This document shows, piece after piece, positions 1 through 64,000 of a stretch of DNA of 64,000 nt. Both the position numbers and the translations under genes were made by a program. The stretch lies in the NCBI RefSeq assembly GCF_000702665.1, contig NZ_JNJA01000011.1:1-64000 (forward strand). Direction: 5' to 3'. The stretch comes from Solidesulfovibrio alcoholivorans DSM 5433. GTDB lineage: Bacteria; Desulfobacterota; Desulfovibrionia; Desulfovibrionales; Desulfovibrionaceae. The notes under the pieces are model-generated. The model ran no database searches. It saw only the letters and a program-made list of their open reading frames with translations, and was not told the origin of the DNA. Position 1 is the stretch's first letter; each line of letters starts with the position of its first letter.

Positions 1-311
1 AGGGCGTCCAGTTCAAGAGCCTCACGGACTCTATCGACACGAGCACGCCGTCAGGTCGGTTCTTCTTTCATGTCATGGCCAGCCTTGCCGAAATGGAGCG
101 CGAGCTGATCGTCGAACGCACACGCGCCGGGCTGGAAGTCGCCCGTCAGCTTGGCCGCAAGGGCGGCCGTAAGCCCAAGATGACAGAGAGCAAGATCGAG
201 TCGGCCAAGAAGCTCCTGGCCAGTGGCGTCCCCCCCAAGGATGTGGCCAAGAACCTCGGTGTGTCCATTCCGACGCTGTACCGCTGGGTGCCAGCCTCAG
301 CCCAGGCTTAG
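1..311 (+). CDS. Serine site-specific recombinase, C-terminal part (5' truncated by window)
   Basis: The frame is open from the first bases, so the start and the catalytic N-terminal serine lie off the left edge; 102 codons are visible. The segment MASLAEMERELIVERTRAG is the typical end of the resolvase/invertase catalytic domain and its long E helix. It is followed by a basic stretch and a C-terminal helix-turn-helix (KDVAKNLGVSIPTLYRW) that binds the crossover site. Members of this family resolve transposon cointegrates or invert DNA segments. Its position next to a decayed gene copy and AT-rich DNA suggests a mobile-element remnant at the island edge. Whether the complete protein is active cannot be judged from this window. 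No res or inversion site was recognised downstream. Confidence 0.85.
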   Translation, partial: GVQFKSLTDSIDTSTPSGRFFFHVMASLAEMERELIVERTRAGLEVARQLGRKGGRKPKMTESKIESAKKLLASGVPPKDVAKNLGVSIPTLYRWVPASAQA

Positions 312-540
312 CGTACGATTTTTTCCGTTTTCTGAGACGACCCCAAGAGCGGCAAATCCGGCTTCGTTCTCCTTCGAGACCGCTGCGCAATGCACGCAAG
401 CCGCTGCTTGCCTCACTTTCGGATTCGCGCGGCGGGAGTAGTGGCTGATCATTCGCCAGTTCGAGGATGTTCTTCGCCACAAGGCCGGCGTTTGCCAGAC
501 AAAGCGACACGTCCGCCGCCGTCCCCGAGGACCGTTTTTT
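312..540. other. Intergenic DNA, no gene recognised
   Basis: About 230 bases between the recombinase stop and the decayed lhgO copy. Short open frames exist on both strands, but none has a convincing start, ribosome site or recognisable domain. The stretch contains short T runs near 320-340 and 533-541. Confidence 0.5.
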
Positions 541-745
541 TCAGATGTATGCCCCCGCTGTCGCTTCTTTCGCACGCGCTCGGACGGCGTCCTGCGCCGC
601 GCCGGCGATCATGTCCGCGACGTGGCGGCGAAAGAAAGGGAGCAGGGAAAGGCCGGAGAAACGGCGTTGCAGACGTACAGCGAGCGGCTGCCGTGCATGA
701 GGACGGAATCCATGGCGAGGCGGCGCTTTTCGCGCGCGCTCGACG
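541..745 (-). pseudogene. Decayed duplicate of the 3' end of the adjacent FAD oxidoreductase gene
   Basis: Read on the minus strand, 615-745 encodes KRRLAMDSVLMHGSRSLYV, then NAVSPAFPCSLSFA. This matches the C-terminus of the intact neighbour (KRRLVMDFVIEHGSRSLHV, NAVSPAFTCSIPFA). One missing base at about 621-626 shifts the frame, after which RHVADMIAGAA continues, matching RHVADLIDGAA of the intact copy, and runs to a stop at 541. The resemblance is visible at DNA level over roughly 130 bases (about 598-733 against 772-898). No 5' part of this second copy is present. It is a tandem relic of lhgO or of a close paralogue, probably left by a recombination event near the recombinase gene. Confidence 0.75.
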
Positions 746-757
746 GGCCGGCGCGGC

Positions 758-1966
758 CTACGCCGCGCCGTCGATCAGGTCCGCGACGTGGCGGGCGAAG
801 GGAATGGAGCAGGTGAACGCCGGGGAGACGGCGTTTAAGACGTGCAGCGAGCGGCTGCCGTGCTCGATGACGAAATCCATGACGAGGCGGCGCTTTTTCG
901 CATCCACGAGCTGGGCGCGGATGCCCGGCCGGCCCCATTTGCGGTAATCCGCCACGCGCACGCCCGTGACGAGCTCCGCGGCCAGCCCGACGATGTGCGG
1001 CCGGAACTGCTTGCGCAGCTCCTCCACGGCCAGGCGGCGGAAATCGAAATCCGCGCCGGCGAAAAGCGCGATCTCCCGCCCGACGATCTCCCGCAGCTCC
1101 CCGAAATCGAAATTCTCGAGCCAGCCGTACTGCTCCCGCCAGAAACAGGGAATCGCCGTCGGCCCGATCTTGACCTTGCCGTCCACCGTGACCGTGAAAT
1201 GCACGCCCAGAAACGGATTGGCCAGGTTGGGCACCGGGTAGACGTTGGTGGCAAGCTGCGGCGCGTCGGGAGAGGCGTAGAGGTACAGGCCCTTGAAGGG
1301 CAGCAGGTGGTAGCGCTTGGAGAAGCCGAAATCCTTGGCGATGGTGTCCGCGTGCAGGCCCGCGGCGTTGACGACGTAACCCGGAGTATAGACGCCCTTG
1401 TCCGTGCGCACGGTCGCGCCGTCGCGGCCCTGGTAGCGCACGCCGGCGTGGATGGCGACCCCGGCCTCGCGCGCGGCGTCGGCCATGGCGCGCAGCACTT
1501 CGAGGGGATCGATGGAGGCGGTGGTCGGCGAGAAAAGCGCCGCGCCGCAGGTCTTGACCCGGGGCTCGATGGCCCGGGCCTGCCGGGGCGTTACGCGCGA
1601 AAGTTCCACGCCGTTTTTCCGGCCGCGTTCGAGCAAGGTGTCGAGTACGGGCACTTCCTCTTCGTTTTTGGCCACGACCAGCTTGCCGCAGTTGCGGATG
1701 CGCAGCTTGCGCCGCGCGCAGAATTCCTTGAGCGCGCGGTTGCCGTCGCGGGTGAAGCGGGCCTTGAGGCTGTCGGAGGTGTAGTAGAAGCCGGCGTGGA
1801 TGACGCCGCTGTTGCGGCCGCTGGCGTGCGCGCCGATGTCGGGTTCCTTTTCGAGCACCGTGACGCGGCAGTCGGGATGCCGCGCGGCCAGTTCCCGGGC
1901 GATGGAGAGGCCGACGACGCCTGCGCCGATGACGAGGAAATCCGGGTTTGTCGCGGAGTAGGTCAT
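758..1966 (-). CDS. lhgO: FAD-dependent oxidoreductase, L-2-hydroxyglutarate oxidase family
   Basis: A 402-residue flavoprotein of the DAO family. The dinucleotide-binding motif GAGVVG is at residues 14-19, followed by an acidic strand end (VLEKE). The segment HASGRNSGVIHAGFYY at about 47-62 is characteristic of LhgO (YgaF) proteins, which oxidise L-2-hydroxyglutarate to 2-oxoglutarate and pass electrons to the respiratory chain. The length fits the family (about 400-420). I chose the ATG at 1966 because the glycine-rich fold starts right after it; the open frame extends further upstream but that part has no domain character. No strong ribosome site is visible. It stands alone, unrelated to the glycan genes, and a decayed copy of its 3' end lies just downstream. 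A related glycerol-3-phosphate- or amino-acid-oxidising flavoenzyme is the main alternative. Confidence 0.82.
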   Translation of the reverse strand: MTYSATNPDFLVIGAGVVGLSIARELAARHPDCRVTVLEKEPDIGAHASGRNSGVIHAGFYYTSDSLKARFTRDGNRALKEFCARRKLRIRNCGKLVVAKNEEEVPVLDTLLERGRKNGVELSRVTPRQARAIEPRVKTCGAALFSPTTASIDPLEVLRAMADAAREAGVAIHAGVRYQGRDGATVRTDKGVYTPGYVVNAAGLHADTIAKDFGFSKRYHLLPFKGLYLYASPDAPQLATNVYPVPNLANPFLGVHFTVTVDGKVKIGPTAIPCFWREQYGWLENFDFGELREIVGREIALFAGADFDFRRLAVEELRKQFRPHIVGLAAELVTGVRVADYRKWGRPGIRAQLVDAKKRRLVMDFVIEHGSRSLHVLNAVSPAFTCSIPFARHVADLIDGAA

Positions 1967-2500
1967 GGGGGTGGCTTCGTGCCCGGGCAGGGGCGTGCAA
2001 GGAGAGCGGGACGTTTCCGCCGGCAGCCCGGGCGCTTGTAGTATGGTGTCTGGGAAGAGCGCGCCATGGTCCGGCCGCATTGGCGGCGAGAGACCTGTTA
2101 TACGCGACGGGCCGGGCGCGCAACTTTTCCAAAAGTCATTCTCTTCCCCTGGTTTCCTCGTTGTCGTCGGGAGCAGCCCGGCGGCTGCGGCCGAGAACGG
2201 AGAGTTCCCTGTGGCCTTCTGGAAAGTCTCCAAATGATGTTCCGGAAAGCCGTGAGGAAAATATCCAAATGCCATTCTCTGTGTTGCAATACAATGCGTC
2301 GCTTCTCTTGTTTTTCAAAGAGTTGCTTTAATGTGTCACAGTGTGTTACGCCTGGGAACCAAGGTGTGGCACAACGAAGCAGTGCTTAGTTGTGGGGTCA
2401 CGTGCGCAACTGCTTGGCATGCATATATTTCTACAACAAACGGGAGTTCTGGTATTCATATAGTATAGACTCTGGATAGTCCCTCTAGGAAATTAGGCGT

Positions 2501-2546
2501 GGCGGTTTGCCGCCTTGAAAAATGGCAGGATGCCGCCCCAGGCGGC
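2501..2546. repeat. Pair of short GC hairpins sharing the same arms
   Basis: The first hairpin is GGCGG (2501-2505), loop TTTG, CCGCC (2510-2514). The second is GCCGCC (2532-2537), loop CCA, GGCGGC (2541-2546). The GGCGG/CCGCC arms recur, so the four arms can also pair across the two units. They sit inside the AT-rich stretch. This could be a REP-like element, an insertion-sequence end or a terminator; nothing decides between these. Confidence 0.4.
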
Positions 2547-2564
2547 ACAGATGCGACCCACTAG

Positions 2565-2678
2565 CGCCGCACCGAAAATCTGCTGCAAGCCGAATACGAT
2601 TCTGTTATGAAGCGAGTCGCCGAACTGGCCATGGAGAACGAATCACTCTGGCAGCGCGTGAGGCGATCAGACCTTTAG
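2565..2678 (+). pseudogene. Short coding relic, possibly the tail of an insertion-sequence OrfA
   Basis: A 37-codon frame between two stops contains ENLLQAEYDSVMKRVAELAM followed by a coiled-coil-like ENESLWQRVRR. The heptad pattern resembles the leucine-zipper end of IS3-type OrfA proteins. There is no start and no upstream domain, so it is at best a fragment. The assignment rests on pattern resemblance only. Confidence 0.3.
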
Positions 2679-3280
2679 CCAATGGGGGGGCGAAGAAATA
2701 AGCTCTGCGGTGGCATCCTCGTGAAACCGTTACCACATTAACAGAATATGTCATATCCGGGGGAAGCCCAGGTCGTTTCGCTATGCCATGGTTGACAAGC
2801 CCTGTGCCTCGCGGCTCTGGCGGAGCCTGGGGAATGTTGTCCGAAAACAGCAGAGTCCGATTCAATGCTGCTGGCCGCCATCAACATCGATATTGCATCC
2901 CATCGCCTTCTGGCGAAGGATAGCGCAATGTCCGGGCGCGCCCGCGGGCCCGGGACGGGATTCGATTCGGTCGCAAGCGGGTGCTGCGGACCATGCGGGA
3001 AAACAACCCGCTTTCCCCTTTTCGTGGCCGGCGCGGAAGCGCCGCGCTTCACGACGGGCGGATTTTCACGGACAGCCCGGACGAGATGTGGGGGACCGGT
3101 GGAGCCGCGGGCTTTTCTCGTGGAGGATGCCGGGGCTGGCTGTTTACGGCCGTGGAGCACTGGAACGCTGCCTGTGCAGGCTGGAATGTGCGCAGGGATG
3201 GGGTGCGGTATAAACGCTGCGGAATAATAATCATTTTTTTTGATCTGGTTCAAGTTCCGAATGTCGAGGTGGCCTCCACT

Positions 3281-4279
3281 ATGCTTTGTGTCAAAGGCTC
3301 CGTTGGGCGAACGAACTTTTGCTTGAAGGATTACGACGCGCGTTGCCTGGCCTTGCGTTCCCGTTGCGACCATATGTCCCGACTCGTCGAAGCGAACCGT
3401 TGGGAGGCGCTGGCCCTGGCGCTGCCCCCCCTGGCCCAAGACCTCGGGAGGCACTTCGGCCAGGTTCTCTCGGCCCTGGAACGCCCCCGAGCGGCCGGCG
3501 ATGGCACGGAACCCGCCCGGGATCCCGCAAAACCCCTGCCGGAAGGCCCGCGCGGCGTGGCCGTGTCGGTGGAAGGACTCCGGGGCGACGCCACGGAAGG
3601 GCCGGGTGAGCCCCCTCTGGACCCGGTTCGCCTACGCGCCCAGGCCCGGCGGTGCACGGAACTGTTCCGGGAAGGACATGCCTTGGTGCTGTCCCGCCTC
3701 CCCGAGGCCGAACGAAAAATACTGGCCGGCCAGGCGCGACGGTTTCACCGGGCCGTGTGGACCGTTCTCGCGGCCTGCGTTTTCGCCACCGCAGCCGTCC
3801 TGGCCGCCACCCCTCTTCAGTGGGTCTGGCAGGACTTCCGGCAGGCGAACTTCGTCCATGACTTCGTAACGACGGCCTCCGAACCGTCGAATCTCGGCAT
3901 CAGCGGCGTCCTTGGCCCGGAGAAGGAGGCCGGGCGGCGCTGGCGCTGGGGCATCGGCCCACGCACCGTCATTACCCTGGAACTGGAAAAGACCGGCCCC
4001 GTGCGCCTGGATTACGCGATATCCAACCCCCTGGAAGGACAGGCGCTGACCCTCGTGGTCAACGGCGAGGTCCTTGCCAGGCACACGGGGCTGTCCGCCG
4101 TCACCGGCATGGCCCAAAGTCTGCACGAGTCCGTGCGCTTCCAGGGCCGGGCCGGACCCAATGTCATCGTTTTCGAGCACCCGCTGATGAATCACTTCGA
4201 TTTCGTCAAGGACGACACGCCATACGCGGTGGCCTTCCTGAAACTCACCCTGGCTGCCGGCCTCAAGGTCTTGCCGTGA
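3281..4279 (+). CDS. Membrane-anchored protein of unknown function, partner of the downstream GT-C protein
   Basis: A 332-residue protein I do not recognise by family. The first 165 residues are hydrophilic and charged. One hydrophobic segment (about residues 170-190, AVWTVLAACVFATAAVLA) should anchor it in the inner membrane. The C-terminal 130 residues (from NFVHDFVTTASEP) look like a beta-rich extracytoplasmic domain with alternating hydrophobic strands. The start at 3281 is preceded by GAGGTGG at good spacing; the open frame goes further upstream without such a signal, and an ATG at 3374 is an alternative. The stop overlaps the next gene's GTG by four bases (GTGA), so the two are translationally coupled. 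Similar beta-type domains occur at the C-termini of the neighbouring glycosyltransferases, so a role in the same glycan step is inferred. Confidence 0.6.
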   Translation: MLCVKGSVGRTNFCLKDYDARCLALRSRCDHMSRLVEANRWEALALALPPLAQDLGRHFGQVLSALERPRAAGDGTEPARDPAKPLPEGPRGVAVSVEGLRGDATEGPGEPPLDPVRLRAQARRCTELFREGHALVLSRLPEAERKILAGQARRFHRAVWTVLAACVFATAAVLAATPLQWVWQDFRQANFVHDFVTTASEPSNLGISGVLGPEKEAGRRWRWGIGPRTVITLELEKTGPVRLDYAISNPLEGQALTLVVNGEVLARHTGLSAVTGMAQSLHESVRFQGRAGPNVIVFEHPLMNHFDFVKDDTPYAVAFLKLTLAAGLKVLP

Positions 4280-6399
4280 AAACCGTGTCGCGCGTCGTCG
4301 TCCGTCAGCGTCTGGCTTGCCTGGCCGGGGCCGTCATGCTGCGTCTTTTGTGGGGAGCCGTGGGGCGGTCCTTTCCCCTTTGGCTGGCTGGCTGCCTCGG
4401 GGCGGCGGCCTTGGCCACCTCCCTGGCCTACAGGCTGCCCGTGGGACCAGACAAGTACGAGATCGTCTCGTTTCTTGATCGCTGGACTTCTCGCCTCGGC
4501 CCGAGCGTCCTGCTGTTCATGGCTTTGGCCGGCCTGGAGGGTCTGGCCCGGCAGGCATGGGAGTTCGTCTTCCTGATCCGCTATCCCTTCACCGTCAACG
4601 TCCTGGACGGTCGCGAACCCTCCAAGGCCTGGCTCTTGCTGCACGGCCTGGGCGTCTATCCGCCCCTGGACGGCAGCCAACTGCTGGTCACGCTCTACAA
4701 TCCGCTCTACCATATCGTCCTGGCCGGCCTGTTCACCGCCATCCGCGACATCTTCGCGGTGGCCAGGATCCTGAACGCCGTCCTGGCGGCCATCCTGCTG
4801 GCTATTGTCTGGCGACTCTCCTCGGTCAAGGGAGGGACGTGGAAAATGGCCGGCTTGGTCACGGCCCTTTTCGCCCTTTCCGGGCCCTTTCGGGTCACCA
4901 GCTTCACCAGACCGGACGTCCTGGCCTGGGTTCTGGCCTTCGGGGGATTGGTCCTGGCCGGGCAGGCCAGGGAGGAGCCGGGGGGGGGCTCGCGCAACCT
5001 GGCGGCCGGGATCCTCCTGGGCCTGGCCTACCTGGCCAAGCAGCAGTCGCTGCCCTTCTTCTTGGGCACCTGCCTCTGGTTGGCTTTGTCCTGGCGCTGC
5101 GGCGCGTTGTGGCGCGTTGCGGCCGGATTTTGCGGCACTGCCGGTCTGGGGCTTCTGGCCGAGGGATTGTTGACTCACGGGGCGGTGTTCGAACACACCG
5201 TGTCCTATCCCGGCCTCATCGCCTCCAACCCCGCCATCACCTCGACTTGGCGCGGGGGTGCCGCCCTGTGGAACTTCCTCTTGGGCCAGTGCCCCCTGAT
5301 GCTGGCATGGGCATCCACCATTCCCGGACGCAAAGGGTTTCGCGACGTGCGCCTCGAGGAAGTGGTGTTTCTCGTCAACATTCCCTTCCTCATCGTGCTG
5401 CTGGGCACCTGGGGAGCAGACGCCAATTATCTTTTGAGCGGCCTTGGCCTTCTCTGCGTGCTCGGCGCGAGGGCATTGGCCAGTCTTTGGAAGCGGGGGC
5501 ACGCCCAGGCGGTGGTCTGCGCGGCGCTTCTGGCGGCGTTGCTGCCGGGGGCCTTTCCCTGTGGCGACATGCAACGAAACGACCAGGCCCTCGAAAAGGC
5601 CCTGGAGCAGCGCAAGGCCCTTGTGCGGGCCGTCCTGGACGAGCCCGGCCGGATTCTGGCCGACGTGGAAGGAGCGCCCGCCTTTCTCGATAGCGTGCCG
5701 CTGGAGAACGTGACGCTCTACGACGCCGTCGAACTGGGAGCCTACGCGTGGGCCATCGGGGGCACGCTCACCGAGTCGGTCCTGCTGCGGGACATCAAGG
5801 CCCGGCGGTTCGGTCTGGTGGTCAACGGCGCCACCCTGCACTCCAGGGAATACACCCTCGTGCTGCACCGCTACTATGTGCGGACCCAGGTGATAGGCCC
5901 CTATGAACTCCTCAAGCCCCGCCCCGCCCTGGCTGTTCTGGAGCTGGAAGGACTGTCCGAAGCCAAGGCCGCCGGGCAGTGGAAAGGCGGAGAGGCAGGG
6001 GTGTCCGCTCGAGTGACGGAGGCGCGCAATCTGGTTCGCGTGGCCGGCCGCGACTGCTGGTGCCTCGGGGACAAACGCGAAGAGGCCGTGCTGGGCCTGG
6101 AGGTCCAGGCCCCAAGGGACCATTCGCTGACCTACGAACTGGGCCTCCCCGCCATGCTGAGCGCTCCCGGCGGAAGCGTCGAACCCCTCGCCGGGCCGAA
6201 TGACGCGGAGCTTGCGCCGGTTGCCGGCTTCGGGGCGGTAGGGGTGAAAAATTTCGACGAGGTCTGGAATGAGCCCACGCGGATGTCTGGAACCTGGCCC
6301 GGCGGAGAACTCCGCCTGCTGGTCCGCATGCGGGGCAACGCCGTGCTTTGCATGAACCGGGACAACCCCGCCTGGCTTGTCGTCGGCCCGACCCGGTGA
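4276..6399 (+). CDS. Polytopic membrane protein, putative GT-C (family 39-like) glycosyltransferase
   Basis: A 707-residue protein starting with GTG, coupled to the preceding gene by a GTGA overlap. The first 430 residues contain about ten hydrophobic segments interrupted by short loops, the layout of lipid-linked-sugar transferases of the GT-C fold. Motif-like spots such as YNPLYHIVLAGLF and TSFTRPDVLAW fit ArnT/PMT-like proteins of this sort. The last 270 residues are soluble and probably periplasmic. Such enzymes move a sugar from a polyprenyl phosphate carrier to a lipid, glycan or protein acceptor; the actual donor and acceptor cannot be told. A run of nine G at 4980-4988 lies inside the gene and would shift the frame if it slipped. 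Confidence 0.65.
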   Translation: MKTVSRVVVRQRLACLAGAVMLRLLWGAVGRSFPLWLAGCLGAAALATSLAYRLPVGPDKYEIVSFLDRWTSRLGPSVLLFMALAGLEGLARQAWEFVFLIRYPFTVNVLDGREPSKAWLLLHGLGVYPPLDGSQLLVTLYNPLYHIVLAGLFTAIRDIFAVARILNAVLAAILLAIVWRLSSVKGGTWKMAGLVTALFALSGPFRVTSFTRPDVLAWVLAFGGLVLAGQAREEPGGGSRNLAAGILLGLAYLAKQQSLPFFLGTCLWLALSWRCGALWRVAAGFCGTAGLGLLAEGLLTHGAVFEHTVSYPGLIASNPAITSTWRGGAALWNFLLGQCPLMLAWASTIPGRKGFRDVRLEEVVFLVNIPFLIVLLGTWGADANYLLSGLGLLCVLGARALASLWKRGHAQAVVCAALLAALLPGAFPCGDMQRNDQALEKALEQRKALVRAVLDEPGRILADVEGAPAFLDSVPLENVTLYDAVELGAYAWAIGGTLTESVLLRDIKARRFGLVVNGATLHSREYTLVLHRYYVRTQVIGPYELLKPRPALAVLELEGLSEAKAAGQWKGGEAGVSARVTEARNLVRVAGRDCWCLGDKREEAVLGLEVQAPRDHSLTYELGLPAMLSAPGGSVEPLAGPNDAELAPVAGFGAVGVKNFDEVWNEPTRMSGTWPGGELRLLVRMRGNAVLCMNRDNPAWLVVGPTR

Positions 6400-6401
6400 C
6401 T

Positions 6402-6416
6402 TTTGGGCGGCCCAAA
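6402..6416 (+). terminator. Short hairpin just after a stop codon
   Basis: TTTGGG, loop CGG, CCCAAA immediately follows the stop at 6399. There is no T run behind it, so it is a weak terminator candidate. Confidence 0.25.
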
Positions 6417-6673
6417 TCGAAGCCCCGGCCCCCTCCGTTGTCACGGTCTGGCGGGCGGCCCTTCCTGCCGGGGTCGGGAAAGATCGGAACGGGCCCGGAC
6501 AGGCCGTTGCGCAATGCGCGGCCAACCTGTAACCTGCCACTGGAATAAACGCGCCCGGGCCTTTGGGGCGGCTATCGGGGGTACCGTGGCGTCTGTCATG
6601 CTTGCCCGGCTCACGGACAGACCCCGCCTACATCTGCCGCGCCCGGGCCTTCTTCTTGCGACAAGGGGCGGCC

Positions 6674-9600
6674 ATGCGGTTTGACCGCCGGCGGCTCTTG
6701 TGTGGGCTGGGCCTTCTTGCCCTGCTCGCGGCTCTTTTCGCCACCCGCTTGTGGCGCCTCGACACCGCCCCCCTGTGGGAAGACGATTATCTCAATCTGG
6801 ACCGGGCCATGATGCCCCTGGCGGAGATGGCCGCCGTCCAGAAGTGGCAGGGCCCGGCCGACACCATCTTCGATTTCCAGCCGCCGCTCAGTTACGCCCT
6901 GCAGCATGTGGCCCTGGAGATGCACCGCAGTTCGCTCGCCGCACGCATCCCGAGCCTTCTGGCCGGACTCCTGACTCCCCTGGGCCTGTGGCTGCTCGGC
7001 CGGCGTCTGTTCGGCCCGGCCGTTGGGCTGACCGCTGCCGTCCTCACCGTCTTCCTGCTTTATCCCCTGGGCTTTGCCCAGGCCATCAAGGCCTATGCCC
7101 TGCTGTTGTGCCTGGCCGTCTATTCCCTGTGGCTGGTGGCCAGGGCCGTGGACGACGACCGGCTTTCCTCGTGGTGCGCCTACGGGGCCTGCGCCCTGGG
7201 CATGCTCTACACCGGCTACCAGGGCCTTCCCGCCTTTGCCGTCCAGTGCCTGTGGGCCGGGGCGGTCATCTGGCGGGAGCCGGCCGCGCGGCGTCGCCGG
7301 CTGTTCCGTTTCCTGGCCACCTGCGCCGTGGTGGGCGCGGCCTATCTGCCGTGGCTGCCGGCAATCTTATTTCTCCGCGAGTTTCTGCGCGATCCGCCCG
7401 TGCATCCCTGGGCGGGGCTGGACCTCGCCTTCGCGACAAAGATCCTGCGCGGTTTCATCGGTCTCGATCCGGACATGCCGGCGGGACACGCCCTGGCCTG
7501 GTCGGCCGCGCCGGTCCTGGGGACTTGGCGGTGTCTGCGCCGGGGGCAGTGGCGGGGACTTTGGTTGCTTGTCCTTACGGCCGCGGCCACGAGCCTGGCC
7601 CTGGTCGGCTCGCACAGCCTGCTGCGTCCCAATCTCGAGGCGCGGCATTTCGTCATGGCTTTTCCGGCCCTGGTGCTTCTGGCGTCGGGCGGTGTGGTTT
7701 TGGTTGGCGAGTGGACCGGGCGGGCCTTGTCACGCATGCGTTTCAGCCGCACGGCCGGCGTGGGCGCAGGAGTCCTGTCCTGCCTGCTGCTCTTGTGGCC
7801 GAGCCTGTCCGGATATGGCGGCTACTACGACCGGTCGCTCAGCCAGGACAGGGATTTCTTCCATTGGCTCGACGGGTTGCGTGGCGACATGGACAGCCTG
7901 GCGTTCCACGGCTACAAGCGCAACACGCGCCGTTTCGCCGCCGCCTGGTACCTGCCCGGCAGATTCGGCGAGGCCGGCACCTTTGCCGGCCCGGGTTACC
8001 GCCGTATCGCCGACATCGACACCGGCTACGCCGACGGCGCCGTCGCCAGGGCGCGCCATCCCGGCGTGCCGCTGGCGGAATTCGGTTCGCTTTTCACCTC
8101 CACCCGCGTGAGCCTCGCCCCGGCGGCCAGCCGCGCGCCATTGGTCATGGACCCGGGCCCGGACGGGGCATGGCGTTACAAGGACGATTTCCGGGACCGC
8201 CGCTTCTACGCCGACGCATTCAACGCCGCCAACATGACGCTCGACCCCGAGGTCGGCATGTTGCGCCCGGCCCGCTATTCCAAACCGGCCGAGGCCACCT
8301 GGGAATACGAGGTCCCGCCCGGCATGGGGCTCTCGCGCCTGCGTCTCGCCGTCAGCGCCGCCCTGTACAAGAACCATCCGACCGAGCCGGCCGATTCCAC
8401 TCTGGTCGTTGCGGCCGGCCCGGACGCCGCGCATCTGACGGAACTCGGCGTCATCGGCCAGAAGGACTTTCCCGTGGAGAACGGCCGACCGGTGACGGTC
8501 GAACGGGCCTTTTTCGACGAGATGGGGTTTTACCACGAACAATGCCGCGAGACGCGCCTGGACTACGATGTGCCGACCGAGCTGGCCGCCGGGGGGAAGC
8601 TTCTCGTACGGATAGCCTACCGGCCCGGGCACAAGGAGGGGTTTCTCAATCTCGCCGGACTGGAGGTTGTCGCCAGCCTCGGCGGGACGCCGTCCCGCCG
8701 CGACGCGGACAGTCCCCTGGCACGGCAGGCCGGGCATCTGCTGGACAACATCCGGGCCGCGCGCTGGGATGGGACCGGGGAGGATTTGGGGCTCTTCGCC
8801 TTTGCCGCCCCGGGCTTCGACTGGCTGGCGGAGACCGGATTGCCCGTGGGCGCGCCGGAGTTGGGCGAGGCGTTCAAGGCCGCCCATCCCGGACTGGCCC
8901 CGGCGGCGGTTCTGGCTGACCGTGACGGCCAGCCGGCGCTTTCTGTTTACGACCCGACGCTGACGCGCCCAGGCATCGGCCTCGATGCCGCGCATCCCAC
9001 GCGCCGTGTCCACGGCCTGCCGGATTTCGGAACCGCCCCGGCCTCTCTGCGCCTGACCGGCACGATTGCCATCCCGACCCTGCGGCTGGGGGACAAAACC
9101 CTGACCATCCCCGTGCTGGCCCCCCCGGGCAGTACCCTGACCCTGACCCCGGGCGACAAGGGACGCATCACTTTTGTGCCGGACTGGACGCAGGACCTGT
9201 CGCGGTCTGTTGGCGCCATGAGCTACGCGCGCGACATTGCTTCCTCGAAACGTGCCCGGGGGGAGCTGGTCTGCGGCGGGGCCGGCAACTGCGCCTTCGT
9301 CTACACCTTCGTTTCCGCGTTGCCCGTGACCGAACTGCGCCTGCGTGTCCTTCCCACCGTCTACGCCAATCCCTGCCGCAAATGCGAGCCCAACAGGGCC
9401 AGGGTCAATGTCTCCACGGATGCGGGCAAGACCTACCGCACGCTGATCGACTCCACGGGCGGCGAGGAATGCACCTGGACGCCCCCTGGGCAGTACGCAT
9501 ACCGCCGGCTGCGTTTCGACCCGCCGGTCAGGACTCTGATACTGGCCTTCGAGTTGCAAATGGGAGACCAGGCCGGATTCCTTTCGCCGTCCTGGAACAT

Positions 9601-9772
9601 CGACGACATGTACATCGAGGCCGATCTCGACGCCCGCATCCTGCCGCCCCTGACGCTCTCCGCCCGGAATCTCGACGTCTCCCTGGTCGCGGCCGGGAAT
9701 AACGACTTTTCCCTTTTCCTGCGCCCCGGTCCCTGGCCGCTGTCAGACCGCACGTCCGAACCGGGGGGGTGA
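6674..9772 (+). CDS. Large GT-C (family 39-like) membrane glycosyltransferase with extracytoplasmic C-terminal half
   Basis: A 1032-residue protein. The ATG at 6674 is preceded by AAGGGG at five bases, and a positively charged, hydrophobic N-terminus follows directly (MRFDRRRLLCGLGLLALLAA); the frame is open further upstream but that part looks non-coding. After the first membrane helix comes WEDDYLNLD, the acidic pair expected as catalytic base in PMT/ArnT-like enzymes. About ten to twelve membrane segments fill residues 1-430. The C-terminal 600 residues are soluble and beta-rich; near the end CRKCEP and WNIDDMYIE resemble a lectin-like carbohydrate-binding module. It likely transfers sugars from a polyprenyl carrier in the periplasm. 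It faces the next gene tail to tail with only 16 bases between. Confidence 0.68.
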   Translation: MRFDRRRLLCGLGLLALLAALFATRLWRLDTAPLWEDDYLNLDRAMMPLAEMAAVQKWQGPADTIFDFQPPLSYALQHVALEMHRSSLAARIPSLLAGLLTPLGLWLLGRRLFGPAVGLTAAVLTVFLLYPLGFAQAIKAYALLLCLAVYSLWLVARAVDDDRLSSWCAYGACALGMLYTGYQGLPAFAVQCLWAGAVIWREPAARRRRLFRFLATCAVVGAAYLPWLPAILFLREFLRDPPVHPWAGLDLAFATKILRGFIGLDPDMPAGHALAWSAAPVLGTWRCLRRGQWRGLWLLVLTAAATSLALVGSHSLLRPNLEARHFVMAFPALVLLASGGVVLVGEWTGRALSRMRFSRTAGVGAGVLSCLLLLWPSLSGYGGYYDRSLSQDRDFFHWLDGLRGDMDSLAFHGYKRNTRRFAAAWYLPGRFGEAGTFAGPGYRRIADIDTGYADGAVARARHPGVPLAEFGSLFTSTRVSLAPAASRAPLVMDPGPDGAWRYKDDFRDRRFYADAFNAANMTLDPEVGMLRPARYSKPAEATWEYEVPPGMGLSRLRLAVSAALYKNHPTEPADSTLVVAAGPDAAHLTELGVIGQKDFPVENGRPVTVERAFFDEMGFYHEQCRETRLDYDVPTELAAGGKLLVRIAYRPGHKEGFLNLAGLEVVASLGGTPSRRDADSPLARQAGHLLDNIRAARWDGTGEDLGLFAFAAPGFDWLAETGLPVGAPELGEAFKAAHPGLAPAAVLADRDGQPALSVYDPTLTRPGIGLDAAHPTRRVHGLPDFGTAPASLRLTGTIAIPTLRLGDKTLTIPVLAPPGSTLTLTPGDKGRITFVPDWTQDLSRSVGAMSYARDIASSKRARGELVCGGAGNCAFVYTFVSALPVTELRLRVLPTVYANPCRKCEPNRARVNVSTDAGKTYRTLIDSTGGEECTWTPPGQYAYRRLRFDPPVRTLILAFELQMGDQAGFLSPSWNIDDMYIEADLDARILPPLTLSARNLDVSLVAAGNNDFSLFLRPGPWPLSDRTSEPGG

Positions 9773-9788
9773 AAGGAACGCGCGAGGG

Positions 9789-12173
9789 TTACGGACCCGG
9801 GTGCGGAACGGTCTCCATGACGACGTTGCAGGACCGGAGCGCGGCTTCGCTGCTGTAAATGACGCCGGAACCGTCGTCGGCGAGCGTCGTTTCCAGCTCC
9901 AGCCCGTCGGCCGGCGCGAAATCGGCCGCCAACGCGGCTTCGCAGGTGGCGCTGTCGTCGGCGTTGCGGCGGCAGTGCGCCTCTTTTGTCGTGGCGTCGC
10001 TTGCGGACGCGCCGGAAACCTCGCCGTTTCCCTGTACGCGCAAGCGCAGCAGGACCGCCTCCCCGCGTGCGCGCCGCAGACGCACCTCCACGGCGCTCGC
10101 CGGGCCGGCCAGACGCGGCATGACCGTCACGGCGATCCGCTTGACCGCCATCGCCTCGGGCACGGCCAGCAGGTATTGGGCCCTGGCGGGCCCGCCCTTG
10201 TCCAGGGGCATGAGCCCGGGGGGGAAATAGCCGTATCCGACGTTTTCCCCGCGAGCGAGGGCGCGCAGCAGCTCCCCGCCGTCCAGGTTCCAAGCCCATG
10301 CGGCCGCGCCGACACGGGTCGGCGTCACCGCGACCGGGGCGGCGGCGGGAATCGCGCACGCCACGAGGCCGGGGACGCGCGCGAGGAGGACGGCGTCCGC
10401 GGGCATGCCGGCCACGGGCGGGCTTTTGGGATGCCAGGGATTGCCCTGCTGATCGATGTTGTAGACGACGATCGAGCCATGTTCCCCGCTACAGGCGGCC
10501 TGGGGTTCCGCCAGGCGCGCCCGGTACCAGGACACGGCCCGCAGCAGGTTCGCCGATTCGGCTCCCAGGCAGGGACCCGGCTCCCGGGCCAGGCGCGCGG
10601 CGATGGCCGGATAATCCTCGTAGTCGGTACGCCGCGTGGGAAAGGGGATGCGGCTGAAAGCCTGGTAGCCGAAGGCGGCGAAGACCAGGACCAGGGCAAG
10701 GCCCGTCACCGCCCAGGGGGCACGGGGCAGGGAGCGTCCGCCGGTGACGCCGCGCCACACGGCCCCGGGCACGGCCAGCCCTTCCAGGATGCCGGCGGCG
10801 AGCAGCAGCGGATAGACGGGAAGGCCCGGCGACAGGTAGCGCGCCAGGTTCATGCTCGGATTTTGCACGTACATCGCCAGGGCCAGGGGGACGAGTCCCC
10901 AACCGGTCAGGATGAGCGCCGTCCGGGGGCGGCGCACGAGCAGGGCCGCATACCCCACGATCATGAAAAAAAGGCCCGGGCGCAACGGCAGGCCGGTGGA
11001 GAATTCCAGGAACTCCGCCAGTTCCTTGAGGCCGTACGCGCCCGGCACATGGGCTCCCGGCCCGGAAATGACCGTCCAGATGTGCGTGCCCAAAAGCCAG
11101 GGCGCGAAAAAAACGGCCGCGACGGCCAGGGCGATCGCCAGACGCCAGAAGGCGCCGCCGCCGTTCCCGGCCGGTTCGCCGCACCAGGGCAGGCCCATAA
11201 GGACCAGGGCCGCGCCGCACCCCAGTCCCGCCCACAGAAACAGGGAAAACGCCGGGCTTGCGGGCGGCGGCGCGGCGAAAAGCGGGCAACAGGCGGCGGC
11301 CAGGAAAATCGCCGCCGTCAGCAGCAGGTTGCGCGGCGGCGTCAGGACACCCCGCATGCGCGCCAGGGGGAAGCGGGGATGTTCCACCAGCGCCGCCCCG
11401 AGAAAGGCCCCGGCCAGGCCCGCCATGAACCAGGTGGCCACGAAATGCGTGTAGAGCGTCAGCGTGGCGAGCAGCGTCGCCACGGCCAACCGCCCGGTCC
11501 GGGGCTGGCACGCCGCCCTGTCCAGGGCGAGGACCGTCAGGACGGTCAGCAGGCCGAGCAGGCTGTAACAGCGGACCTGCTGGCCGTAATAGACGGCGGC
11601 GGGCGAGAGGGCGAGCAGGAGCGCCGCGCAGCAGCCGGCCGTTTTGTTGATGAGCCTGGCCCCGGCCACGTAGGTCAGGGGAATGGTCAACGTGCCGCAA
11701 AGCGCCGTGAAAAAACGCAAGACTGCCTCCCCGTCGCCCCAGACGACGCGGACGCCGTGCAGCAACAGGTAAAAAAGCGGCGGGGTGAAATCGCTTGCCG
11801 GCGCTTGCGGCGTGGCCAACGTGCGCAGGATCGTGGCCGGATCGGCGTTGGCGATCCAGACCGCCAGCAGTTCGTCCCACCAGTAGGGCAGGGCGTCGCG
11901 GGCATAAAACCGCAACACGCCGCCGAGGAGGGTGCAGGCCAGGACGCACGGCCACACGGCAAAGGCGCGGTCCGCGGGCGGGGCCGCGCCGGCCGTTTCC
12001 CCCCGGACGCCGACCGGGAGCAAGCGGGACAACACCGCCAGGGACAGCGCGGACAGGGCGAAGGCCGGACCCGGGCCGAGGGTCTGCTGCAAGGCGTAGG
12101 CCGTCTCCCCGATGCCGGCGGCGCACCGGGCAAGGACCGCCCCGGCTGCGGCGAAGGCCGTCACCAGAGCCAT
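9789..12173 (-). CDS. GT-C (family 39-like) membrane glycosyltransferase
   Basis: A 794-residue protein with about twelve hydrophobic segments in the first 560 residues. The first external loop has YWWDELLAVWIANAD, the acidic pair typical of GT39/ArnT-like transferases, and TPPLFYLLLHG follows as in that family. The C-terminal 230 residues are soluble and beta-rich. The ATG at 12173 was chosen because the hydrophobic N-terminus starts there, even though the frame remains open upstream. It overlaps the 3' end of the preceding small gene by 13 bases, so the two form an operon. It is a paralogue in layout of the convergent gene at 6674. Donor and acceptor are unknown. Confidence 0.68.
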   Translation of the reverse strand: MALVTAFAAAGAVLARCAAGIGETAYALQQTLGPGPAFALSALSLAVLSRLLPVGVRGETAGAAPPADRAFAVWPCVLACTLLGGVLRFYARDALPYWWDELLAVWIANADPATILRTLATPQAPASDFTPPLFYLLLHGVRVVWGDGEAVLRFFTALCGTLTIPLTYVAGARLINKTAGCCAALLLALSPAAVYYGQQVRCYSLLGLLTVLTVLALDRAACQPRTGRLAVATLLATLTLYTHFVATWFMAGLAGAFLGAALVEHPRFPLARMRGVLTPPRNLLLTAAIFLAAACCPLFAAPPPASPAFSLFLWAGLGCGAALVLMGLPWCGEPAGNGGGAFWRLAIALAVAAVFFAPWLLGTHIWTVISGPGAHVPGAYGLKELAEFLEFSTGLPLRPGLFFMIVGYAALLVRRPRTALILTGWGLVPLALAMYVQNPSMNLARYLSPGLPVYPLLLAAGILEGLAVPGAVWRGVTGGRSLPRAPWAVTGLALVLVFAAFGYQAFSRIPFPTRRTDYEDYPAIAARLAREPGPCLGAESANLLRAVSWYRARLAEPQAACSGEHGSIVVYNIDQQGNPWHPKSPPVAGMPADAVLLARVPGLVACAIPAAAPVAVTPTRVGAAAWAWNLDGGELLRALARGENVGYGYFPPGLMPLDKGGPARAQYLLAVPEAMAVKRIAVTVMPRLAGPASAVEVRLRRARGEAVLLRLRVQGNGEVSGASASDATTKEAHCRRNADDSATCEAALAADFAPADGLELETTLADDGSGVIYSSEAALRSCNVVMETVPHPGP

Positions 12174-12769
12174 GCCTGTGGCGTCCAGTAGCCGACGCCC
12201 CAGCATTTGGCCCGGATGTGGTCCGCAAGGGCGGGGTCGCTGCGCTCGCTGACCATGAGCGTCCTGGCCGTGCGCAACAAGTCGGGATCGCGCACCGCGA
12301 AAGACGGCTCGAGAGGCATGTTGGAAAATTTGAAGCGGACCGGATCGATCATGTCCGGGTGGGAGGCATGGACGGCAAGGCACAGGTTCGGGTCGCCGGA
12401 AATGAGTTTGTACTCCCCGTTCCCGGCGCGGAGGCCGATCGCCTCTTCGCCGGCCGGTGTGCCGGCCGGCAGGCGCAGGAGCCTGCCCACGGCCGCGCCC
12501 TGCAACCAGACCCCGTCCGTGTCGGGATAGCGGCCGTATTGCGTTTTATAGGCTTCGAGGGCGGCCTTGGCGGCCGTCAGCGTTGCCAGCCGGCGCTGGA
12601 CATCCTGCGGGGAAAGCGGGGCCTGCCTGCCTCCGGCGACGGTCCAGCCGCCGAGCATGAGGCACCATGCCCAGAAAAGGATCGCGCCCAGGCGCGCCCG
12701 GCTGCGAAGAATTCCGGATGAAGCGGCAGGCAGGGGATTTTTTCGCGCGGCATCCCGTCTCGAATGCAT
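12161..12769 (-). CDS. Small membrane-anchored protein with a GspG-like (pseudopilin) region
   Basis: A 202-residue protein. Residues 27-47 form one membrane segment (LGAILFWAWCLMLGGW). After it, TAAKAALEAYKTQYGRYPDT (residues 65-84) closely follows the major pseudopilin GspG pattern, in which an alpha helix is followed by YPTT and a small beta domain. A prepilin cleavage motif with a conserved glutamate is not evident, so it is probably not a true pseudopilin but a relative of the domain used elsewhere. It is the first gene of a two-gene operon with the GT-C protein at 9789, overlapping it by 13 bases. A helper or scaffold role for that transferase is inferred only from the pairing. Confidence 0.55.
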   Translation of the reverse strand: MHSRRDAARKNPLPAASSGILRSRARLGAILFWAWCLMLGGWTVAGGRQAPLSPQDVQRRLATLTAAKAALEAYKTQYGRYPDTDGVWLQGAAVGRLLRLPAGTPAGEEAIGLRAGNGEYKLISGDPNLCLAVHASHPDMIDPVRFKFSNMPLEPSFAVRDPDLLRTARTLMVSERSDPALADHIRAKCWGVGYWTPQAWLW

Positions 12770-13065
12770 CTTTTTCCGATAGGCCGGATACGCGAGAATG
12801 TCCAGATATCTCCGGCGGCAACGCCACGCCGCACGAGGCGGCGGGCAGCCCGGGCGGGGGGGGGAGGCTCCCCCGGGGCGATGCTTTTGCCGCAGCCGCC
12901 GGAGGCGCGCCCCGGGATTCTCCGGCCGCGAAACCGGGTCAGGCCGAAAGCCGCCTCCCGCCGCCATTGCGCCCCGGTCGGCGTTGGGCTACGAACCGGC
13001 CAGGAAAACTGCAACAGGCGCCCGTCACGATTCCCTTTTCGCACGCGGCGCCGTCGAGGAACATC
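12770..13065. other. Divergent intergenic region with a run of nine G
   Basis: About 300 bases between divergent genes, so promoters for both directions should lie here. A run of nine G occupies 12856-12864 and can partly pair with the C-rich stretch at 12869-12875. No clear sigma-70 or sigma-54 element was found for the plus-strand gene; a poor TGGACA/TATCGG pair points toward the minus-strand gene. Confidence 0.4.
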
Positions 13066-14646
13066 ATGAGCGATTCCATCAAGCGCGTGGCGGTCATCGG
13101 CTCCGGCTATTGGGGCAAGAACCTCGTACGCAACTTTCACGCCCTGGGCGCGCTGGCCATGGTCTGCGACAAGAACGAAGCCATTCTGGGCGCGTTCGCC
13201 GAGCAATACCCCGGCCTCGAAACCTGCATGGCCCTGGCCGACGTCCTGTCCAACGACGCCGTGGACGGCGTGGTCATCGCCACGCCCGCCGAAACCCACT
13301 ACGCCCTGGCCCGGGAAGTGCTGCTGGCCGGCAAGCACCTGTTCGTGGAAAAGCCGCTGGTGCTCGACGAGCGCCAGGGCCGCGAGCTCATCGCCCTGGC
13401 CGAGGAGAAAAAGCGCATCCTCATGGTCGGGCACCTGCTGCACTACCACCCGGCCTTCCTGCGTCTCAAGGAGCTGGCCGCCTCGGGCGCGCTCGGCAAG
13501 ATCAACTACATCTATTCCCACCGCCTGAACCTGGGCAAGATCCGGCGCGAGGAGAACATCCTCTGGTCGTTCGCGCCCCACGACATCTCCATGATCCTGT
13601 CCCTGGCCGGCGAGATGCCCGACCAGGTCTTCGCCATCGGCGGCAACTACCTGCACAAGAAGATCGCCGACGTGACCACGACCCACCTCAATTTCCCCTC
13701 CGGGCTCAAGGCGCACGTCTTCGTCTCCTGGCTGCACCCGTTCAAGGAGCAAAAGCTCGTGCTGGTCGGGGAAAAGAAGATGGCCGTCTTCGACGACACC
13801 CTGCCCTGGGCCGAAAAGCTCGCGCTCTATCCCCACGAGATCCGCTGGGAGAAAAACGTGCCCGTGCCGGCCAAGGCCGCGCCCGAACCCGTGGTCCTGC
13901 CCGAGTCCGAACCCCTGCGCCTGGAGTGCGAACACTTCCTGACCTGCATGGCCACGGGCCGCACGCCCTTGACCGACGGCCGGGAAGGGCTGCGCGTGCT
14001 CGAAGTCTTAAACGCCAGCCAGGCCTGCCTGGACGGCTGCAAGCCCGCCGCCGCGCCCGCGCCGGCCCCCGCGCAGGACAAGGCCAAGGACTATTTCGTC
14101 CACGAGACCGCCGTGGTGGACGCCGGCGCGACCATCGGCGCGGGAACCAAGATCTGGCACTTCAGCCACGTGCTTTCCGGCTCCACGGTGGGCAAGCGCA
14201 CCAACGTCGGCCAGAACGTGGTCATCGGCCCGGACGTGTCCGTGGGCGACGGGTGCAAGATCCAGAACAACGTCTCGGTCTACAAGGGCGTCACCCTGGA
14301 GGACGACGTGTTCTGCGGCCCGTCCATGGTCTTCACCAACATCTTCAATCCGCGCGCGCACATCCCGCGCATGGCCGAACTGCGCGAGACCCTGGTGCGC
14401 AAGGGCGCGACGATGGGCGCCAACTGCACCATCGTCTGCGGCAACACCGTCGGCCGCCACGCCTTCGTCGGGGCCGGCTCGGTGGTCACCCACGACGTGC
14501 CCGACCACGCGCTGGTCGTCGGCAACCCGGCGCGGCGCATCGGCTGGATGTGCACCTGCGGCGAGAAGCTGCCCGTGGGGCTTGTCTGCGAAAAATGCGG
14601 CGAAGCCTACGAGGAGGGGCCGTTCGGCCTCGCGCCCAAGGCGTAG
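13066..14646 (+). CDS. Bifunctional WlbA-WlbB-type protein: UDP-GlcNAc-uronate 3-dehydrogenase plus 3-amino-sugar N-acetyltransferase
   Basis: A 526-residue fusion. Residues 1 to about 325 are a Gfo/Idh/MocA oxidoreductase with the NAD-binding motif GSGYWG (12-17) and EKP (95-97), as in WlbA/WbpB, which oxidises C3 of UDP-N-acetylglucosaminuronate. A linker rich in Ala and Pro follows. Residues 341-526 are a left-handed beta-helix acetyltransferase with hexapeptide repeats ending in MCTCGEKLP and CEKCG, as in WlbB/WbpD, which acetylates the 3-amino group. GAGGA lies five bases before the ATG. The intermediate step needs an aminotransferase (WlbC/WbpE type) and the pathway needs a UDP-GlcNAc 6-dehydrogenase; neither is adjacent. 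The product would be UDP-2,3-diacetamido-2,3-dideoxy-glucuronate, an O-antigen precursor. Confidence 0.85.
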   Translation: MSDSIKRVAVIGSGYWGKNLVRNFHALGALAMVCDKNEAILGAFAEQYPGLETCMALADVLSNDAVDGVVIATPAETHYALAREVLLAGKHLFVEKPLVLDERQGRELIALAEEKKRILMVGHLLHYHPAFLRLKELAASGALGKINYIYSHRLNLGKIRREENILWSFAPHDISMILSLAGEMPDQVFAIGGNYLHKKIADVTTTHLNFPSGLKAHVFVSWLHPFKEQKLVLVGEKKMAVFDDTLPWAEKLALYPHEIRWEKNVPVPAKAAPEPVVLPESEPLRLECEHFLTCMATGRTPLTDGREGLRVLEVLNASQACLDGCKPAAAPAPAPAQDKAKDYFVHETAVVDAGATIGAGTKIWHFSHVLSGSTVGKRTNVGQNVVIGPDVSVGDGCKIQNNVSVYKGVTLEDDVFCGPSMVFTNIFNPRAHIPRMAELRETLVRKGATMGANCTIVCGNTVGRHAFVGAGSVVTHDVPDHALVVGNPARRIGWMCTCGEKLPVGLVCEKCGEAYEEGPFGLAPKA

Positions 14647-14656
14647 CAACCGGCAC

Positions 14657-14687
14657 GGGCAAGCCGTCGCATCGCGACGGCTTGCCC
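14657..14687. terminator. Perfect 14-bp hairpin between two glycan genes
   Basis: GGGCAAGCCGTCGC (14657-14670), loop ATC, and its exact complement (14674-14687) lie ten bases after the stop of the WlbA-WlbB fusion. No T run follows. It could slow or end transcription or protect the 3' end of the upstream message. Confidence 0.55.
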
Positions 14688-14706
14688 ACACCCGCCATTC
14701 CCGCTA

Positions 14707-15933
14707 ATGCTCACGCCGATGCGCGGCGCACCCATGAAAACCGTTGTCCACTTCGTGCGGAAATCGACCCAGTTGCGGGCCTCGTTCATCCGCAACCAGA
14801 TTCTCGGGCACGCGCGCTACGCGCCGGCCGTGGCGTTTAAGCATTTTTCCGACCGCGACGACGGCGGCTACGCCACCCCGGACACGGCCAGGGACCTGCC
14901 ACTGCTCGACCTGAGCCGGGACGCCAACGCCCTGGACAAGGCGCTTTTTACGCTGGCCTACCGCCTGTCCGGCCGCGACGTGCGCCGCATCCGTCGCTTC
15001 CTCGCGGACCAGGGCGCGTCGCTGCTCCATTTCCACTACGGCTCCGACGCCGGCATGTACGCCCCGGTCATGCGCCAGGCCGGAATTCCGTCCGTGGTCT
15101 CGTTTTACGGCTACGACTGCTCCTCGTTCCCGGACATGTACTGGGGCTACGGCCGCCGTTTCCTGCGGCGAAACGTCTTCGCCCCGGCCACGCGCGTCCT
15201 GGCCATGAGCCGGGAGATGCGCGACGCGCTGCTCGCCCTGGGCTGCCCCGGGGACAAGATTCTCGTGCATTATTTCGGCACGGACACCTCGCGTTTCGCC
15301 TTCCCGCAGCGCGAATACCCCGAGCCGGACGGCCCGGTGCGCCTGCTGCTGCTGGCCTCCTTCGAGCACCAGAAGGGCCACGCCGTGCTGCTCGCCGCCC
15401 TGCGCGAACTGCGCGCCCGGGGCCGGGACGGTTTCGTGCTGCGCCTTATCGGCGACGGCCCCCTGCGCGAGGAACTTTTGCGCCTGACCGAGGCCTACGG
15501 CCTGGCCGGGCACGTGCGCTTCACCGGACCGGTCGTCTACGGTTCGCCGGAGATGGTCGCGGCCTACCGCGAGGCGGACGTGTTCGTGCACCCGAGCGTC
15601 ACCGGTCCGGCCGGGGAGATGGAAGGCATTCCCGGGGCCATCGTCGAGGCCATGGCCTCGGGGCTGCCCGTGCTCTCCACCTTCCACTCCGGCATCCCGA
15701 CGATCATCGAAAACGGCGCGCACGGCCTGCTCGTGCCCGAGCGCGACCCGCTCGCCCTGGCCGACGCCCTGGAGCGGCTGCTTGGCGACCGGGAACTGCG
15801 CGAGCGCCTGGGCCGCGCCGCCGGGGTGCGCGCCCGCACGGCGCTCGATCTGCGGCAGGGGGAAACGGCCCTGGAGGCCATCTACGACCGGCTGCTCGCC
15901 GGTGCGGACGGGCCGGGGCATGGCGACGGCTGA
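14707..15933 (+). CDS. Glycosyltransferase, family 4
   Basis: Up to 408 residues, GT-B fold. The C-terminal half carries the usual GT4 donor-binding pattern: LLLLASFEHQKGHAVLLAAL, then IGDGPLREEL, then the E-x7-E type segment GEMEGIPGAIVEAMASGLPV with the second glutamate in IVEAMA. The N-terminal half has HFHYGSDAGMYAPVMRQAG, also typical. It transfers a nucleotide-activated sugar to a growing glycan on the cytoplasmic side. The start is uncertain: 14707, 14719 and 14734 are all ATG, and none has a clear ribosome site; MKTVVHFVRKST at 14734 is the most usual N-terminus for the family. The 3' end overlaps the epimerase gene by 14 bases. Confidence 0.83.
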   Translation: MLTPMRGAPMKTVVHFVRKSTQLRASFIRNQILGHARYAPAVAFKHFSDRDDGGYATPDTARDLPLLDLSRDANALDKALFTLAYRLSGRDVRRIRRFLADQGASLLHFHYGSDAGMYAPVMRQAGIPSVVSFYGYDCSSFPDMYWGYGRRFLRRNVFAPATRVLAMSREMRDALLALGCPGDKILVHYFGTDTSRFAFPQREYPEPDGPVRLLLLASFEHQKGHAVLLAALRELRARGRDGFVLRLIGDGPLREELLRLTEAYGLAGHVRFTGPVVYGSPEMVAAYREADVFVHPSVTGPAGEMEGIPGAIVEAMASGLPVLSTFHSGIPTIIENGAHGLLVPERDPLALADALERLLGDRELRERLGRAAGVRARTALDLRQGETALEAIYDRLLAGADGPGHGDG

Positions 15934-16879
15934 GGGCGCGCGCGTCCTGGTGCTCGGCGGCACGGGCTTTCTCGGCGCAAGCCTGCTTGCGCCCCTTTGC
16001 GCGCGCGGCTACCGCGTGCGGGTCTACTCCCGCCGGGGCAGGCCCGATACCGGGGCCGTGCCCGGGGTGGAATACCTCGCCGGGGACATCGCCGACCGCG
16101 AGCGGCTGCGCCGGGCCGTCGCCGGCACGGCCTACGTGGCCCATTTCGCCGACGCCACCCTGCCGCAGACCGCCGAGGCCGACCCGCAGACCGACCTGCT
16201 CGCCAACCTGGCCGCGGCCTGGGGCCTGCTGACGCTGTGCGCCGAGGCCGGCACGCGCCGCCTGCTCTACTGCTCCTCGGGCGGCACGGTCTACGGCGTG
16301 CCGCGGGCGCTGCCCGTGCCCGAAACCGCCGTGCCCGCGCCCATCTCCTCCTACGGCCTGATCAAGCACGCCGTGGAAAGCGCGGTGCGTTTTTTCTGCG
16401 CGAGAAACGGCCTGGAGCACGTCATTTTCCGGCCGTCCAACGTCTACGGGCCGGGACAGTCGCCGTTTCGCCCCCAGGGGCTCGTGGCCGTGGCCATGCT
16501 GCGGGCGCTGCGCGGCGAGCCGGTCGCCGTGTACGGCGACGGCTCCGTGGTGCGCGACTACCTCTACATCGACGATTTCGCGGAATTTTTCCTGCGCTGC
16601 CTGGAGGGGGCCCCGACCGGGGTCACGGTCAACGTGGGTTCGGGCGAGGGGCGCAGCGTCGGCGACGTGCTCGCGGGCGTGGGCCGGGCGCTCGGGCGGC
16701 CCGTGGCCATCGAACGCCGGCCGGCCCGGGGCTTCGACGTGCCGGCCAACTACCTGGACATCGGCCTGGCCCGCGCGCTCTACGGCTGGACGCCGCGCGT
16801 GCGCCTGGAAGAGGGCCTGCGCCGCACGGCAGAGGCCTTCGCCGCCCGTTTCGGCGGCGAGGGCCAGGCGACGGAATAA
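15920..16879 (+). CDS. NAD-dependent sugar-nucleotide epimerase/dehydratase (extended SDR)
   Basis: A 319-residue Rossmann enzyme. GGTGFLG (residues 13-19) binds NAD; the catalytic set is YCSSGGTVYG with its serine pair, and Y145-x3-K149 in YGLIKHAVE. RPSNVYGPGQSPF and DYLYIDDF are typical of the GalE/WbpP branch. It probably epimerises C4 of a UDP-hexose or UDP-HexNAc, but the substrate cannot be fixed by eye. It overlaps the GT4 gene by 14 bases and is followed by a fresh promoter candidate before hldD, so it ends the operon that begins at 13066. Confidence 0.8.
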   Translation: MATAEGARVLVLGGTGFLGASLLAPLCARGYRVRVYSRRGRPDTGAVPGVEYLAGDIADRERLRRAVAGTAYVAHFADATLPQTAEADPQTDLLANLAAAWGLLTLCAEAGTRRLLYCSSGGTVYGVPRALPVPETAVPAPISSYGLIKHAVESAVRFFCARNGLEHVIFRPSNVYGPGQSPFRPQGLVAVAMLRALRGEPVAVYGDGSVVRDYLYIDDFAEFFLRCLEGAPTGVTVNVGSGEGRSVGDVLAGVGRALGRPVAIERRPARGFDVPANYLDIGLARALYGWTPRVRLEEGLRRTAEAFAARFGGEGQATE

Positions 16880-16920
16880 AGCCGAACAGCCCCGCCGTGC
16901 CCCCCGGCTCTCCGGAATTT

Positions 16921-16951
16921 TTGACTATTGGCAGTGGCGAAATCGTGTACT
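16921..16951 (+). promoter_or_regulatory. Candidate sigma-70 promoter for hldD-hldE
   Basis: TTGACT (16921-16926) and TGTACT (16946-16951) with 19 bases between them, in the 148-base gap upstream of hldD. The -35 is good, while the -10 and the spacing are mediocre. Confidence 0.4.
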
Positions 16952-17027
16952 ACGGTCTTTTCAAAGGCATACTCCCCGGCCCCCGGGAGGCGTTTCTTCC
17001 CGTGCCGGATGACGAGGAGCGCGCAGC

Positions 17028-18014
17028 ATGATTTTGATAACCGGAGCAGCCGGTTTCATCGGATCGAATCTTGCCGCCGCCTTCAATGCGCGGGGCGTGT
17101 GCGACCTCGTCCTGTGCGACCGGCTCCGCAGCGGCGGCAAGTGGCTCAATGTCCGCAAACGCCAGTTCGACGACTTCGTCTCCCCGGAAGAGCTGCCCGG
17201 CTGGCTGGAAGGCAAGCAGGGGACGGTGCGCGGCGTCTTCCACATGGGGGCCATCTCGTCCACCACGGTGGTGGACGGAGACGCCGTGCTGCGGGAAAAT
17301 TTCAAGTTCTCCCTGGCGCTGCTCGACTGGTGCGCCGCCGCCGGCGTCCCGTTCATTTACGCCTCCTCTGCCGCCACCTACGGCGACGGCAGCCAGGGCT
17401 TCCGGGACGCGTTCACGCCCGAGGCCCTGGCCAAACTGACGCCCCTGAACCTCTACGGCTTCAGCAAGCACGCCTTTGACGGCGTTGTCTGCCGCCGCCG
17501 CCAGACCGGCGGACCGTTGCCGCCGCAGTGCGTCGGCCTCAAGTTTTTCAACGTGTTCGGGCCGAACGAGTACCACAAGGGCTCCATGCAAAGCGTGCTC
17601 ACGAAGGTCTGGCCCGACATCGTCGCGGGGCGCGCCGTCAGGCTCTTCCGCTCCCATGTGCCGCACGTGCGCGACGGGGAGCAGCGGCGCGACTTCGTGT
17701 ACGTGCGGGACGCCGAGCGCGTCATGCTGTGGCTGTGCGACAACCCCCAGATCAGCGGCCTGTTCAACGTCGGCACGGGCGAGGCGCGGACCTTCAAGGA
17801 TTTCATCCGCGCCGGATTCGCGGCCGCCGGACGCGAACCGCGCATCGAATACGTGGACATGCCCGTGGAGATCCGGGACAAGTACCAGTATTTCACCCAG
17901 GCCGATCTCGGCGGGTTGCGGGGGGCCGGCTATCCGCATCCCTTTACGCCCCTGGAGGACGCGGTCGCCGACTATGTGAAGAACTACCTCAGCCAGGAAT
18001 GCCCGTATCGGTAG
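17028..18014 (+). CDS. hldD: ADP-L-glycero-D-manno-heptose 6-epimerase
   Basis: A 328-residue extended SDR enzyme, the family's usual length. It has GAAGFIG (6-12), the signature FHMGAISSTT, ASSAATYG, and the catalytic Y143-x3-K147 in NLYGFSKHAFDG. KFFNVFGPNEYHKG and RDFVYVRD are HldD hallmarks. It converts ADP-D-glycero- to ADP-L-glycero-D-manno-heptose, the last step of heptose supply for the LPS inner core. GAGGAG lies eight bases before the ATG. hldE follows after 19 bases, so the two heptose genes form one unit. Confidence 0.95.
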   Translation: MILITGAAGFIGSNLAAAFNARGVCDLVLCDRLRSGGKWLNVRKRQFDDFVSPEELPGWLEGKQGTVRGVFHMGAISSTTVVDGDAVLRENFKFSLALLDWCAAAGVPFIYASSAATYGDGSQGFRDAFTPEALAKLTPLNLYGFSKHAFDGVVCRRRQTGGPLPPQCVGLKFFNVFGPNEYHKGSMQSVLTKVWPDIVAGRAVRLFRSHVPHVRDGEQRRDFVYVRDAERVMLWLCDNPQISGLFNVGTGEARTFKDFIRAGFAAAGREPRIEYVDMPVEIRDKYQYFTQADLGGLRGAGYPHPFTPLEDAVADYVKNYLSQECPYR

Positions 18015-18033
18015 GGGCACCCGGAAAACCACG

Positions 18034-19551
18034 ATGACGCGAATTCCCCTGCAAAACGAGGAACGCACCGACCTCGTCGCCCTCTGCCAACGCCTGGCCC
18101 AGGCGCGCATCCTCGTCGTCGGCGACATCATGCTGGACAGGTTTGTCCGGGGCAAGGTGGAACGCATCTCCCCGGAGGCCCCCATTCCCGTTCTTGTCGT
18201 CGCCGGGGAAACCTCCATGCTGGGCGGCGCCGGAAACGTGGTGCGCAATCTTGCCACGCTCGGCGCTTCGGTCCTTTTTGCGGGCGTGGTCGGCGACGAT
18301 CCGGCCGGAGAAGCCCTCCTGCGGCTTCTCGAAGGGTACCCCAACGTCCAAAGCGCCCTCGTGACGGAACAGGGCCGCCAGACTTCGGTCAAGACCCGGT
18401 TCGTGGCCGGCGCCAACCACCTGCTGCGGACCGACAGCGAGACGCTGGCCCCGGTGACTGCCCGCAGCGTGGCCCTTCTGCTGGAGCGTTTGCGGGAGTT
18501 CGTGGCCGGGGTCTCCCTGGTCATGGTGTCGGATTACGGCAAGGGCGTGCTCACGCCCGACCTGCTGGCCGCGCTGTTGGACCTTGCCGCCGCAAGCGGG
18601 GTGCCGGTGGTGGTCGATCCCAAGGGGACGGACTACACCCGCTATCGGGGCGCCTCGATCATCACCCCCAATCGCGCCGAACTGGCCGCCGCCACGCGCA
18701 TGACCCTGGGCGACGAGGCCGCCTACGCGGCAGCGGCCAAAATGGTGCAGGAGACATGCGACGCGCAGGCGGTTCTGGTCACCCGCGGCGAGGAGGGGCT
18801 CAGCATCTACCCGGCCGGGGGAGAATGCCGGCACATCAGGGCCACCAGCCAGGAAGTCTTCGACGTGTCCGGAGCGGGCGACACGGTGGCCGCCATCTTG
18901 TCCGCCGGGCTGGCTGTCGGCGCGCCCCTGGCGCCAAGCGCCATCGTGGCCAACATCGGCGCGGGCATTGTCGTCAGGAAATTGGGCACGGCCGTCGTCT
19001 ATCCGGATGAACTGCTCCAAGGCGTGCGGCAATACCTGGGCAAGGCGCCGGAACTACAGGCCCTCTCGTTCGATCAGGCCATGGAAAAGGTACGCCGCTG
19101 GCGCAGCCAGGGCCTTTCCATCGGTTTCACCAACGGCTGTTTCGATCTGCTCCACGACGGACATGTCACCCTGCTGGCCAAGGCCCGCGCCGAATGCGAC
19201 CGGCTGATCGTCGGCCTCAACACCGACGCGTCCATCCGGCGGCTCAAGGGCCCGCTGCGGCCGGTCCAGAACCAGGAAGCGCGGGCGCGCGTGTTGCACT
19301 CCCTGGCCGCTGTCGACGCGGTGGTTTTCTTCGACGAGGACACGCCCATCGATCTCATCCGCGCCATCGCCCCGGACATCCTGGTCAAGGGCGGCGACTA
19401 TACCTTCGAAACCGTGGTCGGCGCCGATTGCGTCACCGCCCACGGAGGGCGCGTCGTCCTGATCGAATTGGAACCCGGCAACAGCACGACCGACATCATC
19501 CGGCGCATCGTGGCCAGCCACGGGAATACGGACGACGGCAAAGCGTCGTGA
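18034..19551 (+). CDS. hldE: Bifunctional heptose-7-phosphate kinase / heptose-1-phosphate adenylyltransferase
   Basis: A 505-residue fusion typical of HldE (RfaE). The N-terminal ribokinase-like domain (about 1-335) has DIMLDRFVRGKVERISPEAP, a GG-type substrate site (MLGGAGNVVRNL) and the catalytic motif GAGD at 280-283. The C-terminal nucleotidyltransferase (about 350-500) has TNGCFDLLHDGH near 365-376, containing the HxGH-type site, and LVKGGDYTFETVVG. It makes D-glycero-beta-D-manno-heptose 1,7-bisphosphate and, after GmhB, the ADP-activated sugar. GmhA and GmhB are not in the window. A hairpin-rich spacer follows and separates it from the convergent next gene. Confidence 0.95.
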   Translation: MTRIPLQNEERTDLVALCQRLAQARILVVGDIMLDRFVRGKVERISPEAPIPVLVVAGETSMLGGAGNVVRNLATLGASVLFAGVVGDDPAGEALLRLLEGYPNVQSALVTEQGRQTSVKTRFVAGANHLLRTDSETLAPVTARSVALLLERLREFVAGVSLVMVSDYGKGVLTPDLLAALLDLAAASGVPVVVDPKGTDYTRYRGASIITPNRAELAAATRMTLGDEAAYAAAAKMVQETCDAQAVLVTRGEEGLSIYPAGGECRHIRATSQEVFDVSGAGDTVAAILSAGLAVGAPLAPSAIVANIGAGIVVRKLGTAVVYPDELLQGVRQYLGKAPELQALSFDQAMEKVRRWRSQGLSIGFTNGCFDLLHDGHVTLLAKARAECDRLIVGLNTDASIRRLKGPLRPVQNQEARARVLHSLAAVDAVVFFDEDTPIDLIRAIAPDILVKGGDYTFETVVGADCVTAHGGRVVLIELEPGNSTTDIIRRIVASHGNTDDGKAS

Positions 19552-19558
19552 GCGGTTT

Positions 19559-19597
19559 CCGCCGCGCGGCCGCGGCGTTCGCGGCCCGCTGCGGCGG
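19559..19597. terminator. GC hairpin between convergent genes
   Basis: CCGCCGC (19559-19565) pairs with GCGGCGG (19591-19597); inside, GGCCGC (19568-19573) can pair with GCGGCC (19581-19586). It fills most of the 57 bases between the convergent stops of hldE and the membrane protein gene, where a two-way terminator is expected. No T run is present. Confidence 0.45.
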
Positions 19598-19608
19598 CTG
19601 ATTTCCGG

Positions 19609-21522
19609 TCATTGCGCCGCGGCCTTGCGCCGGTAGTATTCGTCGAAGCGGCAGTCGCCCGCCTTTTCGAAATCCTCGTCCACCACCAGGCCCATGGCCG
19701 TGCCCGACAGGTTCTTGGCCTTGCTGAGCACCACCCAGTCCACGCCGTAGTCGTTGAGCGCCCGGCGCGCCACTTCCGGGTCGGCCGTGCGCTGCGCGCC
19801 GTAGAACCGGGTGTCCTGGACGCACATGACGTTGCGGTCGGTGTAGTACCAGGGGATGATCGGCGAGTCCGTGAGGATCAGGGCGTCCGGCGGCGCGCCC
19901 GCGTCCGTGAGGGCGCCTTCCACCCGCCACCAGCAGCTGTCCGCGTTTTCGAGCAGTTGCAGGACGTTCGCCTGCCGCACGGCCTGGATGTCCGTGCGCG
20001 GGCCCCACCAGTGGCCGATCGCCATGCCCGCCCCCGCGACCAGGAGCAGGACCGCCAGGACGTTGCAGGCAAGGCCGCGCCGCGCGCCGTCCCGCAGGTT
20101 CGCGCACACGCCGCCGGCGAGCACGAACGCCGTCAACGGGTAGATGGAGAAGCGGAAGCGCGGCACGGTGTAGTGGCCCATGCTCAGGTGGCGGCTTAAG
20201 AAATCGAAAAAGCCGAGGATGATCGCCTCGTAGACGAGCAGCAGCAGCGCGGCCGCGACCAGCGGCCGGGCAAGCCGCCTGCGCCGCAGCGCCGCCCAGC
20301 CGGTCAGCGCCAGGGCCACGAACGTCAGCGGCACGAGCGGCCCGTCCTCCTTGTACTGGTGGGCCAGGCGCTCGGGCAGCAGCGCGAGCCCGGGATCGGG
20401 CGCGGGCGGCGGCAGCCAGATGTCTGGCTTCGTGATGGTCACGAAGTTGGCGGAGCGAAATTCGTTGCCGAGCAGTTCCCCGGTCTCCAGCTTGGACACG
20501 ATCAGGTGGTTGGCCCCGAGCAGAATGGCCAGGGCGAAGGCTCCGGTCAGGGCCAAGCGCGGCCGGACGCCGGGCGTGACCGCGAGCATGGCCGCGTAAA
20601 CCAACGGGGCGACCATGAGGCTGCTCGAGTGGGAGTTCCACAGGAAAAGCAGCGCGAGAAACGGCAGGACCGTGTCGGCCAGGGGTATGGCCTCGCCCTT
20701 GGGGCGGGCGCGCAGGAAGCCCAGGGCCTGGAGCATGGGGATGAGGTTGAAGGCGCTGCGCGAGCCCATGTTCATGAGCATGCCGAAATACTGGGCGAAA
20801 AGGAGCAGGCACAGGGAAAAGACCGCGGCGAAGCCGCCCGCGCGCAGCCCCAGGCCGACCACGACCACGGCCAGGGACAGGTTTTGCAGCTCGAGCGCGG
20901 CGCGAAAGGCCAGGTCCTGGGTGCGGTCCGGGGAAAAGGCCATGGCCGCGTTGAGGTAGCCGATATAGGTGATGGGGTGGTCGTTGAAGCGGATGTAATT
21001 GGTGTCCGGGCCGGGCTGGGGCGTCACCTTGAGCCGGGAGGCGTAGGAACGGTGGTCCATGAGCGCCTTGCTCTCCACGCCGTAGGTCAGGGTGTCGCCG
21101 TGCCAGATGGGGCGGATCGCGTACTGCGCCGTGAAGTAGACGAGCACGGCGAAGGCCCCGGCCACGCAGGCCGCGCCCACGCGCCGGCTGCCCGGCGCGA
21201 CGGACGCCGCGTAGGCCCTGGCCGCGCGCCAGGTCGCGCAAAGGCCCTTGCGACACCACGCAAGGAGCGCCACGGCGACGAGGCCGTGGAAAACGCCGAG
21301 CCAGGAGTAGGGCAGGCCCGCGAAAATGATGAGGAACGTGGTCTGGAGCAGGCCGATGGCGAACGGGGCGAAGCCCGTGCCGAGCAGGAACCAAGCCAGG
21401 CGGCGGCGCGGCGCGTCCGGGCCCTGCTCGTCGCCGGCCAGGCGGCACGCGCCTTCGCCGCAGGCCAGGGACATGGCGATGTAGTAGAGGACGAAAACGA
21501 GCGAAAGCGAGACAACGAGCAT
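19609..21522 (-). CDS. Polytopic membrane protein, putative GT-C glycosyltransferase
   Basis: A 637-residue protein with about twelve hydrophobic segments from the first residues to about residue 490, then a soluble C-terminal domain of about 140 residues. WHGDTLTYG and RFNDHPITYIGYLNA in external loops resemble the acidic and Pro/His-containing loops of lipid-linked-sugar transferases. The C-terminal LILTDSPIIPWYYTDRNVM is a pattern seen after the membrane part of such proteins. The ATG at 21522 has AGGGAA upstream; the frame stays open further but overlaps the neighbour's DNA without membrane or domain character. It is the last gene of the long minus-strand run. The exact reaction is unknown. 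Confidence 0.62.
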   Translation of the reverse strand: MLVVSLSLVFVLYYIAMSLACGEGACRLAGDEQGPDAPRRRLAWFLLGTGFAPFAIGLLQTTFLIIFAGLPYSWLGVFHGLVAVALLAWCRKGLCATWRAARAYAASVAPGSRRVGAACVAGAFAVLVYFTAQYAIRPIWHGDTLTYGVESKALMDHRSYASRLKVTPQPGPDTNYIRFNDHPITYIGYLNAAMAFSPDRTQDLAFRAALELQNLSLAVVVVGLGLRAGGFAAVFSLCLLLFAQYFGMLMNMGSRSAFNLIPMLQALGFLRARPKGEAIPLADTVLPFLALLFLWNSHSSSLMVAPLVYAAMLAVTPGVRPRLALTGAFALAILLGANHLIVSKLETGELLGNEFRSANFVTITKPDIWLPPPAPDPGLALLPERLAHQYKEDGPLVPLTFVALALTGWAALRRRRLARPLVAAALLLLVYEAIILGFFDFLSRHLSMGHYTVPRFRFSIYPLTAFVLAGGVCANLRDGARRGLACNVLAVLLLVAGAGMAIGHWWGPRTDIQAVRQANVLQLLENADSCWWRVEGALTDAGAPPDALILTDSPIIPWYYTDRNVMCVQDTRFYGAQRTADPEVARRALNDYGVDWVVLSKAKNLSGTAMGLVVDEDFEKAGDCRFDEYYRRKAAAQ

Positions 21523-21613
21523 AGGTGTTCCCTGGTTTGGCGCGGCGCGCGGCCGCCTGCCCTGAAGTGGCCGGCACCCTACCGTCTCGCCCGGCGCGAG
21601 GCAAGCCGGCGCG

Positions 21614-22699
21614 TCAGGCGTCGCCGGCCAGCACCCGCTCGTATTGCGGCACGACCACGGACACGTCGAAGCGTTCCCGGGCCCGGCCCCGGATGGCCTC
21701 GCGGGAAAGGCGCGCGGCCAGGGCGTCGTCCATGGCCCGGGCCAGGGCGGCCACGTCCCCGGCCGGCGCGGTGAGCCCGTCCCGGCCCTCCTCCACGATC
21801 TCGGCGATGCCGCCGGGGCAGCGGAAGGCGGCCACGGGCGCGCCCAGGGCCAGGGCCTCGAGCACGGCGTTGGGAAAGGGCTCGTAGCGCGAGGCGAGCA
21901 CGAACAGGTCGGCGTGGCGCATGTACGGGTAGGGATTGGCCTGGAAGCCGGGGAAGCGCACGGCGTCGGCGATGCCGAGCGACGCGGCCTGCGCCAGGAG
22001 CGCGGCCCGTTCGCCGCCTTCGCCGAGCACGGTGAGGCGCACGCCCGGCGTGCGCATGGCGGCGACGGCGGCAAGGAGCAGGTCGAAGCCCTTTTGCGGG
22101 GCCAGACGGCCGACGCTCACGAGTTCGACCCCGCCCGGCGGGTAGGGGTTCGCGGCGGCGTCCGCGTCACGCACGACCCGGTCCGTGTCCACGGGATTGG
22201 GCAGCATGACCATTTTCGCGGGCGGCAGACCGTAGTTGTCGCGCAGGTCGGCGAGCATGTCCGCGGACTGGCAGACCATCCGGTCGAGCCCCTTGTAGCC
22301 CAGGCGGTAGGCGGCGTCGTGCAGGGCGGGATGGGAAAACTGCCGCGTGTGCCGGCTGAGAATGGCCGTTTCGCGCCCGATCAGGCGCGTTTCGCGCGGC
22401 AGGAAGGGCGCGAGCATGCCGAGGATCAGGTTGACGTGGCTGTGCGTGCAAAGGACCGCGTCCGGGCGCAGGCGGCGGATGAGCGCGACGAGCTTGGGCG
22501 GGGCGGTGTGGTGCGTCTTGCAGCCCAGGTCGTGCACGGGCACGTCGGCGGGCACGTCGGCGAGGTAGCCGCCGCTCTTGCGCACCAGGGCCAGGGCGGG
22601 GCGGAAGCGGCGGCGGTCCAGGTGCGTAAGCAGGGTCGCGAACACGCGCTCCGCGCCGCCGCCGCCCAGGGTGGAGCTGACGAAAAGGACCGAGGTCAC
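21614..22699 (-). CDS. Glycosyltransferase, family 4
   Basis: A 361-residue GT-B enzyme. The N-terminus FVSSTLGGGGAERVFATLL is the acceptor-side glycine loop typical of GT4 proteins. The C-terminal half has LVSVGRLAPQKGFDLLLAAV, VLGEGGERAALL and SRYEPFPNAVLEALALGAPV, including the donor-binding E-x7-E region. It adds one sugar in the cytoplasm to a lipid-linked glycan. It starts with GTG at 22699, overlapping the stop of the preceding SGNH gene by four bases (GTGA), which fixes the start. The donor is unknown. A 91-base gap separates it from the next membrane protein gene. Confidence 0.86.
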   Translation of the reverse strand: MTSVLFVSSTLGGGGAERVFATLLTHLDRRRFRPALALVRKSGGYLADVPADVPVHDLGCKTHHTAPPKLVALIRRLRPDAVLCTHSHVNLILGMLAPFLPRETRLIGRETAILSRHTRQFSHPALHDAAYRLGYKGLDRMVCQSADMLADLRDNYGLPPAKMVMLPNPVDTDRVVRDADAAANPYPPGGVELVSVGRLAPQKGFDLLLAAVAAMRTPGVRLTVLGEGGERAALLAQAASLGIADAVRFPGFQANPYPYMRHADLFVLASRYEPFPNAVLEALALGAPVAAFRCPGGIAEIVEEGRDGLTAPAGDVAALARAMDDALAARLSREAIRGRARERFDVSVVVPQYERVLAGDA

Positions 22700-24105
22700 G
22701 GCCGGGCTTCGCCCTGCGCCTCGAGGGCGGCGAGGCGCTCCGCCAGCAGGCGGCCGAACAGGGCGTGTCCGGCCGTGTTGAGGTGGGCGTCGTTGATGTG
22801 GGGGAAAAGAAACGGCGCGGCCGGGGCTTCGCGGCGCATTCCGGGACGCGGGTCGAAAAACGGCAGCCCGAGGGACTCCACGGAGGCCTGCAACTGCCGG
22901 CCCCAGCCGAAATCCGCGTCCGGCACGGCGGCGAAGCGCGCCGCGCCCTCGGTCAGGAAGGGACGGTAGTATTCGATGGGCTGCGGCATGTAGGTGACGA
23001 GCACCCTGGCCCCCACCGAGGCGGCGAGCGCCTTGATGCGGGCCAGGGCGGCCAGGGTCGGGCCCATTTCGACGCCGGTGAGCTTCGAGGTCACGAGTTC
23101 GGTCTGGATGGAGGCGCTCGGCACGCGCACGGTCCCGGCCCCGCCCTGCACGGGAAAGGCGGTCATCTCCTGCCCGCCTGCCGCCGCGCCGCTCGGAGCG
23201 GGCCGGGCGGACGCGTCCCGCGCGGGCAGGCCGAACAGGGCCAGGGCCGCCACGTAGCGCGGCAGGTTCAGGCGGTTGAGCAGAAAGCCCACCGGCCCTT
23301 TCTCGGGATAGGCTTCGACGCCGACGAAATAATACGTCGCGTCGTCGAGGCCGGCCCTGTCCAGACGGTCGTAGGTCAGGGCGTCGGAGACGTCGTTTAG
23401 AAATAGCGCCACGACCACGACCCTGGGCTTCTTGGCCAGGCCGTAGCGCTCGAGCGCCGTGGCGTAGTCCTGGGGGGACTGGCCGCCGATGCCCAGGTTC
23501 AGGGCGGGCTGGCCGGTTGCTTCGGACACGATGCGCGCGAAGGGCTTTTCCGCCTCCAGGCCGGCCGTGCCGGAATCGCCGAGGAAGACGTAGGGAATGA
23601 CGGCGTGGTCGCTGTAGGTCCCGGGCGGGTTGTGGAAGCCGATCTCGTCCATGGTCACCGGGCCGGCGGGGCCGGGCACGGTGATGCCCGGCTTGTAATG
23701 GTAGTAGAGCCCGGAAATGTCGAAGCGCTGTTTCTTGTTCCCCAGTTCCTGCCAGGTCGCGGGGTTGGTCAGCTGGACGTAGCGCAGGTAGGCCGCCGGA
23801 GCGAGGTAGTGGGCTGCGCCCGTCCCGCCGACGAACAGGTCGGGCCGGTAGCCCAGCAGGAATTCGAACAGGAGCAGCGGCAGCAGCAGCGAGACCAGCG
23901 CGAGCAGCGTGTTCTGGGCGAGCCGTGCGGGAACGAAGAACAGGGCGAGCAGCGCCGCGGCGACGAGGCCGCCGCCGCAGAGCGCGGCGCGGATCATGCC
24001 CGGCGTCAGCCCCTGCGCGGGGGCCAGGGCGAACGCGGCGAGCAGCGCCGCGACCGCGAGGCCGCAACACAGGAACACGTAATGGGGAAAGCGCCTGCTG
24101 TGCAT
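22696..24105 (-). CDS. Membrane-anchored SGNH/GDSL-family hydrolase or acyltransferase
   Basis: A 469-residue protein. Residues 5-80 contain two to three membrane helices. The SGNH domain begins near 170 with GDS at 176-178 (FLGDSGTAGLEAE), block II GIGGQSPQDY (glycine), a block III asparagine in LFLNDVSDA, and D439-A-H441 in HINDAHLNTAGH. The D-x-H arrangement resembles AlgX/AlgJ-type proteins, which O-acetylate polysaccharides in the periplasm. A sugar O-acetyl transfer or esterase role is therefore likely. The start is the ATG at 24105, just before the first membrane helix. Its stop is coupled to the following GT4 gene. Confidence 0.72.
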   Translation of the reverse strand: MHSRRFPHYVFLCCGLAVAALLAAFALAPAQGLTPGMIRAALCGGGLVAAALLALFFVPARLAQNTLLALVSLLLPLLLFEFLLGYRPDLFVGGTGAAHYLAPAAYLRYVQLTNPATWQELGNKKQRFDISGLYYHYKPGITVPGPAGPVTMDEIGFHNPPGTYSDHAVIPYVFLGDSGTAGLEAEKPFARIVSEATGQPALNLGIGGQSPQDYATALERYGLAKKPRVVVVALFLNDVSDALTYDRLDRAGLDDATYYFVGVEAYPEKGPVGFLLNRLNLPRYVAALALFGLPARDASARPAPSGAAAGGQEMTAFPVQGGAGTVRVPSASIQTELVTSKLTGVEMGPTLAALARIKALAASVGARVLVTYMPQPIEYYRPFLTEGAARFAAVPDADFGWGRQLQASVESLGLPFFDPRPGMRREAPAAPFLFPHINDAHLNTAGHALFGRLLAERLAALEAQGEARP

Positions 24106-24152
24106 GGTGGTCGTAGGGTTGTGGGCACGGCGCGGGCCGGACCCGTTACGGG

Positions 24153-25208
24153 TCAGGGGGCATGGAAATCCACAATGCTTTGCGCGCACGCGACGCAGCG
24201 CGGATGTAGGCGCGGCGGCTCCATCTTGTGGTTCTGGCGAAACGTGGCAAACTTTTGACCGTTCCAGACGTCCTTGATGCTGTTGTCGAAAATGTTGCCC
24301 ATGACGAGGTGCATGCCTTCCCAGCCGCAGCAGGGCGCAACGTCTCCGTTGCTGCGGATGGTCACGAGCTGCCAGGATTGGGAGCAGCGGAAGGATGGGT
24401 CCGGGGCGGCCGTGGGACGGGCGACGGCGAGCGACGAGCCGTCCGGCAGGGTGAAGGTCTGCTCCTGCTGGAAAAGCATGCAGTTCTGGATGGCGACGTA
24501 ATCCACGCGCTTTTGCCAGTACGCGGCGAAATCGGTCATGGACTCCTTGTTGCCCGGCAGCTTGACCGCACTGATGCGCACCAGGGGCAGCCGGCGCCCG
24601 AGTTCTTTTTTGCGCCGCAGAAAGTAGTCGATGTTCTCCATCACCTTGTCGAAATCCGAGCCGCAGCGGATGGAGAGGTAGGTGTCCTTGTCCAGGGAGT
24701 CGAGGCTGATCTCCAGCCGCGTCACGGGCGAGTGCAGGATACGCTCCGCGGCCTCCCGGTCGAGCAGCACGGCGTTGCTGCACAGGAAGATGTCCATGAC
24801 CCCGACGGACGCTGCGTAGTCGATGTGGTCAAACAGGCTGGCGTCGACCAGCGGCTCGTTGATGCCGCCGAAATTGACTGCGGCGAGGTCGGTGCCCCGG
24901 CCCTGGTCGAGGATGTCCCTGACGGCGTCGGCATCGAGGCGCTTCGCGGAGGTGCCCCAGGCCGCGCGCTGCTGCGGCGGCAGGGAGTGCGGGCACATGA
25001 CGCACTTGAGGATGCAGCCGAAATAGGTCTCGAGGTTCAGGTGGATCGGAAAATCGGGTTCGTAAGCAAAGACGTTCGCTGCGTCCCACTTCTTCCGGTA
25101 TTCCCGGAACGCCGGGCCCTTGATCTCCGCCAGGACCTGGGCCGGATCGCGCTCGAACTCGAGAGTCGTCACGGAAAGCAGGTCGCGGTGTTGTGATTTG
25201 TCCGCCAT
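24153..25208 (-). CDS. Radical SAM protein with SPASM-like C-terminus
   Basis: A 351-residue protein. The [4Fe-4S]-AdoMet motif is C65-ILK-C69-VM-C72, followed by the glycine-containing NFGGINEPL strand and a typical partial TIM barrel. The C-terminus has CSQSW, APCCGW and CVAC, cysteines that can hold an auxiliary cluster as in SPASM/twitch proteins. The ATG at 25208 has AAGGG at good spacing; a GTG at 25217 that overlaps the previous stop is an alternative. It lies directly behind its paralogue at 25214, sharing an N-terminal FREYRKKW-like region. Its substrate is unknown; in this locus it could modify a sugar, lipid or small peptide. It probably belongs to the operon of the sugar amidotransferases upstream. 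Confidence 0.8.
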   Translation of the reverse strand: MADKSQHRDLLSVTTLEFERDPAQVLAEIKGPAFREYRKKWDAANVFAYEPDFPIHLNLETYFGCILKCVMCPHSLPPQQRAAWGTSAKRLDADAVRDILDQGRGTDLAAVNFGGINEPLVDASLFDHIDYAASVGVMDIFLCSNAVLLDREAAERILHSPVTRLEISLDSLDKDTYLSIRCGSDFDKVMENIDYFLRRKKELGRRLPLVRISAVKLPGNKESMTDFAAYWQKRVDYVAIQNCMLFQQEQTFTLPDGSSLAVARPTAAPDPSFRCSQSWQLVTIRSNGDVAPCCGWEGMHLVMGNIFDNSIKDVWNGQKFATFRQNHKMEPPRLHPRCVACAQSIVDFHAP

Positions 25209-25213
25209 ACGCG

Positions 25214-26203
25214 TCACCCTTGCTGCGTGGCGCCGAGCAGGCAGTTGAGGCAGGCCTTGCACGGGGCCTTGTCCCGAAATGACTGCCGCAGCGCGGTCAT
25301 CCTGGGCGAATTCCACACGCTTTCGAGCGAGAGGCCGCTGCGGAATTTGTCCAGGAGCAGGTGTTTCGAATAGAACGTGCAGCAGGGGTAGAGACCACCA
25401 TCGGCCCGTATCGAAAGATAGCGGAACGGGTCCGGGCAGCGCAACGCGGACGGGTCCGGGGCGACGATGTCCGCGAGCCCGTCGACGAAGTCGTGGGAGA
25501 TGTAGGTCTGGAAATCGATGTAGTCCACGAGGTGCTGCCATTTTTCCACGAACGCCCCGATCTCGTGCCTGTTGCTGTCCATGACGATGAATGACAGGCG
25601 GACGAGGGGATGCTTCATGCCACGTTTCTCGCGGCGGTCGAGGAAGTTGTGAATGTTGCGCTCGAGCCGGAGGAGGTCGCCGCCGCGCAGCTTCTTGTAG
25701 GTTTCGGGCGTCACCGCGTCCACGGAGATGTGGATGCGTGTCAGGCTGTCGAGGCAGGCGTCGACCATGGCGTCGTCGAGCAGCAGCCCGTTGGTGGTCA
25801 GTATGAAATCCAGGACACCGCTTTCCCCGGCCAGGCGGATCAGTTCCCCGGCTTGGGGATGCACGAGGGGCTCGCCGAGGCTGAAGTCCATGGCCGGGAT
25901 GCCGAGACGGCGTATCTCCTGCATGATCTCCCGGAACATGCCCGCGTCCATGGCGGCGTTGGTCTGCTCCGACAGGTGCCGGTAGCAGAACACGCAGCGC
26001 AGGTTGCAGCGGTCCGCGAGTTCGAGGGAAACATGCAGGGGCAGCGGGTTGTCCTGCTCCTGCACCTTGTCCGAACAGGTCAGCGCCCATTTTTCGCGGT
26101 AGGCGCGGTAGGCGTCGCCGAACAGTTCGATCAAATACCTGTCCAGGTCACCGTGACGGCAGAGGCGTTCGCCGTATTCGACGGGGAGTGCGTTCTCGAG
26201 CAT
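25214..26203 (-). CDS. Radical SAM protein with SPASM-like C-terminus
   Basis: A 329-residue protein with C66-NLR-C70-VF-C73 for the AdoMet-binding cluster, MDFSLGEPLVHP as the following GE motif, and ILTTNGLLLDD, all usual in the family. The C-terminus has CPDPF, YPCCTF and CKACLNC, suitable for an auxiliary cluster. AAAGGAA sits six bases before the ATG. It is followed after five bases by a paralogue (24153), so the two are co-translated and may act on the same substrate or as a pair. No precursor peptide is visible nearby, so it is not obviously a peptide-modifying enzyme. The substrate is unknown. Confidence 0.8.
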   Translation of the reverse strand: MLENALPVEYGERLCRHGDLDRYLIELFGDAYRAYREKWALTCSDKVQEQDNPLPLHVSLELADRCNLRCVFCYRHLSEQTNAAMDAGMFREIMQEIRRLGIPAMDFSLGEPLVHPQAGELIRLAGESGVLDFILTTNGLLLDDAMVDACLDSLTRIHISVDAVTPETYKKLRGGDLLRLERNIHNFLDRREKRGMKHPLVRLSFIVMDSNRHEIGAFVEKWQHLVDYIDFQTYISHDFVDGLADIVAPDPSALRCPDPFRYLSIRADGGLYPCCTFYSKHLLLDKFRSGLSLESVWNSPRMTALRQSFRDKAPCKACLNCLLGATQQG

Positions 26204-26282
26204 GGCTGTTCCTTTCGGCCGGGCCCCGCGTCGCGCCTTTCGGAAAGGCGGCCACTCGGTTCGGCGGGCGCGGGGCGCGGCG

Positions 26283-27593
26283 TCAGCGCATGGGGTAGGG
26301 GGATGTTTCCCGATGCGCAAGAATGTTGTCGGCAATCCGGTCGTAATAACCAGGAATGCGGTGATAGCCGCGGAGATAATGAAAGTTGCCGCACAACGGG
26401 TCCCGCATCCGCTCCAATCCGAAATTCACCCAGTCCCGCACGGCGACGGCGGCGGCCGGGACGTGGAAGCCCCCGGAGGGGCCGGCGGACTGAATGTCGG
26501 CGAGCACGATGTCCGCGACGCGTTCCAGGGCTGCGCCCGGGAGGTGCGTGCTGTAAAAGCGCGCCATGAACGCGTTCATGGCGGCGACGTCGAACGGCAC
26601 CGAAGCGGGATTGTCGATGTAATGCGCCAGTTCGTCAAAGCTTTTCGGGGCGCACGCCACCTTGCCGAGGAGTTCGTTGATGGAGTTGTAGTAGGCGAAC
26701 CCGTGCGTCCTGACCAACAGCCTGTCGATGAACAGCATGGGCACGCCCAGGAGGCAGGCTTCCCCAAGGGCCGTGGTCACGCTGCTGAGCACGATGTCCT
26801 GCCCGGCGGCCCAGCCCGGAAAATCCAAATGGTCGTCCACGCTGACGCGCCCCTCGTAGGCCGTGTTGTAGAAACACGCCTTCCCCCCCCGATGCACCTT
26901 GTACATCTGGGGCGCTTCCAGGGGATAGGGGCGCACCGACACCGCGTAGTCCGTTTCGGCGACGAGGTAATCGATGATCTTCGTGACCATCCCGAGCAGC
27001 TCCACCTCGAACTCCAGCGCCGACACCACGTCGGCCCGTCCGAAGGAGAGGTTCAGCGCGGAGTCGCCCCGGAAGTTGTTGAGGGTGAAGAAGTGGGTGC
27101 AGATGCCGACGGAGCGACGTGGCGCGCGGCCGGGGAAATAGCGGGCCAGGTCGAGGCGGGGGTGCCCGACGACCCGGACCTTGTCGCTCTCGAGGATCTC
27201 CCGGTACCTGCCCTGGTGCGCCTTGGCCTCATCGTCCAGCAGATACTGCCGCGTGCCCTCGCCCCACAGCAGAATGCGCCGCATCGCGCCGAAGTATTCC
27301 GGGAAGGAGACGAAAAACCGCTCGTCGTAGTTGGACGAGCATTGCCCCCCCTCGCCGGAGTAGCAGAAAAGCTGCACCCCGGGGGAGTACGGGGCGAACT
27401 GGGGGGTGTCGCCGCAACAGGGGTAGACCAGGGCCTGGGGCCGCCAGTGGCGCAGGTAGTGGAAGACCGAACGCTGGCTGCACACCACCACCGCGGCCCC
27501 GCTTTTGGCTTCGATGATTTTTTTGAGGACGTAATAGCTCGGCAGGTCCCGGCGCAGGGTCCGGGCCATGAGCAGGATGCGCGGACGGCTCAT
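26283..27593 (-). CDS. Putative surface-carbohydrate biosynthesis protein, GT-B type
   Basis: A 436-residue protein resembling the 'surface carbohydrate biosynthesis' family found beside nonulosonic acid genes, whose members look like GT-B glycosyltransferases. Visible spots are ILLWGEGTRQYL, VVGHPRLDLARYF and a C-terminal DIVLSSVTTALGEACLLGVP, which resembles the donor-binding part of CDP/CMP-sugar-using transferases. There is no signal peptide or membrane segment. The ATG at 27593 overlaps the stop of the amidotransferase-amidase gene (ATGA). It carries a run of eight C at 26883-26890. By context it may transfer the CMP-activated nonulosonic acid made by this locus; that is inference. Confidence 0.6.
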   Translation of the reverse strand: MSRPRILLMARTLRRDLPSYYVLKKIIEAKSGAAVVVCSQRSVFHYLRHWRPQALVYPCCGDTPQFAPYSPGVQLFCYSGEGGQCSSNYDERFFVSFPEYFGAMRRILLWGEGTRQYLLDDEAKAHQGRYREILESDKVRVVGHPRLDLARYFPGRAPRRSVGICTHFFTLNNFRGDSALNLSFGRADVVSALEFEVELLGMVTKIIDYLVAETDYAVSVRPYPLEAPQMYKVHRGGKACFYNTAYEGRVSVDDHLDFPGWAAGQDIVLSSVTTALGEACLLGVPMLFIDRLLVRTHGFAYYNSINELLGKVACAPKSFDELAHYIDNPASVPFDVAAMNAFMARFYSTHLPGAALERVADIVLADIQSAGPSGGFHVPAAAVAVRDWVNFGLERMRDPLCGNFHYLRGYHRIPGYYDRIADNILAHRETSPYPMR

Positions 27594-30217
27594 GCGCGCT
27601 CCCCGGAAGCGTCCTCCCGCGCCGCGGGCGCGAGGGGCGAGGGGCCGTCGGGCAGGAAGCCCTTGCGGCCCAGGGCGTCGATGCAGGCGAGCAGCAGCGG
27701 GTCGTTGTATTTGCGCGCCACGCACTGCACGCCGAAGGGCAGCCCGGCCGGCGAGACGAACGCCGGGGCGCTGACGGCCGGCAGGTGGGCCAGGGTCCAG
27801 ATGAGCGCGGGGTCGGGCAGTTCGAAGCGGTCGCGCAAGGGGGCTTCGCCGGCGGTCGCGAGGCTGATGCCCGCGTCGAAGCCGCGCATGAGCTCGTCCA
27901 TGGCCGCGATGCAGGTTTCCTGGTCGCGCAGGGCCTGGTTGTAGTCCAGGGCGGAAATGGCGCGCCCCTCGGCGATGATTTCGCGGATGACGTCGGACAG
28001 GTCGGTTTCGCTGCGCGATTCCTGGGCGAAGTAGTAGGCCAGGGAGCAGTGGTAGATGGTGCGGTGGATGTCGTGGGCGCGGCCGAGGATTTCCGGCAGC
28101 TCCGCCTCGACGACCTCGATGTCGGGGTCGGCGTCGAGCGCCCGGGCCAGATCGAGCAGGGCCTTCCGGGCGTAGTCGGGCGCGCCGGGGAAGGTGTGGG
28201 TTCTAAGCAGCGCCACGCGCCAGGGCCGGCCGGCCGGCTTGGTCTGGCGCCCGCGATCGGACAGGGCGGCGTCGCTGACGGGGTAGTTGCCGCCGTGGAC
28301 GCGCAGGGCCTGAAACAGCGGCGCGAGGCTGTCGCGCCGGGCGGCCAGGAAGCCCAGGGTGTCCAGGCTGTCGGTGGTCTTGAGGGTGCCGGTGCGCGGC
28401 AGCAGGCCGAAGCTGGGCTTGAAGCCGTAGACGCCGCAGAAGCTGGCCGGGCGGATGATGGAGCCGGCGGTCTGTGTGCCGAGCGCCGCCGGGACCATGC
28501 CCAGGGCCACGGCCACGGCCGAGCCCGAGGAGGACGTGCCCGGGGTGCGGGTCGCGTCGTGGGGGTTCACGGTCTTGCCCAGGGCGTGGACCGCGAATTC
28601 GGCGGTCACGGTTTTGCCCGCGACCACCGCGCCGGCGCGCTTGAGGTTGAAGACCAGGCGGGCGTCGTTGCCCGGGGTGAAGCCGCGCCACAGCGCGCTG
28701 CCCATCTCGGTGGGGTAGTCCTCGGTGTTGTAGGCGTCCTTGACGCCGATGGGCGCGCCTTCGAGCAGGCGCAGGGCCTGCCCCGGCACGAGGCGCGCGG
28801 TGAGCTCCCGTGCGGCGGCGCGCAGGCGTGCGGCGTCGAAGTGTTCGAAGGCCATGAACCGGGCGTCGAGCGCCTCCACGCGGCGGATGGTCGTCTCGGC
28901 CAGGTCGAGGGGGGTCAGCGCGCCGTCGGCCAGGTCCTGCACCAGTTCGGGCAGGCTGCGGCGCAGGAACAGGTCCGGTTCGGGTTCGCGGCGGGGCGCG
29001 CGGTTGCCGGCGACGAGCGGCGTGCCGTAGGTGGCGGTGTCCGTGCGGCGCAGGCGTTCGAGGAGCTGCTGGGCGAAGGGCAGGACGCGTTCCCGGTTGG
29101 GGGCCTGCTTGGGCAGCACGGGCATGTCGGCGTCGCGCAGCTTGCCCTGGCGCAGGCCGGCCATGATCTCGTAGAATTCCTCTTCGGTAAGGCCCGTGAA
29201 TTCCAGGAAATAATCCAGCGCCTCGGGACGTACCGGGTCGGTGCGCGCGATGAGGTCGAAGGCCTCCTCGCGGGTGAGCAGGCCGTTGCGCACGTCCACC
29301 GAGCCCTGGAAGGTCGCCCGGCCGAAGCCGCGCTTGAGGTAGCAGGTGAAGTCGTGCATGCCGGGCATGACGCATTCGGCGCTCTTGTAGCCCTTGTAGC
29401 TGTTTTCCATCTGGGTCTCGCGCCAGCCGTAGACGTCGCGTACGAGCTCGGTGTGGCGTTCGTCGTCCCAGAACATGTAGTCGCCGAGGTGCATGCCCTG
29501 GATGCCCGCGGCCTCGCATTCCTCGGCGCTCGGCAGCTGGAAGGGGTGGACGTCCTTGGCGCTGACCGTGTCGCAGACCATTTCATCGGGCGTACGCCTG
29601 GCGGAAATCTTGGTGAAATATTCCCGGTCGTAGCGAATGGGGTTGTTGTAGTCGGTCAGGCCCTGGCCCTCGGAGGCGGATTCGCCGTAGACGAGCAGCG
29701 GAATGCCGAAGCGCACGGCCACCTGCAGGGGGAACGCGCCGCAGCCGCTGTGGCAGTGCCAGCAGGTGTCGCCGATCTCGCGCAGGGACTTCGCGGCCAG
29801 GCGGTTGACCAGGTCCCGGTTGGGCGTGAACATCACATGGTCGAGGTTGAACGTCTCCAGGAGGTTCACGAGGTTGTACCACCCGGTTTCGCTGTACCAG
29901 TTGTGATTGAACGTCACGGCCAGGGGCTTCATGTTGTAGACCTTGACCAGCACGTGGGCCTGGAACATGCTGTCCTTGCCCCCGCTGATCGGCAACACGC
30001 AGTCGTAGTTGTTGCCCGCCGCGGCCTTGGCCTTGGCGAAGATCTCCCGCAGCTGCCTTTCCCGTGCCACCCAGTCGATGTGCATCTTCTGTTCCGAGGA
30101 CTGGCAGGCCCGGCAGATGCCCAGGGCGTCATGCACCGTGCCTTCCTCGGTTTCGGGCATGCAGCAGCGCACGCAGTAGCGCAGGTCGCGGAACAGGGGT
30201 TTTCCTCTGTGGTTCAA
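27590..30217 (-). CDS. Fusion of N-acetyl sugar amidotransferase (PseA/WbpG family) and GatA-like amidase
   Basis: An 875-residue two-domain protein. Residues 1 to about 370 match sugar amidotransferases: zinc-type cysteines at 15, 18, 35 and 38, the ATP pyrophosphatase loop SGGKDS at 78-83 and CWHCHSGCG. Residues about 420-860 are a complete amidase-signature domain: Lys of IGVKDAYN at about 493, the cis-Ser region GTSSSGSA at about 560 and the nucleophile Ser of GTQTAGSIIRPA at about 585. In known systems PseA/WbpG receives ammonia from HisH through HisF; here a glutamine- or amide-splitting amidase is built in. The start is TTG at 30217 with AAGGAG seven bases ahead and a TTGA overlap with the previous gene. 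Expected product: an acetamidino sugar. Ammonia coupling between the halves is inferred. Confidence 0.85.
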   Translation of the reverse strand: MNHRGKPLFRDLRYCVRCCMPETEEGTVHDALGICRACQSSEQKMHIDWVARERQLREIFAKAKAAAGNNYDCVLPISGGKDSMFQAHVLVKVYNMKPLAVTFNHNWYSETGWYNLVNLLETFNLDHVMFTPNRDLVNRLAAKSLREIGDTCWHCHSGCGAFPLQVAVRFGIPLLVYGESASEGQGLTDYNNPIRYDREYFTKISARRTPDEMVCDTVSAKDVHPFQLPSAEECEAAGIQGMHLGDYMFWDDERHTELVRDVYGWRETQMENSYKGYKSAECVMPGMHDFTCYLKRGFGRATFQGSVDVRNGLLTREEAFDLIARTDPVRPEALDYFLEFTGLTEEEFYEIMAGLRQGKLRDADMPVLPKQAPNRERVLPFAQQLLERLRRTDTATYGTPLVAGNRAPRREPEPDLFLRRSLPELVQDLADGALTPLDLAETTIRRVEALDARFMAFEHFDAARLRAAARELTARLVPGQALRLLEGAPIGVKDAYNTEDYPTEMGSALWRGFTPGNDARLVFNLKRAGAVVAGKTVTAEFAVHALGKTVNPHDATRTPGTSSSGSAVAVALGMVPAALGTQTAGSIIRPASFCGVYGFKPSFGLLPRTGTLKTTDSLDTLGFLAARRDSLAPLFQALRVHGGNYPVSDAALSDRGRQTKPAGRPWRVALLRTHTFPGAPDYARKALLDLARALDADPDIEVVEAELPEILGRAHDIHRTIYHCSLAYYFAQESRSETDLSDVIREIIAEGRAISALDYNQALRDQETCIAAMDELMRGFDAGISLATAGEAPLRDRFELPDPALIWTLAHLPAVSAPAFVSPAGLPFGVQCVARKYNDPLLLACIDALGRKGFLPDGPSPLAPAAREDASGERA

Positions 30218-30765
30218 CGGCGTTCTCCTTGAAATTCAGGGGCGCGGAAGGCCGCCATGCAGACGACGTCCTCCTCTTTCCCGTCCACGAGGTAATGGCG
30301 GCGGCGCACGCCGTCCTCCGCCATGCCCGAGGCGCGCATGACGGCGAGCATGGGGCGGTTGGCGGCAAGCGTCCCGGCCGCGACCTTGCGCAGGCCGCCC
30401 GGTCCGAGCAGCCAGGCGAGCCCCGTCTTCCAGGCGTCGAGCCCGAACCCCCGGCCCCGGCCCTCGCCGAGCAGGATGGTCAGGTCGGCCAGGGCGTTGG
30501 CCGGGTCCACGTAGGCGGCGAGGTTGCCCACGTGCCCGAGGGACGCGGCCTCCACGGCCCAGAGGTGGTGCGGCGGCCGGGTCATGGCCGCGGTCCAGTC
30601 GCGGCAGCTCTCCAGGGTGTGGCTGCGGTGGCGCTGCTCGCTGAAGCGCACGGTCTGCGGATCGTTGAGCCAGGACACGTAGCGCGCGGTGAGGTGTTGC
30701 GGCCCGAAGGGGCGCAGGACGATCCGCTCGCCGTCAAGCAGGGGGGTCGCGACCACGTCAGGCAA
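30214..30765 (-). CDS. GNAT N-acetyltransferase, RimJ/RimL-like
   Basis: A 183-residue protein. ERIVLRPFGPQHL and YVSWLNDPQTVRF at the start and GEGRGRGFGLDAWKTGLAWL (the acetyl-CoA loop, residues 100-119) fit GNAT sugar acyltransferases of the RimJ/PseH kind. It would acylate an amino sugar in the pathway. The start is TTG at 30765, eight bases before the end of the DegT gene; a GTG at 30756 is an alternative. It is coupled to the amidotransferase gene by TTGA. Confidence 0.78.
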   Translation of the reverse strand: MPDVVATPLLDGERIVLRPFGPQHLTARYVSWLNDPQTVRFSEQRHRSHTLESCRDWTAAMTRPPHHLWAVEAASLGHVGNLAAYVDPANALADLTILLGEGRGRGFGLDAWKTGLAWLLGPGGLRKVAAGTLAANRPMLAVMRASGMAEDGVRRRHYLVDGKEEDVVCMAAFRAPEFQGERR

Positions 30766-32059
30766 GCTCGCTGCGGTGTTCCCAGACCTTGGCGAAGGCT
30801 TCCGCCACGTCGGCCAGATCGTCCCGGGTCATGCCCGGGCGCATGAGCTCGTGGGTGAAAAGGTCGCGTTCGTGCAGCCGCTCCACCACCGGGCAGATGC
30901 CCTTGTCGTAGCGGGCCTCGCCTTCGTACCAGGGCTTGGCGAAGGGGTAGCCCCGGGAGCCGAAGGCGATGCGTTTCTGGAAAAGGGGCTGGAGGTACAG
31001 CGGCTTGACGTAGCCGCAGCCGATGTTCACGCCCTCGGTTTCGCGCAGCGCCGTGGGGGCGAGTTCGGCCCGGACGGCGTCCATGAAGCGGTCCCGGGAC
31101 ACGCCGGCCACATCCTCGCGGAACAGGCAGGCGTGGACGTAGAAGGCGTGGCCGCAGCCCTGCCGCACCAGCGGCGGCACGATGGCCGGGATGGCGGCCA
31201 GGCGCTCGGCCAGGAAGGCGCAGTTGGCCTGCCGCCGCTCCAGCAGGGGGCCGAGCTTTCGCAGCTGGCAGCGCCCGATGGCGGCTTGCGGCTCGGTCAG
31301 GCGGTAGTTGAACCCGACCATGTTGACCAGGTCCGTGACGCCCTTGTCCTCGACCACGGCTTCGGCGTGGTTGCGGATCAGGCGGACCTTTTCCGCCAGG
31401 GCGTCGTCGTCGGTGGCCACGACGCCGCCTTCGCCGGTGTGGATGTGCTTGTGGTAGTTGAGGGAATAGACGCCGATGTCGGCGAGTCCCCCGGCGTGGC
31501 GCTTGCCATGGGTCGCGCCCGGGGCCTGGGCCGCGTCCTCGATGACGCGCAGGCCGTGCTTTCTGGCGACGGCGTTGACGGCGTCGGCGTCGTAGGGCTG
31601 GCCGAACAGGTCCACGGCCATGATCGCCCGGGTGCGCGGGGTGATGGCCGCCTCCACGGCGGCCGGGTCGATGCAGAAGCAGTCGGGTTCGATGTCGGCG
31701 AACACGGGCACGGCCCCGTAGACGAGGGGCGCGGTGGCCGTGGCGGCCATGGTGTAGGGCGGGACGATGATCTCCTCGCCCGGCTCCGTGCCGATGGCCC
31801 CGACCGCGGCGTACAGGCCCGAGGTGCAGGAGTTGACGGCGATGGCGTGCTTGACGCCGAAGTACGCGGCCCATTCCTCTTCGAAGGCCCGGACCTCGGG
31901 TCCGCCGTAGAAGTCGTCGTGCCAGCAGCCGAGGTAGCGCGAGAGCACGCCGGTATCGAGCACGCGGGCCACGGCCGCCTTCTCTTCCTCGCCGATGACT
32001 TCATAAGCGGGAAAAGGGCTGGTCCGGACCGGCGCGCCGCCGTGAATGGCCAGTTTCAT
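30758..32059 (-). CDS. DegT/DnrJ/EryC1-family sugar aminotransferase
   Basis: A 433-residue PLP enzyme. AVNSCTSGLYAAVGAIGTEPGEE, split by the usual pyrophosphate-binding residues, is followed by VIEDAAQAPGA and the Schiff-base lysine K204 in SLNYHKHIHTGEGG. It transfers an amino group, normally from glutamate, to a keto sugar nucleotide. At 433 residues it is longer than PseC-type enzymes (about 380) because of an extended C-terminal part (FGSRGYPFAKPWYE). That type is found with oxidoreductase-generated keto sugars, and the Gfo/Idh/MocA gene two positions upstream fits. It overlaps the genes on both sides (ATGA and eight bases). Confidence 0.85.
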   Translation of the reverse strand: MKLAIHGGAPVRTSPFPAYEVIGEEEKAAVARVLDTGVLSRYLGCWHDDFYGGPEVRAFEEEWAAYFGVKHAIAVNSCTSGLYAAVGAIGTEPGEEIIVPPYTMAATATAPLVYGAVPVFADIEPDCFCIDPAAVEAAITPRTRAIMAVDLFGQPYDADAVNAVARKHGLRVIEDAAQAPGATHGKRHAGGLADIGVYSLNYHKHIHTGEGGVVATDDDALAEKVRLIRNHAEAVVEDKGVTDLVNMVGFNYRLTEPQAAIGRCQLRKLGPLLERRQANCAFLAERLAAIPAIVPPLVRQGCGHAFYVHACLFREDVAGVSRDRFMDAVRAELAPTALRETEGVNIGCGYVKPLYLQPLFQKRIAFGSRGYPFAKPWYEGEARYDKGICPVVERLHERDLFTHELMRPGMTRDDLADVAEAFAKVWEHRSELA

Positions 32060-33036
32060 ATCGGTTCGTCCATGGTTGGGGGCATGCCTAGGATGGTTGC
32101 GAAAATGTCGGGCAGGGCGTTGGCATGCCGTATTTCCTTGTGCGGCAGGGAGCATCGGCGCTTGGCAGCGGGGGGAAAGTAGCTGAAAACCGGTTTCCCC
32201 GCAACCAGGGCGATGACCAGGGCCATGCTTTCCGCGCCGACCACGGCGTCGGCCCAGGCCAGGTCGTCGAGGAGGTCGCGGTTGGGCGACAGCGACAGGC
32301 GGTCGCAGGCGGCCACGGCGGGCGCGTACTTGGCCGGGTCCTCGTTGGGGTGCGGGCGCAGGCGCACGCGAAGCGGCAGCCCGCGCGCCGCCCGGGCCAG
32401 CGCGTCGAGGAGCGTGAACTCGTCGAACCCCAGGCGGTCGGCGTCGGCGTAGGTGTCGGCGTTGTCCCCGGCCACGGGCTCGCACACCCAGAGCACGCGG
32501 CGCTCCCCGGCCGGCGCGGCCGGGGAGCGCCTGGCGCGCAGCGCCTCGCGCACCGCGGCAAGGTAGTGGTTTTCCTCCAGGCGCAGCCGCTCCCGGGGAA
32601 AGCCCTGGGCCAGGGCCAGTTCCCGCGCGTAGGCGTCGGCCACCACCACGAGGTCGGGCAGGTGTTGCGCCCAGTCGTCCGGGATGGCCGCCCACAGGCG
32701 CGTGGGCAGGAAGCGTTCGCGGTAGTTGACCCAGTGGTCGAGGAAGGCGGCGCAGCGCACGCCGCGCTCCCGCGCCAGGGCCATGGCCCGGCGCTCGAGG
32801 TCGGGCATCCAGCTCGTGGAGACGAGCACCTGGTCCCGGGCGGGATCGAGGGCGGCCACGGCGGAAAGGCCCACGCGGCGCACGTCGCCGAGCCGGGCCG
32901 GGAAGATGTCCGCCGCCGGTCCCTCGAGGACATAGCGCACCTCCCGTCCGGACAGGCGCGCCCGGATGAACGCGGACAGCACCTGCGCGCCGCCGGCCTC
33001 GCAGGAAACCGCGACGGTCAGGCCGGGAACGTCCAT
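32056..33036 (-). CDS. Putative GT-B-type glycosyltransferase or related sugar-nucleotide protein
   Basis: A 326-residue soluble protein that I cannot place in a family with certainty. The N-terminus TVAVSCEAGGAQVLSAFI and a late segment DAVVGAESMALVIALVAGKP have the shape of the two GT-B Rossmann halves, the second like the donor site of CMP- or UDP-sugar transferases. LRVRLRPHPNEDP resembles the basic/His segment of polysialyltransferase-like and CDP-glycerol-like proteins. It is coupled to the DegT gene (ATGA) and overlaps the oxidoreductase gene by 19 bases. A transferase for the amino sugar made by this block is a reasonable guess. Confidence 0.5.
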   Translation of the reverse strand: MDVPGLTVAVSCEAGGAQVLSAFIRARLSGREVRYVLEGPAADIFPARLGDVRRVGLSAVAALDPARDQVLVSTSWMPDLERRAMALARERGVRCAAFLDHWVNYRERFLPTRLWAAIPDDWAQHLPDLVVVADAYARELALAQGFPRERLRLEENHYLAAVREALRARRSPAAPAGERRVLWVCEPVAGDNADTYADADRLGFDEFTLLDALARAARGLPLRVRLRPHPNEDPAKYAPAVAACDRLSLSPNRDLLDDLAWADAVVGAESMALVIALVAGKPVFSYFPPAAKRRCSLPHKEIRHANALPDIFATILGMPPTMDEPI

Positions 33037-34001
33037 CGGCGTGCGAGCTCCCGGCACAGGTCGAGGGTGGCCAGGGCCGAGTCGCCGTCGGAGACGGGCG
33101 CTTCCAGGCCCGCGAGCACGCGCGCGATGTGCGCGGCCACGTGGCTCTGGCCCTGTTCGTATTCCCCGGGCGCGACCAGGGAGCGGCCGGCGGCCAGGGC
33201 CCGGCAGTCCGGGAAATGCGGGTCCGGCCCGGCGGGGTGGAAGCTGACCGCCCGGCCGAAGTCGGCGTAGCGCACAGCGCCCCCGGCAAAAAGCAGTTCC
33301 AGGTCGGCGTGGGCGTAGTCCGCCCCGGTCAGGGCCTGGCAGACGCAGGCCGCGCCGGAAAATTCCAGGAAGAAATCCACGGCGTCGGGATCGGCCGCGG
33401 CCCGGCCGGGCCGGGGCAGCACGCCGCAGGCGTCGGGTTCGCCGAACAGCAGGCGCAGCAGGTCCACGAAGTGGGCGGCGTTGTGGGCCAGCCCGCCGCT
33501 GTAGGCCAGGCGTCCGGCCAAAAGCGGCCCGAGGCCCCCGCCCGCGAGCAGTTCGCGGATACGGGCCACGGCCGGCTCGCAGCGGCGGTGGTAGTTGACG
33601 CAAAGCGTGACGCCGCGCGCGCGGCAGGCCGCGACCATCTCCCGGCCCGCGTCCGCGTCCGTGGCCAGGGGCTTTTCCACGAGAAGCAGGCGCGGCGAAA
33701 GTTCCAGGCACTGCCGCACCTGCTCCGGGCGGCCCTCGGGGGGGGTGGCCAGCACGACGAGGTCGGGCGGCCCGGGCAGGGCGGCGGGGATGGCCGCGAA
33801 AGCCGGCAGGCCGGTTGCGGCGGCGAAGCGGGCGCGTCTGTCCGGGGCGGGGTCCACGCCTCCGAGCAGGCGCAGGGACGGCTGGCGCAGCAGGGCGCGG
33901 GCGTGGGTCAGGACCAGATCCGGCGCGCCGTCGGCGTCGTAAAGAAACCCGATGCGCCCGAGGCCCACGAGCAGCGCGGAAAACGTGCGGCCGTCGTCCA
34001 T
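33018..34001 (-). CDS. Gfo/Idh/MocA-family sugar oxidoreductase
   Basis: A 327-residue protein. LLVGLGRIGFLYD at residues 10-22 is the NAD-binding start; LLVEKPLATD gives the EKP motif and NAAHFVDLLRLLFG the usual active-site helix with His and Asp. These enzymes oxidise or reduce a hydroxyl/keto group of a sugar nucleotide. Together with the DegT aminotransferase it could form a keto-then-amino module. A run of eight G occurs at 33738-33745. The substrate is unknown. Confidence 0.82.
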   Translation of the reverse strand: MDDGRTFSALLVGLGRIGFLYDADGAPDLVLTHARALLRQPSLRLLGGVDPAPDRRARFAAATGLPAFAAIPAALPGPPDLVVLATPPEGRPEQVRQCLELSPRLLLVEKPLATDADAGREMVAACRARGVTLCVNYHRRCEPAVARIRELLAGGGLGPLLAGRLAYSGGLAHNAAHFVDLLRLLFGEPDACGVLPRPGRAAADPDAVDFFLEFSGAACVCQALTGADYAHADLELLFAGGAVRYADFGRAVSFHPAGPDPHFPDCRALAAGRSLVAPGEYEQGQSHVAAHIARVLAGLEAPVSDGDSALATLDLCRELARRWTFPA

Positions 34002-34005
34002 GGGC

Positions 34006-34752
34006 CTAGACCTCTTTGCGGGCCACGTGGCGGTTGATGGCGGCCAGTTCGGGCCGGGCGTCGAGCAGGGCCAGGATGTCGGCGCAGGAAAAGACCGGAT
34101 TGGCCGGGTAGAGCGCCTCGGCGACCGCGGCCAGCAGGCGGTAGTCGTCGGCCTCGTCCAGGGTGAGCCCGAGTTCGGGGCGGCGCAGGGCGGGCGGCGC
34201 GGGCAGGTGGAGCTTGCGGAAGCGTTCGGGCTGGCGGCGGATGAACCAGCTCACGTGCTCGCGGTCCTCGGGACTTGTACCCTCGCGGTCGGCCAGGGCC
34301 AGCAGCTCGCGGGAGAAGACCTGGGCGTCCATGCCGACGGGAAAGGACACGGGGTCCACGTTGGAGGCGTAGTCGCAGTCGTTTAAGAGGTACAGGTCGA
34401 TGACCTGGGCGGTGATCTCGGGATCGAGCAGGGGGCAGTCGGCGGTGATCTCCACCACGAGGTCGGCCCCGGCCTCGCCGGCGGCGCCGAGCACCCGCGA
34501 CAGGACGTCGTGCTCCGAGCCCCGGAAGACGCCGACGCCGAGCCTGCGGCCCAGGGCGGCCACGGGGTCGTCCGCGGCGTTGGCCGTGGTGGCCAGGACG
34601 ATGGCGTCCAGGCGGCGCACCCGCGACAGGCGCTCGACCAGGATTTCCAGGAAGGGCTTGCCGCAGGCGGGCATGAGCACCTTGCCGGGCAGGCGCGACG
34701 AGGTCATGCGGCATTCCACCGTGGCCACGATCCTCGGGCGGTCTTGAGACAT
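34006..34752 (-). CDS. Cytidylyltransferase of the SpsF type
   Basis: A 248-residue nucleotidyltransferase. VATVECRMTSSRLPGKVLMP has the signature RMxSxRLPGK of CMP-acid-sugar synthetases; ITADCPLLDPEI carries the metal-binding aspartates. Nearby families activate pseudaminic, legionaminic or KDO acids with CTP. Since no classical PseF is present, this gene or the fused domain at 38074 probably makes the CMP-sugar. GAGGA lies seven bases before the ATG. Confidence 0.82.
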   Translation of the reverse strand: MSQDRPRIVATVECRMTSSRLPGKVLMPACGKPFLEILVERLSRVRRLDAIVLATTANAADDPVAALGRRLGVGVFRGSEHDVLSRVLGAAGEAGADLVVEITADCPLLDPEITAQVIDLYLLNDCDYASNVDPVSFPVGMDAQVFSRELLALADREGTSPEDREHVSWFIRRQPERFRKLHLPAPPALRRPELGLTLDEADDYRLLAAVAEALYPANPVFSCADILALLDARPELAAINRHVARKEV

Positions 34753-34755
34753 GTC

Positions 34756-35379
34756 TTATTCCTCGTTTCGGGTCGAAAACGTCGGCGGCAGGTCGCCGAG
34801 CAGGGCCGGGTCGGGCCGGAATTCGTCGCGCAGGATTCCCATGAGCACGTGGTCCACGCGGCGGCCGTCGTAGGCGACGAGCTTGCCGCGCAGCCGGCCT
34901 TCCTCGGCGAAGCCGTTGTTGCGAAAGACCCGGGCCGAGCCCTCGTGGCCGTCGTAGAAGCCGCCGTAGATCTTGGCCAGCCCCTCCTCGGCGAACATGT
35001 ACCAGCACACGGCGTGCACGGCCTCGGTGGCGTAGCCGCGCCCCCGTGCCCCGGGGTGGCCGATGACGAAGGACAGCTCGGCGAAGCCGTGGCGGCGGTC
35101 GATGCGCGGCAGGGTGACCGTGCCCGCAAGGCGCGTCCCGCCCTCGTCGTAGACCCCGAAATGCTTGGCGGATTCGATGTCCGCCAGTCGCGCCGCGACG
35201 TAATCCCGCACGCGCTCGGGCGTCTGGGGGACGAAGCGGATTTCCAGGTATTTCGTGGTGTCCGGGTCGTTGAGCCAGGCCACGTAGGCCGGAGAGACGT
35301 CAGCCGGAGCGATGTCGCGCAGCACGAGGCGGCGGGTTTCGAGGCGCGGCAGGCGGCCGGGGCGCGTGACCACGTGCAC
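34756..35379 (-). CDS. GNAT N-acetyltransferase, RimJ/RimL-like
   Basis: A 207-residue acyltransferase. LETRRLVLRDIAPADVSPAY begins the fold, and IGHPGARGRGYATEAVHAV is the acetyl-CoA loop. The length and sequence suggest action on an amino sugar rather than ribosomal protein. It starts with GTG, six bases after the HisF-like gene, and precedes the cytidylyltransferase by three bases. It may N-acylate a nonulosonic acid precursor. Confidence 0.78.
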   Translation of the reverse strand: MHVVTRPGRLPRLETRRLVLRDIAPADVSPAYVAWLNDPDTTKYLEIRFVPQTPERVRDYVAARLADIESAKHFGVYDEGGTRLAGTVTLPRIDRRHGFAELSFVIGHPGARGRGYATEAVHAVCWYMFAEEGLAKIYGGFYDGHEGSARVFRNNGFAEEGRLRGKLVAYDGRRVDHVLMGILRDEFRPDPALLGDLPPTFSTRNEE

Positions 35380-35385
35380 GGCGGC

Positions 35386-36174
35386 CTACCGGGTCTGCCG
35401 GACGGGGATGCCGGCGTTGACGATGCGGGAGCGGATTTGCAGGATGTTTTCGTCCTTGAAGGAGAAATAGGTGCCCGCGGCCACGGCGTCGGCCCCGCCC
35501 CGGGCGAAGCCTTCCACGAAATGGGCGGCGGCCCCGCAGCCGCCGGAGACGATCACCGGCACGGAGACCGCCGCGGCCACCCGGCGGCAGCCCTCCAGGT
35601 CCAGGCCTTCGCGGCTGCCGTCGCGGTCGATGCAGGTGAGCAGGATCTCGCCCGCGCCGAGCGCCTCGCCGCGCGCGGCCCACTGCGCCGGGTCCAGGCC
35701 CGTGGCCTGCGCGCCGCCCCGGGCGTAGACCCGGTCCGCGCCGTCCGGGTCGCGGCGGTAGTCCACGGAGAGCACCACGCACTGCGCGCCGAACGCCGCC
35801 GAGGCTTCGGTAATGAGTTCGGGCCGCTCCAGGGCGGCGGTGTTGACGCTGACCTTGTCCGCGCCGTTGGCCAGAAGCACGCGGAAGTCCTCCACCGTGC
35901 GCACGCCGCCGCCCACGGTGAAGGGCATGAAGATCTCCTCGGCGGCGCGGCGCACCACGTCGATGACCGTGGAGCGGTTGTCGGCCGAGGCGTCGAGGTC
36001 GAGGAAGACGAGTTCGTCGGCGGCCTGGGCCTCGTAGATGCGTGCCTGGGAGACCGGGTCGCCGATCTCCACGGTCTCCCCGAAGCCCCGCGTGGTCACG
36101 AGGACCATGCGCGGCTTTTTCGCGAAGCGGCTGGCCCGCATCTGGAGCTTGGGAATGATCCGGCGCTTGAGCAT
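35386..36174 (-). CDS. HisF paralogue serving a sugar amidotransferase
   Basis: A 262-residue TIM barrel. It keeps the phosphate-site motif [12 protein letters not shown] and [13 protein letters not shown]. However, the first catalytic aspartate of true HisF (LDV at residue 11) is replaced: the N-terminus reads IIPKLQM, with Gln at 11. In O-antigen loci such HisF copies act with HisH and WbpG/PseA to deliver ammonia, not to make histidine. One base separates it from the HisH gene, and the amidotransferase is upstream, so the three form the classic trio. Confidence 0.88.
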
Positions 36175-36175
36175 G

Positions 36176-36793
36176 TCAGGGCGTCCAGTCGAGGAAGTTT
36201 TCCAGCACCTTGAGCCCGAGGTCCTGGCTCTTTTCCGGGTGGAACTGGGTGCCGGCGATGTTGCCGCGCCGCACGGCGGCCGTGAACGGGCCGCCATAGT
36301 CGCCCGTGGCGTCCACCTCCTCGGGGCGGTCGCAGCGCAGGGCGTAGGAATGGACGAAATAGAAATCCGGCGCGTCGGGCAGGCCGGCGAACAGCGGGCT
36401 GCCCGGCCGGCAGCGCACGTCGTTCCAGCCGATCTGCGGCACGCGCAGGGCCGGGTCGGCCGGCTCCAGGCGGGCCACGTCGGCCATAAACCAGCCCAGG
36501 CCGGGGTGCTCGCCGCCCTCGAAGCTGCGCCGGGCCATGAGTTGCAGGCCGACGCAGATGCCGAGGATGGGCTTGCCGCCGTCCAGGGCCTCGCGCGTGA
36601 GCGCGACGTCGAGGCCGGCCCGGCGCAGGCTCGCGGCGCAGGCGGCGAAGGCCCCCACGCCCGGCAGGATGAGGCGGTCGGCCGCGGCCAAGGCCTCGGG
36701 CGAGGCGCAAAGGACCGCCTCGGCCCCGAGCATGGCCAGGGCGTTTCGCACCGAAAGGATGTTGCCCGACCCGTAGTCCACCACGCCGATCAT
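36176..36793 (-). CDS. HisH paralogue, glutamine amidotransferase subunit
   Basis: A 205-residue class I amidotransferase. The triad is C80 (GICVGLQLM), H185 and E187 (TQFHPEKSQ). The oxyanion region LPGVGAF is also present. It releases ammonia from glutamine; with the neighbouring HisF paralogue and PseA/WbpG-type protein it supplies nitrogen for an acetamidino sugar. The ATG at 36793 is typical of HisH (MIGVVDYGSGN). The frame remains open for 1 kb upstream, but that stretch is the shadow of other genes. Confidence 0.9.
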   Translation of the reverse strand: MIGVVDYGSGNILSVRNALAMLGAEAVLCASPEALAAADRLILPGVGAFAACAASLRRAGLDVALTREALDGGKPILGICVGLQLMARRSFEGGEHPGLGWFMADVARLEPADPALRVPQIGWNDVRCRPGSPLFAGLPDAPDFYFVHSYALRCDRPEEVDATGDYGGPFTAAVRRGNIAGTQFHPEKSQDLGLKVLENFLDWTP

Positions 36794-36837
36794 GGCCGGC
36801 CGCTCCTCGTGTAAACGAATTTTTCCAACGCGCGCGC

Positions 36838-38043
36838 CTAGTCCCGCCGCCCGGCGCGCCAGCGCGCGAGCATGGCCTCGGTCTCCTCCCGGGGCATGGC
36901 GCCGCACCTCGGCCAGCGGTCGAAGTCGTGGGGCGCGGGGCAGCCGCCGCGCGCCGCCGGGTCGTGCCGGTAGGGAGAGACGGCCTGGCGCATGGCGATT
37001 TCCAGGAATTCCTCCTCGGTCAGGCCGAGGTAGTCCAGGAACACGTCCAGGCTGGGCGGCCGCCGGCCTTCGTAGGCCGCGACGAGGCGCATGGCCTCGT
37101 CGCGGTCCAGGCGGCCGTTGCGGATGTCCAGGGAGGTCAGGTGGGACGTCCTGGCGTAGCCGCGCTTGATGAACTTGATGTAGTCGCGCACGCCCTGGAA
37201 GAAGCACTCGATCTTTTCGTATTCGTAGCCCGGGGGCACGTTCTCCACCTCGTCCCCGCGCCAGCCCAGCTCGTCGCGGATGCGCGCGTACTGCCGCTTG
37301 ACGTCCCAGGGGATGTAGGAGCCCAGGCACACGGAACGGTAGCCGATGCGGCGCAGTTCCTTGAGCGGCGGGTAGGTGAAGGGTTTCAAATCCCGTTCGT
37401 CCACCGCGCCCTCCAGGCGCACGAGCATGTCCTCGGCGTTGATGCCGAGGTTGACGTAGCGGTTGAAGCGCTTTTCGTCCACGGCCTCGGGCTGGTCGTA
37501 GCTGAAGTAGGCGGTGTATTCGGCCGAGGGCTCGCCCCACAGGATCAGCGGCACCTGCTTTTCCACGGCCACCCACATGGGGTAGGCGAAGATGCCGGTG
37601 TGGCAGTGCCAGCAGAAGTCGCCCTTCTCCAGCAGGCTCTGGAGCATGAGCTTGCGCACCACCTTCCAGTTGGGCGTGAACACGTGCAGGTCCACGCCGA
37701 GCTCGCGGCAGGTGCGGATGGTGCCTTCCTGGACGCCGGGACGCAGGAAGCCGTGGTCGAAGCGCACGAGCAGGGGTTTGATGCCGTATTCCCGTACGAG
37801 GTACAGGACGGTGAAGGTGCTGTCCTTGCCGCCGCTGAAGGGGATGAGGCAGTCGTAGTCGCCCTTGCCGCGATGGGCCTCGATCAGGGCGTCGAGCTCG
37901 CGCTTGCGGGCCGGCCAGTCGATGGCCTCGCGCTTGTGCTCCTGCTGCCGGCAGATGTTGCACACGCCGGCGTCGTCGAAGGTGATGGTCTCGTGGGTCT
38001 CGGGCAGGACGCACCGGGAACAGCGGCGAAGTTCGGTCGGCAT
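36838..38043 (-). CDS. N-acetyl sugar amidotransferase (PseA/WbpG family)
   Basis: A 401-residue ATP-dependent enzyme with zinc-type cysteines at 8, 11, 28 and 31 and the PP-loop SGGKDS at 70-75. CWHCHTGIF and KRGYARTSHLTSLDIRNG are conserved family parts, also found in the fused protein at 27590. It activates the N-acetyl group of a sugar with ATP and replaces its oxygen by ammonia, giving an acetamidino group, as for Pse5Ac7Am in Campylobacter or amidino-uronate in Pseudomonas O5. HisH and HisF paralogues follow directly. Which sugar is used here is not proven; the pseB-pseI genes make pseudaminic acid the first candidate. Confidence 0.9.
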   Translation of the reverse strand: MPTELRRCSRCVLPETHETITFDDAGVCNICRQQEHKREAIDWPARKRELDALIEAHRGKGDYDCLIPFSGGKDSTFTVLYLVREYGIKPLLVRFDHGFLRPGVQEGTIRTCRELGVDLHVFTPNWKVVRKLMLQSLLEKGDFCWHCHTGIFAYPMWVAVEKQVPLILWGEPSAEYTAYFSYDQPEAVDEKRFNRYVNLGINAEDMLVRLEGAVDERDLKPFTYPPLKELRRIGYRSVCLGSYIPWDVKRQYARIRDELGWRGDEVENVPPGYEYEKIECFFQGVRDYIKFIKRGYARTSHLTSLDIRNGRLDRDEAMRLVAAYEGRRPPSLDVFLDYLGLTEEEFLEIAMRQAVSPYRHDPAARGGCPAPHDFDRWPRCGAMPREETEAMLARWRAGRRD

Positions 38044-38073
38044 GAAACCTCCTGTATCCGCGCGGCGGGACGC

Positions 38074-40122
38074 CTAGCGCACCTTGAACACCGGCCGGAT
38101 CATCCCGCCTTCCAGGTGGCTGGCGGGGTCCTTGTCCGAAAGCCAGGCGGCCATGGTCTTGAACACGGCGGCGTAGGCCGCCAGCGTGCGGTCCACGGCG
38201 GCCGCGTCGTGGGCGGCGCACATGTTGTGGGTGACCAGGATGAGGATGCCGCGCTTGACCGCTTCCTGGGAGAACAGGCTGCGTTCCAGGTAGCCGTCGC
38301 CGCCGTCCGCGCCGCTGAACTTGATCAGGCTCCAGGTCGGGAAGCCCACGCAACGGATGCGTTCGGACAGGCCCGCTTCGCGCGCCAGGACGTTTAGTCC
38401 GTTTTGGAGGACTTGTCCATTGGAGCGCATCCGGGCCAGGGCGTCGGTGCCCTCGAGCACGTCGAGCACGGCCAGGGCCGCGGCCATGGACATGGCCTCG
38501 CCGCCGAAGGTGAAGCTGAAAAAGACGTCCTCGAAGGTGCGCATGACGTCGGCGCGGCCGACCACGCAGCTGATGGGAAAGCCGTTGCCCATGGCCTTGC
38601 CGAAGCAGGCCAGGTCCGGGGTGACGCCGTAGAGGGCCTGCGCGCCGCCAAGGCCCATGTGGAAGCCGGAGCAGATCTCGTCGAAGATGCACACGGCCCC
38701 GTGCTTGTGCGCCAGCTCCTTGACCCCGGCCAGGTAGCCCGGCGCGGGCTCGAAGAAGTTGACGGGCTCGAGGATCACGGCCGCGAACTCGCCGGGGTGG
38801 GCGTCGAGCACCGCTTCCAGGGCGGGCAGGTCGTTGTAGGGAAAGGGGTGGGTGAGGGCGGAGACGGCCCCGGGCACGCCGGCGTTGCGGGTGGTGGAAC
38901 CGATGTACCAGTCCTGCCAGCCGTGGTAGCCGCCGCAGGCCACGCGGTCGCGGCCGGTGTAGGCCCGGGCCGCGCGCACGGCCCCGGACGTGGCGTCCGA
39001 GCCGTTCTTGCCGAAGCGCACCATCTCGGCGCAGGGGATGAGCCGGGTCAGGCGCTCGGCCAGCTCGACCTCCACGGGATGGGGCAGGCTGAAGCTGACG
39101 CCCCGGGCCAGGGCCGCGGCCGCGGCCGCGTTGACCCCGTCGTGGGCGTAGCCCAGGATGTTGGGCAAAAGGCCCTGCACGTAGTCCACGTATTCGTTGC
39201 CGTCCACGTCGTAGGCCAGACAGCCCTTGCCGCGTTCCAGGAACAGCGGCGCGGTGCCGGACACGTACTGGTTGGAGCCCTTGCTGAAGGTCTGGGCCCG
39301 GCCCGGGATGACCCGGCCGGAGCGTTCGGCCCATTCCCGGGACCGGGACAGGGCCAGGGGCGCGGCGGCGCCGGCCGTCGCCTGGGCGTAGAGCGACTTG
39401 AAGTATCCTTCGTTGGACACGGTTCCCTCGTTTATCGTTTGAAGTTCCGGGAAGGCGGCGAGCAGATCGAGGATTTCCGACAGTCCGAAATCCGTCTCTG
39501 GGGCCAGACGGGCGTAGACCTCGCGGACAAAGGCCAGGTCCCGGGCGTCGTCCACGGTGAAGCGCAGGCCGGAGAGGTCGTCGTCGCGCGTGACGCACAC
39601 GCGGCGGTATTCCGGCCGGGTTCGCAAATAGGGGGTGACGTGCTCGCGCTCGCTCGGCAGCACGGCGCGGGCGTCGGCCGCGGCCAGGGCGTCGGCGCGC
39701 ATCACCTCCACGTCGAGGCCGTCGGGAAACGTGGCCCGCTCGACGTTGGAGGCGTAGTCGCAGCCGCTTTCCAGGAAGGCGGCCACCACGCGGTCGACGA
39801 CGGCCGGGTCGAGCAGGGGGCAGTCGCCGGTGACGCGCACCACGGCCTCGGCTCCGAAGGCCAGGGCCGCGCCGCAAAAGCGCGCAAGCACGTCGTTTAG
39901 CGGGCCCCGGAAGCAGGGGATGCCTTCCTGGCCGCAAAACGCGGCCACGGCGTCGTCGGAAGGGTCCTCGCTCGTGGCCACCACGGCGAGGTGCACGAGC
40001 GGGGCCAGGGCGGCGCGGCGCGCCACGTGCCACAGCAGCGGGCGGCCGGCCACGTCGGCCAGGACCTTGCCCGGCAGCCGGGTGGAGCCCATGCGGGCCT
40101 GGATCACGGCCACGGTTCTCAC
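38074..40122 (-). CDS. Fusion of SpsF-type cytidylyltransferase and class III (GSA-like) aminotransferase
   Basis: A 682-residue protein. Residues 1 to about 245 are a CMP-sugar synthetase relative: VIQARMGSTRLPGKVLADV and VTGDCPLLDPAVVD. Residues about 275-682 resemble glutamate-1-semialdehyde aminotransferase: SGTAPLFLERGKGCLAYDV, FGKNGSDATSGAVRAAR, FDEICSGF and the PLP lysine K509 in CFGKAMGNGFPIS. The pair is often found as separate neighbours in nonulosonic acid loci; here they are one chain. It may aminate and then activate a sugar, or the halves may serve different steps. It starts with GTG at 40122 in a GTGA overlap with the oxidoreductase gene. Confidence 0.86.
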   Translation of the reverse strand: MRTVAVIQARMGSTRLPGKVLADVAGRPLLWHVARRAALAPLVHLAVVATSEDPSDDAVAAFCGQEGIPCFRGPLNDVLARFCGAALAFGAEAVVRVTGDCPLLDPAVVDRVVAAFLESGCDYASNVERATFPDGLDVEVMRADALAAADARAVLPSEREHVTPYLRTRPEYRRVCVTRDDDLSGLRFTVDDARDLAFVREVYARLAPETDFGLSEILDLLAAFPELQTINEGTVSNEGYFKSLYAQATAGAAAPLALSRSREWAERSGRVIPGRAQTFSKGSNQYVSGTAPLFLERGKGCLAYDVDGNEYVDYVQGLLPNILGYAHDGVNAAAAAALARGVSFSLPHPVEVELAERLTRLIPCAEMVRFGKNGSDATSGAVRAARAYTGRDRVACGGYHGWQDWYIGSTTRNAGVPGAVSALTHPFPYNDLPALEAVLDAHPGEFAAVILEPVNFFEPAPGYLAGVKELAHKHGAVCIFDEICSGFHMGLGGAQALYGVTPDLACFGKAMGNGFPISCVVGRADVMRTFEDVFFSFTFGGEAMSMAAALAVLDVLEGTDALARMRSNGQVLQNGLNVLAREAGLSERIRCVGFPTWSLIKFSGADGGDGYLERSLFSQEAVKRGILILVTHNMCAAHDAAAVDRTLAAYAAVFKTMAAWLSDKDPASHLEGGMIRPVFKVR

Positions 40123-41087
40123 GGCCGGCCTCCGCCGTTTCGCGCCGCCAGGGCGACGTCGAGGCTGGCGCGGGCCTCGGACAGGGGATTTTGCGGCGCG
40201 TCGCCGCGCTCCAGGCAGTCCAGGAAATGGCGCATCTCGTCTCTGTACATGGCGTTGACCTCCCAGTCCGGGCTCCACTGCGCGACCGTGCGCGCCACGC
40301 CGTCCGGGCCGAAGCACAGCACCTCGGGCCGGTGGAAATCCCAGGCCAGGGTGCCTTCCTCGCCGACCACGCGGCAGGCGCGGTGGTAGTCGCGGCTGAC
40401 GAAGCTCAGGCGCACGCTGGAAACGGCCCCGCAGGCGTGGGCCAGCAGCAGCTCGGCCAGCCCGTCCACGGCCAGGCCGATGCCCGAGGCCGGCAGCACG
40501 GCCGCGCCGGCGAGCGTGGCCGGGCCCAGGAACCACAGGGCGAGGTCGATCTCGTGGATGCAGTCGAGCAGCACGCCGCCGCTTTCCGGGCTGGCGCTGT
40601 AGGAGGCGCGGTAATCCGAGGCCGGCCGCCAGCGCGGCAGGTAGGATTCCGTGACCACCCGGGCGGCCAGGGGCCGGCCCGCCGCACCCGCGGCCAATAG
40701 CCGCCGCACCGCCGCCGGGCCGGGATGGAAGCGCATGTTGCAGGCGACCATGGCCGCAAGCCCGCGCGCGGCGACCTCGCGCTCCAGGGCGTCCAGGCCG
40801 TCCGTGGTGTGGGACAGGGGCTTTTCGAGAAACAGGTGGCAGCCGTGGCGCGCCGCCGCAAGCGCCAGGGGCAGGTGGCGGTCCGTGGGCGCGGCGACCA
40901 CCGCCGCGTCGGGGCCGGCGGCGAAAAGGGCGTCCGGGTCGTCGTAGAAGGCCGCGCCGGCGGCCCCGGCCACGGACGCGGACTCCGGGCGCGGGTCGTA
41001 GGCCAGCAGCTGCGACACGCCCAGGCTGCGCAGGTTGCGAAGGTGCCTGGCTCCGATGGAGCCCAGGCCGAGCACGGCGACGCGCAT
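40119..41087 (-). CDS. Gfo/Idh/MocA-family sugar oxidoreductase
   Basis: A 322-residue protein. LGLGSIGARHLRNL is the NAD-binding loop, FLEKPLS the EKP motif, and DCIHEIDLALWFLG the active-site helix with His. This subfamily often lies beside SpsF- and SpsE-like genes in nonulosonic acid clusters. Its ATG directly abuts the stop of pseI, and its stop overlaps the fused cytidylyltransferase gene. It could modify the sugar acid or its precursor by oxidation or reduction; the exact reaction is unknown. Confidence 0.82.
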   Translation of the reverse strand: MRVAVLGLGSIGARHLRNLRSLGVSQLLAYDPRPESASVAGAAGAAFYDDPDALFAAGPDAAVVAAPTDRHLPLALAAARHGCHLFLEKPLSHTTDGLDALEREVAARGLAAMVACNMRFHPGPAAVRRLLAAGAAGRPLAARVVTESYLPRWRPASDYRASYSASPESGGVLLDCIHEIDLALWFLGPATLAGAAVLPASGIGLAVDGLAELLLAHACGAVSSVRLSFVSRDYHRACRVVGEEGTLAWDFHRPEVLCFGPDGVARTVAQWSPDWEVNAMYRDEMRHFLDCLERGDAPQNPLSEARASLDVALAARNGGGRP

Positions 41088-42140
41088 TCAGCCTCCCACG
41101 TGGTCCCAGGAAAGGGGCGTGCCCCGGGCGACGTCCCGCGACGCCCGGCGGCCGAGAACCAGTTCCAGGCAGCGGGTGTGCAGGCCGCCGGCCGGGCGGA
41201 TGGAACGGACGTTTTCCGGCGTGAACGCCTCGCCGGCGCGCACGTCCGCGACCACGAACAGGGAGCGGCGGAAGGCGCGGCTGGCCTGCTCCTTGGGCGT
41301 GGGCGAGAAATCCGGCTCGCCCAGGGCGGCGAAGGCCTCGCGCGAGGCCTTCGCCATGGCCGCGAATTCGTCCGGGGTCAGCGAAAAGGCGCTGTCCGGG
41401 CCGGGCAGGTCGCGCGAGAGCGTGAAATGCTTTTCGATGCAGCAGGCCCCCAGGGCCGTGGCCGCCACGGGCACGGTGAGGCCGAGCGTATGGTCGGACA
41501 GCCCGGCCGGACAGGCGAAGGCCCGGGAAAGGAGCGCCATGGCGGAAAGGCGCATCTCCTCGGGGGGGGCGGGGTAGGCGCTGACGCACTTGAGCAGGAC
41601 GAGCTGCGCGCAGCCGGACGCGCGCAGCGTGCGCACGGCCTCGTCGATTTCGGCCAGGCTCGCCATGCCCGTGGAGGCGATCACGGGCCTGCCCGTGGCC
41701 CCGATTTTGCGCAAAAGCGGGATGTCCACCAGCTCGAAGCTCGCCACCTTGTGCGCGGGCACGTCCAGGGATTCCAGGAAATCCACGGCCGTGGCGTCGA
41801 AGGGCGTGGAGAAAACGGGCAGCCCCAGGGCCGCGCCGGCCGCGACGAGCCGGGGCGTCCATTCCCAGGGCATGGCCGCCTCCCGGTACAGGTCGTAGAG
41901 CGTGCGGCCGTCCCAGAGGGTGCCCTTGATGCGGAAATGGTCGTTGTCCGCGTCGATGGTCAGGGTGTCGGCGGTGTAGGTCTGGAGCTTGACCGCGTCG
42001 GCCCCGGCCGCCTTGGCGGCGCGCAGCACGGCCACGGCCCGGTCGAAGTCGCCGCCGTGGTTGGCGCTCATCTCGGCCACCAGGAAGGGCGGCCGGCCCG
42101 GGCCGATCTCCCGGCCCGCGATGCGTACGGAATGCGTCAT
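41088..42140 (-). CDS. pseI: Pseudaminic acid synthase (NeuB family)
   Basis: A 350-residue NeuB-type synthase. AEMSANHGGDFDRA, KLQTYTADTLTID, STPFDATAVDFLE and CVSAYPAPPEEM are the conserved blocks. EMSANHGG and the proline-rich YPAPPEE are nearer to PseI than to NeuB or LegI. The C-terminal 60 residues form the antifreeze-like SAF domain (RRSLFVVADVRAGEAFTPEN). It condenses a 6-deoxy diacetamido-altrose with phosphoenolpyruvate to give pseudaminic acid. It is coupled to pseG-pseH by ATGA. A run of eight G (41562-41569) and a 28-bp palindrome lie within it. Confidence 0.88.
   Translation of the reverse strand: MTHSVRIAGREIGPGRPPFLVAEMSANHGGDFDRAVAVLRAAKAAGADAVKLQTYTADTLTIDADNDHFRIKGTLWDGRTLYDLYREAAMPWEWTPRLVAAGAALGLPVFSTPFDATAVDFLESLDVPAHKVASFELVDIPLLRKIGATGRPVIASTGMASLAEIDEAVRTLRASGCAQLVLLKCVSAYPAPPEEMRLSAMALLSRAFACPAGLSDHTLGLTVPVAATALGACCIEKHFTLSRDLPGPDSAFSLTPDEFAAMAKASREAFAALGEPDFSPTPKEQASRAFRRSLFVVADVRAGEAFTPENVRSIRPAGGLHTRCLELVLGRRASRDVARGTPLSWDHVGG
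41328..41355. repeat. Perfect 28-bp palindrome inside pseI
   Basis: GGCGAAGGCCTCG, CG, CGAGGCCTTCGCC reads the same on both strands over 41328-41355. It encodes part of AKASREAFA. It may be a chance result of codon choice or form a cruciform or mRNA hairpin. Confidence 0.6.
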
Positions 42141-43639
42141 GCCTTTGTGTCCTCTGCGGCAGGGCGGACGTAGTATTGGACCCCATCGCGCTCCCGGTCA
42201 AGACGCAGGCCGGCATGGAGGGCGATGCGCGCCGACGCGGCGTTTGCGGCCTTGACCTCGGCCCGCACGGTCCCGGAGAGCCCCTGCGCGGCCAGGCGCA
42301 CCATGGCCTTGCCGAGGCCGCGCCCGCGGCAGGCCGGGGCCACGGTCCAGGAGAGCAGCCAGCCGTCCCTTTCGCGGTCCAGGCGCACGGTCCCGGCCGC
42401 GACACCCTCCGCCTCGGCCACGTAGAGCCGGCGGTCCGGACCGTCCAGACTCGCGGCCAGCCAGCGTCGGTGTTCCTGCGGGGTCACGGGCCGGTCCGTA
42501 TGGCTGGCCGCGACGGTCCAGGGGTCGTTTCGCCAGGCGAGCAGGATCTCCGCGTCCGCGAGGCGTGCCGGGCGCAGCCGCAGCCGCTCCCCGGCGCGGG
42601 CGAGCAGAGCGGCGGCCACGCGCTCTCCCCCGCGCCCGTCAACCAGCGCCGCGGCGGCCGCGGACAGGGCGCGGCGTCGCGCGGCGTCGCCGAGCAGCGC
42701 GGCCAGCACGGCCGTGGTCGCGGCCGGGTCGCCCGCGCCGGGCACGCCCAGGGACACGGCCGCCCCGGCGCGCGCCAGCGCGGCCGTGCCCGGGGCCTGG
42801 TTGGCGGCGAGCACGACCACGGCCATGGGCGCGCCGCAAAAGCACAGTTCCAGGCAGGTGGAGCCGCCGGCCGTGACCACGAGGTCGGCCGCGGCCATCC
42901 GCTCGACCAGGTCGGGCGGGTCGCGCAGGAGCCGGCCGGGAAAAGGCGCGGCGGCCAGGGTCCGGGCGAGGCTTTCCGCGTGGCGGTTGGCCGGGCCGAC
43001 GACCACGGCCACGCCCGGCGCCGGGTCGCCCGCGCCGGCCAGGGCAGCGAGCACGCCGGCCGTGGCGTTGTCCGGGTCGGCCCCGCCCAGGGTGACGAGG
43101 ACGGTGCGCGCGCGTTCGGGAAAACGGCGCGCGGCGCGCGGGCGGCGCAGGAACTCCTCGCGCAGCAGGGCGTAACGCGGCCCGGCAAGGAGCGCCGTGT
43201 CCGGGTCGGCGTCGTAGGAAAGGGACGGGGCGTGGAAATTCTGGTTGAGCACGGCGTCGGCGTGCACGGGGCCGGCGGCCAGGTCGTCGAGCACGAGCAG
43301 GGGGCCGTCGCGCCGGGCGTCGGCCTGGAATTCCGGGCCGAAGGCGTAGCCGTCGAGCACGCCCCAATGCGCGCCGGGTTCGCCCGCCGCGTCCGCGCGC
43401 ACGCGCGCGAACGCGGCCGCGCCGTCGGCGTCGTCCGGGGCCGGAACGACCACGGACAGCCCGTCGCGCTCCAGGCGCGCGGCCAGGGTCGCGGGTGCGA
43501 CGCGCCCGACGAGCACGGCGCGGCCGCCGGCCCGTTTCCAGGCCTGGGCCAACGCCAGGCAGCGCATGACATGCCCCGCGCCGATGCCGGGTCCGGCGTC
43601 GGCGCGGACCGCCAGCACGCCGGGAAGCGTTTCAGCCAT
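42137..43639 (-). CDS. pseG: Fusion of PseG (UDP-sugar hydrolase) and PseH (N-acetyltransferase)
   Basis: A 500-residue protein joining two consecutive pathway enzymes. Residues 1 to about 345 are PseG-like: GIGAGHVMRCLALA with the catalytic-type His23, LDDLAAGPVHADAVLNQNF, LVTLGGADPDN and TAGGSTCLELCFCGAP. PseG removes UDP from the diacetamido-trideoxy-altrose. Residues about 348-500 are a GNAT domain (LRLRPARLADAEILLAWRND, GRGLGKAMVRLAAQGL) like PseH, which acetylates the 4-amino group one step earlier. It overlaps pseC by eight bases upstream and pseI by four downstream. Both activities are expected from domain content but are not proven for this chain. Confidence 0.88.
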   Translation of the reverse strand: MAETLPGVLAVRADAGPGIGAGHVMRCLALAQAWKRAGGRAVLVGRVAPATLAARLERDGLSVVVPAPDDADGAAAFARVRADAAGEPGAHWGVLDGYAFGPEFQADARRDGPLLVLDDLAAGPVHADAVLNQNFHAPSLSYDADPDTALLAGPRYALLREEFLRRPRAARRFPERARTVLVTLGGADPDNATAGVLAALAGAGDPAPGVAVVVGPANRHAESLARTLAAAPFPGRLLRDPPDLVERMAAADLVVTAGGSTCLELCFCGAPMAVVVLAANQAPGTAALARAGAAVSLGVPGAGDPAATTAVLAALLGDAARRRALSAAAAALVDGRGGERVAAALLARAGERLRLRPARLADAEILLAWRNDPWTVAASHTDRPVTPQEHRRWLAASLDGPDRRLYVAEAEGVAAGTVRLDRERDGWLLSWTVAPACRGRGLGKAMVRLAAQGLSGTVRAEVKAANAASARIALHAGLRLDRERDGVQYYVRPAAEDTKA

Positions 43640-44768
43640 GGCAGGTTCGCGCGGCCGCGGTCGCGGCGGCGGCCACCTGCCCGGCCTGCGCGTCGGTCAG
43701 CGCGGGAAACATGGGCAGGGACAGGATGCGCGCGTAGGCGGCCTCGGCCACGGGGCACAGCCCCGGCCCGGTGCCCAGGCGCTCGCGGTAGTAGGGGTGC
43801 AGATGCACGGGGATGTAGTGGACGTTGGTCCCGACGCCGGCCGCGCGCAGGGCGGTGAAGACCGCGCCCCGGTCCACGTCCGCGCCAAGGCGCACCACGT
43901 AGAGGTGGTAGGCGTGGGCGACGCCCGCGCGCACGGCCAGGGGCGAAACGTCCGGCGCGGCGGCGAAGGCCGCGTCGTAGATGGCGGCGATCTGCCGCCG
44001 CCGGGCCAGGAAGGCCGGCAGCTTGGCCAGCTGCGACAGGCCCAGGGCGCAGTTGATGTCGCTTATGCGGTAGTTGTAGCCGAGCTCGACCATGGCGTAG
44101 TGCCACGAGCCCAGGCGTTCGCGCTCCCGGGCGTCGGCGTCGATGCCGTGGCTGCGGAAGCGGCGCAGGCGCTTGGCCGTTTCCGCGTCGCCGACGAGGA
44201 TCATGCCGCCCTCGCCCGTGGCGATGTGCTTGACCGGGTGGAAGCTGAGCGCGGTCATGGCGGCGAGCGTGCCGACCGGGCGGCCCTTGTCGGTCGCGCC
44301 CAGGGAGTGGCAGGCGTCGGCCAGAAGCGCGATGCCGCGTTCCCGGCACACGGCGGCGAGCGCGTCGTAGTCGCAGGGCTGGCCGGCGTAGTCCACGGCG
44401 ATGGCCGCTTTGGCGCGGGGCGTGGCCTTTCGCGCGAGGTCGGCCGGGTCCATGAGCAGGGTGTCCGGGTCCACGTCCACGAACACGGGCGTGCCGCCGG
44501 CGTAGAGCACGGCGTTGGCCGTGGCCGCGAAGGTGATGGCCGGCACGAGCACCTCGTCGCCGGGGCGCAGGCCGAGCACGTGGCACATGGCGTGCAGCGC
44601 GGCGGTGCCGCTCGAGACGGCGACGCCGTGCGCGATCCCGGCGAAGCGGGCCACGGCCTCCTCGAAGGCGGGCACGACCGGTCCCGTGGTCAGCCAGTCC
44701 GAGCGCAGCACCTCGGCCACGGCCCGGATGTCGTCCTCGTCCACGGACTGGCGCGCGTAGGGAATCAT
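43632..44768 (-). CDS. pseC: UDP-4-keto-6-deoxy-AltNAc 4-aminotransferase
   Basis: A 378-residue DegT-family PLP enzyme of PseC length. The N-terminus IPYARQSVDEDDIRAVAEVL and the phrase SDWLTTGP are hallmarks of PseC; SSGTAALHAM binds phosphate and K180 in SFHPVKHIATGEGG holds PLP. It aminates the 4-keto sugar made by PseB. It is coupled to pseB by ATGA and overlaps the pseG-pseH fusion by eight bases. Confidence 0.92.
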   Translation of the reverse strand: MIPYARQSVDEDDIRAVAEVLRSDWLTTGPVVPAFEEAVARFAGIAHGVAVSSGTAALHAMCHVLGLRPGDEVLVPAITFAATANAVLYAGGTPVFVDVDPDTLLMDPADLARKATPRAKAAIAVDYAGQPCDYDALAAVCRERGIALLADACHSLGATDKGRPVGTLAAMTALSFHPVKHIATGEGGMILVGDAETAKRLRRFRSHGIDADARERERLGSWHYAMVELGYNYRISDINCALGLSQLAKLPAFLARRRQIAAIYDAAFAAAPDVSPLAVRAGVAHAYHLYVVRLGADVDRGAVFTALRAAGVGTNVHYIPVHLHPYYRERLGTGPGLCPVAEAAYARILSLPMFPALTDAQAGQVAAAATAAARTCHG

Positions 44769-45739
44769 GCCATGCCGAGCAGGGCCTTGAGCTCGTCCAC
44801 GGAAAGCTGCCAGGGGTTGTCGCCGGAAGAGTACTCGAAGTCCTCGGACACGGGCGTGCCCGGGCTGCCCTCGAAGCGCGTCAGGATGTCGGCGTCGTCG
44901 GGCAGGATGACGTAGTTGTTCTTGAATTCGATGGTGCGGCGGGCGTCGGCCAGGGGCACCATGACCTCGTGGATCTTCTCCCCGGGCCGGATGCCGATGA
45001 CCTTCACCTCGCACTCGGGGCACAGCGCCGCGGCCAGGTCCATGATGTTCATGCTCGGCAGCTTGGGCACGAAGATCTCGCCGCCGCGCATGTTCTCCAG
45101 GCACTTGAGCACGAAGTCCACGCCCTGCTCCAGGGTGATCCAGAAGCGGGTCATGCGCGGATCGGTGACGGAGACCGCGCCCGTTTCCCGCTGCTTGAGG
45201 AAAAGCGGCACCACGCTGCCCCGGCTGCCGAGCACGTTGCCGTAGCGGACCACGGAAAACGCGCCCTGGCCGATGAAGGCGTTGGCGGCCACGAACAGCT
45301 TGTCCGAGCACAGCTTGGTCGCGCCGTAGAGGTTGACCGGGTTGGCGGCCTTGTCCGTGGACAGGGCCAGCACCTTGGCCACGCCCCGGTCGGCGGCCAC
45401 GTTGACGACGTTTTGCGCGCCGTTGATGTTGGTCTTGATGAATTCGGTCGGGTTGTACTCGGCCGCGGGGACCTGTTTGAGGGCGGCGGCGTGGATGATG
45501 TAGTCCACGCCCTGGAAGGCCCGCTGCAGGCGCTCCTTGTCGCGCACGTCGCCGATGAAGTAGCGCATGCAGGGATGGTCCGCGACCGGGAACTTCAGGG
45601 ACATCTGGTACTGCTTGAATTCGTCCCGGCTGAAAATGATGAGTTTTTTCGGCTGGTAGCGGGCGAGGATGGTCTCGGTGCACTTGTGCCCGAAGGAGCC
45701 GGTGCCGCCGGTGATGAGGATGGTCTTTCCGTTGAGCAT
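44765..45739 (-). CDS. pseB: UDP-N-acetylglucosamine 4,6-dehydratase (inverting)
   Basis: A 324-residue short-chain dehydratase. ITGGTGSFGHKCTE begins the NAD site, FSRDEFKQYQM and HAAALKQVPAAEYNP are PseB signatures, and Y138-x3-K142 lies in NLYGATKL after STDKAANP. It removes water from UDP-GlcNAc and inverts C5, the first step to pseudaminic acid. The ATG at 45739 is the normal family start. It leads the pse gene block, 47 bases after the GT2 gene. Confidence 0.94.
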   Translation of the reverse strand: MLNGKTILITGGTGSFGHKCTETILARYQPKKLIIFSRDEFKQYQMSLKFPVADHPCMRYFIGDVRDKERLQRAFQGVDYIIHAAALKQVPAAEYNPTEFIKTNINGAQNVVNVAADRGVAKVLALSTDKAANPVNLYGATKLCSDKLFVAANAFIGQGAFSVVRYGNVLGSRGSVVPLFLKQRETGAVSVTDPRMTRFWITLEQGVDFVLKCLENMRGGEIFVPKLPSMNIMDLAAALCPECEVKVIGIRPGEKIHEVMVPLADARRTIEFKNNYVILPDDADILTRFEGSPGTPVSEDFEYSSGDNPWQLSVDELKALLGMA

Positions 45740-45786
45740 ATTCGGTTCGGTTCCGTCGGACGACGAGCCGGGCGCGCCGGCCGTCG

Positions 45787-46665
45787 TCACTTGAGTTTGT
45801 GCAGCAGCGAATGCAGTTCGCGGCGCACCTTGGAGAGCTGGTCCGCGACGATGCCGAAGAAGAACAGGAACGCCCCCAGGACGATGGTCAGCACCGTGGA
45901 GGCGGTGAGCTTCCACAGGACGAAGATGTCGTGCAGGCCGTTGGCCAGGCCGTACACCGCGGCCAGCACGGCCAGGGGCAAAAAGATCTTCATGGGATTA
46001 AACAGCACGATCATGCGCAGCATGATGGCCATGAAGCGGAAGCCGTCGCGGAAGGGCTGGATGCCCGAAACGCCGCCCTGGCGGCGGCGGATGCCGGGCA
46101 TGGGCACGTACTTGACGAAGCGCCCCGCCGAAAAAAGCGCCATGGTGATGGTCGTCGGGTAGGAGTAGCGCTGGGGGAAGAGGTGGGAAAACTCCTCGAA
46201 GCACTCGCGCTTGACCGCGCGGAAGCCGCTGGTCAGGTCGTCGATGTGCCGCTCCACGAGGAATTCCGCGAGCCTGATGAGCAGGGCGTTGCCCACGGCG
46301 CGGAAGCGCGACACGTCGGATTCGCCGGTGCGCGCGCCGACCACCATGTCGAATTCGCCGAGTGGTTCGAGCAGTTTTTCGATGTCCTCGGGCCGGTGCT
46401 GGCCGTCGGCGTCCATGAACACGAAGACGTCGCCGCTGGCCGCGGACGCCCCGGATTTGACGCTCGCGCCGTTGCCCAGGTTGTAGGGATGGCGCACGAC
46501 CCGGGCTCCGGCGGTCTCGGCCGCGTCGGCCGTGGCGTCGGCGGAGCCGTCGTCGACCACCACGATCTCCCAGTCCGCGGCGGCGGGCTGGGCGCGGATG
46601 CGCGCGACGATGTCCCCGACGTTGTCGGCCTCGTTGTAGGCCGGAATGATGATGGATACCCGCAT
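45787..46665 (-). CDS. Family 2 glycosyltransferase with C-terminal membrane helices
   Basis: A 292-residue protein. SIIIPAYNEADNVGDIV begins the GT-A fold, VVVDDGSADAT and FMDADGQHRPED supply the metal-binding DxD-type acids, and TSGFRAVKRECFEEF follows. Two hydrophobic segments near 215-270 anchor it. The layout is that of dolichol-/undecaprenyl-phosphate sugar synthases, which load a sugar on the lipid carrier for use by GT-C enzymes. Several GT-C proteins in this window could use its product. Confidence 0.85.
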   Translation of the reverse strand: MRVSIIIPAYNEADNVGDIVARIRAQPAAADWEIVVVDDGSADATADAAETAGARVVRHPYNLGNGASVKSGASAASGDVFVFMDADGQHRPEDIEKLLEPLGEFDMVVGARTGESDVSRFRAVGNALLIRLAEFLVERHIDDLTSGFRAVKRECFEEFSHLFPQRYSYPTTITMALFSAGRFVKYVPMPGIRRRQGGVSGIQPFRDGFRFMAIMLRMIVLFNPMKIFLPLAVLAAVYGLANGLHDIFVLWKLTASTVLTIVLGAFLFFFGIVADQLSKVRRELHSLLHKLK

Positions 46666-46677
46666 GGCGCTCCGCCT

Positions 46678-48147
46678 TTACGCTCCGCGAAACACAAAGT
46701 CCAGCACGCGCGTGCCCGCGATCAGGCACCGCTTGAGGTCGTCGAGGTTGCGCACCTGCCGCGCGGCAAGCGTGAGCATGTAGCCCGGCCGCAGGTAGAA
46801 GCGCCTGTAGGCCAGCCGCACCATGCGGTTGAGCGCCTCGCCGGACACGTCGCAGTACAGCGCGTTGAAAAGGCCTTCCACGTGCAGCTTGCTCAAGTCG
46901 CTCGTGGTGCCGTCGCGGATCTCGGGATGCTTCTCGGCCACGGATTCGAACAGCGGCGTGCCCGGGTAGGGGGTGCAGATGCCGAAGGTGGCCGTGGTCG
47001 GGGCCAGGGCCTTGACGTACTCGATGGTGTCCTCGACGCTCGCGGCGGTGTCGCCGGGGTTGCCGAGCATGACGTGGGCGTGGGTGTTCATGCCCAGGCG
47101 GCGGGCGGCCCGGAAGATGGCGTGGGCCTGCTCCAGGCGGTAGCCCTTGCGCATGCCGTCGAGGATGGCCTGGCTGCCGGATTCGATGCCGAACTTGATG
47201 GTGTGGCAGCCGGCCTTGCCGGCCATCTCCATGGTCTCGGGGTCGATGCCCGAGACGCGGGCGTTGGCCAGCCACGTCACGTCCAGGTTCTCGCGGCGGA
47301 TGCCGTCGCAGATCTCGCGGTCGCGGCGCTTTTTCACGAAGAAGGTGTCGTCGCGGAAATAGACCTCGCGGTAGCCCTTGCCGCGCAGGTAGCGGATGAG
47401 CCCCAGGACGTAGCCGGCGCTGGCGAAGCGCACGCGGCCGCCGTCGAAGGCCGGGGCGGTGCAGAAGGTGCATTTGCCCGGGCAGCCGCGCGAGGTGGTG
47501 GCGGTCATGTAGGGCAGGCGGCGCACGATGGGGTTGAAGTAGTGGATGCCCGGCGGCAGAAAGTCCACGTCCGGGTAGGGCAGGGCGTCCAGGTCCTCGA
47601 TGAAGGGATATTCCGGGTTGAGCACGGGCTCGCCGGCGTCGTCGCGGTAGCCGACGCCGGGCGTGGCCCTGGGGTCGGCCTCGCCGGCCAGGCCCCGGCA
47701 GAGGTCGCGCACCACGTATTCGGGCTCGCGGCGCACGATGTAGTCCACGCCCGGGGCGGCCAGGGCGAAGCGGGGCATGAAGGTCGGGTGCGAGCCGAAG
47801 ACCGCGGTGACGAGCGCCGGGTTGGCGGCCTTGAGGTCGGCAAGGTACGCGGCGTCCTCGGTGAAGCTCATGGTCGAGGTGGAGCACAGCACCACGTCGA
47901 AGCCCTTGACCAGTTCGGCCACGACTTCCGGGCCCTTCTGCTCGGCCTGGGCGTCGAGAAAGGTCGTCCGCCGGCCGTCGGCCGCGAGAATGGTGGCGAG
48001 CTGGACCAGGGGGAAGGGCGGCACCGAGGCGCCGCCGATGCGCTTGCCCGCGCACCAGCAGCCGTAAAGCACGTCCCGCACCACGTTTTTCGTGGCGCGG
48101 GTCATGGGATTGAGCACCAGGACGCGAAGGGGGCGGGTTTCAGCCAC
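46678..48147 (-). CDS. B12-binding-type radical SAM protein
   Basis: A 489-residue protein. The N-terminal 170 residues look like a cobalamin-binding Rossmann domain (LVLNPMTRATKNVV, LATILAADGRRTTFLDAQ). The radical SAM core has RGCPGKCTFCTAP, giving C-x3-C-x2-C, then IKFGIESGSQAILDGMRKGY. Proteins of this BchE/PhpK-like layout make methyl transfers or ring changes; here the target may be a lipid or sugar. The start is GTG at 48147, overlapping the preceding small gene by eight bases. It precedes the GT2 gene by 12 bases. Confidence 0.78.
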   Translation of the reverse strand: MAETRPLRVLVLNPMTRATKNVVRDVLYGCWCAGKRIGGASVPPFPLVQLATILAADGRRTTFLDAQAEQKGPEVVAELVKGFDVVLCSTSTMSFTEDAAYLADLKAANPALVTAVFGSHPTFMPRFALAAPGVDYIVRREPEYVVRDLCRGLAGEADPRATPGVGYRDDAGEPVLNPEYPFIEDLDALPYPDVDFLPPGIHYFNPIVRRLPYMTATTSRGCPGKCTFCTAPAFDGGRVRFASAGYVLGLIRYLRGKGYREVYFRDDTFFVKKRRDREICDGIRRENLDVTWLANARVSGIDPETMEMAGKAGCHTIKFGIESGSQAILDGMRKGYRLEQAHAIFRAARRLGMNTHAHVMLGNPGDTAASVEDTIEYVKALAPTTATFGICTPYPGTPLFESVAEKHPEIRDGTTSDLSKLHVEGLFNALYCDVSGEALNRMVRLAYRRFYLRPGYMLTLAARQVRNLDDLKRCLIAGTRVLDFVFRGA

Positions 48148-48364
48148 GCAAAAGCTCCGGATCGACCACGGCGACGGCCCGGTCCCCGGGGACGAGGTCG
48201 CGCGTGTCGAGAAAGTCGGCATGGGCCACGTACGTCATCCTGCCGCCGGGACCGCCCCGGCGCAGCAGGGCGAGCAGCAGCCGGCGCACCAGCCGGGAGC
48301 CGGCCGGCAGCCAGCCCACGGCAAGGACGAACAGGCGGAAAAGGATCTGGGCGAACGGGGACAC
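48140..48364 (-). CDS. Small protein of unknown function
   Basis: A 74-residue protein with one hydrophobic N-terminal segment (FAQILFRLFVLAVGWLPAG), a basic stretch and a short acidic tail (DTRDLVPGDRAVAVVDPEL). I do not recognise it. The GTG at 48364 is preceded by GGGGAG; a longer frame reaches 48457 but overlaps the upstream gene. It lies between a predicted all-helical protein and the B12-type radical SAM gene, overlapping the latter by eight bases, which supports it being translated. Confidence 0.5.
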   Translation of the reverse strand: MSPFAQILFRLFVLAVGWLPAGSRLVRRLLLALLRRGGPGGRMTYVAHADFLDTRDLVPGDRAVAVVDPELLRG

Positions 48365-48368
48365 GGCC

Positions 48369-49325
48369 TCACTCCCCCCCGCCGGACCCGGCGCGGACGT
48401 CCAGGCGCTCGGCGGCCAGCAGATAATCCGCCGCCAGGGGAATGCAGTAGCGGTCATCCATCCACAGGGGGTTTATGACAACGTTGCGGCGGAGTCCAGC
48501 GGCCAGGCGACCGAGCACGGGGCTTTCCAGATACGCCAGCCCCGACGGGTAAAGGAACTGCGTGCGCCGCGACATGGCCCGCCAGTCGTAGAGGCCGTCG
48601 GCGTCGGTCACGGATTCGAGAAACGCGGCGCAGGCCCGCATGGAGGCCAGGGCGGCCGCGTCGTCCACGAGGTCGAGGTAGCCGGCGAGCAGGGCCAGGG
48701 TGATGGTGGCGTAGCCCGCGTCCGGGCCGCCGTATTCGGCGTAGCAGCCGCCGGGCAGCTGGCGCGCGACGAGGGAACGGACCTTGTCCCGGGCGGCGTC
48801 GGCGTAGCGCGCCTTGCCGGTGATGCGGGCGATGCGCGCCAGGGCCAGGGCCGCGCCGGCCATCTGGTTGGCGACCTCGGGGTTGTCGTTGGCGGCCAGC
48901 CAGTCGCCCGTGACCGCGAAATCCACGTCCGGCGGCGCGCTCAAGCGCAGCCAGGCCCCGGCCGCGGCCTGGGCGGACATGGACGTGGCGCAGAAGGAGC
49001 GCTCGAAGGGGTAGACCTCGTCCACGGAGCCGTCGCCGTGGCGGCGCGCGGCCCAGAAGCGCACGGCCGCTCCGGCGAGGGAAAGCACGGCCGGGGCCGC
49101 TTCGGGCGCAAGCCGAGGCGCGGCGGCGGCGAAAAAAAGCGCCGCCTCCTGGAACCTCGCGTTGGCCAGGTCGTGGAGCTTGTAGCACCAGTAGTTGCGG
49201 TCGCAGCAGCCGTAGGCGGGACGCGCCGGGTCGCGGTCGCAAAGCCCCAGAATGCGCTCGGTGAGGACCAGGGAGCGCGCGCGCAGCAGCGCCGGGGCGC
49301 GGGAATCGTCGTTGGGGGTGGACAC
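48369..49325 (-). CDS. Predicted all-helical protein, possibly of the six-hairpin glycosidase/lyase type
   Basis: A 318-residue protein with repeated helix pairs and spaced Gly, Tyr and Trp residues (CCDRNYWCYKLHDLANARFQ, DEVYPFERSFCATS, LPGGCYAEYGGPDAGYATI). This pattern fits alpha/alpha-barrel carbohydrate enzymes such as heparinase-like proteins, but no catalytic motif is certain. There is no signal peptide. The start is GTG at 49325 with AAGGGG seven bases ahead. It sits in the modification end of the glycan operon. Confidence 0.55.
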   Translation of the reverse strand: MSTPNDDSRAPALLRARSLVLTERILGLCDRDPARPAYGCCDRNYWCYKLHDLANARFQEAALFFAAAAPRLAPEAAPAVLSLAGAAVRFWAARRHGDGSVDEVYPFERSFCATSMSAQAAAGAWLRLSAPPDVDFAVTGDWLAANDNPEVANQMAGAALALARIARITGKARYADAARDKVRSLVARQLPGGCYAEYGGPDAGYATITLALLAGYLDLVDDAAALASMRACAAFLESVTDADGLYDWRAMSRRTQFLYPSGLAYLESPVLGRLAAGLRRNVVINPLWMDDRYCIPLAADYLLAAERLDVRAGSGGGE

Positions 49326-49371
49326 GTGGCTGCCCCTTAGCCCGAAACCGGCGCGAGAACAAGCCCGCGCC

Positions 49372-50283
49372 TCAGCGGCGCAGCACGGCGGGCAGGCAGG
49401 CGACCATGCCGGTGAGGTAGGAGAGCAGGAACGTGGCGGAAAAGACCACGGCCTTGGCGGGATCGAGGGCCATGGAGGAAAAAAGGAGCACCAGCGTGGC
49501 GTCGCGCGTGCCGATGCCGGCCACGGACAGCGGCAGGAAGGAGACCGCGTTGGCCGTGGCGGCGCAAAAGACGAGGAACGCGGCCGGGGCGGCCACCGGA
49601 ATGGCCGCGGCCATGATCCAGCAGGCCAGGTAGTAGAGCCCCCAGATGGCGAGGGTGGCGGCCAGGAAGCGCCACTTGCCCGGCAGGGAGAACAGGGCGG
49701 AAGCGATGCCGGCCAGCCTGCCGTCGGGCTTGCGCCGGGCCAGCCACCAGCGGGCGGCGGCCAGGGCCGCGATGCCGGCGACGGCCCCGGGCGCGGCCAG
49801 GCGGACCAGGGCGTCCCGGCCCGGGAAGTGCGCCAGGAAAAGCGCGCCCAGCCACAACAGGACCACGGCCGCGATGTCCAGGAGCCGGTCCAGCACCACC
49901 GTGGAAGCGGAGGTCAGCGCCGAGGGCGAATAGTCCTTGAGGTAGCCCATGCGGGAGAATTCGCCGAGCCGCCCGGGCGAGACGAAGCCCCAGAACGAGC
50001 TTTGCAGGAAGATGCGCAGGGCGCGACGGAACGGCATGTCGATGCCCTTGGCCCGCAACAGATAATAATGGCGCACGGCCTTGAGGTAGAGGATCGACAG
50101 GATGATGGCCTGGCCCAGGCAAAGGCCCAGCGGGTCCAGGGAGGCGACGGCCGCGGCCAGGGAGGAGAAGTCGAGGCGGGCGAGGACCACGACGAAGAGC
50201 AGCAGGCCGACCAGGGGCAGCCAGCGCCGCAACAACGACTTCCGTGCGCCGCGCGCGGACGCCGGATCAGGGGAATTTGGCAT
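49372..50283 (-). CDS. Flippase-like membrane protein (lysylphosphatidylglycerol synthase TM family)
   Basis: A 303-residue protein with about seven to eight membrane helices. SSFWGFVSPGRLGEFSRMGY and LLDRLLDIAAVV, with VLDRLLD conserved, and LPLSVAGIGTRDATLVLLF match the YbhN/AglD family. Members are found in glycan loci and are proposed to move or anchor lipid-linked sugars. It overlaps the radical SAM gene at 50267 by 17 bases. It is the nearest thing to a flippase in the window but is not a Wzx. Confidence 0.78.
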   Translation of the reverse strand: MPNSPDPASARGARKSLLRRWLPLVGLLLFVVVLARLDFSSLAAAVASLDPLGLCLGQAIILSILYLKAVRHYYLLRAKGIDMPFRRALRIFLQSSFWGFVSPGRLGEFSRMGYLKDYSPSALTSASTVVLDRLLDIAAVVLLWLGALFLAHFPGRDALVRLAAPGAVAGIAALAAARWWLARRKPDGRLAGIASALFSLPGKWRFLAATLAIWGLYYLACWIMAAAIPVAAPAAFLVFCAATANAVSFLPLSVAGIGTRDATLVLLFSSMALDPAKAVVFSATFLLSYLTGMVACLPAVLRR

Positions 50284-51361
50284 AGGTCAGGTTCAGCTCG
50301 GCCATACAGGAATAGTAGCAACAGCGGCAGCGGCGCAGCTTGTCGCGCGTCGCCTGGTAGGCCGGGTCGCGCCAGAGCTCGGCCAGGGTGCGGCCGTCCA
50401 GGTTGCAGGCCGCCTTGCCCGCGTAGAAATGGCCGCCGCAGGGCAGCACGTCGCCGAAGCAGTCCACGAACACGGAGAAGTAGGGCGCGTAGCAGCGCGC
50501 GGGCATGGGCTTGCCGGCCAGGAAGTCGGCGAGGTGGCGCAGGTAGGCCTCGGAGCTGTCGAGAAGGCCGTAACGGCGCTTGAGCGCAAGCAGCGTGCCG
50601 GGCAGGGCGGCCAGGTCGCGGTCGGCGGCGTCGAAATAGAGGTCCGGGGCTTCGGCGGGCGCGCCGGCGTAGGTGTCGTGGACCGGATTGAGGCTCACGT
50701 TGTCCACGCCGAGGTCGCGGGCGAGTTTCAGGATGTCCTCGAAGCGGCGGTAGTTGGCGGCGGAAATCACCGTGGCCAGGGTGACGTGGACGCGGCGGCC
50801 GGGATTTTCGGCGCGCGCGGCGAGCAGGTTGCGCACGGCCTCGAGGGTACGATCGAACGCGCCGCGCCGGCCGCGCGAGGCGTCGTGCTCGGCGGCGTCG
50901 GCCCCGTCCAGGGACACGGCCACGGCGTCGATGCCGCTTTTTAGCAACCGCCGCGCCAGGTCCATATCGACGAGCTTAAGCCCGTTGGTGGACATGGAGA
51001 CCGGCACGCCGCGCGCCTTGAGCCGGGCCACGACCTCGACCACGTCCTCGCGCACCAGGGGTTCGCCGCCGGTGATGGAGACGCCGGAGACGCCGAGGTC
51101 GGCCATCTGGTCGGCCAGGGCGAGCATGGCCGGGGTGTCCATCTCCCTGGCCGGGTCGGCCTTTCGCCGCACGTTGCACATGGGGCAGGACTCGTTGCAG
51201 CGGTAGGTGACCACCATGCCGCCGAAGATCGGCGGCGTCAGCGGGCGGCGGACGTACCACGAGGCGGGCACGCCGAAGAACTTGCCGGCCTGGGCCGCGA
51301 GCCAGGGCAGGTCGGCCGCGAGCACGCGCCGCTTGAGGACTTCGAGGTGTTTCTTGCGCAT
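50267..51361 (-). CDS. Radical SAM/SPASM-domain protein
   Basis: A 364-residue protein. The cluster motif is C-NES-C-PM-C near residues 55-62, followed by SITGGEPLVREDVVEVV and STNGLKLVD. The C-terminus has CYAPYF, LPCGGHF and a dense cluster CRCCYYSC, suited to an auxiliary iron-sulfur cluster. The architecture resembles lipid- and sugar-linked relatives near hopanoid or polysaccharide genes. The ATG at 51361 has only a weak ribosome site. The function is unknown. Confidence 0.8.
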   Translation of the reverse strand: MRKKHLEVLKRRVLAADLPWLAAQAGKFFGVPASWYVRRPLTPPIFGGMVVTYRCNESCPMCNVRRKADPAREMDTPAMLALADQMADLGVSGVSITGGEPLVREDVVEVVARLKARGVPVSMSTNGLKLVDMDLARRLLKSGIDAVAVSLDGADAAEHDASRGRRGAFDRTLEAVRNLLAARAENPGRRVHVTLATVISAANYRRFEDILKLARDLGVDNVSLNPVHDTYAGAPAEAPDLYFDAADRDLAALPGTLLALKRRYGLLDSSEAYLRHLADFLAGKPMPARCYAPYFSVFVDCFGDVLPCGGHFYAGKAACNLDGRTLAELWRDPAYQATRDKLRRCRCCYYSCMAELNLTYAKFP

Positions 51362-51408
51362 TTCCGCTTGTTCCGCCGCAGCCTGTTTGAATGAGGTTCC
51401 GGCCCGCG

Positions 51409-52365
51409 TCAAGCGGCCGGCCGGTCGAGGCCGCGGGCGATTTCCGCGCCGGTGCGCACGGCGTAGCCGGCGGTGAGCGCGGCCAGCACGGCGTCCATGT
51501 GGCGCAGCTTGAGGCGGCTCGGCTTTTTCATGCCCAAACGCCGGTGCACGAGCGGCGGCAGCATGGTCGCGTCCAGCACGTCCACGGCGTGGAAGGCGTA
51601 GTTGACCATGCCCGGTCCCAGGTAGCGGTGCAGCGCCGCCCCCAGGCGGAAAAGCGGCATGCCGGCCACGTTGACGAAGGAGAAATGGAAGGGGGCGCGC
51701 ACAAGCGGCATGGTGCTGACCGGAATCTCCCACAGGCCCATGCCGCCCGGGCGGTAGATGTCCGCGGCGTCCGGGCGGTACGCGGCCAGGGGCGCGCGCA
51801 GGCAGGCCAGGCTGCCGAATTCGGTCCGACCCTGGTCGTAGCGCAGCCACAGCCGCTGCACGGCCTTGACCAGGGGGATGGCCACATTGGGGTGCACCGA
51901 GGAGTCGTAGAGGTAGCCTTCGCGCTCCAGGTGGCGGAAAAGCGCCGGGCTCGCGGCGTAGGCCGGGGCCTTGAAGCCGAGCGGTCGCACGCCGAGGCGG
52001 CGCTCGAGAATCTCCGCGCAGCGGTCCACGTCCCGGCGCAGGACGTCCTCGGGCTGGCGCTTGAAGTCGATGCGGTGGTCGTAGGTGTGGTTGGCCAGCT
52101 CATGGCCGGCCGCGACGATGCGTTCGAGATAGGGGATGTTGCGCGCGTCCTCGACGTCCGCGCCCACGATGAAGAACGTGGCCCGCACCCCGCGCGCGGC
52201 AAAGGCGTCGAGCAGCAGGGGCACGCTCAGCTCGTAGATGGTCCTGGCGTCGCCGCCCGGGGCCGCGCCGGCGTCGAAGCACTTGGCGATGTACCACACC
52301 GGGTCCATGTCCACCTGCACGGTGGCCACGGGCCGGGACGCGGCGGGAAAGGGCGCGCGGCTCAT
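51409..52365 (-). CDS. Polysaccharide deacetylase (CE4) family protein
   Basis: A 318-residue protein. VQVDMDPVWY gives the first metal Asp pair; RATFFIVGADVED and GHELANHTYDHRIDF supply the H-x3-H motif; LGFKAPAYAASPALF is motif 3. There is no signal peptide, so it probably acts in the cytoplasm on a lipid-linked or free sugar, like the PgdA/PIG-L-like proteins of glycan loci. It is coupled to the GT-C gene by ATGA. Confidence 0.82.
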   Translation of the reverse strand: MSRAPFPAASRPVATVQVDMDPVWYIAKCFDAGAAPGGDARTIYELSVPLLLDAFAARGVRATFFIVGADVEDARNIPYLERIVAAGHELANHTYDHRIDFKRQPEDVLRRDVDRCAEILERRLGVRPLGFKAPAYAASPALFRHLEREGYLYDSSVHPNVAIPLVKAVQRLWLRYDQGRTEFGSLACLRAPLAAYRPDAADIYRPGGMGLWEIPVSTMPLVRAPFHFSFVNVAGMPLFRLGAALHRYLGPGMVNYAFHAVDVLDATMLPPLVHRRLGMKKPSRLKLRHMDAVLAALTAGYAVRTGAEIARGLDRPAA

Positions 52366-53822
52366 GAGGGGTCCGCCCCGCCCGCGCCCGGCGTCGCGGC
52401 GGCCGGACGCGCGACCACGGAAAAGATCGGCGGCGTGGCCCGCAGCGACCCCAGTCTGGCCAGGGCGTCCCGGGACAGGAAACGCGCCATGAGCCGGAAC
52501 ACGAGGTTGGCCTGGGCGGACTCGGCGTCGGGCACGTTGGGCAGCTCCAGCCGGGTGATCTCCTTGAGGTCGTAGACCACGGGCGCGCCGTCCTCCACGC
52601 GGTTGAAGCGCTTGAGGTTCCAGCGCAGGCGGTAGTCCTCGGGCCGCCACTTCTCGATGCCGGCGGCCACGGCCACCGGCCCGTCGGCCGCCAGGGGCAG
52701 GCAACCGGCCACGAAAACGAGATATTGGATGTTGAGGCACAGCACCGCGGCCATGACCGCCGCGGTCGCGACGCGGCCGGGACGCCAGTGCCATTCCAGG
52801 GCGTTGCGGAAGAAATAGGCGTAGCCCAGGAAGAAAAAGGGCATGAGCACGCGGAAGGCCCCGGGCATGGCCCCCCTGGTCGCCGCCGCGTAGACGAGGA
52901 GAGGCAGCACGGTGACGGCGAACTGGAGCTTGTCGCGCACCCAGAAGAAGCCGATCACGCCCAGGGGCATGAGCACCAGATAATTCTTGAACAGGGGCAG
53001 CGGCCCCGCGCCCATGTCGTAGACGCCGTGTATCCGGTCGGACTTGAAGAAGAGTTCCTGCGTCATGTAGATGTGCGGCAGCACCCCCAGGGCGTCGCGG
53101 GAAAACAGCACGAAAAACGCGCCTTCGATGACGGCCAGGGCGGCCAGGCTCCCGGCCGCGGCGCGGGCATGGGCGCGGAAGTCCAGCCGGCGCGCGTAAA
53201 GCTGGTGCAGCCCCAGGCAGGCCACCCAGACAAGGTTGCCCGGATGGGCGAACACGGACATCATGGCGAAGAAAAACGCCGTGAAGGTGCGTTCCTTGAT
53301 GTAGAAGGCCAGGGCCAGACAGGTGAGCAGGCACTCCAGGGCGTGCGGCTCGTAGATGTAGGCCTCGTGGATGCAGTAGGGGGAAAGGAGCAGCCCGGAT
53401 AGCAGGAAGAACAGCGCCGGGTCCTTTGGATAAAGCACCTTGGACAGCGCCAGCAGCCCGCCGAGCAGAAAAAGAATGCCGCAGGCGAAATGCAGCATGA
53501 CCGGAGCCGGGTCCACGAGCTTGAGCGCGGCGAGGTAAAAGAAAAGCAGCGGGCGCTCGTCGGTGATGGCCGTGCCGAAGCCCGCGGCGAGCCTGTCGTC
53601 CGTCCTGCCGTAGGTGTCGGTCAGGTAGGCGTCGATATCTTTGATGTCGCCGGTGAAAAGCAGGCGTTTGAAGACTTCCGCGCTCACGTCGTACTTGTAG
53701 GCGTTGCCCCCGGGCTGGTACTTGCCCGAGTAGAGGAAGAGCGTGACGCCGTAGAGAACGGCCAGGACGAGGAACGCCGCGCCCCAGCGCCGCCAGGACG
53801 CCGTCTGCGTTTGGGAAGTCAT
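52362..53822 (-). CDS. Polytopic membrane protein, putative GT-C glycosyltransferase
   Basis: A 486-residue protein with about ten membrane segments and a short soluble C-terminus. GKYQPGGNAYKYDVSAE lies in the first external loop, and ITDERPLLFFYLAALKL follows. These resemble loops of lipid-linked-sugar transferases but lack the classic DD pair. It is the first gene of the 34-kb minus-strand run and faces the divergent GT2 gene. A sigma-70-like promoter lies 67 bases upstream. The exact role is unknown. Confidence 0.6.
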   Translation of the reverse strand: MTSQTQTASWRRWGAAFLVLAVLYGVTLFLYSGKYQPGGNAYKYDVSAEVFKRLLFTGDIKDIDAYLTDTYGRTDDRLAAGFGTAITDERPLLFFYLAALKLVDPAPVMLHFACGILFLLGGLLALSKVLYPKDPALFFLLSGLLLSPYCIHEAYIYEPHALECLLTCLALAFYIKERTFTAFFFAMMSVFAHPGNLVWVACLGLHQLYARRLDFRAHARAAAGSLAALAVIEGAFFVLFSRDALGVLPHIYMTQELFFKSDRIHGVYDMGAGPLPLFKNYLVLMPLGVIGFFWVRDKLQFAVTVLPLLVYAAATRGAMPGAFRVLMPFFFLGYAYFFRNALEWHWRPGRVATAAVMAAVLCLNIQYLVFVAGCLPLAADGPVAVAAGIEKWRPEDYRLRWNLKRFNRVEDGAPVVYDLKEITRLELPNVPDAESAQANLVFRLMARFLSRDALARLGSLRATPPIFSVVARPAAATPGAGGADPS

Positions 53823-53888
53823 GAGTATTGTTGCGCCGTTGGGTTTCGCGACAGGACGGTGTGCCGGACGGCAGGCTGCCGCCCGCCG

Positions 53889-53918
53889 GGAATACGGCAG
53901 TTTCCGAAGGCAAGTCAA
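53889..53918 (-). promoter_or_regulatory. Candidate sigma-70 promoter for the minus-strand run
   Basis: On the minus strand, TTGACT (53918-53913) and TATTCC (53894-53889) are 18 bases apart, in the 182-base divergent gap and 67 bases before the ATG at 53822. The -35 matches the one proposed before hldD; the -10 is weak. Confidence 0.38.
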
Positions 53919-54004
53919 GAATGCGGGCCGCACGGGTGGTTGCCCCCGCCCGGCGATGCGGGTAAGACGGCCGGGCGGCGCGGCGTCAACAACAAGGATT
54001 TCCC

Positions 54005-55098
<1,094 letters not shown>

Positions 55099-55102
<4 letters not shown>

Positions 55103-55905
55103 GCGCCGACGCCCTGACCCGCCTGCGCCTGGACGTCGTGGCCATGGCCGAACGCTCCGGGCACGTGGGGCCGGCGCTGTCCTGACTGGATCTCATCTTC
55201 GCCCTCTACGACGGCGTGCTCGCCGTGCGCCCGGACGCGCCGGACGACCCCGGCCGCGACCGCTTCATCCTGTCCAAGGGCCACGGCTGCATGGCGCTCT
55301 ACGCGGTGCTCGCCCACCACGGCTTTTTCCCGCGCGAGACGCTCGCCGCCTACTGCACCGCCGAGGCCTGCCTCGGCGAGCACCCCATGCCCGGCAAGAT
55401 CCCCGGCGTGGAGCTGGCCACGGGCAGCCTGGGGCACGGCCTGGCCTACGCCGCCGGACAGGCCGCCGGGCTCGCCCTTCGCGGCGCGCCGGCCCGGGTC
55501 TTCGCCCTGCTCGGCGACGGCGAATGCGACGAGGGCTCGGTCTGGGAGGCCGCGGCCGCGGCCACGGCGCAAAGCCTTTCCAATCTCACCGCCGTGGTGG
55601 ACGCCAACGGCTGGCAGGCCTGCGGCCGTTGCGGCTGCATCACGCCCGGCTTCGACCTCGCCGCCGCCTTCGCCGGCTTCGGCTGGGAGACGCGGGAGCT
55701 GACCGACCTGTCCCAGCCCGCCCTTATCGCGGCGTTCGGCGCGGCCCCGGCCGGGGACCGCCCCCGGGCGTTCGTCTGCCGCACGGTCAAGGGCGCGGGC
55801 GTCCCCTTCATGGAAGACGACCTGGAATGGCACTACCGCCCCGTGCGCGGCCGCGACCGGGATCGCGCCAGGGCCTGCCTGGGGGAGTGCCCCGGCGATG
55901 CGTGA
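55099..55905 (+). CDS. Transketolase N-terminal subunit with in-frame TGA (selenocysteine candidate or nonsense mutation)
   Basis: If the TGA at 55183-55185 is read through, this is a 268-residue ThDP-binding subunit. The frame is intact on both sides: MSADALTRLRLDVVAMAE and SGHVGPALS before it, LDLIFALYDGVL after it, matching GHxG...LS-x-xDI of split transketolases, where Cys, Ala or Met is usual at the TGA position (codon 29). GDGE...N, the ThDP/metal motif, starts at 139 (GDGECDEGSVWEAAA). A stem-loop lies 25 bases after the TGA. Start and end overlap the neighbours (ATGA and eight bases), so the gene looks maintained. If TGA is a plain stop, translation could restart at GTG 55216, but that product lacks the GHxG part. 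Together with 55898 it would transfer two-carbon units. Confidence 0.75.
55183..55226 (+). promoter_or_regulatory. Possible bacterial SECIS element: TGA codon and downstream stem-loop
   Basis: TGA is at 55183-55185. ACGGCG (55211-55216), loop TGCT, CGCCGT (55221-55226) form a perfect six-pair hairpin. The loop begins 31 bases after the TGA and has G in its second position, consistent with the published loose consensus for bacterial SECIS elements. GC-rich coding DNA makes such hairpins fairly common by chance. Confidence 0.4.
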
Positions 55906-56836
55906 CGCCTTTTTCGACGAGCTGCTGGCGCTATATACCGCCGACCCCCGCGTGGTCTTCCTGACCGGCGATCTGGGCTACAAGCTCTACGATCCCCTGG
56001 CCGCCGCCGACCCGGCGCGCGTGGTCAATTTCGGCATCCGCGAGGCGGCCATGATCGGCTACGCCGCCGGCCTCGCCGAGGCCGGCTTCCTGCCCGTCGC
56101 CTACTCCATCGTGCCGTTTATCACCCTGCGCTGTCTGGAACAGATCAAGCTCGAGCTGTGCTACAACCGCCGCCGCGTGGTCCTGGTCGGCGTCGGCGGC
56201 GGCTACGCCTACGGCCGCAACGGCGTGACCCACCATGGCATCGAGGACCTGGGCCTCATGCGCGCCCTTGGCGGCATGCGCGTCTTCGCCCCCTGCGACC
56301 CATGGGACGTGCGCGGCCTCGTGCGCGCCCTGCCCGCTTTGGACGGCCCGGCCTACGTCCGCCTGGGCCGCAACAAGGAGCCCCGGCTGCGCCCGGAGAC
56401 CGCACCGCCTTCGCCGCACACGCCCTTTTACCGTGCCGGCGACCCCGGCGCGGGCCTGCTCGTCACGGCCGGCTTTCTCCTGGCCGAGCTGCTGGCCGCG
56501 GCCGACGCCCTGGCCGCCCGGGGCGCGGGCAGGCCGGCGGTGCTGCACCTGCCCTGCCTGTCGCCCCTGCCCGAGGCGTACCTCGCGCCGCTCCTCGCCG
56601 CCGCCGGCCCGGTGCTCGTGGCCGAGGAGCACATCCGGCCGGGGGGCCTGGGCGAGGGCCTCGCCCGGCTCATGCTCGAGGCCGGCATCGCCGCGCCGTT
56701 TCGTTCCCTGGCCATCCCGGCCGCGTTTCCCGAGCGCTGCCTGGACCGGGGCGAACTGCTCGCCGCCGCGGGCCTCGATGCCGCCGGCATCGCCGCCGCC
56801 TTCACGGCGCTTGCGGCACGACCGGGACGGCCATGA
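55898..56836 (+). CDS. Transketolase C-terminal subunit
   Basis: A 312-residue protein forming the pyrimidine-binding and C-terminal parts of a split transketolase. VNFGIREAAMIGYAAGLA holds the catalytic Glu; GVTHHGIEDLGLMRAL and RVFAPCDPWDVRGLVRA are family blocks. It pairs with the small subunit, which overlaps it by eight bases. Split transketolases in glycan loci may make unusual sugar skeletons rather than serve central metabolism; that is inferred from context. Confidence 0.9.
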   Translation: MRDAFFDELLALYTADPRVVFLTGDLGYKLYDPLAAADPARVVNFGIREAAMIGYAAGLAEAGFLPVAYSIVPFITLRCLEQIKLELCYNRRRVVLVGVGGGYAYGRNGVTHHGIEDLGLMRALGGMRVFAPCDPWDVRGLVRALPALDGPAYVRLGRNKEPRLRPETAPPSPHTPFYRAGDPGAGLLVTAGFLLAELLAAADALAARGAGRPAVLHLPCLSPLPEAYLAPLLAAAGPVLVAEEHIRPGGLGEGLARLMLEAGIAAPFRSLAIPAAFPERCLDRGELLAAAGLDAAGIAAAFTALAARPGRP

Positions 56837-57567
56837 AAAAAGACGAACGCTTCCCGCCCCCGGCCAACGCGGCGCGCGGCCGCCTGGGCACGCTCGCGCG
56901 CCGCGCCCTTGACCTGCAAGTGCATACCGTGCGCGCGCGCCTCGCGCCCTGGTTGGCGGCGCGCCGGGGGAGCCTGCTCGAGGTCGGCTGCGGGGCCATG
57001 CCCTACCGGCCGCTGGTTCCGGCCGGCTGCCGCTACCAGGGCCTGGACTGGGCCGGAGCCGCAAGCGCCTTCGGCTACGCCGAAAAGGACGTCGCGCTCT
57101 TTGACGGCGAAACCTTCCCCTTTCCAGACGCGTCCTTCGACGCCGTCTTCCACACCGAGGTCCTGGAGCACGTCCCCGACCCGCAGACGTTTCTGGCCGA
57201 GTGCCGCCGGGTGCTCGTCCCGGGCGGGGAACTGTTCCTGACCGTTCCCTTCCAGGCCCGTTTCCACTACATTCCCCACGACTATTGGCGCTTTACGCCC
57301 TCGGGGCTCGCCCGGCTGCTGACCCGGGCGGGGTTTGCCGACGTCGCGGTCGCGCCGCGCGGCACGGACGTGACCGTGGCCGGCTGCAAGGCCGCGGCCG
57401 TGGTCTTCCGTCTGTTGCGCGGCGGCTTCGCGTCCAAGTGCCTGGGCGCGGCCCTGTCGCCCCTGGCCGCGGCCGGGCTGGCGCTCGGGCACCTGTCCCT
57501 GGCCTGCGCCTGGGGCTCGCCCGACGACTGCCTGGGCTACACGGCCACGGCCCGCCGGCCGCGCTGA
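56833..57567 (+). CDS. Class I SAM-dependent methyltransferase
   Basis: A 244-residue methyltransferase. [14 protein letters not shown] is motif [20 protein letters not shown] is the motif II region and [13 protein letters not shown] is motif III. The family includes enzymes that methylate sugars or lipid-linked glycans. The C-terminus has a weakly hydrophobic stretch ([17 protein letters not shown]). It is coupled to the transketolase subunit by ATGA. The target is unknown. Confidence 0.82.
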
Positions 57568-57599
57568 GCCCGCCCCCCAATAAAACGCAAGGACGCACC

Positions 57600-59582
57600 A
57601 TGGACCCGGCCGCCGCCACCGCCCTCGACCGCAAGATCGCCCGCCTGCCCGGCCCCCTCCTCGTCATCGGGGCCGGGGGTTTTATTGGCGCGAACCTGCT
57701 GCGCCTGCTCGCCGCCCGCCGCGACGACGTCTGCGGCACCACGCACAACCACGGCTCCTGGCGGCTGGCCGGCATTCCCGCCTCGAAACTCCTTTTCGCC
57801 AACCTCCTCGACCACGACAGCATGGCCGCCGCCGTGGCGCGCGCCGCCCCGGCCGTGGTCTTCGACTGCTCGGCCTATGGCGCGTACAGCTTCGAGCGAA
57901 ACGCCGAACGCATCCACCGCACCAACTACCTCGCCTGCGTGTCCCTGCTCGAACTGCTGGCCGGGCGGCCGGGCACGGTCTACGTCCACGCCGGCTCCTC
58001 CTCGGAATACGGCCTGGACTGCGCCGGCCCAAGCGAGGACGCGCCGCTCGCGCCGGACAGCCACTACGCCGTAAGCAAGGCCGCCGCCGCCCAGGCCATC
58101 GCCTATTTCGGCCGCGCCCGGGGCCTGCCCTGCGTCAATTTGCGCCTCTATTCCGCCTACGGCCCCTACGAGGACAGCTCGCGCCTGATTCCCGTGCTCG
58201 CCGAGCACGCCTTGCGCGGCGCGCTGCCGCCGTTCGTGGCCCCGGAGACCTCGCGCGACTTCCTGTACGTGGAGGACGCGGCCGAGGCCTTCGTGGACGC
58301 GGCCCTGGCGCTTCGCGAGCGCCCGGAAATCGCCGGCGCGTCCTACAACATCGGCACCGGCGTCAAGACCACCATCCGCGACCTCGCGGCGCTTGCGCGC
58401 GAACTCTTTTCCATCGACGCCGAACCCGATTTCGGCTCCATGCCCGGCCGGGGCTGGGACCGCAGCGACTGGTACGCCGACCCCTCCCGCGCGGCGAAGG
58501 ACCTGGGCTGGCGCGCCGCCACCCCCCTGGCCGCGGGACTCACCCGCACCCGCGACTGGTGGCGGGACTTCCTCGCCGGCCACGACTTCGCCGCCCTGAC
58601 CAAGAAGACGCCCGCGCCGTCGGGCAAGAATTCGGTCACGGCCATCATCGCCTGCTACAAGGACGGCCAGGCCATCCCCGTCATGTACGAGCGTCTGGCC
58701 GCGGTCTTCACCAAACTGTCCATCGATTACGAGATCATCTTCGTCAACGACTGCTCGCCCGACGACTCCACGGCGCGCATCCAGGCCATAAGCGAACGCG
58801 ACCCGCGCGTGCTCGGCATCGTGCACGCGCGCAACTTCGGCTCCCAGGCCGCGTTCCGCAGCGGCATGGAGCTCGCCACCAAAGAGGCCTGCGTGCTCCT
58901 CGACGGCGATTTGCAGGACCCGCCGGAACTGATCGAGGCGTTCATCGAGCGCTGGCGCGCCGGCGCGGACGTGGTCTACGGCCGGCGCGTGGCCCGGGAG
59001 ATGCCGGGCCGGCTGGAATTTTTCTACAAGGGCTTCTACGCGCTCTTCGACAGGCTGAGCGAATTTCCCATCCCGCGCGACGCCGGGGACTTCTCCCTGC
59101 TCGACGCCCGCGTGGTGCGCGAGATGCTGCGCTGCCAGGAGCGCGACAGCTTCCTGCGCGGCCTGCGCGCCTACGTCGGCTTCCGCCAGGAAGGCGTGGA
59201 CTACGTGCGCCCGGAACGCATGTTCGGCGTGTCCACCAACAACTGGATCAAGAACATCAACTGGGCGAAAAAGGCGATCTTCTCCTTCAGCCGCGCGCCG
59301 CTGCACCTGCTGACAGCCGTGGGCTTCCTGGCCACCCTCGGCTCCCTCGCCTTCGCCGTGGTTGTGGTCTGCATCAAGCTCGTTTTCCCGGACAGCGCGC
59401 CGCGCGGCATCACCGCGCTGACGCTGCTCCTCATGCTCTTCGGCTCGGTCAACCTGCTCGGGCTCGGGCTTCTCGGCGAATACCTCGGCAAGATCATCGA
59501 GGAAACCAAGCAGCGCCCGCCGTTCGTGCGCGAAAGCCTCGTCCGCAAAGGCGAGGTCGCGCCCTGGAGGCGGGAGTCGTGA
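57600..59582 (+). CDS. Fusion of NAD-dependent sugar epimerase/dehydratase and family 2 glycosyltransferase
   Basis: A 660-residue protein. Residues 1 to about 335 are an extended SDR: G24-A-G-G27-F-I-G30, HAGSSSEYG, and Y156-x3-K160 in HYAVSKAAA. Residues about 342-660 are a DPM1/ArnC-like GT2 with FVNDCSPDDST, LLDGDLQDPPEL and two C-terminal membrane helices, ending in GEYLGKIIEETKQRPPF, typical of undecaprenyl-phosphate sugar transferases. The single chain could make a sugar nucleotide and load it on the carrier lipid. AAGGA is seven bases before the ATG at 57600. The frame is open upstream but overlaps the methyltransferase gene. Confidence 0.88.
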   Translation: MDPAAATALDRKIARLPGPLLVIGAGGFIGANLLRLLAARRDDVCGTTHNHGSWRLAGIPASKLLFANLLDHDSMAAAVARAAPAVVFDCSAYGAYSFERNAERIHRTNYLACVSLLELLAGRPGTVYVHAGSSSEYGLDCAGPSEDAPLAPDSHYAVSKAAAAQAIAYFGRARGLPCVNLRLYSAYGPYEDSSRLIPVLAEHALRGALPPFVAPETSRDFLYVEDAAEAFVDAALALRERPEIAGASYNIGTGVKTTIRDLAALARELFSIDAEPDFGSMPGRGWDRSDWYADPSRAAKDLGWRAATPLAAGLTRTRDWWRDFLAGHDFAALTKKTPAPSGKNSVTAIIACYKDGQAIPVMYERLAAVFTKLSIDYEIIFVNDCSPDDSTARIQAISERDPRVLGIVHARNFGSQAAFRSGMELATKEACVLLDGDLQDPPELIEAFIERWRAGADVVYGRRVAREMPGRLEFFYKGFYALFDRLSEFPIPRDAGDFSLLDARVVREMLRCQERDSFLRGLRAYVGFRQEGVDYVRPERMFGVSTNNWIKNINWAKKAIFSFSRAPLHLLTAVGFLATLGSLAFAVVVVCIKLVFPDSAPRGITALTLLLMLFGSVNLLGLGLLGEYLGKIIEETKQRPPFVRESLVRKGEVAPWRRES

Positions 59583-60502
59583 CCGACGGCCTGCCCCTGG
59601 CCGGCGCGAAACGCCCCTGCCCGGTCTGCGGCGGCGCGCGCCGCGCGCCCTTCCTCGACGCGCACCTGGACCCGGCCCGCTTCACCGCCGCCACCTTCGC
59701 CTCGCGCAAGGAACCGGAATTCATGCGCCTGCCCCTTTCGCGCTGCCCGGACTGCGACACGGTCTACGCCCCGCGCCCGCCCGACCCGGAGTTCCTGGCC
59801 CGGGCCTACGCCGGGGCCGCCTACGATTCCGGCCCCGAGGCCGACCGCGCCGGCGCGACCTACGCCCGGCTCCTGGCCCCTTTCCTGCGCGACCTGCCCG
59901 TGCGCGAGGTCGCCGTGGACGTCGGCGCGGGCAACGGCGCGCTGCTGCCCCATTTGCTGCGGGCGGGCTTTGCCCGCGTCGTCGGCATCGAGCCCTCGCG
60001 CGAGGCCATCGCCGCCGCCGCTCCGGCCGTGCGCCCGTACCTGCGCGAAGGCGTGTTCACGCCCGAGGCGCTCCGCGAACCCGGGGTGGGGCTCGTCACC
60101 GTGTGCATGACCCTCGAACACGTGCCCGATCCCCTGGCGCTGCTGCGCGCCGCGTTCACCGTGCTCGCCCCGGGCGGGCTCGCGGCCGTGGTCGTCCACG
60201 ACTACCGCGCGCCGCTCAACCGCCTGCTCGGCGCGCGCTCGCCCATCATCGACGTGGAGCACCTCCAGCTTTTTTCCGGTGACAGCATCCGCGCGGCGCT
60301 TTCCCGCTGCGGCTTCGCCGTCCTTGCCGCGCGCCGCTTCGCCAATACCTACGGCCTGGGCTACTGGGCGCGGCTTCTGCCCCTGCCCGGCCCCGTCAAG
60401 AAACCGCTCCTGGCCGGCCTCGGGGCCACGGGCCTGGACCGGCTGCCCGTGGGCCTGCCCGTGGGCAACCTCCTGGCCGTGGGCCGCAAGCCCGGGGCCT
60501 GA
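59579..60502 (+). CDS. SAM-dependent methyltransferase with N-terminal zinc-type cysteines
   Basis: A 307-residue protein. CPVCGG near residue 14 and CPDCDTVY near residue 56 form a zinc-ribbon-like N-terminus. VAVDVGAGNGALLPHLL is motif I and TLEHVPDPLALLRAA follows. This layout is that of sugar C-methyltransferases and other members with an N-terminal Cys cluster. It begins with GTG at 59579 in a GTGA overlap with the fusion gene. The substrate is unknown. Confidence 0.82.
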   Translation: MTDGLPLAGAKRPCPVCGGARRAPFLDAHLDPARFTAATFASRKEPEFMRLPLSRCPDCDTVYAPRPPDPEFLARAYAGAAYDSGPEADRAGATYARLLAPFLRDLPVREVAVDVGAGNGALLPHLLRAGFARVVGIEPSREAIAAAAPAVRPYLREGVFTPEALREPGVGLVTVCMTLEHVPDPLALLRAAFTVLAPGGLAAVVVHDYRAPLNRLLGARSPIIDVEHLQLFSGDSIRAALSRCGFAVLAARRFANTYGLGYWARLLPLPGPVKKPLLAGLGATGLDRLPVGLPVGNLLAVGRKPGA

Positions 60503-60530
60503 CGCGCGCAACTTCCTTTCGCGAGGCACC

Positions 60531-63359
60531 ATGTCCGACAGCGCCCCTTGCCGCCGTTTTCCCCGGCCCGACGTCCCCTTCCTGCTGCTGCTCGCGCTGG
60601 TCGTGGCCGTCAACCTGCCCGTCTCCACCTTCGTGCTGCAAAACGACACGAAGGAGGCCATGCAATACTTCTATTCCTTCTACAACGAATTCGTGCAGCA
60701 CGGGCAGATCCAGCTCTGGGACCCGTATTTCGTCTTCGGCCTGCCCACGGACTTCCGCCAGATCGTCACCCTTTCCTACGCCGTGTCGCTCATGGCCATT
60801 TGCGGCAAGCTGCTGCACGTGGCAAACGCCTTCCTCGTCTACAAGGCCGCCCTCATCCTCGAACAGATGCTCTACGTCGCGGGCATGTACCTGCTGGCGA
60901 AACGCCTGACGCGCGACCGTCGCGCGGTCCTCTTCGTGGGGCTGTGCGCCGCCCTGACCAACGTCTGGCACTTGCAGGTCTGGTTCGACTTCCGCACCTA
61001 CACCCTGCTGCCGCTGGTCCTGTACGGCATCCTGCGCTTTTTCGACGACGCCAGACCGTGGCGGCTCTTCGCCGCCGCCCTGGCCTACCTCGTCTCGGCC
61101 CTGGGCTCCACGGGCTATTTCATGCCCATGTTCGCGCCGCTCCCCCTGGTCTTCGGCCTGGGGCTCTTCGCGGTGCGGCGCAGGGAGCTTGCCGCGCGCT
61201 GGCGCTGGCGTTCGCTTTTCTCCCCGGCGTCGCTTGCGCTCGGCGGCCTGACCGCGGTCACGGCCGGGGCCTTGCTGGACTTCAGCCGCACCATGCTTAA
61301 GCACATCACCGTGGCCGGCTACGCCGGCCGCGACCCCCTGACCGGCAACGCCACCCTGGAATCCTACCTGCACACCCTGAGTTCCCCGGACAAGGCCATG
61401 CAGTCGTTCTGGGAGTTGCTCCTGGCCGCGCCCCGGGACTGGATCTTCACCGTCTACGTCGGCGTCTTCGCGCTGGTTTTCTGCCTCTACGCCGTCATCC
61501 GCCGCCGCGACGCCCCGACGCCCGCGCTTTTGCCCCTTTGCGGCTGCGCGGCCCTGTGCGCGGCCATGGCCCTGGGGTCGCTGACCATCATCGCCCCGGC
61601 GCTCTATTACCTCTGGCCGATGATGCAGAAAACGCGCTACCTGCTGGCCTTTTTCGGGCCGCTCAAGATGCTGCTCATCCTCGTCGCGGGCATCGGCGTG
61701 GACGTCTTCCTGGCCGACCTCGCCGACGACGCGGCCGCAGGGCGGCGCAGGGCGCGCCTGGCCGGCTGGCTGGCGCTCGGGCTGTGCGCCCTGGCGGCCG
61801 TGGTCGATCTGGCGTTCGGCGGCAAGTTCCCCTACCCGGCCGAAGGCTTCGTGCCCTACGCCTACCATTTCGTGCCCATGGCCCTGGCCGCCGGGTTCGC
61901 GCTGTTCCTTTTAAGCGCCGAACGGCCCGGCCGGGGGCTCGTCCGGGCGCTGCTGGCGCTCGCGGCCGTGGACGTCGCCTCCTATCTCTTCTTCTTCCTG
62001 TTCCACTTCAACCTGGAAGCCTCGTACTACAAGGACCGGGAGGTCCTGAACAAACCGTACCTGACCGAGCGCGAATACCGCGCCCGCCTGGGCGAGGCCG
62101 GGGATTTCTATGACGTGCGGCCCTACGCCTACCAGCCCGAACGCTTTCCCATGGCCCGGCTGCGCTACCGCGACCCCGCGGCCTGGCGGGCGATGCAGAA
62201 TTTCCGTTTCGCCTACGCCGACTACATGAACGTCTTCTACCGCGACGTTTGCGACCCCACGGGGCACCGCGCCTATTTCAGCCAGGGCCTGGGCCGGCTC
62301 CAGCAGGCGCTGCTCGGCCTGGACCTGGACGAGCCGTTGCACGACGTTTCGCCGTGGCTCATGGAGAGCGTCGTGGACCCGCAGCGGTTCCTGGGCTGCG
62401 GCCGCCCCAAGGCCTATCTGACGCAGGACGCGTTCCTGGCCCCGGACCTTGGCGAGGCCGCGCAGTACCTGCGCGAGGTCCACGACGCCGACAAACGGCC
62501 GGTCATGCTGCCGGAGCCGATTGCCTTCGCCGCCGCCGCCGGCGCGAAGGACGCTTCCGGCACGTCGGACAAGCCAGGGCGGCAACGGCCCACGGTCTTC
62601 GTCTGCCCGGAGGGCAACTGCCAGGAAGGGGCGGTCGGCAAACCGGCCTTCTGGGACCAGCTGCTCGCCGCCTATCCCGGCCGCTACGCTCCGGTGCTCT
62701 TCGCCTATCCCCGGGCCAGGGAAACGGCCTGGTACCGCCTGCGCGCCGCCGGCCCGGACGACGCGGGGCTCATGCCCAGGGCCTGGCGGCTGGAGGGCTC
62801 CGACGACTGCGTCCACTGGACCCTGCTCGACCAGCGCCGCGACGCCGCGCCCTGGAAGCGGAACGAACACCGCGACTACCGGCTCGGGAAGCCCGCGCGC
62901 TACCGCTACTACCTGCTTTCCGTGGACGAGGGCGAGACGCCGGGCCGGCTGTCGCTCGGAGAGACGACCCTGCGCCGCTATCCGGACGAACTGCCCGTGG
63001 CCGGGCCGGACCTGCCGGTTGCCGTAACGGACTATACGGTCAACGGCCTGACCCTGCGCGCGGACGTGCCCGAGGGGCCGGACCGTTGGCTGGTCTACCT
63101 GGACAACGCCGACCCGGGCTGGCGGGCGTTCGTGGACGGCGCTCCCGCGCCGCTTTACGTGGCCAACCTGGCGTTCAAGGCGCTTCGACTGCCGCCGGGC
63201 GCGCACGAGGTGCGTCTGACGTACGTGGGCAAGGGCCGCAACGCCCTGTATTTGCGCTATTTCCTCGCGCTCGGCGCGGCGTTCGGGCTGTGGGGCGTGT
63301 GGCTCATCGGCCGCACGGCCCTGTGCGCGCCGGCCGGGCCGGCGCGCCCTAGAACGTGA
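60531..63359 (+). CDS. Large polytopic membrane protein, YfhO/GT-C-like
   Basis: A 942-residue protein. The ATG at 60531 has GAGG four bases ahead and is followed by a hydrophobic segment (FLLLLALVVAVNLPVS). About twelve membrane segments fill residues 15-520. External loops contain QLWDPYFVFGLPTD, typical of YfhO-like membrane proteins, which take part in glycosylating lipoteichoic acid or lipids. The last 400 residues are soluble and beta-rich, ending in a membrane helix (YFLALGAAFGLWGVWLIG). A transferase using lipid-linked sugar is likely. It overlaps the convergent last gene by 11 bases. Confidence 0.65.
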   Translation: MSDSAPCRRFPRPDVPFLLLLALVVAVNLPVSTFVLQNDTKEAMQYFYSFYNEFVQHGQIQLWDPYFVFGLPTDFRQIVTLSYAVSLMAICGKLLHVANAFLVYKAALILEQMLYVAGMYLLAKRLTRDRRAVLFVGLCAALTNVWHLQVWFDFRTYTLLPLVLYGILRFFDDARPWRLFAAALAYLVSALGSTGYFMPMFAPLPLVFGLGLFAVRRRELAARWRWRSLFSPASLALGGLTAVTAGALLDFSRTMLKHITVAGYAGRDPLTGNATLESYLHTLSSPDKAMQSFWELLLAAPRDWIFTVYVGVFALVFCLYAVIRRRDAPTPALLPLCGCAALCAAMALGSLTIIAPALYYLWPMMQKTRYLLAFFGPLKMLLILVAGIGVDVFLADLADDAAAGRRRARLAGWLALGLCALAAVVDLAFGGKFPYPAEGFVPYAYHFVPMALAAGFALFLLSAERPGRGLVRALLALAAVDVASYLFFFLFHFNLEASYYKDREVLNKPYLTEREYRARLGEAGDFYDVRPYAYQPERFPMARLRYRDPAAWRAMQNFRFAYADYMNVFYRDVCDPTGHRAYFSQGLGRLQQALLGLDLDEPLHDVSPWLMESVVDPQRFLGCGRPKAYLTQDAFLAPDLGEAAQYLREVHDADKRPVMLPEPIAFAAAAGAKDASGTSDKPGRQRPTVFVCPEGNCQEGAVGKPAFWDQLLAAYPGRYAPVLFAYPRARETAWYRLRAAGPDDAGLMPRAWRLEGSDDCVHWTLLDQRRDAAPWKRNEHRDYRLGKPARYRYYLLSVDEGETPGRLSLGETTLRRYPDELPVAGPDLPVAVTDYTVNGLTLRADVPEGPDRWLVYLDNADPGWRAFVDGAPAPLYVANLAFKALRLPPGAHEVRLTYVGKGRNALYLRYFLALGAAFGLWGVWLIGRTALCAPAGPARPRT

Positions 63360-64000
63360 GCTGCCGCACGAAGTGCTCGCAGAAACGTTCCATGCCGGCT
63401 TCCGAGATCGTGTCCCTGTAGGCCTGCTGTCCGGCCTCGGCCAGGGCCAGCCGGCGCGGCTCGTCGGCCACGAGCTCCCGGATGCCGCTTTCCAGGTCGC
63501 TGAAGTCCCAGGCGATGGACTGGTAGGTGCGGCCCGGGACGAACAGCTCCGGAAACGTCCGCATGTGCTCCATGTCCGGCTTCATGAGGGCCGCGCCGTA
63601 GAGGAGCGCCTCGAAGTCGCGCACGCCGAGCTCGCCCCAGCCGAACGGGCTGACCACGATCTTGGCCTCCATGGTCTCGCGGATGTACTGGCGCACGGAC
63701 ACGAAGCCGCGCAACGCCGCGCGCACGCCCTGCATGGCGTCGAGGATCTCGCCCATGCGCTCGCGGTGGAAGGACACCGTGGGCCGGCCGTACTTGCGCG
63801 AGCCCCGGAACATGAAGTCCAGTGGCCGGGGGGCGCGCGGGGAATGCAGCCGGCGGGGATAGGTCGGCGGCAGGCGGCGGCGCAGCCGCTTGAGCAGCGG
63901 ATGGCGCACGTCGCCGATCATGTCCCCGAGCCCGATGTGCCAGGACAGCCCCACCTTGTGGGCCAGGGCCGGGTCCAGGAACGCGGAGGCGTAGGGCTCG
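63349..64000 (-). CDS. Probable glycosyltransferase, C-terminal part (5' truncated by window)
   Basis: The frame is open to the right edge, so the start lies outside; about 216 codons are visible. SPFGWGELGVRDFEALLYGA and MRTFPELFVPGRTYQSIAWD match the donor-binding end of GT-B-type glycosyltransferases that act on surface glycans. MGLSWHIG at 63954 is a GTG within the frame and probably internal. Convergent with the YfhO-like gene, overlapping it by 11 bases. Confidence 0.65.
   Translation of the reverse strand, partial: EPYASAFLDPALAHKVGLSWHIGLGDMIGDVRHPLLKRLRRRLPPTYPRRLHSPRAPRPLDFMFRGSRKYGRPTVSFHRERMGEILDAMQGVRAALRGFVSVRQYIRETMEAKIVVSPFGWGELGVRDFEALLYGAALMKPDMEHMRTFPELFVPGRTYQSIAWDFSDLESGIRELVADEPRRLALAEAGQQAYRDTISEAGMERFCEHFVRQLTF

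Follow-up and report, generated by a model that had tools for sequence, protein, structure and literature searches.

Predicted Twitch radical SAM enzymes encoded in tandem in a pseudaminic-acid-type locus of Solidesulfovibrio alcoholivorans: the surroundings of their relatives suggest that radical chemistry helps to decorate sialic-acid-like surface sugars

The stretch of DNA analysed here as a whole (the window) comprises 64,000 nt, namely, positions 1-64,000 of contig NZ_JNJA01000011.1 of Solidesulfovibrio alcoholivorans DSM 5433 (GCF_000702665.1). Its minus strand carries two intact genes, spaced by 5 nt, whose predicted products are radical SAM/Twitch enzymes of 329 aa (A, 25214..26203) and 351 aa (B, 24153..25208), which are 32% identical to each other over 331 columns (BLASTP, E 7e-49). 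Each of them contains a CX3CX2C motif (C66/C70/C73 in A and C65/C69/C72 in B), four cysteines of the Twitch type (C256, C274, C315, and C318 in A; C275, C293, C338, and C341 in B), and an N-terminal helix with the motif AYREKW in A and EYRKKW in B, which is kept as YRxxW in relatives. Both proteins match the Radical_SAM family PF04055 of Pfam (68.8 bits for A and 49.3 bits for B, with a cut-off of 29.5) and exceed the cut-off of the Pfam SPASM family. Among the NCBIfam matches listed, neither A nor B reaches a curated cut-off. The top NCBIfam row is the tungsten oxidoreductase maturase model TIGR04317 (104.5 bits for A and 83.6 bits for B, with a cut-off of 380); the identity of A and B as tungsten-enzyme maturases was rejected, as these scores are far under the cut-off and no such oxidoreductase was noticed in the operon. 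A search for a viral source gave no match. The preliminary description of this region as encoding two related radical SAM proteins five bases apart, with a shared FREYRKKW-like N-terminal region, is confirmed, with two corrections, which concern the domain class and the adjacency to an amidotransferase gene.

A and B belong to a complete pseudaminic-acid operon on the minus strand, which begins with the gene of the PseB dehydratase (44765..45739; 492 bits with TIGR03589, above the cut-off) and ends near 19.6 kb; its genes mostly overlap or are separated by gaps of less than 100 nt. The PseB gene is followed by genes of a PseC-like aminotransferase (43632..44768; labelled from its sequence and its resemblance to DegT-type relatives), a PseG hydrolase with a C-terminal acetyltransferase (42137..43639; TIGR03590, 182.5 bits, above the cut-off; the C-terminal half is PseH-like by reading only), and pseudaminic acid synthase PseI (41088..42140; TIGR03586, 467.8 bits, cut-off 340). 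Further downstream are genes of an inositol-dehydrogenase-like Gfo/Idh oxidoreductase (40119..41087; TIGR04380, 107 bits, under the cut-off of 355), a fusion of a cytidylyltransferase with a class III aminotransferase (38074..40122; PF02348 and PF00202), an N-acetyl sugar amidotransferase of the PseA/WbuX type (36838..38043; TIGR03573, 342.5 bits, above the cut-off), and its HisH-like glutaminase (36176..36793) and HisF-like ammonia-channel (35386..36174) partners. The last two were labelled by reading the sequence, and their homologues recur beside each other's and WbuX genes. A relative of the cytidylyltransferase-aminotransferase fusion, equal in length, is encoded beside radical SAM, HisH, and HisF genes in another locus, L100.

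The part of the operon closer to the pair starts with a second, SpsF-like copy of cytidylyltransferase (34006..34752; without an NCBIfam match at 1e-20, and 46% identical to an SpsF-like protein encoded in L106) and continues with a Gfo/Idh/MocA oxidoreductase (33018..34001; PF01408), a surface-carbohydrate GT-B-like protein (32056..33036; a weak match to TIGR04396, under the cut-off), a DegT-type aminotransferase, here named DegT30 (30758..32059; PF01041), a GNAT acetyltransferase (30214..30756; PF13302), and a fusion of a second N-acetyl sugar amidotransferase of the WbuX/PseA type with an amidase (27590..30217; TIGR03573, 315 bits, cut-off 203.2, at 13-352, and PF01425 at 439-843). PDB relatives of DegT30 include 2-deoxy-scyllo-inosose aminotransferase (5w70) and Kdo8N transaminase (5k8b). 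The radical SAM pair had been placed beside the amidotransferase-amidase gene; the latter is not its immediate neighbour, as a gene of a 436 aa glycosyltransferase-like protein (26283..27593; no Pfam match; a weak match to the surf_polysacc model TIGR04396, 2e-8, under the cut-off) separates it from A. Downstream of B lies a gene of an SGNH/GDSL-type hydrolase (22696..24105; PF13472, 29.4 bits, under the cut-off of 32.9). Thus, the locus carries several acetyltransferases, two Gfo/Idh enzymes, and two WbuX-type amidotransferases, and since PseB, PseI, PseG, and both amidotransferases score above the NCBIfam cut-offs, we assign it as a pseudaminic-acid-type locus with many extras.

Other radical SAM genes are present in the vicinity. 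A B12-binding radical SAM protein (46678-48147, minus strand; PF02310 and PF04055) is encoded upstream of the Pse genes, and 49 of 117 examined loci contain members of its cluster of relatives, which indicates that both radical SAM types often travel together. The window carries a fourth radical SAM gene (50267-51361, minus strand), next to one that is polysaccharide deacetylase-like by reading (51409-52365). A third, more distant member of the family, encoded on the same contig (G000:C11:78783-79670; L053:14690-15733), has no YRxxW motif and is also near a NeuB gene.

The C-terminal cysteines of A and B had at first been read as those of a full SPASM domain. SPASM enzymes have two auxiliary clusters and the motif CX2CX5CX3C. 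The Twitch domain is a shortened version of the SPASM domain and binds a single auxiliary cluster (PMC9012708). We counted as SPASM the motif CX2CX5CX3C in the C-terminal domain, and as Twitch a C-X17-C plus CX2C arrangement as in BtrN. CX3CX2C is present in all 69 YRxxW members that were counted, the Twitch arrangement in 68 of them, A and B among these, and the full SPASM motif in none. In an alignment of 20 relatives, C275, C293, C338, and C341 of B are among the invariant residues. The preliminary description was right that clustered cysteines occur in the C-terminal part, and the SPASM assignment was dropped upon the cysteine count; the C-terminal domain of A and B is, by its cysteine pattern, a four-cysteine Twitch domain, predicted to bind one auxiliary cluster.

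AlphaFold (AF2) models of B and A have a mean pLDDT of 91.5 and 87.7, respectively, and the YRxxW motif sits in the second of two confidently modelled N-terminal helices. A profile of 40 members compared with the PDB gave BtrN as the first match (3.6e-33, with the runner-up at 4.9e-20), and the alignment of the Twitch part is ungapped across all four cysteines. As judged from this profile, BtrN is the nearest solved relative of A and B, and the kinship spans both domains with a significant score. The superposition on BtrN covers 228 residues at 2.7 A and starts at model residue 49. In the comparison of folds, BtrN (Z 20.9) is tied with the peptide-acting SkfB (20.8), anSME (20.3), and SuiB (20.2), and the fold therefore leaves the choice between a sugar and a peptide substrate undecided. 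The top Foldseek row for A is DesII (8hzv, 8hzy), whose NCBIfam model TIGR04426 gives 38.4 bits for A and 27.3 bits for B, out of 450 bits.

Enzymes of the Twitch/SPASM class catalyse many reactions, and sugar epimerases exist among them; DesII, a sugar deaminase, and BlsE, a sugar decarboxylase, are close to A and B both in fold and in the profile search. This is the evidence for a redox-neutral radical reaction on a sugar (epimerisation, deamination, or dehydration) at the same loci, in which the task of A and B would be to fix the stereochemistry or to take off a group. We consider such chemistry rather unlikely. The four-cysteine auxiliary cluster with BtrN spacing, though compatible with other chemistry, accompanies in BtrN the two-electron oxidation of an aminocyclitol alcohol; the cluster of BtrN is of very low potential, and a role for it as an electron acceptor has been proposed (PMC9012708).

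Searches for close orthologues of A or B in 149 genomes found none, and the nearest full-length matches beyond the own genome are about 33-35% identical. More distant relatives with the YRxxW motif were compared with relatives that lack this N terminus with respect to their genomic surroundings. In a scan of named genomes (80 loci), NeuB is encoded in 12 of 19 loci with YRxxW vs. 3 of 61 loci without this motif (p 3e-7; this value and those below are too small, because related sequences are not independent). The phylum sample comprised 395 genomes, 77 of which were searched for NeuB. Among the listed hits, 22 of the 28 with a matching N terminus and 7 of the 83 others have a NeuB gene at a distance of up to 20 kb (p 4e-12), a count that omits one bacterial family (f87), the own genome, hits outside the 77 NeuB-searched genomes, and the last hits of the phylum list. 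The exclusion of f87 was chosen after its differing surroundings had been seen. When the 24 listed hits of this family are added by a hand count, the proportions are 22/52 vs. 7/83 (p 7e-6), so that the association weakens yet stays significant. In the G-locus set outside f87, the contrast is weaker and not significant (10/18 vs. 2/8). On a tree of 68 rows, the NeuB label changes 4 times, compared with a mean of 17.0 upon shuffling, and a value as low was obtained in none of 500 shuffles. One further N-terminally matched protein, of genome G278, which is outside the 77, has no NeuB on its contig of 7.3 kb. The own genome has 61 radical SAM hits, of which 5 have a NeuB gene no farther than 20 kb away; A and B, both within 20 kb of PseI, are among these 5. 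We propose a NulO (nonulosonic acid)-linked YRxxW subfamily of radical SAM proteins, defined by the YRxxW helix, the Twitch cysteines, and NeuB within 20 kb; A and B have all three.

The six genomes of f87 are an exception. They encode at least five lineage-specific YRxxW paralogues at several conserved non-NulO sites (L089, L093, L195-L205), where the neighbours, named by reading, are CoaBC, MtaB-like, IspG-like, AmpG-like, or glycosyltransferase-like genes; one of these sites adjoins the glycosyltransferase-like genes. NeuB was found in none of 10 f87 loci and a direct NulO neighbour for none of 21 genes; NeuB is encoded elsewhere in all six genomes. These sites indicate that the subfamily is not restricted to NulO loci and that YRxxW alone is no marker of NulO function. 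The f87 members at unrelated sites, together with the low identity of A and B to their nearest full-length relatives, would fit the assumption that the pair are bystanders, that is, general-purpose or selfish accessory genes of variable glycan islands with no role in sugar synthesis. Yet tight linkage to genes of a cytidylyltransferase, NeuB, or WbuX, frequently with an overlap, recurs across several phyla, and members of pairs are retained jointly in L042 and L086/L087, which makes this assumption very unlikely in our opinion.

The linkage can be seen in the direct neighbours. Outside f87, 20 of 48 YRxxW genes are no more than 60 nt away from a NulO-type gene of the same strand; neither A nor B is among these 20. 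NeuA-like genes are direct neighbours in L044, L050, L051, L052, L090, L091, and L106, and WbuX genes in L090, L091, L113, and L116, with the order HisH-HisF-WbuX-radical SAM in L113 and L116. A gene of a NeuB-cytidylyltransferase fusion is directly beside the radical SAM gene in L112, L117, L118, L130, and L194, and other direct neighbours include WbqC (L042) and PIG-L (L086, L087). The domains of the fusion, as determined on L112 (10928-12700), are NeuB, SAF, and cytidylyltransferase. In this locus and in L117, L118, L130, and L194, a second NeuB gene is near by, and the NeuB motif of the fusion departs, by reading, from the classic one. The 6.3 kb contig of L107 carries five genes of the radical SAM family that follow one another at 909-6222.

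Several loci resemble that of the window also with respect to DegT30, orthologues of which, 45-46% identical, are encoded beside relatives of A and B. L106 and L108 resemble the window in that they encode an orthologue of DegT30 (46%), NeuB, and a relative of Gfo/Idh enzymes, and DegT30 (a strong match), a cytidylyltransferase, and a radical SAM protein are common to the window and L109. When the 395 genomes of the phylum sample were searched, orthologues of DegT30 turned up in 5 of them, one being the own genome. A fixed coupling between DegT30 and the radical SAM genes is not claimed: among the four other DegT30 loci analysed, L212 shows no family radical SAM gene within the 16.6 kb covered, L213 has just a distant member (86 bits), and L211 and L214, which are on short contigs, have none.

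In L119 (10001-13571), the radical SAM gene is followed by genes of an acyl carrier protein, a ligase-like protein, and an aminoglycoside-acetyltransferase-like protein, in this order, and a flagellin gene is close. The first of these arrangements, as well as the several acetyltransferases and two amidotransferases of the window, may suggest that what A and B modify is an acyl group (N-acyl or carrier-bound), a glycan lipid, or a neighbouring glycosyl unit with which the NulO is decorated, and not the carbon chain of the sugar. An acyl carrier protein gene adjoins, however, only 1 of the 48 YRxxW genes outside f87, and we regard this explanation as improbable.

The possibility that the substrate is a peptide or protein, such as a RiPP precursor, flagellin, or an enzyme of the locus, draws on the tie in fold between BtrN and SPASM/Twitch enzymes acting on peptides, and on the presence of a flagellin gene in four examined loci (L086, L087, L194, and L119). 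It has to be set against several results. The absence of a precursor peptide gene near the pair, already noticed in the preliminary description, was borne out by the gene call made for this analysis, which leaves only 132 nt of non-coding DNA in the region of 22-31 kb and hence no room for such a gene. The search for a short conserved peptide gene that had been advised revealed no repeated small neighbour, the acyl carrier protein gene mentioned above being the only gene of less than 110 aa that adjoins any of the 48 YRxxW genes, and the neighbourhood survey points to NulO loci rather than peptides. No PqqD-like domain was found in A or B with Pfam at E 0.01, a search by which divergent domains can be missed. 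The six Flagellin_N matches in the own genome are all outside the contig of the window. Moreover, the linkage with NeuB and NulO genes persists in L108 (Dehalococcoidales), L110 (Parcubacteria), and L114 (Hadarchaeum), lineages which we take to be flagella-less. In view of these results, we find a peptide or protein substrate quite improbable.

Results of the phylogenetic analysis bear on the relationship between the members of tandem pairs. The tandem genes of L042 and L086/L087 form two separate clades (100/100 and 100/99) that flank a 100/97 split, and this pair is therefore old and has been kept together, which suggests two different steps. B groups with proteins of L106 and L109 (94/91), and A with a set that holds alphaproteobacterial genes located beside WbuX (83/92). 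The tree places A and B in different groups, but their common clade is not rejected by the AU test (p-AU 0.131), and a recent local duplication may be their source.

We consider it somewhat probable that A and B perform a radical and probably oxidative, BtrN-like step in the making or decoration of a NulO, its precursor, or its acyl groups. In radical SAM enzymes, the [4Fe-4S] cluster bound by CX3CX2C cleaves SAM, which yields the 5'-deoxyadenosyl radical. If A and B are two working Twitch enzymes of a recurrent accessory branch of NulO biosynthesis, the cluster of each would generate this radical, which would then abstract a hydrogen atom from a carbon of a small substrate, which we infer to be a pseudaminic-type sugar, its intermediate, or an acyl group on it. 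The auxiliary cluster, fully cysteine-ligated, would take the second electron, so that the net step would most likely be a two-electron oxidation, e.g., of C-OH to C=O as in BtrN. A keto product may be a substrate for further enzymes of the operon, namely, its additional aminotransferases, both Gfo/Idh oxidoreductases, the acetyltransferases, and the amidotransferases, and A and B presumably divide the labour between them. The earlier idea of radical chemistry on a nonulosonic acid or its glycan is partly supported, by the enrichment of NeuB near YRxxW genes, the lack of a repeated small neighbour, and the proximity to BtrN; it is tempered by the f87 exception and by the nature of the data, as association with NulO genes is not function, and the target of A and B may be an acyl group or a different component of the glycan instead of the nine-carbon ring.

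Known pseudaminic and legionaminic acid routes rely on dehydratases, aminotransferases, acyltransferases, and NeuB condensation. A radical step would alter carbons that are out of reach of these enzymes, would account for unusual sugars on the flagella and envelopes of anaerobes, and would give many unnamed Twitch radical SAM proteins a concrete, testable function. Our literature search, which covered few subscription papers and preprints, found no paper on radical SAM enzymes in NulO biosynthesis or glycosylation. Tentatively, we put forward as a possibility a wider, undescribed branch of NulO biosynthesis, widespread in bacteria and archaea, in which unactivated carbons of nine-carbon sugars would be functionalised by Twitch enzymes, in many cases by two that act in series. 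If so, BtrN-like oxidation followed by amination or acylation would lead to surface and flagellar sugars with chemistry unseen in this class.

Among known systems, the SPASM peptide maturases (SkfB, SuiB, PqqE, and anSME) have the overall fold in common with A and B, with similar Z values, but differ from the YRxxW subfamily, which lacks the full SPASM motif and a precursor gene. DesII, TDP-4-amino-4,6-dideoxyglucose deaminase, is likewise a radical SAM enzyme, has a nucleotide-sugar substrate, and is larger. BtrN, 2-deoxy-scyllo-inosamine dehydrogenase of the butirosin pathway (PDB 4m7t), leads the profile matches by 13 orders of magnitude and shares with A and B the radical SAM core and the Twitch domain with its C-X17-C/CX2C ligands; the differences concern the YRxxW helices, which are outside the structural match, the low identity (18%), and the operon. 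As regards the locus, the models of PseB, PseG, PseI, and WbuX are common to that of the window and to pseudaminic and legionaminic acid loci (PseB, PseC, PseG, PseI, and PseA with HisH/HisF). Beyond this common set, the locus of S. alcoholivorans encodes the two predicted Twitch radical SAM enzymes, the second cytidylyltransferase, the amidotransferase-amidase fusion, and additional aminotransferases and oxidoreductases.
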